Assembly: GCA_026399375.1 (NCBI GenBank)
Contig: JAPLRD010000014.1
Location: 1 to 39,663 of the forward strand
Direction: 5' to 3'
Source: Pseudomonadota bacterium
GTDB taxonomy: Bacteria > Pseudomonadota > Gammaproteobacteria > Burkholderiales > SG8-39
Length of the DNA: 39,663 bases
In this document: in pieces, positions 1 through 39,663 of the stretch
Numbering within the stretch: the stretch's first letter is position 1
Layout: each line of letters begins with the position of its first letter
Translations under genes and position numbers: made by a program
Notes under the pieces: generated by a model
Seen by the model: only the letters and a program-made list of their open reading frames with translations
Databases searched by the model: none
Told to the model about the DNA's origin: nothing

Positions 1-507
1 CTGCGCCTGTTCGAATTGCACAGCACCGAGAGCCAGCTGCTGCAGCAATATTTTCGCGGTGACGCACCGCGCGTGATGGTGCAGGCGGCTGACGGCTTCG
101 CCGGTCTGCAGGCGGTGCTGCCGCCGCCGTCGCGCCGCGCCCTGGTGCTGATCGATCCCTCATACGAAGACAAGGGCGACTACCGCCATGTGCTGTCGGC
201 CCTGCGCGACGCGCAAAAGCGCTTTCGTGCCGGCGTCTATGCGGTCTGGTATCCGCAGGTGCAACGGCGCGAATCGCGCCAGCTGCCGGAGCAGCTGAAA
301 CAACTGCAGGAAAAGGACTGGCTGCACGTTACGCTCACGGTGAGAAAGCCTGCGGGCGACGGCTTCTGCCTGCATGGCAGCGGCATGTTTATTCTGAATC
401 CGCCATGGCTGTTGCCCGAAGCACTGGAAAGCGCCATGCCGTATCTCGCAAAGACGCTGGCGCAGGATACCGGCGCCGGATTCGGCCTGGAGTGCGAGCT
501 GGCCTAG
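1..507 (+). CDS. rlmJ: 23S rRNA (adenine2030-N6)-methyltransferase, 3' part (truncated by window start)
   Basis: Reading frame open to window start; 'ALVLIDPSYEDKGDY', 'GVYAVWYPQV' and 'GSGMFILNPPW' are typical of RlmJ/YhiR. Confidence 0.9.
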   Translation: MRLFELHSTESQLLQQYFRGDAPRVMVQAADGFAGLQAVLPPPSRRALVLIDPSYEDKGDYRHVLSALRDAQKRFRAGVYAVWYPQVQRRESRQLPEQLKQLQEKDWLHVTLTVRKPAGDGFCLHGSGMFILNPPWLLPEALESAMPYLAKTLAQDTGAGFGLECELA

Positions 508-515
508 ACTGGGAG

Positions 516-1448
516 TTATACGACGTGGTCCGGCGCGAGCGGACAGGGGTGGAGCGCATCGCCTGTTTCGACCTGTATCGTGGCATGCCCGATGCCGAAG
601 CGCTCGCGCAATTCGTTCCCGGTCCGCGTCATGAAGCCGTCGCTGGGATGTCCGCCGGGCATGACCAGGTGCACCGTCAGCGCGGTTTCGGTCGTGCTCA
701 TGCCCCAGATGTGGAGGTCGTGGATTTCGGCGACGCCCTCCAGCCCGGAAAAATAGCGCCTGACCAGCGCGCTGTCGATTCGCGGCGGAACCGCATGCAG
801 CGACAAGTTCACCGAATCGCGCAGCAGCCCCCAGGTGCTGCCGACGATGACCGCCGCGACGACGAGACTCATCGCCGGATCGAGCCAGTTCCATCCTGTG
901 TACAGCATCCCCACTCCGGCGAGCACCACCCCCAGGGAGACGGCGGCATCGGCCGCCATGTGCAGGAACGCTCCTTGCACGTTCAAGTCGTGCTCACGAT
1001 CGCGCAGGAAAAGCAGTGCGGTCGCGCCGTTGACCAGGATGCCGCACAAGGCCACCCAGATCACCGTCATGGTGGCGACCGGGACCGGATTCATCAGGCG
1101 CTGGACCGCCTCCAGGGCAATGGCGCCGACCACCAGCATCAGCAGCATGGCGTTGACCAGCGCGGCCCGGATGGAGGAGCTGCGCAGGCCGTAGGTGAAG
1201 CGCTGGGAAGGCCCGCGGCGGCCGAGGACGCTGGCTCCCCAGGCGAGAGCCAGCGCCAGGACGTCGCTCAGATTGTGCCCGGCGTCCGCGAGTAGCGCCA
1301 TGGAGTGCGACAGCACGCCGTACACCGACTCCACCGCGACGAAACCGAGGTTCAGCGCGATGCCTGCGGCGAACGCGCGGTCGTGCCCTCCCCCGTCGTC
1401 TTGTCCGTGTCCGTGTCCGTGAGCTTGATGATGATGTTCATGCGCCAT
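516..1448 (-). CDS. Cation diffusion facilitator (CDF) family transporter
   Basis: His-rich N-terminus MAHEHHHQAHGHGHG; HNLSD in TM2 and HMAAD in TM5 (HxxxD metal sites); C-terminal cytoplasmic domain. Confidence 0.92.
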   Translation of the reverse strand: MAHEHHHQAHGHGHGQDDGGGHDRAFAAGIALNLGFVAVESVYGVLSHSMALLADAGHNLSDVLALALAWGASVLGRRGPSQRFTYGLRSSSIRAALVNAMLLMLVVGAIALEAVQRLMNPVPVATMTVIWVALCGILVNGATALLFLRDREHDLNVQGAFLHMAADAAVSLGVVLAGVGMLYTGWNWLDPAMSLVVAAVIVGSTWGLLRDSVNLSLHAVPPRIDSALVRRYFSGLEGVAEIHDLHIWGMSTTETALTVHLVMPGGHPSDGFMTRTGNELRERFGIGHATIQVETGDALHPCPLAPDHVV

Positions 1449-1493
1449 GTTCCGCACTTTAGCGGAATTGCGCACCGCGTGCGCCCGCCGCGG

Positions 1494-3434
1494 CTAGGGC
1501 GCAAGCGTGCGGCCGGACTCGAGCAGCTTTCCGAATTCCTCCGCAGGCATGGGCTTGCCGAACAGGTAACCCTGCATTTCGTCGCACTGATACTTGCGCA
1601 GGAACGCGAGTTGCTCCGGGGTTTCCACGCCCTCGGCGATCACGAGCAGGTTCAGCGTGTGACCGAGGGTGATGATCGCCTGCGCGATCGCCACGTCGTC
1701 GGCGTCGGTGCTGAGGTCGCGCACGAACGATTGGTCTATTTTCAGCCGGTCCACGGGGAAGCGCTTGAGGTAACTCAGGCTGGAGTAACCGGTGCCGAAA
1801 TCGTCCACCGAGAGCCGCACGCCCATCTCCCGAAACGCCTCCAGCGATGCGATCACCTGCTGCGCGTCGTGCATGATGACGCTCTCGGTGACCTCCAGTT
1901 CGAGCAGGTTGGGGGAGAGACCGGTTTCGGCGAGTATGGTCTCGACCAGCTGAAACAGGTTCTTTTCCCGGAATTGCCGCGCCGAGATGTTGACCGCCAC
2001 GGCGACCTGCGGCAACCCGGCATCCTGCCAGACCTTGCACTGCCGGCATGCCGTGCGCAACACCCATTCGCCGATGGGCACGATCAAGCCTGTTTCTTCC
2101 GCCAGCGGGATGAACTTCGCCGGGGAAACCATGCCCAGCTCGGGCTGTCTCCAGCGTATCAGCGCCTCGCAGCCGAATACGCGGTTGGTGCGCAAATCCA
2201 CCTGCGGCTGGAAATAAAGCTCAAATTCGCCCAGCTCCACCGCGCGCCGCAGCCTGCTCTCGAGGGCCAGGCGCTCCATCACCCTGGTCTGCATTTCCAC
2301 GGTGTAGAGTTGATAGGTGTTGCGGCCGGATTCCTTGGCGCGGTACATCGCCAGTTCGGCGCTTTTCATCAGCGATTCCGGATCCTTGGCGTCCTGCGGA
2401 TGCAGCGCGGCGCCTATGCTCGCGGTCACGAAGACGTCCCTGCCTTCGACCGAAAACGGTTTTGCGAACAATTCCACTATCCGCCGCAACTCGCCCGCGA
2501 TCTGCTGCTCGCTTTGCTGGTCGCAGAGCACGAGCACGAACTCGTCGCCGCCTTGCCGCGCCACGGTATCTGTGGCGCGCAGCGCCGATTGCAGGCGCGA
2601 GGCGACCGCGCGAAGCAGGTGATCGCCGAGGGTGTGGCCGAGGCTGTCGTTGACGACCTTGAAATTGTCGATGTCCAGAAACGCGACCGCCGAAAAATTG
2701 CCGTAGCGCTGCGCGCGCGCGCAGGCGCCCTGTATGCGGTCCCAGAGCAGATTGCGGTTCGGCAGTCCCGTGAGGGAGTCGTGATTGGCCTGGCGCGCGA
2801 GTTCGTCCTGGTGCGTCTTGGCATCGGTGATGTCGCTGTGCACGCCGATATAGTGGGTCACCGCGCCCGCGTCGTTTCGCACCGGAGCGACGTGCAGCTC
2901 GTTCCAGTACATGCTGCCGTCCTTGCGGTAATTGCGCAGCACGACGTGGCAGGGCCGCTCGTCGTGCAGGGCCGCGCGCACCGTGATGAGCTCAGGCTGC
3001 GCGATGTCGGTGCCCTGCAGCAGGCGGGCGTTGCGGCCGAGCACGTCCTGGCTCGAATAGCCGGTGATGCGCTCGAACGCGGGATTGACGTAGACGATGG
3101 GATTGTCGGGGGCGAGATTGTCGGTGATGCAGATCGCGTTGACGCTGGATTCGATCGCCCGGTCGCGCAGCTTCAAGCCCTCTTCCGCCCGCGAAATCGC
3201 GCTCAGCGTCCGATAGACCAGAAGATACAGCAGCCAGCCGGAGGAGAAGACGAACAGCCATCCGCTCAGGGTCTGCAGCCAGGTGACGCGCTCGACTTGC
3301 AGATCGAGCACCACCGCAAACGGAATTCCGCTCTGGATGAAAACCCAGAATCCGACAAGCAATGAAAAAAGCGCGGCAATCCTGAAAATTGCGCGCTTGG
3401 CGGACTCTACGCCGGTCTTGGAATACGCTGCCAC
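1494..3434 (-). CDS. Membrane-anchored PAS-GGDEF-EAL protein (cyclic-di-GMP turnover)
   Basis: Two N-terminal TM segments, PAS '[14 protein letters not shown]', intact RQGGDEF with upstream RATD I-site, EAL 'FGCEALIRW'. Confidence 0.95.
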
Positions 3435-3672
3435 ACCTGTCCTAGAATGGGCTTCCGAAGGTTCGAATCACGTTGCCCGGCTCCCGGTACGATCACGCCC
3501 TCCCGGGGTGATAACCGCCGAGTGCATTATCGGCAGGAACGATGCAATTCTGAGGGGCAGCCGAGGGGTTCAATGCGTGAATTAAACCTATTATGCGCCC
3601 GCTTTTCGTGGTCTGCTTCGGCCCGCGGATCGCTTTCTTGACCGACGACGGCATTCTGATAAGCTTTCCCGC

Positions 3673-4644
3673 ATGAGCGAACTCAAACAGATCGGCATCA
3701 TCAGCCTGGGCGTCATGGGCCAGCGCATGCTGGCGCGCATGATGGAGCATCCACGGGTGCGCGCGGTCGTGGCCTGGGACCCGAATCCGGCGGTCGTCGC
3801 CGACGTGAGAAAGAACTATCCGGCGCTCGAAATCGCCGCAACGCCGGCGGAGGTCATCGCGACGCCCGGACTGAAAGGCCTCTACATCGCCTCGCCTCCT
3901 GCGAGCCATCTCGATTATGCGCACCAGGGATTCGACGCCGGCCTTGCCGTCTTTTGCGAGAAGCCGCTTACCGTCGATTTCGCCGCGGGGCGGAAGGCCA
4001 TCGCCCGCATCGAGGCGGAGGGCTTGCGCTCCGCGGTCAATTTTTCCCTGGGCTCTTCCCCTGGCCTGGCCGCCATGGCGGCGGCCGTCCGGGACGGCTC
4101 CATCGGCGAGCCGAAACACGTTGAAATCGAACTCGCCTTCGATCGATGGCCGCGCACCTGGCAATCAGCGGCCGGGCGCTGGCTGTCCGAACGCGCCGAA
4201 GGCGGATTTTCGCGCGAGGTGCTGTCGCATTTCGTCTTCGTGCTGCAGCGCGCGCTGGGCAAGGCCGCGGTGGTGGAGGCCAAGCCGGATTACCCCGCCG
4301 ACGGCGTGGGCGCGGAGCGGGCGCTGAGCGCGCGCCTGGATGCGGGCGGCGTGCCGGTGGCGATCGAAGCCAGGGTCGGCGGCAGCCATCCGGACTTCAA
4401 TCGCATGACGCTGACAGGCAGCGCCGGGGCAATCGAGCTGCACGACTGGTTCGGCCTGCGCCGGCGCCGGGGCGAAGGCGCATGGGTTGACGAGGGAACG
4501 GCACAGAGCAACCGGCAGGTGGGTCAAGCCGCTCAACTCGATCAACTCGCCGCCATGACAGGAGGAAGAGCGCACACGCTTCCCAGCTTCGCCGAGGCTT
4601 TGGCGGTGCAGGAGACGATAGAAGCGATACTTCAGAGGCGCTAG
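3673..4644 (+). CDS. Gfo/Idh/MocA family oxidoreductase
   Basis: N-terminal Rossmann 'IGIISLGVMGQRML', 'GLYIASPPASHLDYAHQGFDAGLAVFCEKPLTVD' (EKP motif). Confidence 0.9.
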   Translation: MSELKQIGIISLGVMGQRMLARMMEHPRVRAVVAWDPNPAVVADVRKNYPALEIAATPAEVIATPGLKGLYIASPPASHLDYAHQGFDAGLAVFCEKPLTVDFAAGRKAIARIEAEGLRSAVNFSLGSSPGLAAMAAAVRDGSIGEPKHVEIELAFDRWPRTWQSAAGRWLSERAEGGFSREVLSHFVFVLQRALGKAAVVEAKPDYPADGVGAERALSARLDAGGVPVAIEARVGGSHPDFNRMTLTGSAGAIELHDWFGLRRRRGEGAWVDEGTAQSNRQVGQAAQLDQLAAMTGGRAHTLPSFAEALAVQETIEAILQRR

Positions 4645-4712
4645 TACGAAGACACCTTAATTTGGAAACATTGTGGCGCGCAACTTAACCGTCTGGCTCA
4701 CCACTTCGTGGT

Positions 4713-4758
4713 GAGCGAGCTTGCTCGCGAATCGTGGAATTCGCGAGCAAGCTCGCTC
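4713..4758. repeat. REP-like intergenic palindrome
   Basis: 19-bp perfect arms gagcgagcttgctcgcgaa (4713-4731) / ttcgcgagcaagctcgctc (4740-4758), 8-nt loop; resembles REP sequences abundant in Pseudomonas. Preceded by small hairpin caccacttcgtggtg. Confidence 0.8.
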
Positions 4759-4871
4759 CTACACCTACAACACAGACATGCTTCGAAATTAACATGTCAT
4801 CGCACTAGCCTCTCTATTCGGGCGCCCGCCGTCGTCCGGCACGCGAGTTCGATTCACCGCTTGGGGGATTC

Positions 4872-6530
4872 ATGACGACCGCTACGCTTGTCGCGCTGGA
4901 GCGCATCAAGGACCACTACGGCGCGCAAAGCGCCGAATCCAAACTGGCGCTGCTGCGCCGTCTTGCGCGCGCCAAATTGCGCTCCGCCGGCGTGGTCCTG
5001 CGCCTGCACGAGGTGCTGTGTTTTTTGCGCGCCTACCCGGACGATGCGCGGGTTCTCGCCCAGGTTGAGCGCATGCTGGCAGGCTTTGCCAAACGCGCCG
5101 ACCTCGGGCGCGCGCGCGAGGAACTCACCGACTCGGGGATCGCGGGGACGGCGATCCGCTACCGCTTTTACTGGTCGACGCTGTGCTGGCTCGCGCGGCG
5201 CTGGCCCGAGCGTATCGCAATCGATCGCAGTGAACCGGAGGTGGAAGACAAGCTGTCTGCGGCGCTGCCGTTGCTCCTCACCTGGGCCGAGTCGATTGCG
5301 TTGAAGGCGCTCGACCTGCCGGCCTTCGCGGCGATGGACCGGTTGCGCGCGCGCGGCGAGGGTGACGCGTCTTTTCTTGCGCGGCGCATGGAAGCCATGC
5401 CCGGCGACGGCTTCACGCGCGAAGCGTTTCACGATGGCATAGAACCGACCTACGAACTCTCGAGCGGCCCGGACACGCCCTCGCGCACCCGCGCCAGGCA
5501 TGCTGCGGCGCCCATGGCGTTTCAGCATCAGCCCCTGCGGCGCGCGCGCCCCGATTTGCGCGAGGAGTTGGGGCGGATCTATCGCGGCGTGCGCCTTGCG
5601 TCGGCGCGCGAGGGTGCGCAATTGATCGAACTTGCGCGTGTCGCCATGGTGACACGCTCGCGCGACCTTGACGCCTTCGCTTACGGCAACCCGCGCGACG
5701 TGCGTCTGGTCGACGACGGCGGCGGGCTCGCCTTTGTCCTGATCGGCGTCATCCCCGAGCGCCGCGCGCTCGTGCCCGCGACCAGCGGCTATCTGATCCT
5801 GCACAACGGCGTGCCCATCGGCTACGGCGAGGCGTTCGTGACCGGGCGTGCGGCGACGATGACGTTCAACGTTTTCGCGACCTTTCGCGGCGGCGAGGCG
5901 GCCTACACGGTCGCGCGCACCCTGGCGATGGTGCGCCACCTGTTCGGCGCGGAGTCCTTCAGTTTCGACCAGTACCAGCTGGGAAAGGGCAATGACGAAG
6001 GGATCGCCACCGGCGTCTGGTGGTTCTACTACAAGCTCGGGTTCAGGCCGCTCACGGCAAGTGCGCGCAGCCTCATGCGCAAGGAGCTCGCGCGCATGCG
6101 CGCCGATCCGTCGCATCGCTCGAGCGCGGCGACACTGCGTGAGCTGGCCGAGTCGCACATGCTGTTCGATCTCGACCGTTCGCGCGCGCCCGGCCTGCCG
6201 CCGGTAGTGGAACTGGGCCTGCGCATCGGCGACGGCTTCGCCAGGGCGCGCGCATCGCGCGAAACCGTGCTCGCGGATTGCGTCAAATCGACGCTGCAAC
6301 TCACAGGCGTGCGTTCGCTGCGCGGATTTACCGCGGGTGAACGCCTCGCCTGGGAACGCTGGAGCCCGTTGGTAGCGTTTGCCCTGCCGGGAGTGTCGCG
6401 GTGGAGCCTGGCCGAGAGGCGGGCACTGGCCCGCGTGATCCGCGCCAAGGGCGGCCGCGACGAAAGCGATTTCATCGCACGCTTCGCCGCGCATCCGAAA
6501 CTGGAGCGCGCCTTGTTCGGTAAGCCCTGA
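4872..6530 (+). CDS. Hypothetical protein, 552 aa, possible GNAT-like domain
   Basis: Long ORF; 'GNDEGIATGVWWFYYKLGFRP' resembles the C-terminal GNAT motif; no confident family. Confidence 0.75.
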   Translation: MTTATLVALERIKDHYGAQSAESKLALLRRLARAKLRSAGVVLRLHEVLCFLRAYPDDARVLAQVERMLAGFAKRADLGRAREELTDSGIAGTAIRYRFYWSTLCWLARRWPERIAIDRSEPEVEDKLSAALPLLLTWAESIALKALDLPAFAAMDRLRARGEGDASFLARRMEAMPGDGFTREAFHDGIEPTYELSSGPDTPSRTRARHAAAPMAFQHQPLRRARPDLREELGRIYRGVRLASAREGAQLIELARVAMVTRSRDLDAFAYGNPRDVRLVDDGGGLAFVLIGVIPERRALVPATSGYLILHNGVPIGYGEAFVTGRAATMTFNVFATFRGGEAAYTVARTLAMVRHLFGAESFSFDQYQLGKGNDEGIATGVWWFYYKLGFRPLTASARSLMRKELARMRADPSHRSSAATLRELAESHMLFDLDRSRAPGLPPVVELGLRIGDGFARARASRETVLADCVKSTLQLTGVRSLRGFTAGERLAWERWSPLVAFALPGVSRWSLAERRALARVIRAKGGRDESDFIARFAAHPKLERALFGKP

Positions 6531-6556
6531 GTTTCCAGGCGCAATTCCCAAACATT

Positions 6557-6637
6557 GTCATTGCGAGCGACGCGAGGATTCTGTTTCTTAACGCAACGGG
6601 AAAAAGCAGATTCCTCGGCCCCTGGCCTCGGAATGAC
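6557..6637 (+). repeat. Intergenic inverted-repeat element, copy 1
   Basis: gtcattgcgagcgacgcgaggattctg...aagcagattcctcggcccctggcctcggaatgac; matches the reverse complement of 36679-36756. Confidence 0.8.
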
Positions 6638-6653
6638 AATTGATGGATGTTCC

Positions 6654-8195
6654 CTAAATACGAAATTCGATCAGGAACGGTCCCTTGCGGCCGCAGGCCG
6701 ATTTGAACACGTCGGCAAAACCCTCCAGCGTATCCACGCGCGTCGCCTCCATGCCCATGCCGCCGGCAAGCTTGACCCAGTCGAGCGCCGGGCGCGCCAG
6801 GTCGAACAGTTCGTTCGAGGCGTGGCCGGGTTTCGCGCCCACCGAGACCAGTTCGCCCATAAGGATCTTGTAGATCTGGTTGGCGAACACGACGTTGACG
6901 ATGTCGAGTTTTTCGCGCGCCTGGGTCCACAGCGATTGCAGCGAGTACATGCCGGCGCCGTCGGCCTGCAGGCACACCACCTTGCGATCCGGACAGGCGA
7001 TCGCCGCGCCGGTGGCGCAGGGAAAGGCGTGCCCGATCGCGCCGCCGGTATTTTGCAGCCAGTCCATCGGAGCGGCGTTGAAGGTCGGGGCGAACAGCGC
7101 GCGCCCGGAGGTCACGCCGTCCTCGGCGACGATGCAGTTCTCGGGCAGCAGCGCCGCGAGCGTGCTGGCGAAGGCTTCGGGTTCGAATTTTCCCTGCACC
7201 AACTGCGGCTTGATCGCGCCTTCCGGTATCGCCACCTTCGCCGGCGCGCCGAGTTCGTCCGCAAGCGCATTCAGGGCGTCCACCGCATCCTGTTCCGGCC
7301 GCGCGAGGACGTGCGTGTCGGAATCGGGCGGCGCCATCAGGCTGGGTTTGCCCGGATAGGCGAAGAAGCCGGTCGGCGGCTTGGCGCCTACGAGGACGAC
7401 ATGCTTGGTTCCTGCAAGCGTCTTGATCGCGGCATCCACCATGTAGGGGATCCGGTCTACCGGCACGCGCCCGCGGCCGCGCGCCATGCGTCCCACCTGC
7501 GTGGGCGTGCGCAGTTTCGCGCCGGTGACGTGGGCGACGCGGTTCGCCGCAACAAGTCCCGCTTCGCACAGTGCGTGGCCGGAGAGAACCAGCACCGCGG
7601 GTTCTTTGCGGCGCAGCGCTTGCGCGATGGTGCGCAATGTGTCCGGAGCGACCTTGGGCCGCGCAGGCGCGGGCATCGGGGCGGCGACCACGCCGCCTTC
7701 GTTCCATGCGGTGTCTGCGGGAAGGATCAGCGTCGCGATCTGACCCGGCGCGGTATTGGCCGCCTGCACCGCGGCGGCGCTGTCCGCGCCAACGGCCGCG
7801 GACGTGGTGCTTGCACGCACCCAGTGCGAGGCCGCGCGCGCGAGGCCTTCGGTGTCCGAGGTGAGCGGCGCGTCGTAGGCACGGTGATAGGTGGCGTGAT
7901 CGCCGACGATGTTGACCATGGGCGAAAACGCGCGGCGCGCGTTGTGCACGTTGGCGATGCCGTTGGCGAAGCCCGGCCCGCAGTGGAGCAGCGTCGCCGC
8001 CGGCTTGCCCGCCATGCGGCCATAACCGTCGGCCGCGCCGGTCACCACGGTTTCGGCCATGCCGAGGACGCAGCGCATGCCCTCGACCTTGTCGAGCGCG
8101 GCGACGAAATGCATTTCGGAGGTGCCGGGGTTGGCGAAACACGTATCTACGCCGCTGGCGAGCAGCGTGCGAACCAGGCTTTCTGCGCCGTTCAT
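6654..8195 (-). CDS. Thiamine-pyrophosphate-dependent enzyme, acetolactate synthase large-subunit-like
   Basis: MNGAESLVRTLLASGVDTCFANPGTSEMHF; 'GMAETVVTGAADGYGRMAGKPAA'; C-terminal TPP-binding 'EDGVTSGRALFAP...GGAIGHAFPCATGAA'. Confidence 0.9.
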   Translation of the reverse strand: MNGAESLVRTLLASGVDTCFANPGTSEMHFVAALDKVEGMRCVLGMAETVVTGAADGYGRMAGKPAATLLHCGPGFANGIANVHNARRAFSPMVNIVGDHATYHRAYDAPLTSDTEGLARAASHWVRASTTSAAVGADSAAAVQAANTAPGQIATLILPADTAWNEGGVVAAPMPAPARPKVAPDTLRTIAQALRRKEPAVLVLSGHALCEAGLVAANRVAHVTGAKLRTPTQVGRMARGRGRVPVDRIPYMVDAAIKTLAGTKHVVLVGAKPPTGFFAYPGKPSLMAPPDSDTHVLARPEQDAVDALNALADELGAPAKVAIPEGAIKPQLVQGKFEPEAFASTLAALLPENCIVAEDGVTSGRALFAPTFNAAPMDWLQNTGGAIGHAFPCATGAAIACPDRKVVCLQADGAGMYSLQSLWTQAREKLDIVNVVFANQIYKILMGELVSVGAKPGHASNELFDLARPALDWVKLAGGMGMEATRVDTLEGFADVFKSACGRKGPFLIEFRI

Positions 8196-8348
8196 GGGGA
8201 AGTTTCCGTATGAGTAGGTGATTGAAAATGCCACGCACCGCGGACAAGTGCGGGGCATGAGCGGAAGCGAGAAGCGCCTAGGCTACTCTCGCTTGGTTCC
8301 AACATCAACCGGCGCAAAACCAGTAAACTGCCTGTCCTCTATCGGGAA

Positions 8349-8442
8349 ACTCTGAAAAAGGGGCCCATGGCCCCCTTTTCCAATCCCCCCATTACAGCGA
8401 AAAACCTCGGCCGAAAAATCGTCGCCCGAGGTTTTTCAGAGA
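8349..8442. promoter_or_regulatory. Nested/competing hairpins upstream of ABC exporter (terminator or attenuator candidate)
   Basis: aaaaaggggcccatggcccccttttc; aaaaacctcgg(8400-8410)/ccgaggttttt(8426-8436); outer ctctgaaaaa(8350-8359)/tttttcagag(8432-8441). Confidence 0.6.
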
Positions 8443-8509
8443 ACATTTAGGTGCAAGAACACACGCCCGCTCAAGCCATGGTCTGGTTCAGACAAACGGT
8501 GCCCGGATC

Positions 8510-10204
8510 ATGAGCGATTTTCGGGCGCTGCTCTCGTTCGCCGCGCCCTACCGGGCGGCGCTGGCACTCAGCGCGCTGCTGATGCTGCTCGAGAGCACGG
8601 CCGCACTGGTGGTGCCCTGGGCTGGGGGGCTGCTGACCGACGTGCTGTTGAAATCGGGAGACACGTCCTCTGCAGGAACCGCACCGGTCCGTATCGTCCT
8701 GCTCGGCATGCTCGGACTGTTCGTCCTGCAGGCGCTGCTCAAGTTCGGCAACACCTATATTCTCGGAAACGCCGCCGACAGGATCGTCTCAGACCTGAAG
8801 ATCAGGCTCTACGATCATCTCCAGGCACTGCCCCTGGCCTACTATCAGCAGCGCCGCCTCGGCGACACGCTGGCCCTGCTCACCAACGACGTCTATGTGC
8901 TGACCGGCTTCATCAGCGGTACAGCGCTGGCGCTGGTGCCGCTGCTGTTCACGGCAGGAGGGGCGGTGGTCCTCATGTTTCGCATCCGGCCGGCGCTGGC
9001 GTTGCTGGCGGTGATCCTCATCCCAGTGTTCTACCTGCTGATGAAAATCGCCGGCCGCCGCATGCGGCCGCTGTCGGGCCAGATACAGGGAGAGTACGCA
9101 GGTGCGGTCGCCATCGCCCAGGAGAACCTCGGCATGCTGCCCGCGATCAAGACGTTCACGCGGGAGAACCAGGAATCGGCGCGCTACCGCGGGCAAATCG
9201 AACGCATTTTTCGCCTGAGCGTCAAGCAGCGCGGCATATACGCCGCGCTGGATCCGCTGGCGCAGTTGATCGCGGCAATGGGCATCGTGCTGGTGCTGGC
9301 GCTGGCGAGTTCGGATCTCGCCGAGGGCAGGCTCGCGCCGGCGCAGCTGGTAAGTTTTCTGCTGTACGCCGCACTGCTCACGCGGCCGGTCGCAGGGCTC
9401 GCCGATGTCTATGGCCAGACGCAGATGACGCGCGGCGCATTCGCCAGGCTGCGCCAGGCGATGGAAGAACCGCGGGAGCCGGCGGCGGATGTCGGCATTC
9501 CGCTTCAGGAAGTAAGTGGAGCCATCGAATTTCAGAGCGTGCACTTTGGCTATGAAGGCCGGCCGGCGGCGCTGGAAGAAGTAGACCTTCGCATCGCGGC
9601 GGGCGAGACCGTCGCCATCGTCGGCCCGAACGGCGCGGGTAAAAGTACGCTGGGCCATCTGCTGATGCGGCTGCACGAACCGTCCGCGGGGAAGATTCTG
9701 ATCGACGGCATCGACACCGCGACGGTGTCGCTGGAGAGCCTGCGCCGCCAGATCGGCGTCGTGCCGCAGCACGTGCTGCTGTTCAACGCCACGGTGCGCG
9801 ACAACATCGCCTATGGACGGCCGGAGCCGAGTCCGGAGGAAATCGAAGCCGCAGCCCGGGCCGCGCGGGCGCACGACTTCATTTCGGCATTGCCGCAGGG
9901 CTACGACACTATGATCGGCGACCGCGGCGTGCGCCTGTCGGGGGGCCAGCAGCAGCGCCTCGCGCTCGCCCGCGCACTGTTGAAAGACCCGCCGATTCTG
10001 ATACTCGACGAAGCCACGGCGATGTTCGATCCGCAGGGGGAAGCGGAATTCCTGCAAGCCTGCCACGACACGCCCAGGCGGCGCACGGTGCTCCTGATCA
10101 CCCACCGGCCGGCGAGCCTGGCAGCGGCCGACCGCATCGTGCGCATGGAGCAGGGGCGGATCGTCGCGATGCACCCCTGCAAGCCAGCGCAGCAGGACAC
10201 TTGA
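8510..10204 (+). CDS. ABC transporter, fused permease/ATP-binding (MsbA-like exporter)
   Basis: N-terminal TMD, Walker A GPNGAGKST, signature LSGGQQQRLALARAL, Walker B ILILDEAT. Confidence 0.95.
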   Translation: MSDFRALLSFAAPYRAALALSALLMLLESTAALVVPWAGGLLTDVLLKSGDTSSAGTAPVRIVLLGMLGLFVLQALLKFGNTYILGNAADRIVSDLKIRLYDHLQALPLAYYQQRRLGDTLALLTNDVYVLTGFISGTALALVPLLFTAGGAVVLMFRIRPALALLAVILIPVFYLLMKIAGRRMRPLSGQIQGEYAGAVAIAQENLGMLPAIKTFTRENQESARYRGQIERIFRLSVKQRGIYAALDPLAQLIAAMGIVLVLALASSDLAEGRLAPAQLVSFLLYAALLTRPVAGLADVYGQTQMTRGAFARLRQAMEEPREPAADVGIPLQEVSGAIEFQSVHFGYEGRPAALEEVDLRIAAGETVAIVGPNGAGKSTLGHLLMRLHEPSAGKILIDGIDTATVSLESLRRQIGVVPQHVLLFNATVRDNIAYGRPEPSPEEIEAAARAARAHDFISALPQGYDTMIGDRGVRLSGGQQQRLALARALLKDPPILILDEATAMFDPQGEAEFLQACHDTPRRRTVLLITHRPASLAAADRIVRMEQGRIVAMHPCKPAQQDT

Positions 10205-11475
10205 TGGATGCGGGAAGCAAGCCAAACCTGGATGAAAGGCTGGGCCCGGGCGCGAGTGCGCTGCTCGGGTTTCTTCAGCCGAACGGCGGACCTGCGGCCG
10301 CTGCCCGCGCGCGGGACCTGCCGTCGCAAACGTGGGATGAGACACTGGAGATCGCGTTGCGGCACGGCGTGGCCCCGCTGCTGCATCGTGCCCTGAAATC
10401 GGGCGGCGCTCTCGCGGAACTCCCGGAGCGTGTGCGTACACGGCTCGAGGAAGAACGCCGCACGAACGGCCTGCTCAATATGCGCAAGTACGGCGAATTC
10501 AGACGCATTGCACAGGCGCTGCACGAGCAAAACATTCCGCTCATCGCGCTCAAGGGGCTGCATCTGGCCGACCTCGTTTATCGCGACATCAGCTTGCGAC
10601 CGATGAGCGATCTGGACGTCCTGGTGCCGCGTTCGGAGGTGGAACGAGCGCTGGCGTCCCTTCAATCCATCGAGTACGGTTTCGCAGAGGATGTGTCCGG
10701 TGCGGCTTGCGCAATGCTTGCCACAAAATGCAATATCGGGCTTGCACATCGGCGGCTGGGTTTGTGCCTGGAGATTCACTGGACGCTCGCCGAGCCGGGT
10801 GACGGCTACATTCCTCCCATGGACGAGATCTGGCGCAGCGCGACCTTCGGGCATCTCGGGGATGCCGGCGTGCAGCTCATGTCGCCCGAGTTCATGCTGC
10901 TGCACGTTTGTGCGCATCTGGCCTACAACCACGTCTTCGGCTTTGATCTGCGCGCGCTGTGCGACATCGCCGAGATCGCAAGGGCGCGAATCGACTGGGT
11001 AGTCGTTGCCGATCAGGGCCGGCGCCACGGCTGGACGCGAGGGGTCGCCGCAGCGCTCAGACTCGCCCGCGATCACCTCGGCGCCGACATTCCCGCCGAG
11101 ACCCTGGCCGTCTTGGGGGCGGACGCGCTGGCCCCTGACCTACTCGACGACGCGATGGAGCATCTATTCGCTTTTTCCGGGATGCCGGGCGAACTGGTCA
11201 CCGCGCCCAATCTGCTTGCTGTCGGTGGCGGCGCTACGCTGCGGGCAAGACTTGCGATGCTTTGCAAGAGGATTTTCGTGTCTCGAGCGGAGCTGTCGCT
11301 GCTCTACGGCGTGCCGGCGCATGCCCCGCGCATTGCGCTCTACTACGCCGTACGCCTGCGCGATCTGTTGCGAAAGTATGCGGCGAGCGCATGGGCGCTC
11401 CATGTCTCCGACCCGCGGCTGGAGGCGGTCGCTGCGCGCCACGCACGGCTCGCGCGGTGGATCGCGGGCGGCTGA
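10204..11475 (+). CDS. Nucleotidyltransferase family protein (NTP_transf_5-like)
   Basis: 'IPLIALKGLHLADLVYRDISLRPMSDLDVLVP' nucleotidyltransferase core; start overlaps ABC stop (TGATG). Confidence 0.88.
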   Translation: MDAGSKPNLDERLGPGASALLGFLQPNGGPAAAARARDLPSQTWDETLEIALRHGVAPLLHRALKSGGALAELPERVRTRLEEERRTNGLLNMRKYGEFRRIAQALHEQNIPLIALKGLHLADLVYRDISLRPMSDLDVLVPRSEVERALASLQSIEYGFAEDVSGAACAMLATKCNIGLAHRRLGLCLEIHWTLAEPGDGYIPPMDEIWRSATFGHLGDAGVQLMSPEFMLLHVCAHLAYNHVFGFDLRALCDIAEIARARIDWVVVADQGRRHGWTRGVAAALRLARDHLGADIPAETLAVLGADALAPDLLDDAMEHLFAFSGMPGELVTAPNLLAVGGGATLRARLAMLCKRIFVSRAELSLLYGVPAHAPRIALYYAVRLRDLLRKYAASAWALHVSDPRLEAVAARHARLARWIAGG

Positions 11476-11565
11476 GCGGTTCCGGCGACAGCGGCTGCTT
11501 AAGCTGTTGCGGAAAGAATGCTCTTATGCGGTACGCATTGCGCCAGGGTGCTGGCGGAAAAAACG

Positions 11566-12711
11566 CTATCTCTGTGCCGCCATCCAGATGACGGCATGAT
11601 TCCCGGATAACGATCTTTGCGACCCGGCGCCGGCGGCCGGTTCAGGCTTTGTCGCCGGCCCCTTTTGCAGCAGGTTCGGCGACGGCACGCCGGTGAGGGC
11701 AAGGGATTTCTCGCAATCCTGGGTCGAGGGTCCGCGCATGTTGCCTTCGGTGTAGGCGAGCCCGGGGCAGCGCGAGCAGCTGCCGCCATGCACGCAGCTT
11801 GAACAACCCTGCAGCTCGGCCATGGTGATTGCGCGCACTTCCTTCAGCGCGGCCGAGTTCTGCCAGATTTCGAGAAAACGGGTGTTGCGCACATTGCCGC
11901 TGGGCAGGGGGAACTGCACGCAGGGATAGAGGTCGCCGTAGGGCGAGACGTAGCATGCGGTATGCCCGGCGCTGCAAGGCAGGGAGTCCAGGGCGTCCGC
12001 TTCCGCCAGCGGACCGCTCGGTGGCGCGCAGAACTCTTCGGCATTGCCGACCAGCGTCGAGTCGCGGAACACCTGCTCCAGTTCTTCGGGGGCGATGTTC
12101 AGTCCGAGTATCGAGCGATCGCCGTCCAGCATCGGGGTGATCGTGGGATCGACGCTGTATTCGACGCCGAGCCCGGCGGCGAGCGCCTGCACTTCGGCGT
12201 AATCGTCGACGTTGTGCTTCATCAGCACGTTGGCGAAAATGACCCTTACGCCATTTGCCCGCAGCAGCCTGGCGCCCTTGATGGTGTGCGCGAAGGACCC
12301 GGGAAGCTTGGTGATCGCGTCGTGCACCTCGGCCCGGTGCGAGTAGAGGCTGATCTGCACCGATGCTACGCCCAGGTCCGCGATGCGCTTCGCTTTGGCT
12401 TTTCTGATCATCACGGCGTTGGTCTTGAGCTTCACAGAAAACATCAGCTTGCGCGCGTATTCGACGATTTCGAACAAATCCCTGCGCAGAAAAATCTCGC
12501 CGCCGCTGAGGATCAGGAACAGCACTCCGGCCGCCGCCAGTTGATCCAGCAGATCCTTGATTTCCGGCGTGGTCATCTCGCCGTGGTCGTCGTGATCGAG
12601 ATAGCAATGCACGCATCGCTCGTTGCAGCGATAGGTCAGGTCCAACTGCACGCTCAGCGGAATACCCAGCTTGAGCGCCTTGGCGCCGAGTTCATGCATC
12701 AGGCCGCTCAT
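11566..12711 (-). CDS. Radical SAM/SPASM domain protein (putative peptide maturase)
   Basis: CNERCVHC (CX3CX2C); SPASM-type Cys-rich C-terminus 'YGDLYPCVQFPLPSGN...CSSCVHGGSCSRCPG'; ATGA overlap with upstream PqqD-like gene. Confidence 0.92.
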   Translation of the reverse strand: MSGLMHELGAKALKLGIPLSVQLDLTYRCNERCVHCYLDHDDHGEMTTPEIKDLLDQLAAAGVLFLILSGGEIFLRRDLFEIVEYARKLMFSVKLKTNAVMIRKAKAKRIADLGVASVQISLYSHRAEVHDAITKLPGSFAHTIKGARLLRANGVRVIFANVLMKHNVDDYAEVQALAAGLGVEYSVDPTITPMLDGDRSILGLNIAPEELEQVFRDSTLVGNAEEFCAPPSGPLAEADALDSLPCSAGHTACYVSPYGDLYPCVQFPLPSGNVRNTRFLEIWQNSAALKEVRAITMAELQGCSSCVHGGSCSRCPGLAYTEGNMRGPSTQDCEKSLALTGVPSPNLLQKGPATKPEPAAGAGSQRSLSGNHAVIWMAAQR

Positions 12712-13028
12712 GCAGAGGCCTTCGCCGGCGGGCGCGAATCGGGGAGCGGCGCATCCGACAGCACGAGTATGCCCTGGCGGGCCAGTTCCTCCGCCAGTTC
12801 TTCGGCGTCGCGCAGCGCCGTCGCCGCGTCCACCGCATAATCCGCACAGATGTGCTGTTCGACGATTTGCGCCAGCGGCGTAATCCCGTCGGCCGCCTGC
12901 CACAACACGGAGGCGGTTTCGTTCAGGCTGTACAGGGACGAGTCGGACCCGGACATGATCATCATCTCGCCGCCTATCATGCGCGCGGCGACATTGGCCG
13001 CGCGGGCGACATAGCGCTGCGTGCTCAT
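12708..13028 (-). CDS. PqqD-family (RRE-like) protein
   Basis: 'GGEMMIMSGSDSSLYSLNETASVLWQAADGITPLAQIVEQHICADYAVD' is a PqqD-like winged-helix pattern; 106 aa. Confidence 0.88.
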   Translation of the reverse strand: MSTQRYVARAANVAARMIGGEMMIMSGSDSSLYSLNETASVLWQAADGITPLAQIVEQHICADYAVDAATALRDAEELAEELARQGILVLSDAPLPDSRPPAKASA

Positions 13029-13831
13029 CGAATCAGATCCCAGGCTGCGGCCTCGGGCCGGAACGTCAGCCGCAACACCGGCACGTGCTCGACCAGATCG
13101 AGAGCGGACAAGAACACTGCCCGCACCAGTTCAGCGTCTTCGGCGAAAAAAAGCATATTGGCCAGAATACCACGCGCCGCCTCGGCCTTACCCACGTCCG
13201 ACACGCGGTTTTCCGCGCCCTGCGCGAGCAGATAAATGGTGTCCAGCGGCGCGCGCAGGTTGGCGCCGACGCGGGCCAGTTCGCCCGCGAACGGCGTGCC
13301 GTAGGCGTAGTAGCCGCCGGCTTCCTTGCGCACGTAACTGATTTCGTCGGTCAGCACGTCGGCGTCCGGCGGCGCGAGGCGCGCAAGGGTGGTCTTGCCC
13401 GCGCCTGAAACCCCAGAGAATACAAACGCCCTGCCGTTGCGCACCGCGCTCGCCGCATGCAGCAGGAAGCCGCCTTCGCGCGCCAGCACCAGCGTGTGGA
13501 CGATGCGCAGCACGGTGTCGATGGAATAGGGATTGGCCGATTGGCGTATGCGCCCGCGCCGCGTCGCGGGATCCCACTCGGCGCGAAAATCGCCGCGCTC
13601 GAGCAGCCAGAGGCCGTTGCTGCGGTACACCCTTACGTCGTCGTCGGCCGAGCCTTCATGCGGCTGCGTCAGTTCGACCTCGAATTCGTAGTCGGGTGAA
13701 GCGCCGAATTCGACGAAGCCGGCGTAGCGGTGTTCGAGCAAGCGCCGGAAACCGGCGTCTGAACTGCGCACGCCCACGGTGACACCGCCGATGCAGATAT
13801 CGACGCGGCCGTTCGCGGCTGCACCGGTCAC
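13025..13831 (-). CDS. HPr kinase-like (HprK-related) P-loop protein
   Basis: 'GGFLLHAASAVRNGRAFVFSGVSGAGKTTLARL' Walker A, 'VLTDEISYV' Walker B. GTG start at 13831 forms a GTGA overlap with an upstream stop; the longer ORF to 14014 is probably not used. Confidence 0.87.
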   Translation of the reverse strand: MTGAAANGRVDICIGGVTVGVRSSDAGFRRLLEHRYAGFVEFGASPDYEFEVELTQPHEGSADDDVRVYRSNGLWLLERGDFRAEWDPATRRGRIRQSANPYSIDTVLRIVHTLVLAREGGFLLHAASAVRNGRAFVFSGVSGAGKTTLARLAPPDADVLTDEISYVRKEAGGYYAYGTPFAGELARVGANLRAPLDTIYLLAQGAENRVSDVGKAEAARGILANMLFFAEDAELVRAVFLSALDLVEHVPVLRLTFRPEAAAWDLIR

Positions 13832-14249
13832 AAGTCGACCCGGCTGTGTGCGCCTTGCAGGCGGGTGAACAGGCGGCCCGCCATTGCTGATCGACGAAAC
13901 AGGGCTGCCGCTATGCGCGCGGGCAGGGTAGTCTTGGATGCATTGCGAACGGCGTTTCCCCGGCGTTCTATGCGCGTTCGGCGACGGCGTCACCCTGGGT
14001 GACGAGGCGCGCACCGGATCGCGCAGTCACTCGGTGCGCGAACAGTCGGCGCTGGCGGAGATAGACGACGATATCGCCTTGCGCGGCGGCTTCGATTCCG
14101 CATTGCCGGATCAGGAGCACATCGTCTGGCCGGACCGCCGGTAGCATGCTCGAACCGGTAACACGCAGGCGCAACGCGCCGAAAGAGCGGATCGCCTCCG
14201 CGGCCAATTCGTTCTTCAACAAATCACGCGGATCGAATGGCACTTCCAT
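13828..14249 (-). pseudogene. S24/S26 signal-peptidase-like gene, apparently frameshifted in its 3' part
   Basis: 'LRVTGSSMLPAVRPDDVLLI...GDIVVYLRQRRLFAHRV' (Ser/His peptidase core) stops at 13968; a plausible C-terminal tail continues in another frame to TGA 13830-13828. Confidence 0.65.
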
Positions 14250-14262
14250 GACGCGGTCGTCG

Positions 14263-14448
14263 CTAGGAATTTTTGCGGTTACGCCGGCACTGGCTTTGCG
14301 TGTTGTTGATCTTGCCGCAGGCGAGCGCCATGGTTTCGAATATCTGCTCGTGGCGGAACGCGGGTTTGATGTACGGCTTCTTTGGCGCGTCGCCAGGTGC
14401 GGAAGCTGGCATAACTATCGTTCTTTCTGGATTCTTCGGTTCACTCAT
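14263..14448 (-). CDS. 61-aa candidate RiPP precursor peptide
   Basis: MSEPKNPERTIVMPASAPGDAPKKPYIKPAFRHEQIFETMALACGKINNTQSQCRRNRKNS; two Cys near C-terminus; directly upstream of the peptidase/kinase/PqqD/rSAM genes on the same strand. Confidence 0.72.
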   Translation of the reverse strand: MSEPKNPERTIVMPASAPGDAPKKPYIKPAFRHEQIFETMALACGKINNTQSQCRRNRKNS

Positions 14449-14493
14449 TGCATTCGGGTCCCGGTGTGGCGAGGCATCTGCCTTGCCCCGCTC

Positions 14494-16686
14494 CTATTGT
14501 AGCGCCGCCTGGCTCGCCTGCACGGCGTTACCGGTTGTGCCGTTGCCCAAGGTCGAGTAATAAATTTGGGATGCGCCGGTGGTCGAGGAAATATTATCGA
14601 TGATAATCCCGCTGGTACCGCCAGTCGCAACGAAACCGGCGGTGGCAACCGCCACCGTTCCCCACGTCAAACCGGTAAGGTTGAACATGTAGATGCAGGC
14701 GCCGGTACACCCAGTGTCATTGCCGCTTGCAGTTACGCTTGCGTATATGTAGTCATTTCCGTTGTTCATGACCTCGGTGATGGCGGAACAATCCGCGTTG
14801 GCGCTGACCAGGGTCGGCCCGAGGACGGCGTTGCTCATCGCGTTCCCGCCAATGGGTATCTGCCACAGCGTCGGTCGCCGTGCGGTGTTTGCCTGATTGC
14901 CGCAAACGTAAAGGTGGCCGGCAGGGCTCGCGGGGGTCGGGCTGTTGTAGTACGCATCGTCAAATGTTCCCGCGTACAGGAATCTGCCGGTGGTGCTGAC
15001 CGAGCCCCTGCCTACCTGCACTTTGGTGCCCGTGCTGCTGCCGGCGAATGCGGTTGGAAATTGGTAAACGGCCGCACAGGGTGAAGTGGTGCAAATGCCT
15101 GCGGTTGTGCCGCTCACGTCGGTGGCCACGAACGCATACACGCGCTGCGCCGTGGAGTCCACGATGGGGGCATCTCGGACTCCAGAGCTGCTCGCGGTTG
15201 CGAGCTGTCCGCTGCTCACAAACGTGCCGTCTGAATTCACGGCGTGAAGCCGTCCGCCGGTAGCGGCGCCCGCGGTGCTGCCGACAAAGACCTTGCCGCT
15301 GCCGAAATCATACACGGGCGAACTGAGTATGTTGCCCGGGCTCACGGCAACCGGCCAGCCGGCGGCCGTGACCTCAGCCGGTGTGCCACCGAAGACGCCG
15401 GTGAATTTGTGCAGACTGCCGTTGTCGTCGCCGACAAACAGGATGTCGTCTCCATAGACGTAGTAGGGCGAGGAGTTCGAGTTGTCAGGGCTACCGCTCA
15501 GGGCAATGACCGTCATGCATGGCGCGGTACACGCCCGGTAGCCCGCCAGCGTCGTATTGGTCGGTGTCGTGGGCGCGCCTACGGTTCCGACCGAGACGGT
15601 GTTACTCCACTTGAGCAGCACCAGACTTGCCACGCCGGCTGTGCGTTGCACAAACGCCACTTGCGCACCGTCGAGCGAGAGCACGGGGGAGCTGTCCGCA
15701 ATGGCGCCGTTCCCGGTGTTGTAGGACCAGAAGGTGGCGGGCAAGGGCGTCGAAGCCGTTTCGCAGGTGGTCTTGTAAAGCCGGTTGAAGGCAACGATGG
15801 TCGGCTGTCCCGCGGTACCGGATCCGCCGGCCAGTGTATTGGCCGTCCACGTGAAGCGGCCAGTGCTGCTCGCCAGAGTGGTGTTGGCGCCGGTCGCCCC
15901 TGTGGTGATCGCAGTGAGCGTGACAAGGGCTCCCGCGCTGGTCGCGGTGACGCCGGCGGTGCCGCCGTTGCGGTTGATCGCGTTCGCCAGGTTTGTTGCC
16001 GTGGCGGCAATGCTGCCACCTTGCGCGAAAGTGAAGCCCGAGTTCGTAGTCGTATTGTTGCTGGAGAGGACGAGCGGCGGCGAGCCGGTATGCGTGATGG
16101 TTACGGTCCGGGTGGTGCCGCCGGTAAAGTCTTGACTAAAACTGCCGGTCTGACTCGCCGGCGCGCCGGAACTGGTGGCGCCGGGTGACGTCGTGGTGTA
16201 AGCCACAAAATCGCCGGTGCAGTCCGCGGTTGCAAAGTCTGCACCGAATTTCGCCGGGAAAACATTTGCTTTGCCAACGCCCGCGGCTCCGCCCAGAACG
16301 TTGCTCCAATCGCGGTATGTGTCCTGTCCGGCGGCCGGGGGCGGACCCCTGTGGAATCGTTGGGCCCACTTGCGCTGCTCCGGCGAGAATGGGCTGTGTT
16401 CCGTGGCTTGTACGAAACGCCCTTTCCTTGCGACCTGCGCGGCGTGGCGGGGATCCTTGTTCTTCTCCTTCCATTGCTCGAAGGCGAGCGTGCCTTTGCG
16501 CGCGGCTTCGTCGCGGGTGTCGGGGTTGGGGTAGAGCAGGTGCTTGTGGCTCCAGTCCTGCGGCGCACCGCGACTCGCCTCGGGCGCAGCGGCTTGCGCG
16601 AAGACGGACGCGGGTCCGGCGGACAAGAGCCCTGCCGCGGCAGTCATAAATGCCAGAATAAAAAACCGCTGCGCACTAGGTAACAT
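14494..16686 (-). CDS. Large secreted protein (730 aa) with probable beta-propeller-like C-terminal region
   Basis: Signal peptide 'FFILAFMTAAAGLLSAGPASVFAQA'; Thr/Gly-rich middle; repeated 'GDDNGSLHKFTG', 'GGRLHAVNSDGTF', 'GHLYVCGNQ' blade-like motifs. Confidence 0.8.
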   Translation of the reverse strand: MLPSAQRFFILAFMTAAAGLLSAGPASVFAQAAAPEASRGAPQDWSHKHLLYPNPDTRDEAARKGTLAFEQWKEKNKDPRHAAQVARKGRFVQATEHSPFSPEQRKWAQRFHRGPPPAAGQDTYRDWSNVLGGAAGVGKANVFPAKFGADFATADCTGDFVAYTTTSPGATSSGAPASQTGSFSQDFTGGTTRTVTITHTGSPPLVLSSNNTTTNSGFTFAQGGSIAATATNLANAINRNGGTAGVTATSAGALVTLTAITTGATGANTTLASSTGRFTWTANTLAGGSGTAGQPTIVAFNRLYKTTCETASTPLPATFWSYNTGNGAIADSSPVLSLDGAQVAFVQRTAGVASLVLLKWSNTVSVGTVGAPTTPTNTTLAGYRACTAPCMTVIALSGSPDNSNSSPYYVYGDDILFVGDDNGSLHKFTGVFGGTPAEVTAAGWPVAVSPGNILSSPVYDFGSGKVFVGSTAGAATGGRLHAVNSDGTFVSSGQLATASSSGVRDAPIVDSTAQRVYAFVATDVSGTTAGICTTSPCAAVYQFPTAFAGSSTGTKVQVGRGSVSTTGRFLYAGTFDDAYYNSPTPASPAGHLYVCGNQANTARRPTLWQIPIGGNAMSNAVLGPTLVSANADCSAITEVMNNGNDYIYASVTASGNDTGCTGACIYMFNLTGLTWGTVAVATAGFVATGGTSGIIIDNISSTTGASQIYYSTLGNGTTGNAVQASQAALQ

Positions 16687-16744
16687 GCGATGCTCCGCTC
16701 CGCCAAGAATTAGAATTCATCGTACCACTTCAATGACTTAGCAA

Positions 16745-16793
16745 TTGTCAATTAGTTGTCAAATAACCGTGAAAGCCGTGAATTAGTTCACGG
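16745..16793. promoter_or_regulatory. AT-rich operator-like region upstream of the secreted protein
   Basis: Direct repeat ttgtcaa at 16745 and 16756 (11-bp period); ccgtgaa at 16767 and 16776; inverted repeat ccgtgaa-ttag-ttcacgg 16776-16793. Confidence 0.5.
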
Positions 16794-16846
16794 AATATAC
16801 GTCCTCTCGTCGCCTGGATTTCGCGCCGTGTTCCGCTTGCGCGGGA

Positions 16847-18214
16847 TCATGCGTGCGGATCGACGTGATAAAGCGAAATCCAGGCGAATGCGAGCAGCAA
16901 CATGAAGGTCAGCGCGTTGGACGGAATCTGCAAATTGAAATCAGCGAAGCTGTGGATCATCAGCGCCAGGATGCCCATCATGGCGGCGAACGACAGACCG
17001 CGCATCAGCGGGTCGCGGCGCTGATGGTGGGCCCGCAGCGCCGTCGCAAACGACATCAGGACCATCAATCCGAGAAGCGACACGCCGACCGCACCGGCCT
17101 CGGCGGCAAATTCCAGATAGTCGTTGTGCGCATGCGTGTACGACACCTGCGTTCCTTCGCCGCTATAGCGCGGAAACACGGAATGGAACGATCCCAGGCC
17201 CGAGCCGAACACCGGATAGTCTTTCCACATCTGAGCGGCGTAGCCGGCGACCTCGTCCCGGTCTTCGGTTTCCGCGGTGGTCTGCGCGATGCGTTCGACC
17301 ACGCGCTGCGTGCCGAAATAGGTGCCGACGATGAAGGTGTCGATCGCGACCAGGCTGACGAGGAGGATGACCATTGATTTGGTCGCCCGCTTCGACAGCA
17401 ACAGGCCGATCGCGCCGGTAATCATCAGGCTGATGAAGAAGGAACTGTTTCCCATCCTCGAGCGCGTGAGCACCAGCGCGACCACCATGATTACCAGCCC
17501 GAGCCGCAACGCCATCTTCGGACTGATGATCCATTGGATCATGCCTTCGAAAAATCGCTTCCAGGACTGATGTTGGGCGCCGGACAGGTTCGCGATCAGC
17601 ACGCCTATGCCCACCGACAGGCACATTGCAAGGTAGCCGGCGAAATGATTGCGGTTGACGAAGGTGCCGGACGCGACCTGCCCTACGCTTTGCAGGCTGG
17701 TCAGGGCGCCGTACATCGCCTGGAATACTCCCGACGCAATTAACGCGTAGGCAGCAAAGCGAATCCGGTCGCGGCTGTTCAGCAGGATCAGGCTTAAGGC
17801 AAAGAACGCGATGTAAGCCGTGCTCTTGCATGCGGCTTCCAGCGTGGCATATCGGTCCAGCGTCAGCGGCACCGCACCCGGCGCATCGGGCGCGGCGGCC
17901 GCAAGGTACCAGCGTGCGGCATCGGGTGAAAGCAGTTTCAGCAGCCCGATGGGCAGCGGCAGCAATTGCAGCCAGACGTAGCAAAGCCACAGCGCGCCGC
18001 ACAAGAGCATGGGCCGCGCATCGCGCAGTATGGTGGGGAAGGCGAATTTGCCGCGGATGATGCCCGCCAGCCACCAGAGCGCAAGCGCCAGGACCCAGAG
18101 TGCGAGCACGGCCCAGGACCAGGGGCGGTTGCTGCCCAGGGGGATGGGCGCCCATAGCAGCAGGGCCAGATAAAGGATAAAAAACCAAATGCCGCTATCT
18201 AGTCTTCGGGACAT
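16847..18214 (-). CDS. O-antigen ligase/Wzy-like polytopic membrane protein
   Basis: Multiple TM segments; 'LVLTRSRMGNSSFF' and 'GSGLGSFHSVFPRY...SYTHAHNDYLEFAAEAG' are WaaL/Wzy_C-type motifs. Confidence 0.88.
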   Translation of the reverse strand: MSRRLDSGIWFFILYLALLLWAPIPLGSNRPWSWAVLALWVLALALWWLAGIIRGKFAFPTILRDARPMLLCGALWLCYVWLQLLPLPIGLLKLLSPDAARWYLAAAAPDAPGAVPLTLDRYATLEAACKSTAYIAFFALSLILLNSRDRIRFAAYALIASGVFQAMYGALTSLQSVGQVASGTFVNRNHFAGYLAMCLSVGIGVLIANLSGAQHQSWKRFFEGMIQWIISPKMALRLGLVIMVVALVLTRSRMGNSSFFISLMITGAIGLLLSKRATKSMVILLVSLVAIDTFIVGTYFGTQRVVERIAQTTAETEDRDEVAGYAAQMWKDYPVFGSGLGSFHSVFPRYSGEGTQVSYTHAHNDYLEFAAEAGAVGVSLLGLMVLMSFATALRAHHQRRDPLMRGLSFAAMMGILALMIHSFADFNLQIPSNALTFMLLLAFAWISLYHVDPHA

Positions 18215-18232
18215 GGCTACCATACAAACGAA

Positions 18233-18262
18233 CAGGCCCGGAAGCTTGCACTGCCGGGCCTG
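18233..18262 (-). terminator. Hairpin between FecR-like and ligase-like genes
   Basis: caggcccgg (18233-18241) / ccgggcctg (18254-18262), followed on the minus strand by T-rich ttcgtttgt. Confidence 0.5.
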
Positions 18263-18287
18263 CCCGAATCGAAACCGGATGCCTTCG

Positions 18288-20039
18288 TCAGCACGGGCTT
18301 CCTGTGCAGGTAGCTCTGACTCCGCCGCCAGGGGTGACCGTGGGCGAGATCGGCGCAACCGGCATCGCCAGCGGCGGTGCCAAGGCAACCAGGGTTTGCG
18401 CCGGTCCTGAGGCGGTCGCGGGCAAGGCTGTCAATGCGCTTGCGAAAATCGCCGCCGCCACGGCCTGAGAGGCCGCATTGGCGGTTTGGGTCGCCGTGCT
18501 CGCCGCCTCGGCGGCTGCCACTGCCGCAGCCTGCAAACGCGTGTTCGAGGGGTCCGCATTCGCGGCGGCCTGAGCGCGGTTTGCTTCGGCTACGGCGGCT
18601 GCTGCTCTTGCCGCGGCTGCTACCGCGACTGGCGCATCGTCTGGAAGCCCCGACAGCTGCAAGGCTGCCGTGGCTTGAACGAAGCCCAGCGATGTTCCCA
18701 CCGCCACCGGTTGGTCGGGCGTATTCTCCGGGCCCCATAGATTCGACTGCTCGACTCTGATCTTGTCGATCGGGCCGTACGGGGTGTGCACGGAAATCTC
18801 GCCGACGCTGACACGGGCAACCCCGGCCTCCTTGCCTTTGGTATCGACCGCAACGGTAAAATCGGCGGGTCCGGTGCTGAGTATGCTGATGATCGACGCG
18901 CCCGCGGCGATGCTGGTCGCGTCGCGGTTCTCGGCGTGAATGCTGCCGGTGACGACACGCATCACACCGATGTTCAGGTCCAGCGCCGCCCTGCCTGCCT
19001 TGACGTCGCGCGGATCGAACTGATACTGATCGATGGTGAAAATCGAATCCGGGCCCAGCACCACGATCTGGCCGTCCGCAAACTTGAGCACTGCGCGCCC
19101 TTCGGCGCCGGTCGTGAACGTCGTGCCCGCTTCGAAGGTGTTTCCGGCGCCCGCGTTCAACGCCTTTCCGGTCGCGGACCGTATCGAAACGTTGCTTGAG
19201 GCCGCATCCACATATCCGGCCAGCTTCTGCTCGTTGCTTGCCGCCTGCGCCAGGGTCGCGGCGGTCGCTATCACCGCCATGCGCGCTGCCGAGGCGACGA
19301 TCACCGGCGCGTTGGTCGGAACGACCAGCGACCACAGGCCTGCCACCGCGGCCTGAACGACCGCAGGCGCCGCGGTAATCGGCAGCGGGGGAGGAGGCGT
19401 GCGCCCCGACTGCCAGGGCGCATATTGTCCGGCGTCGATTTTGTAAATCGGACCGTAGGGTGTGCGCACCGAAATCTCGCCGCGTGCGACCACGGCCGCG
19501 CCGGTTTCTTCCGGTTCCGGAGTGACCAGCACGGTAAAGTCGGCGCCCCCGGCCTTGAGGATGCTGAGCGTCGAATCCCCGGCGCTGATGCGCATGCCTT
19601 CCCGGTTGGTCTCGCCGATGAGGCCCGTTACGACGCGCATCTCGCCCCGCAGCAAATCCAGGCTCGAAACGCTTTGTCTGAGATCGCCGGCGACGAAGCA
19701 ATAGCGGCCTATGTGCAGGGTAGAGTTCGGGCCCAGGGCCACGACCTGTCCGTCGGCGAACTTCAGGATGGTTTTCTCGTCCGGGCCGGTGCGGAATACC
19801 GTCTCGGATTCGAACTGATCCCCGACTTTGGTCGGCGCTTCCTTGGCGGATGTGCGCGCTATCGTGCCGGCGCCGGACATTTCGTGCACGTATCCGGCAG
19901 GGCCGCAGCCGGATCCCGCGCCGCCCCTGGACTGCGCGAAAGATACGGACGAAAAAACGGCGAGGGCGAGCAATACGCAACCGGAGCCGAATGCGCCAAA
20001 TAATTTGGTATTGCGGGGTTTAGTAAGACTGGTGCTCAT
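18288..20039 (-). CDS. Secreted protein with two FecR-like domains and Ala-rich C-terminus
   Basis: Signal peptide; duplicated blocks 'ILKFADGQVVALGPNS...MRVVTG...ISVRTPYGPIYKI' and 'VLKFADGQIVVLGPDS...MRVVTG...ISVHTPYGPIDKI'. Confidence 0.85.
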   Translation of the reverse strand: MSTSLTKPRNTKLFGAFGSGCVLLALAVFSSVSFAQSRGGAGSGCGPAGYVHEMSGAGTIARTSAKEAPTKVGDQFESETVFRTGPDEKTILKFADGQVVALGPNSTLHIGRYCFVAGDLRQSVSSLDLLRGEMRVVTGLIGETNREGMRISAGDSTLSILKAGGADFTVLVTPEPEETGAAVVARGEISVRTPYGPIYKIDAGQYAPWQSGRTPPPPLPITAAPAVVQAAVAGLWSLVVPTNAPVIVASAARMAVIATAATLAQAASNEQKLAGYVDAASSNVSIRSATGKALNAGAGNTFEAGTTFTTGAEGRAVLKFADGQIVVLGPDSIFTIDQYQFDPRDVKAGRAALDLNIGVMRVVTGSIHAENRDATSIAAGASIISILSTGPADFTVAVDTKGKEAGVARVSVGEISVHTPYGPIDKIRVEQSNLWGPENTPDQPVAVGTSLGFVQATAALQLSGLPDDAPVAVAAAARAAAAVAEANRAQAAANADPSNTRLQAAAVAAAEAASTATQTANAASQAVAAAIFASALTALPATASGPAQTLVALAPPLAMPVAPISPTVTPGGGVRATCTGSPC

Positions 20040-20809
20040 GGACGCTGGCCCTGTTTCAATGCATTGCCGGAACTTGCCGCTGCGGCATTTTTGCAGTCGG
20101 AACCGGCAATTACCTCATACTTACGTATAGCACAAATGAGGTCGAAACGTCTGTGACTTTTTACCACTTCAAACATCTTCTGCGGGTTGCGCGACGCCCC
20201 GCGTTCGATGGTCCGGACCAGGGTATGGCGCAATTCCGGATCAAGATCCCGCCATACCGCTAGCCCCACAAATAAGACCGTCTGCTGGACCGTTGGTTCC
20301 CACGGGCCGAGTTCGTCCGCGTGGCGCAATGCCGCCCGCAATTCCCCATCGATTTCGTTCAGGTACAGCTTGGTCAATGCCAGGTTTGCCCACAGGAAAG
20401 GCGAGGTCGGGCGCTGAATCAGCGCCTGCCGAATCCGCGCGTAGGCGCTTTTCGTGGCGGCGAGTGCTTCGCGCGGAACTCGTGACCCGCGCATTTTCGC
20501 CAGATCCAATGCTCCGGCCGCTTCGAGCGCCCACGGATTGTCGGAAACGTAAGAAAGGCTGTCGGCGAAGAATTGTGCACTGCGTTTAAGCTCTTCTTTG
20601 TCCGGCGAGCGGGATTTCGCCTCCCAACGGTCGATTTCGAACTGGCCGAGTTGGACCAGCAGGCCCGAAGCGCCCAGTCTCGCGACCTGCGTTGCCACAA
20701 GGGCGAGAAAAACAAACAGTGCGATATAGGCTGCTTTGTCTCGTCCGCGTTCGTTCGTTCGATGAACAGCCCGGACCCGGCCGTCTCCGCCCTGATTGCG
20801 CGCGATCAT
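20036..20809 (-). CDS. Single-TM, TPR-like hypothetical protein
   Basis: TM 'AAYIALFVFLALVATQVARLGASGLLV'; helical repeats; ATGA overlaps at both ends. Confidence 0.7.
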   Translation of the reverse strand: MIARNQGGDGRVRAVHRTNERGRDKAAYIALFVFLALVATQVARLGASGLLVQLGQFEIDRWEAKSRSPDKEELKRSAQFFADSLSYVSDNPWALEAAGALDLAKMRGSRVPREALAATKSAYARIRQALIQRPTSPFLWANLALTKLYLNEIDGELRAALRHADELGPWEPTVQQTVLFVGLAVWRDLDPELRHTLVRTIERGASRNPQKMFEVVKSHRRFDLICAIRKYEVIAGSDCKNAAAASSGNALKQGQRP

Positions 20810-21753
20810 GTAATCGATTCCTCAATCGGTGCGAACAATGGTAGCACCAGCGCGTCGCGCTGCACGAACAGCTCCCGCAGGTGCAACACGATCTTGCCGG
20901 CACCCTGGCGCCGCCAGGCCAGTGCGAGCGGAGAGGGCGACCGTCCCGCCGCAACGGAGCGTTCCACCAGCTGCTGCAACTGCGTCAGCCCACGCGCCAT
21001 CGGGCGCGGCAAGAAGCCGATGGCCAGCCCCTGAGTGTGGCAGGCGATCTTCGCGTCAAGGTCGGGCACCAGGAACTCCTTCTGTCCGGATAGTCTCCAG
21101 GCCGTGCGTTTGCTGAGGCGATGCGATGTATCCTGGACGTTGACGGCCGGGTAGCGCCGCAGCATGTCGTTGCTCAAGGGTTCCGGTGCCGATGCAAGAG
21201 GATGGCCGGGCGCGACGACGAATACCCAGTTGACGACACCCAGCGGTTCGGTCGCAAAGTCATCGTTGATGGTATGAAAACCCGGTACGCCCAGCGCCAT
21301 CTGCCCGCCGTTGTTGATCATCTCGTCCCACACGCCCATGTACACCGCGCGGCGGACTTCGAATGCGGCATGGGGAAAGCGCTCGACCAGGTGCGCCAGG
21401 AGCGCGGTGATTGCGGCGGCATCGTAAAGCAGATTGTTGACCACCAGGGTGAAATGGGGCTCGATGCCGTCGCTCACCTGTTTCAGTTCCTCCGGAAGCA
21501 TCTGCAGCCATTCGAAGAACTGGCTCGCTTTTTCGAGCAGGACTTCCCCCGAGGGCGTCAGTGTGACCGAGCGGGTGGTGCGCAGGAACAGCGGCGTTCC
21601 CACGCTGTCCTCCAGCGCCTTGATGCGGTAGCTGATCGCCGAGGTGGTCTTGTGCAGGACTTCGGCCGCGGCCGAAAAGCTGCGCAGCTGCGCCACGGTA
21701 ACGAAGGTGTGCAGCGCCTCTGCGTCGAGCTTGGTATTTTGAAACTCAGGCAA
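20806..21753 (-). CDS. LysR family transcriptional regulator
   Basis: N-terminal HTH 'LHTFVTVAQLRSFSAAAEVLHKTTSAISYRIKALEDSVGTPLFLRTTRSVTLT'. Confidence 0.95.
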   Translation of the reverse strand: MPEFQNTKLDAEALHTFVTVAQLRSFSAAAEVLHKTTSAISYRIKALEDSVGTPLFLRTTRSVTLTPSGEVLLEKASQFFEWLQMLPEELKQVSDGIEPHFTLVVNNLLYDAAAITALLAHLVERFPHAAFEVRRAVYMGVWDEMINNGGQMALGVPGFHTINDDFATEPLGVVNWVFVVAPGHPLASAPEPLSNDMLRRYPAVNVQDTSHRLSKRTAWRLSGQKEFLVPDLDAKIACHTQGLAIGFLPRPMARGLTQLQQLVERSVAAGRSPSPLALAWRRQGAGKIVLHLRELFVQRDALVLPLFAPIEESIT

Positions 21754-21897
21754 GGTGAGGTCCCGGGGTCAATCCGCATCCGCCGGGCGCGCGAACCGGA
21801 CGCACTCCGATTCACTGCGTTACCCGCCAATGCCGAAAACCCCAAGTGTAGACCAGTGCACGCGTCGGCGAAACACGGTGCTCGCCGAATGCCTGTT

Positions 21898-22836
21898 TCA
21901 GCGCCGGTCGGGTAGGGCCGTAGAGCGCGCTGCGCCTTGCGCTTCGGCAGCAGCGATAAAACCAACCAGCGTATCGCACCCCGAAGTCGCGCCGTGACCG
22001 GCGACGCGCAGCGCGAGCGTCAGCGCCCTGGACGCCGAAACGCGCGGCAAGGCGCGCACCCACTCGATGAGATGGCTGCCGAATTCGCCGCGGGCTGCCG
22101 CCCTGATATAAGTCGCTCCGGCGTCGGTCGTCAACCGGGGAAGTTCGGCTTCGAGCGATCGCATGGCCGCGATGACCGGCGCGTTCCAACCCTCGGTCGC
22201 CCAGGCATGGGCGATCACGCCGGTCGCGAAATCATCCCCCGCCGGCGTCGTCCCGGCGCCCAGGCCGACCAGCGCACGTAACGTTCTCGCCGCCGAGGCG
22301 CTGTCACAGTGGAGATCGACGAGAAGTTTTCGCCAGCGTCCGCGCGGCGCGAGCAATTCGGAGGCCGTCGCGCCCAGGCCGAGCGGCAGCGCGGATGCGC
22401 GCAGCCATCGCGCCACGGCGGCGATGTTGGCGCGGGCATGAGCGGATTCGATGGATTGCGGACGCGGCGTCAGCATTGGTCGAAATGTCCGCACGCCCTC
22501 GACATCGAGACGCAGCGTCAACGCATCGCCTGAATCGAAGGCTGAGGCATCGCTGTCATCGATCGCGTCCAGCACGCGCTCCAGGTCGCGCGCGCGTACG
22601 ACGATGTGCGCCGGCAGGAGTCCGATGCCGGGCGTGCTCATGAAGATCGCGTCCTCGGACCTGCGCATGCCCAGGCTGACACCGTGGCTATGTTCCGCCC
22701 TGACTATCGGGTCACCGAAGGCCAGCGCATCGCGTACGGCGGCGCTGATCGCCAGCGGCCGGATGGCGAGCGAACGCAGGGTGGGCTGCAGCGTTGCCGC
22801 AGCCGTGGTTCGCACAGCGGCGCCCGGCGCGAGCAC
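21898..22836 (-). CDS. allH: DUF2877 protein, AllH-like oxamate transcarbamylase subunit
   Basis: 'LVGLGAGTTPAGDDFATGVIAH' motif; GTG start overlapping upstream stop (TAGTG); gene neighbourhood. Confidence 0.8.
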   Translation of the reverse strand: MLAPGAAVRTTAAATLQPTLRSLAIRPLAISAAVRDALAFGDPIVRAEHSHGVSLGMRRSEDAIFMSTPGIGLLPAHIVVRARDLERVLDAIDDSDASAFDSGDALTLRLDVEGVRTFRPMLTPRPQSIESAHARANIAAVARWLRASALPLGLGATASELLAPRGRWRKLLVDLHCDSASAARTLRALVGLGAGTTPAGDDFATGVIAHAWATEGWNAPVIAAMRSLEAELPRLTTDAGATYIRAAARGEFGSHLIEWVRALPRVSASRALTLALRVAGHGATSGCDTLVGFIAAAEAQGAARSTALPDRR

Positions 22837-24098
22837 TAGAACGCGTATTCCACGCGGCGCTCCGTCCTGGCGACGATGCGGCCGCGCTTGACCACGACGT
22901 TCCGCGCGGGCAGGTCGATGATCGCGTCGGATACCTTTAGCGTATCGAGCAGCACCATGTCTGCGTCCCTTCCCACCGCCAGGCCGTAGTTGGGGAGCCG
23001 CAGCGCCCTCGCCGGATTGGTCGTCAGCATCGGCAGCACCGTCGCCTGGTCGTCGGCGCCGCCCAGATGGCAGGCGGGCAGCGCCAGCGCCGCGATCTGC
23101 AGCAGGTCGCCATTGCCGTAGGGCGTGAACGCATTGCAGATGTTGTTGGTGGCGAGGCAGACGTTCACGCCGCCGTCGCGCAATGCGCGCACCGGCGCCA
23201 GCGTGCGCCGCACATTGGTCTCGTCCTTGCGCCCGCCCAGATGCAGGTCGGTCGCCGGCAGGCACATCACCGAAATGCCGGCGTCGCGCAGGAGCGCGAT
23301 GATTTCGTTGCGGCGCTGCGGCGTCGCCGCGCCCAGGGCGGTGAGATGGCCGACGCTGACCCGGCCCTGATACTTGCTCTCGATGGTCTTGCGCGCGAGG
23401 TATTCGATCGACATCGCGTCCGCGTCGTCGCGGAAATCCTGGTGGAAATCGAGGTCCTTGTCGAAATCGCGCGCGAGTTTGAACACCCAGTCGATATGTT
23501 CGCGCGCGTCGGTATCGTTGTACGGGATGCCGCCGACGACGTCGGCGCCCTTTTTTATCGCCTCGACCATCATCGCATCGGTGCCCGGCGTCTTCAGGAT
23601 GCCTTCCTGCGGAAACGCGACCACCTGGATGTCGATCACACCGGCGAATTCCCGGCGCAGATCGAGCACGGTGTCGAAACCGGTGAAACCCTGCGCCGGA
23701 TCGAACTCGGCGTGCGCCCGGACGTGGGTGCTGCCGAAGCCGACCAATTGCCGCAGCACGCGGCGCGAGCGCGTCTCTATGTCCTCGCGCGTGAACGTCG
23801 GCTTGAGCGAGGCGGTGACCGCGATCGCCTCCATCAGCGTGCCCGAGCGGTTCGGCTTGCGGTCCATTACGAACGCTTTTTCCAGATGCAGATGGCTTTC
23901 AATCAAACCCGGAATCAGCACGCGTCCGGCTGCCTCGATCTCGGTCGTTCCACGGCATTCCAGTTTGGGTGCGACGTCCGCGATCCGTCCCTGCGCGATG
24001 GCCACGTCCATCAAGGGCGCCCCGTCGGCCAGGCGCGCCTGGCGAAATACCAGATCCGCCGCAGCCGGCGTTGCGGCATTGCTTGCCGTCGCGCTCAT
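22836..24098 (-). CDS. Amidohydrolase, cytosine deaminase-like
   Basis: 'VLIPGLIESHLHLEKAFV', 'HAEFDP', 'DLDFHQDF', 'ATNNICNAF'; ATGA overlap with AllG-like gene. Confidence 0.9.
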   Translation of the reverse strand: MSATASNAATPAAADLVFRQARLADGAPLMDVAIAQGRIADVAPKLECRGTTEIEAAGRVLIPGLIESHLHLEKAFVMDRKPNRSGTLMEAIAVTASLKPTFTREDIETRSRRVLRQLVGFGSTHVRAHAEFDPAQGFTGFDTVLDLRREFAGVIDIQVVAFPQEGILKTPGTDAMMVEAIKKGADVVGGIPYNDTDAREHIDWVFKLARDFDKDLDFHQDFRDDADAMSIEYLARKTIESKYQGRVSVGHLTALGAATPQRRNEIIALLRDAGISVMCLPATDLHLGGRKDETNVRRTLAPVRALRDGGVNVCLATNNICNAFTPYGNGDLLQIAALALPACHLGGADDQATVLPMLTTNPARALRLPNYGLAVGRDADMVLLDTLKVSDAIIDLPARNVVVKRGRIVARTERRVEYAF

Positions 24099-25372
24099 GC
24101 GTGAATCCCGTTTTCGATGGCCAGCGCTTCCAGCGCCTGCTCGAAGCAACTGATCGGCGGATGCACGGTTCCCGCGCCGACCTGTCCGATGCCGGCTTTG
24201 CGGTGGGCGATGCCGGTATTGATCACCGGCGTGATGCCGGTCTCGACCACGCGGCGCACGTCGAGTCCGAGGCACGCGCCCTGAAAGTCCCAGGTCGGAA
24301 TCTGGAACATGGGGTTGGTGTCGATGTAGATCTCGCGCATTTCCTCGCTGATTTCGAGCGCCTCGGCGAAACCGCCGGCGCCGACGAAGCGGGTCACGCC
24401 CGGTGCTGCGATCATCGCCGCGCCGCCGATGCCCAGGGTCTCCGTGATCGCGCTGTCGCCGATGTCCGGGCTGGCGTCTGCCTGCGTGTAGCCGGTGAAG
24501 AACAGGCCGGACGGCGTGTTGACCGGCGCGGTGAACCAGCGCGCGCCCAGGCCGCTCACGCGGATGCCGAAGTCGCGGCCGTTGCGCGTCATGGCGGTGA
24601 CGATGGAGCCCGCCTTTATCCTTGCGCCTGCGTCCATCACGCATTTGCCATAGGCCATGGCGACGTTGAGGAAGAACTGGTCGGTGCGTCCCAGAAAGCG
24701 CAGGCTTTCCTGCTGCGCAGCCGCACTCGACTTGCCGCCGGCGATCTCCGCGGCCAGCGCTTTCAGCAGCAGCGCGGAGGCGGCGATGTTGCGCTGGTGA
24801 AATTCATCCCCCATGGTGATCGCCTGCGCCATCAGCGCCGTGAGGTCGATGCCGTCGGGAATGCGCGCGAGCGCATCCGAGAGGGTCGGTCCCAGCACGT
24901 CGCGCATCCAGGCGTGCCGCGTCTGCACTTCGCCTTCGTAGGCGCCGAAGCGCATCACCTTGCCGATGCCTTCGTTGAGGTTGCAGTAGGCGAAGTTGCC
25001 CTGCTCGGCGTTGCGCACCACGAGCACCGGCATGTGGCGCGAGGTGATCCCGCCCATCGGGCCGACCGCGGAATTGTCGTGACAGGGCAGGAAGCGGATC
25101 TTGCCGGATGCGGCCAGTGCTTCGGCTTCGGCCGGGTTCGCGGCCCACTTTTCGAACATGCTGGCGCCGAGCACTGCGCCCTGCATCGGCCCGGTCATGT
25201 CCGGCCATGCGATCGGCGGGCCCGCGTGCAGCAGGGTCATGCCGTCGCTTAGCGCCGGGATGCAGGCCTCCGCCGGCTTGACGTCGACGAGACGCGGGCG
25301 TGCCTTCTTGATTTCCGCGATCACCGCGGCGTTGGCTTGATTCAGATTTTCGTACATTGCTTCTTGCTCCAC
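24095..25372 (-). CDS. allG: DUF1116 protein, AllG (YlbE)-like oxamate transcarbamylase subunit
   Basis: 'MTLLHAGPPIAWPDMTGPMQGAVLGA', 'FLPCHDNSAVGPMGGITS', 'VMDAGARIKAGSIVTAMTRNGRDFGIRVSG'. Confidence 0.85.
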   Translation of the reverse strand: MEQEAMYENLNQANAAVIAEIKKARPRLVDVKPAEACIPALSDGMTLLHAGPPIAWPDMTGPMQGAVLGASMFEKWAANPAEAEALAASGKIRFLPCHDNSAVGPMGGITSRHMPVLVVRNAEQGNFAYCNLNEGIGKVMRFGAYEGEVQTRHAWMRDVLGPTLSDALARIPDGIDLTALMAQAITMGDEFHQRNIAASALLLKALAAEIAGGKSSAAAQQESLRFLGRTDQFFLNVAMAYGKCVMDAGARIKAGSIVTAMTRNGRDFGIRVSGLGARWFTAPVNTPSGLFFTGYTQADASPDIGDSAITETLGIGGAAMIAAPGVTRFVGAGGFAEALEISEEMREIYIDTNPMFQIPTWDFQGACLGLDVRRVVETGITPVINTGIAHRKAGIGQVGAGTVHPPISCFEQALEALAIENGIHA

Positions 25373-25379
25373 GTCATTG

Positions 25380-27044
25380 TCATTGCATCAGCGCGATCAT
25401 GCGCTGCAGGCGCTCGTTGCCGCCGGCTGCGGGCTGCCACTGCTGGTGTACCGTGCGGATGCCGTTGGCATGCAGATCGTCGGCGAAGCCGCGCAGGCCG
25501 ATATTGATGACGCGCGGCATCGCGGCCAGCAGCGCCGGCGGCGTGTCTTGCGACTGCGCTTGTGCGCTGACTGCGCGCGCCGCCAGCATCACTGCCGCAC
25601 GCGTGCTGTCCGCGATCACGATCCCGGCTTCTTGCAGCGCGGCGGCCTGGCCGCCGTGGTCTTGCGGGTCCCCGACGGTGCCGGTCAGCGTGGCGATCGC
25701 GACGAGGGGCGAATTGTCGCCGCGCGCGGCCCGCAGCGCCGTCACCGCGCGTGCCACTTCGCCCGCCGGATCGGGGTGTGCACCGTAGCCGAGCACGACG
25801 TCGAGCAGCAGCACGCCGACCGCCGGATCGCCGGCGAGGCCCATGATCATTTCGTTGCGCGCCGCGGGATCGATCATCGGGTGCGGCCGGCCGCGGGTAT
25901 AGGCGTCGTCGCCGAGGTCGACGATCCGGTGGCCGCCGCTGCGCAGCATGTGCCCCTCAGCGTGCGCCGCGTCGTGCTCGAGTTCCAGCGCCTCGGCGAG
26001 CAGCAGCGCGGCTTCGGCCGCCAGCGTCCCGCCGGTATAAAGGCCGCAGATGCCGCGTCCCGCGACCCCCGGCAGCGAGGACGCGCGCTCGTCCGTGCCT
26101 GCAAGCTCGAACGCGAGCATCGCCGCTTCGTCCAGGGTGCGTGCGAGATGCACAGCGCCGATGTTGCGCCGGTCCGGCCGCTCGCCCAGAAACAGTGCGA
26201 CCACCGGCTTGCCCAGCGCCTGCATCGCTTCGAGGATGCGCGCCTTGACCGCCGCCGCGGGCGGCTTGGAGACGAAGGCAACGACACGGCTGGCGGCGTC
26301 GCGCGCGACGAGGTCCAGCGCCGTCAGCGCGCTGATGCCGCCGATGCGTTCTGAAAGGTCTCGGCCGCCGAGTCCCAGCGCGTGCGTGATGCCCCCGCCC
26401 AGGCGCGCGATCTGCGAAGTAAGTTCCTGTATGCCCGTGCCGGAGGCGCCGATGACCGCGATGGGCCCGGACGGAACGCGGTTGGAGAACGCGAGCGGCG
26501 CCGAACGGATGATCGCCGTGCCGCAGTCCGGTCCCATCAGCAGCAGTCCCCGCGCGCGGGCCAGCGACTTCAGTTCGAATTCCTGCTCGATGTCCACGTT
26601 GTCGGAAAACATCATCACGTGGCAGCCGTCCTCCAGCGCCTGGCGCGCGGGCTCGAAGGCGTAGTGGCCGGCGATCGATATCAGCGCGACGTTGGCATCG
26701 GGCAGCAGCGCGCGCGCTCGGCGCCAACTGCGCGCGACCGGGTATCCGGCGCGACGGCTGCCGCGGGCGAGTTCCGCCAGCCGTTCCTTCAGCTGCGCCG
26801 CCATGGCTTCGGCCGCTGCCGGATCATCGTCGTCACTGTCGACGACGACGCACAGGTCGTTCGGCGTGGCGGCTGATAGCGTTTCGTGCCAGAGCCCGGT
26901 TTCCCTATACACGTCCTTGTTGGCCGGGGTCCCCATCATCACCGAGACGCGGTTGACCCCGGGGGCCGCCGAGAGGTCGCGCGACAGCACCATCAGCGTC
27001 ACTGAATCCTGGAACACCCCTTTGATAAGCGCCGCACGCAACAT
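25380..27044 (-). CDS. allF: FdrA/AllF-like acyl-CoA synthetase-related subunit
   Basis: 'FQDSVTLMVLSRDL...GVNRVSVMMGTPANKDV', 'LLMGPDCGTAII', 'VIGASGTGIQELTSQIARLGGGITHALGLGGRDLSERIGGISAL'. Confidence 0.88.
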   Translation of the reverse strand: MLRAALIKGVFQDSVTLMVLSRDLSAAPGVNRVSVMMGTPANKDVYRETGLWHETLSAATPNDLCVVVDSDDDDPAAAEAMAAQLKERLAELARGSRRAGYPVARSWRRARALLPDANVALISIAGHYAFEPARQALEDGCHVMMFSDNVDIEQEFELKSLARARGLLLMGPDCGTAIIRSAPLAFSNRVPSGPIAVIGASGTGIQELTSQIARLGGGITHALGLGGRDLSERIGGISALTALDLVARDAASRVVAFVSKPPAAAVKARILEAMQALGKPVVALFLGERPDRRNIGAVHLARTLDEAAMLAFELAGTDERASSLPGVAGRGICGLYTGGTLAAEAALLLAEALELEHDAAHAEGHMLRSGGHRIVDLGDDAYTRGRPHPMIDPAARNEMIMGLAGDPAVGVLLLDVVLGYGAHPDPAGEVARAVTALRAARGDNSPLVAIATLTGTVGDPQDHGGQAAALQEAGIVIADSTRAAVMLAARAVSAQAQSQDTPPALLAAMPRVINIGLRGFADDLHANGIRTVHQQWQPAAGGNERLQRMIALMQ

Positions 27045-27060
27045 GGTCCGCACTCCGAAT

Positions 27061-28116
27061 TCAATTTGCGCCGGGGACGATCGATCTGCCGCGCAGCTCG
27101 CTCTCCAGCTTCTCGCTTGCAACGCGGGGGTCCAGGTCGGCGTCCTGAACGATATGGGTCCCGGTCTCGCCGCGCAGGGCGGGTACCGCGTTATCGAGAC
27201 TGGTGATGATCGCCCGCTTGCCGCCCGCTTCCAGGAACTGGATCGCAGCCTCCACTTTGGGCCCCATGCTGCCCGCCGGAAAGTGGCCCGCCGCAAGGTA
27301 GGCGCGCATCTGCGACAGAGAAACGCGCTCGAGGTCGCGCTGGTCCGGCTTGCCGAAATTGATCGCCACGCGCGGCACCGGGGTCAATATCATCATGTCG
27401 CGAATGTTGAGCACGTTAGCCATCACGCCGGTGGTGAGGTCCTTGTCGATGACGGCATTGACGCCGTAGCGCCGCCCGCGCTCGTCGCGCACCACCGGAA
27501 TGCCGCCGCCGCCGCCCGCTATCACCACCGTGTTGGTGCACATCAGCGCCTCAACCAGCGAAATGTCGCAGATGTGCTTCGGTTTGGGCGATGCGACCAC
27601 GTAGCGCCAGCCGCGCCCCGAGTCCTCCTTCACTTCTACGCCGAGTTCCGCCGCGATTGCGCGCGCCTCCGCTTCGCCGAAGAACGGCCCGACCGGTTTG
27701 GTCGGATTGCGAAAAGCGGGGTCGTCCGGATCGACTTCGACCTGGGTCACCAGGCCCACCACGTGCCGCGGGTTGCCCGTCTCGCGCAGGGCGTTCTCGA
27801 AGGCTTGCGCCAGGATGTAGGCGGTCGCGCCCTGCGTCTGCGCGACCAGTATGTCGAGCGACTGCGGCGCAATGCGCGCGCGCGCGATGGCGCTGGTGAG
27901 GAGCAGCTTTCCGACCTGCGGGCCGTTGCCGTGGACGATGACGAGCTGGTTGTCGAGTTCGAGCAGCGGCAGCATCGTCTTCGCCGTCGCGGCGGCGATC
28001 GCTTTCTGCTCCTCGGGCGTGCCTTTGCCGCCGGCGGGATCGATGGCATTGCCGCCGATGGCGACGATCAGGCGGCGGGGAATCGCGAATTGCTTGTTCA
28101 CGGGTGCAGAATCCAT
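27061..28116 (-). CDS. Carbamate kinase
   Basis: 'IVAIGGNAI', 'VIVHGNGPQVGKLLL', 'VIAGGGGGIPVV', 'VIDKDLTTGVMAN', 'HFPAGSMGPKVEAAIQFLE'. Confidence 0.95.
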   Translation of the reverse strand: MDSAPVNKQFAIPRRLIVAIGGNAIDPAGGKGTPEEQKAIAAATAKTMLPLLELDNQLVIVHGNGPQVGKLLLTSAIARARIAPQSLDILVAQTQGATAYILAQAFENALRETGNPRHVVGLVTQVEVDPDDPAFRNPTKPVGPFFGEAEARAIAAELGVEVKEDSGRGWRYVVASPKPKHICDISLVEALMCTNTVVIAGGGGGIPVVRDERGRRYGVNAVIDKDLTTGVMANVLNIRDMMILTPVPRVAINFGKPDQRDLERVSLSQMRAYLAAGHFPAGSMGPKVEAAIQFLEAGGKRAIITSLDNAVPALRGETGTHIVQDADLDPRVASEKLESELRGRSIVPGAN

Positions 28117-28184
28117 CCAATAAGATAAGAATATACGACTGCGAAACAATCGTTCAATTCTAGACAAAGCGCAAGGAGGCGTTA

Positions 28185-28447
28185 TTTGAATCTTTCGAAC
28201 AATCGGGGCCGCGGCCCGGGTCAAACAGGGAGACCTGTGACGCGCGCCCCGTTGGCGGACCCGCAGATCTACCCTTCGTTCGAGAGGGTCAGTGTCTAAG
28301 GCAACGGAGTCAAGGGATTGGGCGGCGAAGAACCCGGCGGCTGCTCATGCGCTCTTGGCGCAGCCGATGTGATCGACCGGTGGCGGCCTTCGCCAGCGGG
28401 CGCGGCGGCGGCCCGCCCCGCGCTCCCGATTGTTCGAAAGATTCAAA
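28185..28447. promoter_or_regulatory. Divergent promoter region bracketed by a 23-bp perfect inverted repeat
   Basis: tttgaatctttcgaacaatcggg (28185-28207) and cccgattgttcgaaagattcaaa (28425-28447). Confidence 0.8.
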
Positions 28448-28592
28448 CAATGTCTTCTTGCTATCGATCCCGGATCATAAGACTATTCTCCGATCATGGT
28501 TATTGGGAAAGGCAGCCATGAACAGACGGTTCACGCTTCAGCCCCGCACGCAAACTGGGCCGAGGCAACATTGCAACAAGAGGAGAGGATCC

Positions 28593-29597
28593 ATGACAAA
28601 TAAGACGCTAACGTTCGCAGCCGCAGCGTTGACCTGCCTGATGTTCGGGGCCACGACGCCGGCGCTCGCGGAGATTACCCTGAAGTTCCATCACGATCTG
28701 CCTGAGGACAGCGCACAGCACGTCGCGGCCGTCAAATTCAAGGAGGCGGTGGAATCCCGCACAAAAGGCGAGATTGTAGTGAAGCTATTTCCGAACAACG
28801 CACTCGGTGACGATGTCCAGGCGACGCAGCAGATGCAGCTCGGAGCGATTCAGGGCGGCATTGTTCCAACGGCGAAGCTCAGCAGTTTCGGCCCCGCAAT
28901 GCAATTGGCCGACCTGCCGTTCCTGTTCCCCTCAGCCAAGGCCGCCTATGCGTTTCTGGATGGCCCCGTGGGCGTTCGCCTGCTGGCGACCTTGGACAAG
29001 GTCGGGCTCAAAGGCGTGACTTTCTGGGAGAGCGGTTTCAAACAGTTCAGCTGCAATTCCAAAGTGGATGGTCCGGCCGATTTCAAGGGCAAGAAGGTCC
29101 GGGTCATGGAAAGCCCGCGCATCATGTCTCAGTTCAAAGCGCTGGGCGCGAACCCGGTGCCCATCGCGTTCTCGGAGACCTACAGCGCCTTGCAGCAGGG
29201 CGTGGCCGATTGCCAGGAAAATCCCCTGGTCTCGATCGTCAAGATGAAGTTCTATGAGGTCCAGTCCGATGTCATCATCAGCAACCACGCCTATCTCGGC
29301 TACGCCTTCGTGTACAGCAAGCGCTGGTTCGATGGTCTGAAGCCCGAGTTTCGCGACATCCTGGTCAAGTCTGCGCAGGAGATGACCGGGTTCCAGCGCG
29401 AGGAAACCGCCCGCCGCGAGGCGAGTTACGTGGCTGAAATCAAGAAGAGCAAGGCGAAGGTGTCGACCCTGACGGCGGATCAGGCGAAGGCATTTCGCCT
29501 GGCAACGCGATCGGTCTATGCTGAATTTGAGAACGCGATCGGCAAAGATCTGATGCGAGATGCGCTCAAGGCGATAGACGCGTCACAAACGAAATAG
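28593..29597 (+). CDS. TRAP transporter substrate-binding protein, DctP family
   Basis: Signal peptide; 'ITLKFHHDLPEDSAQHVAAVKFKEAVE', 'FKGKKVRVMESP'; RBS aggagagg before ATG. Confidence 0.93.
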   Translation: MTNKTLTFAAAALTCLMFGATTPALAEITLKFHHDLPEDSAQHVAAVKFKEAVESRTKGEIVVKLFPNNALGDDVQATQQMQLGAIQGGIVPTAKLSSFGPAMQLADLPFLFPSAKAAYAFLDGPVGVRLLATLDKVGLKGVTFWESGFKQFSCNSKVDGPADFKGKKVRVMESPRIMSQFKALGANPVPIAFSETYSALQQGVADCQENPLVSIVKMKFYEVQSDVIISNHAYLGYAFVYSKRWFDGLKPEFRDILVKSAQEMTGFQREETARREASYVAEIKKSKAKVSTLTADQAKAFRLATRSVYAEFENAIGKDLMRDALKAIDASQTK

Positions 29598-29630
29598 CCA
29601 CGAAATAGCCCACTGACGAGGATTCTTCTC

Positions 29631-30137
29631 ATGCTGCGCACTTTGGACGCAGGACTCCTGCGGGTCGAGCAGTTCGTGATCGGCATTCTGATGATCGCAG
29701 CTTCGTTCATACTTTTTGTCAATGTGGTGGCGCGTTATGGATTCAACGAAGGTTTCGCTTGGGCCGAGGAACTGACGCGCTACGCGATCGTTTGGATGGT
29801 GTTCATCGGCGGCAGTCTGGCGGCACGCAATGGCGCCCACATCTGCGTCGACGTACTCTCGAGAATGCTGGAAGGCCAACCGGTGCGCAAGGTGCTGCTC
29901 GTCGGCGTAGACCTGCTATGCGTCGCTTTCAGCCTTTTCATGGTGTGGATCGGCTGGGACCTCACGGCGCAGGCCAGGGAATTCGGACAGGTGACGCCGG
30001 TTATGCAGGTACCGCTCTGGACCATACAACTCGCCATCCCCGTCGGCAGCGCCTTGATGGCAATACGATTCTTCCAGCGCGCCCTCGAGCAGCTAAAAGG
30101 CGGGAAGGCAGGATCGATTGAAGAAATCCCTGGGTGA
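29631..30137 (+). CDS. TRAP transporter small permease, DctQ family
   Basis: 4-TM protein, 'WAEELTRYAIVWMVFIGGSLAARNGAHI'. Confidence 0.92.
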   Translation: MLRTLDAGLLRVEQFVIGILMIAASFILFVNVVARYGFNEGFAWAEELTRYAIVWMVFIGGSLAARNGAHICVDVLSRMLEGQPVRKVLLVGVDLLCVAFSLFMVWIGWDLTAQAREFGQVTPVMQVPLWTIQLAIPVGSALMAIRFFQRALEQLKGGKAGSIEEIPG

Positions 30138-30140
30138 CCC

Positions 30141-31427
30141 ATGACCTCCATCTTTCTCGGTACCCTTGCGACACTCGTGGCCATCGGAGTGCCCGTATTC
30201 CTCGTGCTTGTCGCAGCGGTCGCAATCGCCATGTGGCTGGAAGGCGGCATGCCGCTTGCCATCATCGCCGAACGGCTGTTCGCCGGCCTGGACAAGTTTT
30301 CGCTGATGGCGATCCCGTTTTTCATACTGACGGGCAATCTCATGAACGTCGGCGGTCTTTCGCGTCGGCTGGTGCACCTCGCCGACTTGCTCGTCGGACG
30401 AGTGACCGGGGGCCTGGGCATCACGACCGTTTGTTCCAGCATGTTCTTCGGAGCGATCTCCGGATCGAGTCCCGCCACTGTGATCGCGGTGGGGACGATG
30501 CTCTACCCATCGCTCCTGAAGGCTGGCTACGGGCGCCCTTTCTCGCTCGGCGTGGTCATCGCTTCAGGCTCGCTCGGGATCATCATTCCTCCGAGCATCG
30601 TGATGATCGTCTACGCCGCTGTCACGGGCGTGTCGGTGGGCGCGCTGTTCATCGCCGGTATCGGGGCGGGAATCGTCTACGGACTCTGCTTCATGGCGTA
30701 CGCCTACTACTACGCCTGGCGCCATGACATACCGCGGGGCGCGGCGCCGAAAAAAGGTGCCCTATGGGCTTCTGCAAAAGATGCATCCTGGGGCTTGGGC
30801 GTGCCGCTGGTCGTACTCGGCGGGATTTATGCCGGGCTCTTCACTCCCACCGAAGCTGCTGCGGTTTCGGTGGTGTACGCGCTGTTCGTGTCGGCGGTGA
30901 TCTATCGCGAAAAGAGCATTGCCGAGCTATGGGGGTCGATCCTGGAATCGGCGGCGCAAACCGCCCAGATCATGATCATCCTGGCATCGGCTTCCGTGCT
31001 TTCGTGGTATCTGACGGCCAACGGCTTGGCGCTGGCAACGACTGAGGCGATCCTGTCCCTCAGCAGCAATCCGGTCATGATCCTGATGCTGATCAATGTC
31101 GCCGTCCTGATTGCAGGAATGCTCATCGATGCCGCCTCGATCATGGTCATCCTGGGGCCGCTGCTCTACAAGGTAGGCATGCACATCGGCGTCGATCCGA
31201 TCCACCTGGGCATCATCCTTACCGTCAACGGCGCGATCGGGATGTACACGCCGCCGTTCGGGCTTAACCTGTTTGTTGCGAGCAGCCTGGGCAAGGATGT
31301 GACCTATGGCCAAGCCGTGTATGGATCGCTTCCGTTTATCTTGCTTGGGATCATCGGGCTGATCATTGTTACCTATGTTCCGGCGATCAGCATGTGGTTG
31401 CCGCAGCAGGTGTACCAGGGCTTGTAG
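30141..31427 (+). CDS. TRAP transporter large permease, DctM family
   Basis: 'FSLMAIPFFILTGNLM', 'MFFGAISGSSPATVIAVGTMLYP', 'GSLGIIIPPSIVMIVYA', 'LFTPTEAAAVSVVYAL'. Confidence 0.95.
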   Translation: MTSIFLGTLATLVAIGVPVFLVLVAAVAIAMWLEGGMPLAIIAERLFAGLDKFSLMAIPFFILTGNLMNVGGLSRRLVHLADLLVGRVTGGLGITTVCSSMFFGAISGSSPATVIAVGTMLYPSLLKAGYGRPFSLGVVIASGSLGIIIPPSIVMIVYAAVTGVSVGALFIAGIGAGIVYGLCFMAYAYYYAWRHDIPRGAAPKKGALWASAKDASWGLGVPLVVLGGIYAGLFTPTEAAAVSVVYALFVSAVIYREKSIAELWGSILESAAQTAQIMIILASASVLSWYLTANGLALATTEAILSLSSNPVMILMLINVAVLIAGMLIDAASIMVILGPLLYKVGMHIGVDPIHLGIILTVNGAIGMYTPPFGLNLFVASSLGKDVTYGQAVYGSLPFILLGIIGLIIVTYVPAISMWLPQQVYQGL

Positions 31428-31484
31428 CAGCCTGCATCGCACAGCGGCCCACGGGGGGCCGACGACAGGGCCGGCGCGCCGGCC

Positions 31485-33968
31485 TCAATGCGCCTCGCCC
31501 GCCTGCGGCGTTCCCAGGTAGGCGCGATGCAAGGCGCCGTCCGCGGCGATTTCGGCGGCGCTGCCCGAAGCCACGATGGCCCCGCCGTCGATGACGTAGG
31601 CGCGATCGGCCAGCGCCAGCGCAAGGCCGGCCATCTGGTCCACCAGCAGAATGGTGACATTTTCGTCGCGCAGCTTGTCGAGCACTGCGAACAAGTCGTT
31701 GATGACCGCCGGCGCGAGGCCGAGCGACGGTTCGTCCAGCAGCAGCAGCCGCGGCCGCGACATCAGGCCGCGCGCCAGCGCCAGCATCTGCTGCTCGCCG
31801 CCCGAGAGCAGCCCCGCGCGCTGGTGCAGGCGCTCGCGCAGCCGCGGGAAGCGGTCGAGCATGGTCTCGATTTCGCCGTCGTCGACATCGCGTCGGAGAA
31901 AGGCGCCGAGGCGTATGTTGTCCTCCACCGTCAGTTCCGGAAATACCTGGCGGCCTTCGGGCACCAGCGCCACGCCGTGCGCGACCACGCGGTGCGCGGG
32001 CAGGTGCTGCAGTTCCTGTCCGGCCACGCTGATGCCGCCTTCGACCGGACGGTGCAGCCCGGCGAGCGCACGCATCAAGGTGGATTTCCCCGCGCCGTTG
32101 GCGCCCAGCACGGCGACCATTTCGTTCCGCCGTACGGAAAGGTCTATGCCTTTCAGCACCGGCTCGGCGCCGTAGCCTGCGTGCAGCCGGCCCACCACCA
32201 GCACGTCGTCGCCGGTCGCGGCTGTGCCCGCCCTGTGCGCCGACGGCCGGCCTGCGTCTTCGCCCAGATAGGCTTTCTTCACCGCCGGGTCGGACTGCAC
32301 TTCGCGCGGCGGACCCGCGGCGATGCACACGCCGGCATCGATCACCACCACGTGGTCGGATATGCCCATCACCAGGGACATGTCGTGTTCGACCAGGATC
32401 AGGGTGATGCCGCCGTCGGCGATGCGCCGCAGCAACTGTGCGAGGCGCTGCTTGTCTTCGCCCGACAAGCCGGCGGCGGGTTCATCGAGCAGGAGTGCGC
32501 CCGGACGGGTGGCCAGCGCGCGCGCGATCTCGATCAGGCGCCGGTCCACGTGCGGCAGGTCCGCTGCGCGTCGCATCAGGTCGTCGCGGTAACCGACGAA
32601 GGCCGCGAGCTGCTCCACCGTGGCCTGCATGTCGCTTCCGGCCACGCCGATCCTGCCCTTGCAATGTGCAATGGCGAGATTGTCGAACACCGACATGCTG
32701 CCGAAGAGTTGCGAGGTCTGGTAGGTGCGGGCGACGCCGGCGCGCGCGATGACGTAGGCCGGCAGTCCGGCCGTCTCGCGCGTCCCGACCGTGACGGTGC
32801 CGGCGCTCGGCCGATAGAAACCGCCCAGCATATTGAGCACCGTGGTCTTGCCGGCGCCGTTGGGCCCGATCAGGCTGGTGATCTTTCCGGGCTCCGCGCC
32901 GAAGGTGACTTCGTTGACCGCCTTGACCCCGCCGAAGGCAATGGCCAGGCCGCGCACGTCCAGATGCAGGGGCGCCTCGGGCGCGAGCTGCAACGCGGCT
33001 GCCGCGTCGGCGTCCGCGATCCTGGCGGGGATTCTTCTGCGCAGCAGGCGCGACACTTCGCCGACGATGCCGTCGGGTGCGACCCAGAGCACCACCAGGA
33101 GCAGCGCGCCGAAGAACAGCAGCCGGTATTCGGCCAGGCCGGAAAGCACCTCGGGCAGGAGCACCACCACCGCGGCGCCGACCAGGGGCCCCGTGACGGT
33201 GCCCGCACCGCCGATGATCACCACCAGAACGAACAGCAGCGATTGCGCGAAAGTGAACGTCGAGGGCGTGACGAAACCCGACAGCGGCGCGAACAGGCCG
33301 CCGGCGATGCCGGCGCAGAACGCCGACAGCGCGAACGCGACCGTTTTCACCGCCACCGGATTGAGGCCGATCGACTCCGCCGCCAGCTCGGAATCCTTCA
33401 CCGCGCGCATCGCCCGCCCCCAGTTGCTCGCCGACAGCAGCCAGAATGCGTAGAGCAGCACCGCCACCACGCCGATCGCGACCAGCGCCACGCCGCGTTC
33501 GCCGAAGCTCGTTCCGAAGGCGCTCGGCGAGGGGATGCCCATGATGCCGTTCTGCCCGCCGGTGAGGTCGCGCCATTCCACCGCGACGTTCTCGACGATG
33601 AAACCGAAGGCGATGGTGATCATCGCCAGGTAAGGCCCGCGCACGCGCAGCGCCGGCATGGCGAGCAGCGCCCCGGCCAGTGCGGACAGCAGCGCCGCGA
33701 GGGCGAGTGCGAGCGCGAACGGCAACTTGGCCGCCGTGGTCAGGATCGCCACGGTGTAGGCGCCGATGGCGTAGAAACCGACGTGGCCGAAGGACACCTG
33801 CCCGGTGAGCCCGACCAGCACGTTCAGGCCGATGCCGACGATGGCGGTGAGCGCCATGGTGGCGATCACGAACACGTAGTAGCCGTTGGCGATGCTCGCG
33901 AAAATCGCGGCGCCCACGAGGCAGGCCGCCACCGCGGCCGTAGGCAGCGGCCTCAGGCCGGAGTTCAT
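31485..33968 (-). CDS. Branched-chain amino acid-type ABC transporter, LivM-LivG-LivF fusion (827 aa)
   Basis: One uninterrupted ORF: LivM permease, then two ABC ATPases (GPNGAGKTT; GANGAGKST with LLSGGEQQMLALARGL). Confidence 0.93.
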   Translation of the reverse strand: MNSGLRPLPTAAVAACLVGAAIFASIANGYYVFVIATMALTAIVGIGLNVLVGLTGQVSFGHVGFYAIGAYTVAILTTAAKLPFALALALAALLSALAGALLAMPALRVRGPYLAMITIAFGFIVENVAVEWRDLTGGQNGIMGIPSPSAFGTSFGERGVALVAIGVVAVLLYAFWLLSASNWGRAMRAVKDSELAAESIGLNPVAVKTVAFALSAFCAGIAGGLFAPLSGFVTPSTFTFAQSLLFVLVVIIGGAGTVTGPLVGAAVVVLLPEVLSGLAEYRLLFFGALLLVVLWVAPDGIVGEVSRLLRRRIPARIADADAAAALQLAPEAPLHLDVRGLAIAFGGVKAVNEVTFGAEPGKITSLIGPNGAGKTTVLNMLGGFYRPSAGTVTVGTRETAGLPAYVIARAGVARTYQTSQLFGSMSVFDNLAIAHCKGRIGVAGSDMQATVEQLAAFVGYRDDLMRRAADLPHVDRRLIEIARALATRPGALLLDEPAAGLSGEDKQRLAQLLRRIADGGITLILVEHDMSLVMGISDHVVVIDAGVCIAAGPPREVQSDPAVKKAYLGEDAGRPSAHRAGTAATGDDVLVVGRLHAGYGAEPVLKGIDLSVRRNEMVAVLGANGAGKSTLMRALAGLHRPVEGGISVAGQELQHLPAHRVVAHGVALVPEGRQVFPELTVEDNIRLGAFLRRDVDDGEIETMLDRFPRLRERLHQRAGLLSGGEQQMLALARGLMSRPRLLLLDEPSLGLAPAVINDLFAVLDKLRDENVTILLVDQMAGLALALADRAYVIDGGAIVASGSAAEIAADGALHRAYLGTPQAGEAH

Positions 33969-34840
33969 ACTTTCTTCACCTCGGCGCGTCCGAACAGGCC
34001 GTCGGGCTTGAGCGCGAGCGCCACGATCACCAGGGTGAAGGTGACGATCTGGGTGTAGCTCGAGCCCAGAAGGGCCGTCACCAGCGCTTCGATCACGCCG
34101 AACAGCAGGCCCGCGAGCATCACGCCCCAGGCGCTGGTGATGCCGCCGAGAATGGCCACGGCAAAGGCTTTCAGGCCGAACATGGTGCCCATATCGGATT
34201 GCACGTTGAAGAGCGGCGCGATGAGGATGCCGGCCGCGCCGGCGAACATGGTGGAGACCGCGAATGCGATCGATACCGCCAGCCCGACGTTGATGCCCAT
34301 CATGCTCGCCGCGTCGCGGTTCTGCACCACAGCGAGCAGCGCCTTACCGAGGCGCGTGTTGCGCGAGAACGCGTGCAGCAGGCCCGCCAGCGCCAGACCG
34401 GCGACGGGAATAGCGATCTGCAGCGGCGAAACGCCGACGCCGAAGAAGTCCATCGAGCCGGTCAGCCCGGCCGGCATGGGAAAGCCGCGCGGCTCCTTGC
34501 CGAAAGTGAACAGCACCAGATTGTCGGCGATGATGCCGATCGCCACGGTGGCCATCAGCCAGGCGTTGGAGCCGCGCCGCGCAAACGGCCGGATGGCCAC
34601 CCACTCGACGACGAGGCCGTACACGCCGCACAGCGCGAGCGAGCCGACCGCCGCAAGGCCCAGGGGCCAGCCCAGTTTGACCGAGAGGGCGTAGGCGAAC
34701 ACGGCGCCGAGCATCATCGAGCTGCCCTGCGAAAAATTCACCGTGTTCGAGACGGAGTAGGTGATGTAGAAGCCGAGCGCGAGCAGGCCGTACATGCTTC
34801 CCAGGCCGAGGCCCGAAATCAGGGCTGAGGTGATTAACAT
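33965..34840 (-). CDS. Branched-chain amino acid-type ABC transporter permease, LivH
   Basis: 'SALISGLGLGSMYGLLALGFYITYSVSNTVNFSQGSSMMLGA'; overlaps the start of the fusion gene. Confidence 0.93.
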   Translation of the reverse strand: MLITSALISGLGLGSMYGLLALGFYITYSVSNTVNFSQGSSMMLGAVFAYALSVKLGWPLGLAAVGSLALCGVYGLVVEWVAIRPFARRGSNAWLMATVAIGIIADNLVLFTFGKEPRGFPMPAGLTGSMDFFGVGVSPLQIAIPVAGLALAGLLHAFSRNTRLGKALLAVVQNRDAASMMGINVGLAVSIAFAVSTMFAGAAGILIAPLFNVQSDMGTMFGLKAFAVAILGGITSAWGVMLAGLLFGVIEALVTALLGSSYTQIVTFTLVIVALALKPDGLFGRAEVKKV

Positions 34841-34847
34841 GAAAGAC

Positions 34848-34865
34848 GGGGGCCTTGCGGCCCCC
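34848..34865 (-). terminator. GC-rich intra-operon hairpin between LivK- and LivH-like genes
   Basis: gggggcc-ttgc-ggccccc; 7-bp perfect stem. Confidence 0.6.
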
Positions 34866-34874
34866 GCGGTGCGG

Positions 34875-36065
34875 TTATTTCATTGCCACGGGAAGGATCT
34901 GGTTGTCGATGAAATGCGTCCAGACGTAATCGTTTTCGCCGACCGCGTCGTGGTTTTCCGGCGTGAAGGGTTTCGCGTATTTTTTGATCAGGCCGTCGTA
35001 GGCGTCGATCTTGTAGAAACCCTGGCGGATGGCGTCGCCGCCGGTTCCGCCCGCCTTCTGGATGGCCAGCGCCACCAGGTGCATGGCGTCGTAGGAGTTG
35101 GCCACGCCGACCGCCGGCGTCACGTCGCCGGCGCCCTTGATGTCGGGATACTTGGCCATCAACATCTTCAGCACCTTTTCGCCCACGGGCGATTGCTTGC
35201 CGAAAAAGCTGTAGGTCTGCACGAAATGCACTTCCTTCGCGCTCGGGCCGGCGAGTTCGGTGAAGCGCCCGCCGGCGGGGCCCCAATGCGACACGATGGG
35301 CACTTTCCAGCCCATGCGGTCCAGCGACTTCACCACCTGCGACGACGGCCCGACGTTGCCGACCAGGAACAGGGTGTCGGCGCCGGCCGATTTGAGGCGC
35401 GTCAGCTGCGGCACGACGTCGACGTCGTTGCCTTCGAATTTCTCTATGCCTGCGGCCTTCATGTTCTTGGCGGCGAGCGCGGCCGTCAGGCCCTTCTCGT
35501 TCGATTCGCCCCAGGGGTTGTTGACCAGGATCATGCCCGGGCTCTTGGTCTTGAAGGTCTTCTGCGCATATTGCAGCATGGCCTTGTCGACGATCTCGTC
35601 CACCGCCGAAACGCGGAATGCGAAATTGGGGTTGGCCTTGTTCTGGGTGATCGCGGTACCCGCGGCCCAGGGTCCCATGAACGGCACTTTCTCCGCGTTG
35701 ACGATGGGCACGATGGCCATGGAGACCGGCGTGTCTAGGCCGCCGAAGAGCACGGCGACCTTTTCCTTGAATATGAGCTCGCGCGCGGCGATCACGCCTT
35801 TGGCAGGCGTCGCTTCGTCGTCGCGGCGCACCAGTTCGAACTTGCGTCCGAGAACGCCGCCCTTGGCGTTGAGTTCGTCGATGGCGATGGTGAGGCCGCG
35901 GGTGATGGCTTCACCGGCGCGCGCCGATTGTCCCGAGAGCGCGGTGACCAGGCCGATCTTGATGGTTTCCTCGGCGCTGGCGGGCAGCGCCATGGCGACG
36001 CCGAGCGCGGCACCGATGACCAGTAATGTTCTGCGGATTGCAAAAAAAGTGCTGCCGATATTCAT
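34875..36065 (-). CDS. Branched-chain amino acid-type ABC transporter substrate-binding protein (LivK-like)
   Basis: Signal peptide; 'IKIGLVTALSGQSARAGEAITRGLTIAIDELNAKGGVLGRKFELVRRDDEATPAKGV'. Confidence 0.93.
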   Translation of the reverse strand: MNIGSTFFAIRRTLLVIGAALGVAMALPASAEETIKIGLVTALSGQSARAGEAITRGLTIAIDELNAKGGVLGRKFELVRRDDEATPAKGVIAARELIFKEKVAVLFGGLDTPVSMAIVPIVNAEKVPFMGPWAAGTAITQNKANPNFAFRVSAVDEIVDKAMLQYAQKTFKTKSPGMILVNNPWGESNEKGLTAALAAKNMKAAGIEKFEGNDVDVVPQLTRLKSAGADTLFLVGNVGPSSQVVKSLDRMGWKVPIVSHWGPAGGRFTELAGPSAKEVHFVQTYSFFGKQSPVGEKVLKMLMAKYPDIKGAGDVTPAVGVANSYDAMHLVALAIQKAGGTGGDAIRQGFYKIDAYDGLIKKYAKPFTPENHDAVGENDYVWTHFIDNQILPVAMK

Positions 36066-36186
36066 GTCATGCCCTCCATGTGTGATGATGCAATTATCCT
36101 GTATAAGCAAACGGTATGCCAGCGAATCCCGGCCGCACCGGCTCCTTGCTACAATCATTCCCTTACGCACACAGGGGATTCAAATC

Positions 36187-36588
36187 ATGCCGTCCAGTCC
36201 AGCAGAAATCGTCGAAGCCTACCTCACCGCGCACATGATCCCGGACCCGGTGGCGGCCAGGGCCTTCGTCGCCCCTGAATTCGACATTACCTTCACCGGC
36301 GGGCGCAAGATGAAAGACCCGGCCGAGGCGAGCGCGTTCAACAAAAGCCGCTACAAATGGGTGAAAAAGAAGTTCGAGCGCACCGAAACCGTCGCCGGCG
36401 GCACGCCGGAGGAAACCGTGGTCTACAACATCGGCACCCTGTACGGGGAGTGGCCGGACGGCACGCCGTTCGAAGGCAACCGCTACGTCGACCGCTATGT
36501 GCTCGCGCACGGCAAGATCGTGAAAATGTCGGTTTGGAACGATAGCGCCGAGATTCTTCTGCACCGCGCAGGACTCGTGCCGCTCTAG
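36187..36588 (+). CDS. SnoaL/NTF2-like domain protein (133 aa)
   Basis: 'AYLTAHMIPDPVAARAFVAPEFDITFTGGRKMKDPAEASAFNKSRYKWVKKKFERTE...YGEWPDGTPFEGNRYVDRYVLAHGKI'. Confidence 0.75.
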   Translation: MPSSPAEIVEAYLTAHMIPDPVAARAFVAPEFDITFTGGRKMKDPAEASAFNKSRYKWVKKKFERTETVAGGTPEETVVYNIGTLYGEWPDGTPFEGNRYVDRYVLAHGKIVKMSVWNDSAEILLHRAGLVPL

Positions 36589-36678
36589 GCAAGCACTTCG
36601 AGGGTGCGTCGCGCCCGCATCTGGTGCGCCTTCCGTCGCGGGTTGTCGCGAATCCAAGAGGCCATTTCAAAATTAGCG

Positions 36679-36756
36679 GTCATTCCGAGGCCGGAGGCCG
36701 AGGAATCTGCTTCTTCATTGACGCAAAAGCAGATTCCTCGCTGCGCTCGGAATGAC
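36679..36756 (-). repeat. Intergenic inverted-repeat element, copy 2
   Basis: gtcattccgaggccggaggccgaggaatctgctt...aaagcagattcctcgctgcgctcggaatgac; long imperfect palindrome, opposite orientation to copy 1. Confidence 0.85.
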
Positions 36757-36794
36757 AGTTTTTGGCAATGTAATTCTGAAATACGCTCTAAGCC

Positions 36795-38012
36795 TCAGGT
36801 CGCAGCCGGTTTCGCCTTGTACTTCGCCAGCTCCAGTTTGCCGATCTGATTGCGGTGCACCTCGTCCGGGCCGTCGGCGATGCGCAGCAGGCGCGCGTTG
36901 GCGTAGGCCATCGCCAGGCCGAAGTCGTCGGTCACGCCGCCGCCGCCGTGCGCCTGGATCGCCCAGTCGATCACGCGGCAGGCCATGTTCGGCGCGGCGA
37001 TTTTGATCATGGCGATTTCTTTGCGCGCAGCCTTGTTGCCGACCGTGTCCATCAGGTGCGCCGTCTTCAGCACCAATAGCCGCGCCTGGTCGATGAGCAC
37101 GCGCGATTCGGCGATGCGCTCCAGCGTCACCGTCTGCTCCGCCACCGGTTTGCCGAACGCGACCCGCGTCAGCGTGCGCCGGCACATGGCTTCGAGCGCA
37201 CGCTCCGTGAGACCGATCAGTCGCATGCAGTGGTGGATGCGTCCGGGGCCGAGACGCCCCTGCGCGATCTCGAAGCCGCGCCCCGCGCCCAGGAGCATGT
37301 TGGCGGCCGGCACGCGCACACCGGTGAACTGCACCTCGCCCGTCACGTCGGGCGTGCCGACGTAGCCGAACACGGGCAGCGGCCGCAGCAGCTTCACCCC
37401 TTCCGCGTTCCGCGGCACGATGATCATGGACTGCTGCCTGTGCCTGTCCGGGTTGTCCGGGTCGGTCTTGCCCATGAAAATGAACAGCGCGCAGCGCGGG
37501 TCGGGCGCGCCCGAGGAAAACCATTTGTGCCCGTTGATGACGTAGTGATCGCCGTCGCGCACGATGGAAGCCTGGATATTGGTCGCGTCCGAAGACGCGA
37601 CCGCGGGCTCGGTCATGGCGAAACAGGAGCGGGTCCTGCCTTCCAGGAGGGGCTCCAGCCATTGTTTCTTTTGTTCCGGCGTGCCGTAGCGCGCCAGCAC
37701 TTCCATGTTGCCGGTGTCCGGCGCCGCGCAGTTGAATACCTCGGGCGACCACATCACCCGTCCCATGATTTCACACAGCGGCGCGTAGTCGAGGTTCGAC
37801 AGCCCCGCGCCGTGTTCCGAATTCGGCAGGAAGAGATTCCACAGCCCCTGCGCCCGCGCCTTCGGCTTCAGTTCCTCGACCACCGAGGGCCAGAGCTTTC
37901 CCGCGCGAACTTCCTCGTAGTAGCGGCCCTCGTTCGGGAGCACGTGCTCGTCCATGAACGCGGTCAGGCGTGCGGCCAGTTGCATGGTTCGTTCCGAATA
38001 GTCGAATTCCAT
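36795..38012 (-). CDS. Acyl-CoA dehydrogenase family protein
   Basis: '[40 protein letters not shown]', C-terminal '[30 protein letters not shown]'. Confidence 0.95.
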
Positions 38013-38070
38013 AGTGCCCTTTCAGGAGCTGGTCACGCAGCCCGAACTGCAGCTACAGCCCGCGTGATGG

Positions 38071-38484
38071 TTACAGGCGTCTGGCGTTTTCCGTGCCGCA
38101 GGCGATTCGCCACAGCCGCTCGCCTATGGTGCCGAGCATCATCGGCTGCCACGCGCCGGCCGTATCATCGCTGCCGACGATTTCACCGCCGCCCATGTTC
38201 GCCGCGTGCCAGGAGACATACAGCATGCGGATCTGCTGTTTGCTGCATTCGTATTCGCGCTCCATCCTGGTGGACTGCGATTTCTTGACGCCGCCGAGGG
38301 CTTTGCCGGTCTTCGCGTCGGTCATGTCCCACATTTGCGCCAGGTTGCCGTTTCTCCGAATGGTTCCGGTATCGGCGTAGATGGTGAAAGCCTCCCTGCC
38401 GTCGACCACCGACCACTTCGCCACGTCCGCCGCCATGCCGGTGTTCGCAACCGCCAGCAGCAATATCAGAATAGCCTTGCGCAT
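38071..38484 (-). CDS. Secreted surface-adhesin E-like protein
   Basis: Signal peptide MRKAILILLLAVANTGMAA; 'TIYADTGTIRRNGNLAQMWDMTDAKTGK...STRMEREYECSKQQIRML'. Confidence 0.75.
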   Translation of the reverse strand: MRKAILILLLAVANTGMAADVAKWSVVDGREAFTIYADTGTIRRNGNLAQMWDMTDAKTGKALGGVKKSQSTRMEREYECSKQQIRMLYVSWHAANMGGGEIVGSDDTAGAWQPMMLGTIGERLWRIACGTENARRL

Positions 38485-38738
38485 TACCCGTCCCCAGATT
38501 TCAAGCTTGTTCTTGTTCTCCGGATCACGCCTCCGGTTCACGCCGAAGCATTATGGCGCAATGCCCGGTGCCGCGCGCGTCCCGGCGAGCTGACACGGCG
38601 TGACGTTGCGCCAGCGCGCAGACACGAACGCACGACCCCTGTGCGGTTCGGCATGCAGACGCACCAGGATAAAGCGCAACGCGAGCCGGATACGCGTCGA
38701 TTTTATCCAATTCATTGAAGTACAAAGAGGAAGCAATG

Positions 38739-38754
38739 TGGCACGCGATGTGCT
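38739..38754 (+). promoter_or_regulatory. Candidate sigma-54 promoter
   Basis: TGGCACgcgatgTGCT: GG and GC dinucleotides separated by 10 nt as in -24/-12 promoters; about 60 nt upstream of ATG 38814. Confidence 0.55.
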
Positions 38755-38813
38755 AAAGCATTTCACGTTAATTTCCGTAAACCCTTTTGCATGCCACACA
38801 ACCGGAGAGAACA

Positions 38814-39065
38814 ATGAAAAAATCGCTGGCCGTTTTGCTTGTGTCGACATTTCTTGCGGGTAGCGCGATGGCGCAAGCGCCCGCGGGGCAACAATCGTCG
38901 GGCGGCGCCGGTGCGGGCGGCGCGTCTGCCGCGGCTGCCGGCGGGATTACCGCAGGAATGATTGCCGCGGCCGTTGCCGTGGTGGCGGTCGCGGCCGCGG
39001 TATCGTCGTCCAGCGACAGCAATACCACAAGCACGCCTGCGACCGGCGGCACTGGAGGAACCTAA
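38814..39065 (+). CDS. Small secreted Gly/Ala/Ser/Thr-rich protein (83 aa)
   Basis: Signal peptide MKKSLAVLLVSTFLAGSAMAQ, then GGAGAGGASAAAAGG...VSSSSDSNTTSTPATGGTGGT; RBS ggagag. Confidence 0.75.
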   Translation: MKKSLAVLLVSTFLAGSAMAQAPAGQQSSGGAGAGGASAAAAGGITAGMIAAAVAVVAVAAAVSSSSDSNTTSTPATGGTGGT

Positions 39066-39191
39066 ACCATATTGGGCCGAAAGAAGCGTTGGCAGGTTTC
39101 ATCAGCCAACTCGCTGCCATTTGGCGGTATCCGGGATTCGATTGAATGGCCGACGAATCATGTACCGCCCGGCCACCTCAATTGTGCCAGC

Positions 39192-39663
39192 CTAGTCGGC
39201 TTTGATGCTGGCAGTCTTGATGATCCGGCCGAAAAACTCGTAGTCTTCCTTGATACGTTCGTTCAAGGCCTCGGGCGTGCTGCTCTCGGCTTTGAGCGCG
39301 ATGCGCGCCAGCGCTTCCCTGGTGTCGCTGCGCGCGAGGATTTCGGTCATCTTTTCGTTCAGCAGTTTGACAACCTGCGGCGGCATGCCGGCCGGCCCGA
39401 TGACGCCGAACCACAAACGCGCGTTGAAACCGGACAGGCCTGCCTCGGCCATGGTCGGCACGTTGGGGATCTCCGGCCAGCGCGTCGGCGTCGTCACCGA
39501 AAGCGGCCGCAGCTTGCCGGCCTGAACGTGCGGCAGGGCGGCCGGATCGAAGGTGAGCTGAAGCCGTCCCGCGAGCGTGTCGGTGATCGCCGCCGCACTT
39601 CCCTTGTACGGCACGTGCACGATGCTCACCCCGGCCAGGCTCTTGAACACTTCGCCGAACAGG
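39192..39663 (-). CDS. Bug-family (tripartite tricarboxylate transporter) substrate-binding protein, C-terminal part, truncated by window end
   Basis: 'VHVPYKGSAAAITDTLAGRLQLTFDPAALPHVQAGKLRPLSVTTPTRWPEIPNVPTMAEAGL...GVIGPAGMP'. Confidence 0.93.
   Translation of the reverse strand, partial: LFGEVFKSLAGVSIVHVPYKGSAAAITDTLAGRLQLTFDPAALPHVQAGKLRPLSVTTPTRWPEIPNVPTMAEAGLSGFNARLWFGVIGPAGMPPQVVKLLNEKMTEILARSDTREALARIALKAESSTPEALNERIKEDYEFFGRIIKTASIKAD

Follow-up and report, generated by a model that had tools for sequence, protein, structure and literature searches.

The DNA stretch analysed here (39,663 nucleotides; hereafter the window) carries a gene cassette that, with a probability of about 0.7 judged from sequence comparison, is best explained as encoding a RiPP that resembles the linear polyphosphorylated peptides (LPPs), is modified by a radical SAM (rSAM) enzyme and is probably phosphorylated at its C terminus. 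This work established the gene content and order of this system, how far it is conserved and what it co-occurs with, as well as its catalytic residues and folds assigned by comparison. On the minus strand, the genes for a precursor peptide, an S26-like peptidase, an HprK-like kinase, a PqqD-like RRE and an rSAM/SPASM enzyme converge on a plus-strand pair encoding an ABC exporter and an NTP_transf_5 protein (Table 1). The gene set and positions named in a preliminary description of the region were borne out by the sequence and by family matches, and the convergence by the coordinates.

Table 1. Coordinates of the cassette and neighbouring genes in the window
Feature	Coordinates	Strand	Length	Basis
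MsbA-like ABC exporter, LppD-like by type	8510..10204	+	564 aa	family matches
NTP_transf_5 protein, possible phosphate tailoring	10201..11475	+		PF14907, 6e-56
Radical SAM/SPASM enzyme	11566..12711	-	381 aa	Pfam Radical_SAM and SPASM
PqqD-like discrete RRE	12708..13028	-	106 aa	PF05402, 4e-13
HprK/PEPCK-fold kinase	13025..13831	-	268 aa	alignment, AF2 model, Foldseek
Out-of-frame S26 C-terminal tail	13828..13980	-		translation; tblastn to L053 and L118 at 53%
S26/SipW-type (SpI-like) leader peptidase, N-terminal part	13968..14249	-		Pfam/NCBIfam S24/S26 matches
RiPP precursor	14263..14448	-	61 aa	conserved in relatives
Secreted protein, predicted beta-propeller fold	14494..16686	-	730 aa	AF2 and Foldseek, co-occurrence
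Wzy_C O-antigen ligase-like protein	16847..18388	-		PF04932, 3e-19

Overlaps of 4 bp join the HprK and PqqD genes (13028-13025), the PqqD and rSAM genes (12711-12708) and, on the plus strand, the exporter and NTP_transf_5 genes (10201-10204). Three such junctions had been claimed for the minus strand. The first two hold, but the peptide and S26 genes are separated by a 13-bp gap, and a third overlap (S26/HprK) is obtained only if the out-of-frame S26 tail, with its TGA at 13830-13828, is counted. A scan for promoters and terminators performed no better than chance level. The operon probably extends upstream to the gene for the secreted propeller protein, which ends 45 bp before the peptide gene and is a conserved neighbour of the cassette.

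To collect relatives, GTDB genomes were scanned once for the rSAM sequence; of the 79 loci obtained, 75 were taken as the cassette family. Most of these rSAM relatives showed 55-85% identity, and most come from Acidobacteriota (Terriglobia); others belong to a Burkholderiales MAG (85%), Rhodoferax (76%), Thermomonas beijingensis (69%) and Nevskia soli (62%). All five core genes (peptide, S26, HprK, PqqD, rSAM) occur together in 62 of the 75 loci. Their order was the same in 61 of these 62, across two phyla, and the median gap at the last three junctions of the complete loci was -4 bp. Among 249 genomes from the order of G665 (Granulicella), each of the 44 high-scoring kinase places adjoined a high-scoring rSAM, as determined by pairing two match lists by hand. 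The rSAM, ABC and PqqD families are individually common, and genes of this kind might in principle come to lie side by side without any shared function. This notion of a chance neighbourhood was rejected as next to inconceivable, given the gene order conserved in 61 of 62 complete loci from two phyla and the 44/44 adjacency of kinase and rSAM.

In the rSAM tree, the window enzyme and those of L053 and L118 form a group embedded in acidobacterial sequences, and the Nevskia enzyme lies elsewhere. Given these separate positions, at least two transfers of the cassette to Pseudomonadota are likely. HprK and rSAM searches through the order and class to which the window genome belongs gave no close relative, and a plasmid collection yielded distant rSAMs and unrelated clusters only. 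Two loci of the family are reduced: L082 lacks the kinase and L111 both the kinase and the RRE, and the peptides of both keep the C-terminal Ser. The L082 genome also carries a complete second cassette.

The precursor alignment comprised 65 peptides, including that of the window, and gave the consensus KKPYxKPxFRxExVFETxALxCGK...C......S, in which the leader motif KKPYxKPxFRxExVFET is followed by a core of about 22 residues. The leader Tyr and Pro are kept in 64 of 64 sequences (one further sequence begins later), and the Phe, both Cys and the C-terminal Ser are each present in all 65. Leu occupies core position 3 in 64 peptides and Val in one, Gly (62/65) and Lys (64/65) stand beside Cys5, and the core measured past F[E/V]T has 22 residues in 50 of the 65. 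In the window, the leader ends in ...KKPYIKPAFRHEQIFET, and the predicted core is MALACGKINNTQSQCRRNRKNS (22 aa, with Cys5, Cys15 and Ser22); the putative cleavage site was placed by analogy with the FET motif of LPPs (PMC13381572). The penultimate residue is highly variable. Among the 64 relatives, the codons TCG, TCC, TCA and TCT specify the final Ser 22, 20, 12 and 10 times, respectively. The use of all four TCN codons next to a variable residue indicates that the terminal Ser itself is held while its codon drifts. A search with the peptide alone returned chance matches only. The consistent absence of a small peptide at this position from homologous clusters would have told against the preliminary description; the alignment shows the peptide to be conserved, with invariant Cys and Ser.

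The S26 gene of the window is the one damaged member of the set. As read, its product has 93 aa, compared with 142-250 aa in all 71 relatives, and alignment to the nearest relative, L053, located 43 missing bp and a shifted frame at 13968-13980. The tail can be read in another frame, and its TGA overlaps the HprK GTG at 13831 by 4 bp, so the kinase most likely starts there. Residues S34, H72, D87 and D93 are invariant among 21 aligned S26 relatives; the window copy keeps Ser34, His72 and Asp87, and the frameshift takes away the second conserved Asp. A profile of the S26 relatives matches the SEC11A/C signal peptidases at 1.6e-7. The family thus has the features of the SpI-like serine leader peptidase of LPP systems, including Ser, His and Asp, with a frameshifted copy in the window. 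The preliminary description was right to name an S26 peptidase here, but had overlooked its truncation.

The 43-bp gap is either a real deletion or an assembly error; the latter is possible because the assembly of the window genome is fragmented (456 contigs, 6.8% contamination). Unless such an error occurred, the frameshifted copy is possibly inactive and the window may lack a working leader peptidase. The copy in the window could be a relic undergoing decay, from which its host makes no mature peptide; this is a serious contender, though we put it at somewhat under even odds. Besides the frameshift and the loss of the second Asp, it is favoured by the rSAM matches of G861, from the other order searched, which came in two pieces only, with no propeller found. 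Set against this are the state of the assembly and the fact that all remaining cassette frames of the window are open.

The kinase residues His125, Lys146 (P-loop), Asp162 and Glu163 are invariant in an alignment of 71 sequences. Foldseek matched the AF2 model (pLDDT 89.8) to PEPCK first and to HPr kinase/phosphatase next, so that both residues and predicted fold agree with the HprK-like kinase of LPP systems. The conserved C-terminal Ser of paeninodin-type lasso peptides is the target of an HprK-like kinase, and in pseudomycoidin PsmN puts hexoses on it (PMC9266682). This fits the terminal Ser present in 65/65 cassette precursors. Two observations count against the best explanation. The lasso-cluster kinases are reported to have a His-Lys-Asp-Asp motif, of which H125, K146 and D162 are kept here and followed by Glu163 (compared by motif description rather than by alignment with PadeK or ThcoK), and the terminal Ser persists in L082 and L111, where the kinase is missing.

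When the RRE profile was compared with the PDB, it matched the lasso RREs TbiB1 (7.5e-10) and PbaB1 (1.9e-7) and, more weakly, LppB (9x8z, 1e-3); a discrete RRE gene is also an LPP feature. The rSAM enzyme contains the cluster motif CxxxCxxC (C29, C33, C36) and eight further Cys (C228, C246, C264, C303, C306, C312, C315 and C333), and its Cys are kept in 73-74 of 74 aligned sequences. It shares its radical SAM plus SPASM architecture with the maturases SkfB, PqqE, SuiB and CteB; SkfB was the nearest solved structure (1.2e-21), followed by PqqE, with SuiB and CteB lower. It forms a subfamily of its own and scored far below every NCBIfam cut-off shown. SkfB forms a Cys thioether, and the pairing of a SPASM rSAM with a Cys-containing core recalls the sactipeptides and ranthipeptides. 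A crosslink near the two Cys is nevertheless not the sole way to read these data: once exported, the two Cys could simply pair in a disulfide, with the enzyme acting on another residue, such as the Gly-Lys following the first Cys. The conservation of these two residues (62/65 and 64/65) would agree with this, as would the distance from every NCBIfam cut-off, owing to which the reaction is unreadable from family membership. We consider a disulfide unlikely, as the closest structure is a thioether-forming maturase and both Cys are strictly invariant.

The closest known system (Nat Commun 2026, PMC13381572) is that of the LPPs, encoded by lppAKBSDN in Paenibacillus. Its RRE, kinase and SpI-type peptidase were examined there by gene deletion, mutation or structure, and LPPs are described as cleaved after FET, phosphorylated on core Ser3, highly variable at their C termini and restricted to Bacillota. 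LPP systems and the cassette have in common a discrete RRE, a YxxP leader motif, FET before the cleavage site, an SpI-like serine leader peptidase (LppS) and an HprK-like kinase (LppK); in the window, an NTP transferase (compare LppN) and an MsbA-like exporter (compare LppD) are also found. Both occur in a polysaccharide-locus context, with no lasso cyclase seen. In contrast, the leader spacing is Px7F (Px7FxT) in the cassette versus Px9F (Px9Fx[T/A]) in LPPs, core position 3 is Leu instead of phosphorylated Ser, and the C-terminal Ser and two Cys are invariant, whereas LPP C termini vary greatly. The hosts also differ (Acidobacteriota and Pseudomonadota versus Bacillota), and the LPP paper does not mention an rSAM enzyme, which is always found beside the kinase in the cassette, nor, in the sections considered, a partner propeller. 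We therefore keep the cassette apart from the LPPs on account of Leu at core position 3, the Px7F spacing and the constant rSAM gene; it most likely works like an LPP system with radical SAM chemistry added.

With the paeninodin-type systems (PadeK, ThcoK; PsmK/PsmN of pseudomycoidin) the cassette shares the HprK-like kinase, the conserved C-terminal Ser and the discrete RRE; an NTP-transferase occurs in some clusters of that type and in some cassette loci. It differs in having an rSAM enzyme, with neither macrolactam cyclase nor B2 cysteine protease seen. No asparagine-synthase-like lasso cyclase or B2 cysteine protease was present among the Pfam-scanned window proteins, in a scan that took in all but a few of the window ORFs and a minority of the relatives. 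The SynChlorMet (SCM) models TIGR04249-04251, covering the HprK-like ScmC and the radical SAM proteins ScmE and ScmF, were also among the matches. SCM membership was rejected, as all models scored far under their cut-offs (ScmC 33.9 versus 125 bits, ScmE 100.7 versus 400). In the literature searched for HprK plus radical SAM plus RiPP and for SynChlorMet, the combination was not described. The original proposal of a RiPP-type cassette in which an RRE, an rSAM and a kinase act on one peptide, with no lasso cyclase, is well supported by these comparisons, the modification itself being a prediction.

The two facing genes are less constant. NTP_transf_5 was found in 37 of the 75 relative loci, several contigs being too short to judge, and no full-length MsbA-like exporter was seen near relatives in the 75 loci; an ABC-2 transporter takes its place in about a third of them. 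The exporter and nucleotidyltransferase, proposed earlier as cassette parts, are thus both present in the window but lie outside the conserved core, and their inconstancy counts against the best explanation given above. In about twenty loci besides L066, L073 and L075, as in these three, ABC-2 type transporter genes replace the propeller gene upstream of the peptide, and in most cases the other strand carries an NTP_transf_5 gene.

The secreted propeller is the likely partner of the peptide. Its AF2 model gave Foldseek matches to generic propellers only, and its gene adjoins the cassette in 41 of the 75 loci. Among the 249 genomes from the order of G665, 41 carry both propeller and cassette, three the cassette only, one the propeller only and 204 neither (Fisher p 3.4e-42, uncorrected for genome relatedness; G802, whose rSAM match of 217 bits was marginal, counted as cassette-free), so that 41 of the 42 propeller genomes possess the cassette. 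In 17 of these 42, all propellers lie farther than 12 kb from the cassette, and up to five copies occur per genome (G720, G905). Four of 20 stretches fetched around unlinked propellers (L179, L180, L184 and L186) contain an orphan precursor gene with no maturation cassette nearby, and searching 12 genomes revealed a fifth such gene, beside a propeller at G901:C117. When 240 genomes from the window's order were sampled, the propeller was present only in the window's own genome. The preliminary description had missed the propeller partner and the likeness to LPPs.

An RRE, a SPASM rSAM and secreted propellers together recall PQQ and the quinoproteins, and among solved structures PqqE comes second only to SkfB in its match to the rSAM. 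By this analogy, the peptide could be the source of a small redox or enzymatic cofactor, in the way that PqqE with PqqD makes PQQ from PqqA, with the numerous, often unlinked propellers as user enzymes. We regard this as improbable. The core is conserved in outline throughout, beyond one or two residues, and the orphan precursors beside propellers are easier to reconcile with a separate peptide for each propeller than with a common cofactor; furthermore, no cofactor-excising peptidase was seen among the genes examined, and the propeller matched no Pfam quinoprotein dehydrogenase family above cut-off.

For an LPP-like, rSAM-modified and C-terminally phosphorylated peptide, we infer the following steps. 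The RRE would bind the leader at YxKPxF and present the precursor to the rSAM/SPASM enzyme, which would modify the core near the two invariant Cys, most likely by a thioether or related crosslink. The kinase would phosphorylate the C-terminal Ser, a target that is less certain because the phosphosite differs from that of LPPs (core position 3 is Leu in 64/65), and the NTP-transferase may decorate the phosphate. The S26 peptidase would cut the leader after F-E-T to release a core of about 22 residues, the ABC transporter would export the product, and the mature peptide would work with the secreted propeller.

More tentatively, the cassette may represent a RiPP family, widespread in Acidobacteriota and present in some Pseudomonadota, that places an rSAM crosslink and HprK-type C-terminal phosphorylation on one linear peptide. 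Its mature product might bind the propeller as a dedicated ligand or be attached to it as a covalent adduct, and a single cassette might supply several propeller/peptide pairs in trans. Definite predictions can now be made for the substrate, the cleavage site and the phosphosite, and the phospho-RiPPs (lasso-derived and LPP, the latter reported only from Bacillota) would be extended to two more phyla, with radical SAM chemistry added. Function, which for LPPs is unknown according to their authors (PMC13381572), may be approached through the strict co-occurrence with the propeller. The cassette is common in soil Acidobacteria; as roughly 44 of the 249 genomes sampled from one order possess it, its product may matter in soil surface and biofilm biology.

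Upstream of the propeller, positions 16847-20809 of the window hold co-oriented genes for Wzy_C, FecR-domain and small membrane proteins, which suggests a surface polysaccharide locus. Wzy_C/Wzz genes were also found near L118, near the intact cassette L069 of Granulicella mallensis and near L106. Farther along (21898-28224), the window contains AllG/AllH oxamate carbamoyltransferase-like genes together with those for a CoA-ligase-domain protein and an amino-acid kinase, and this group adjoins a DctPQM transporter.
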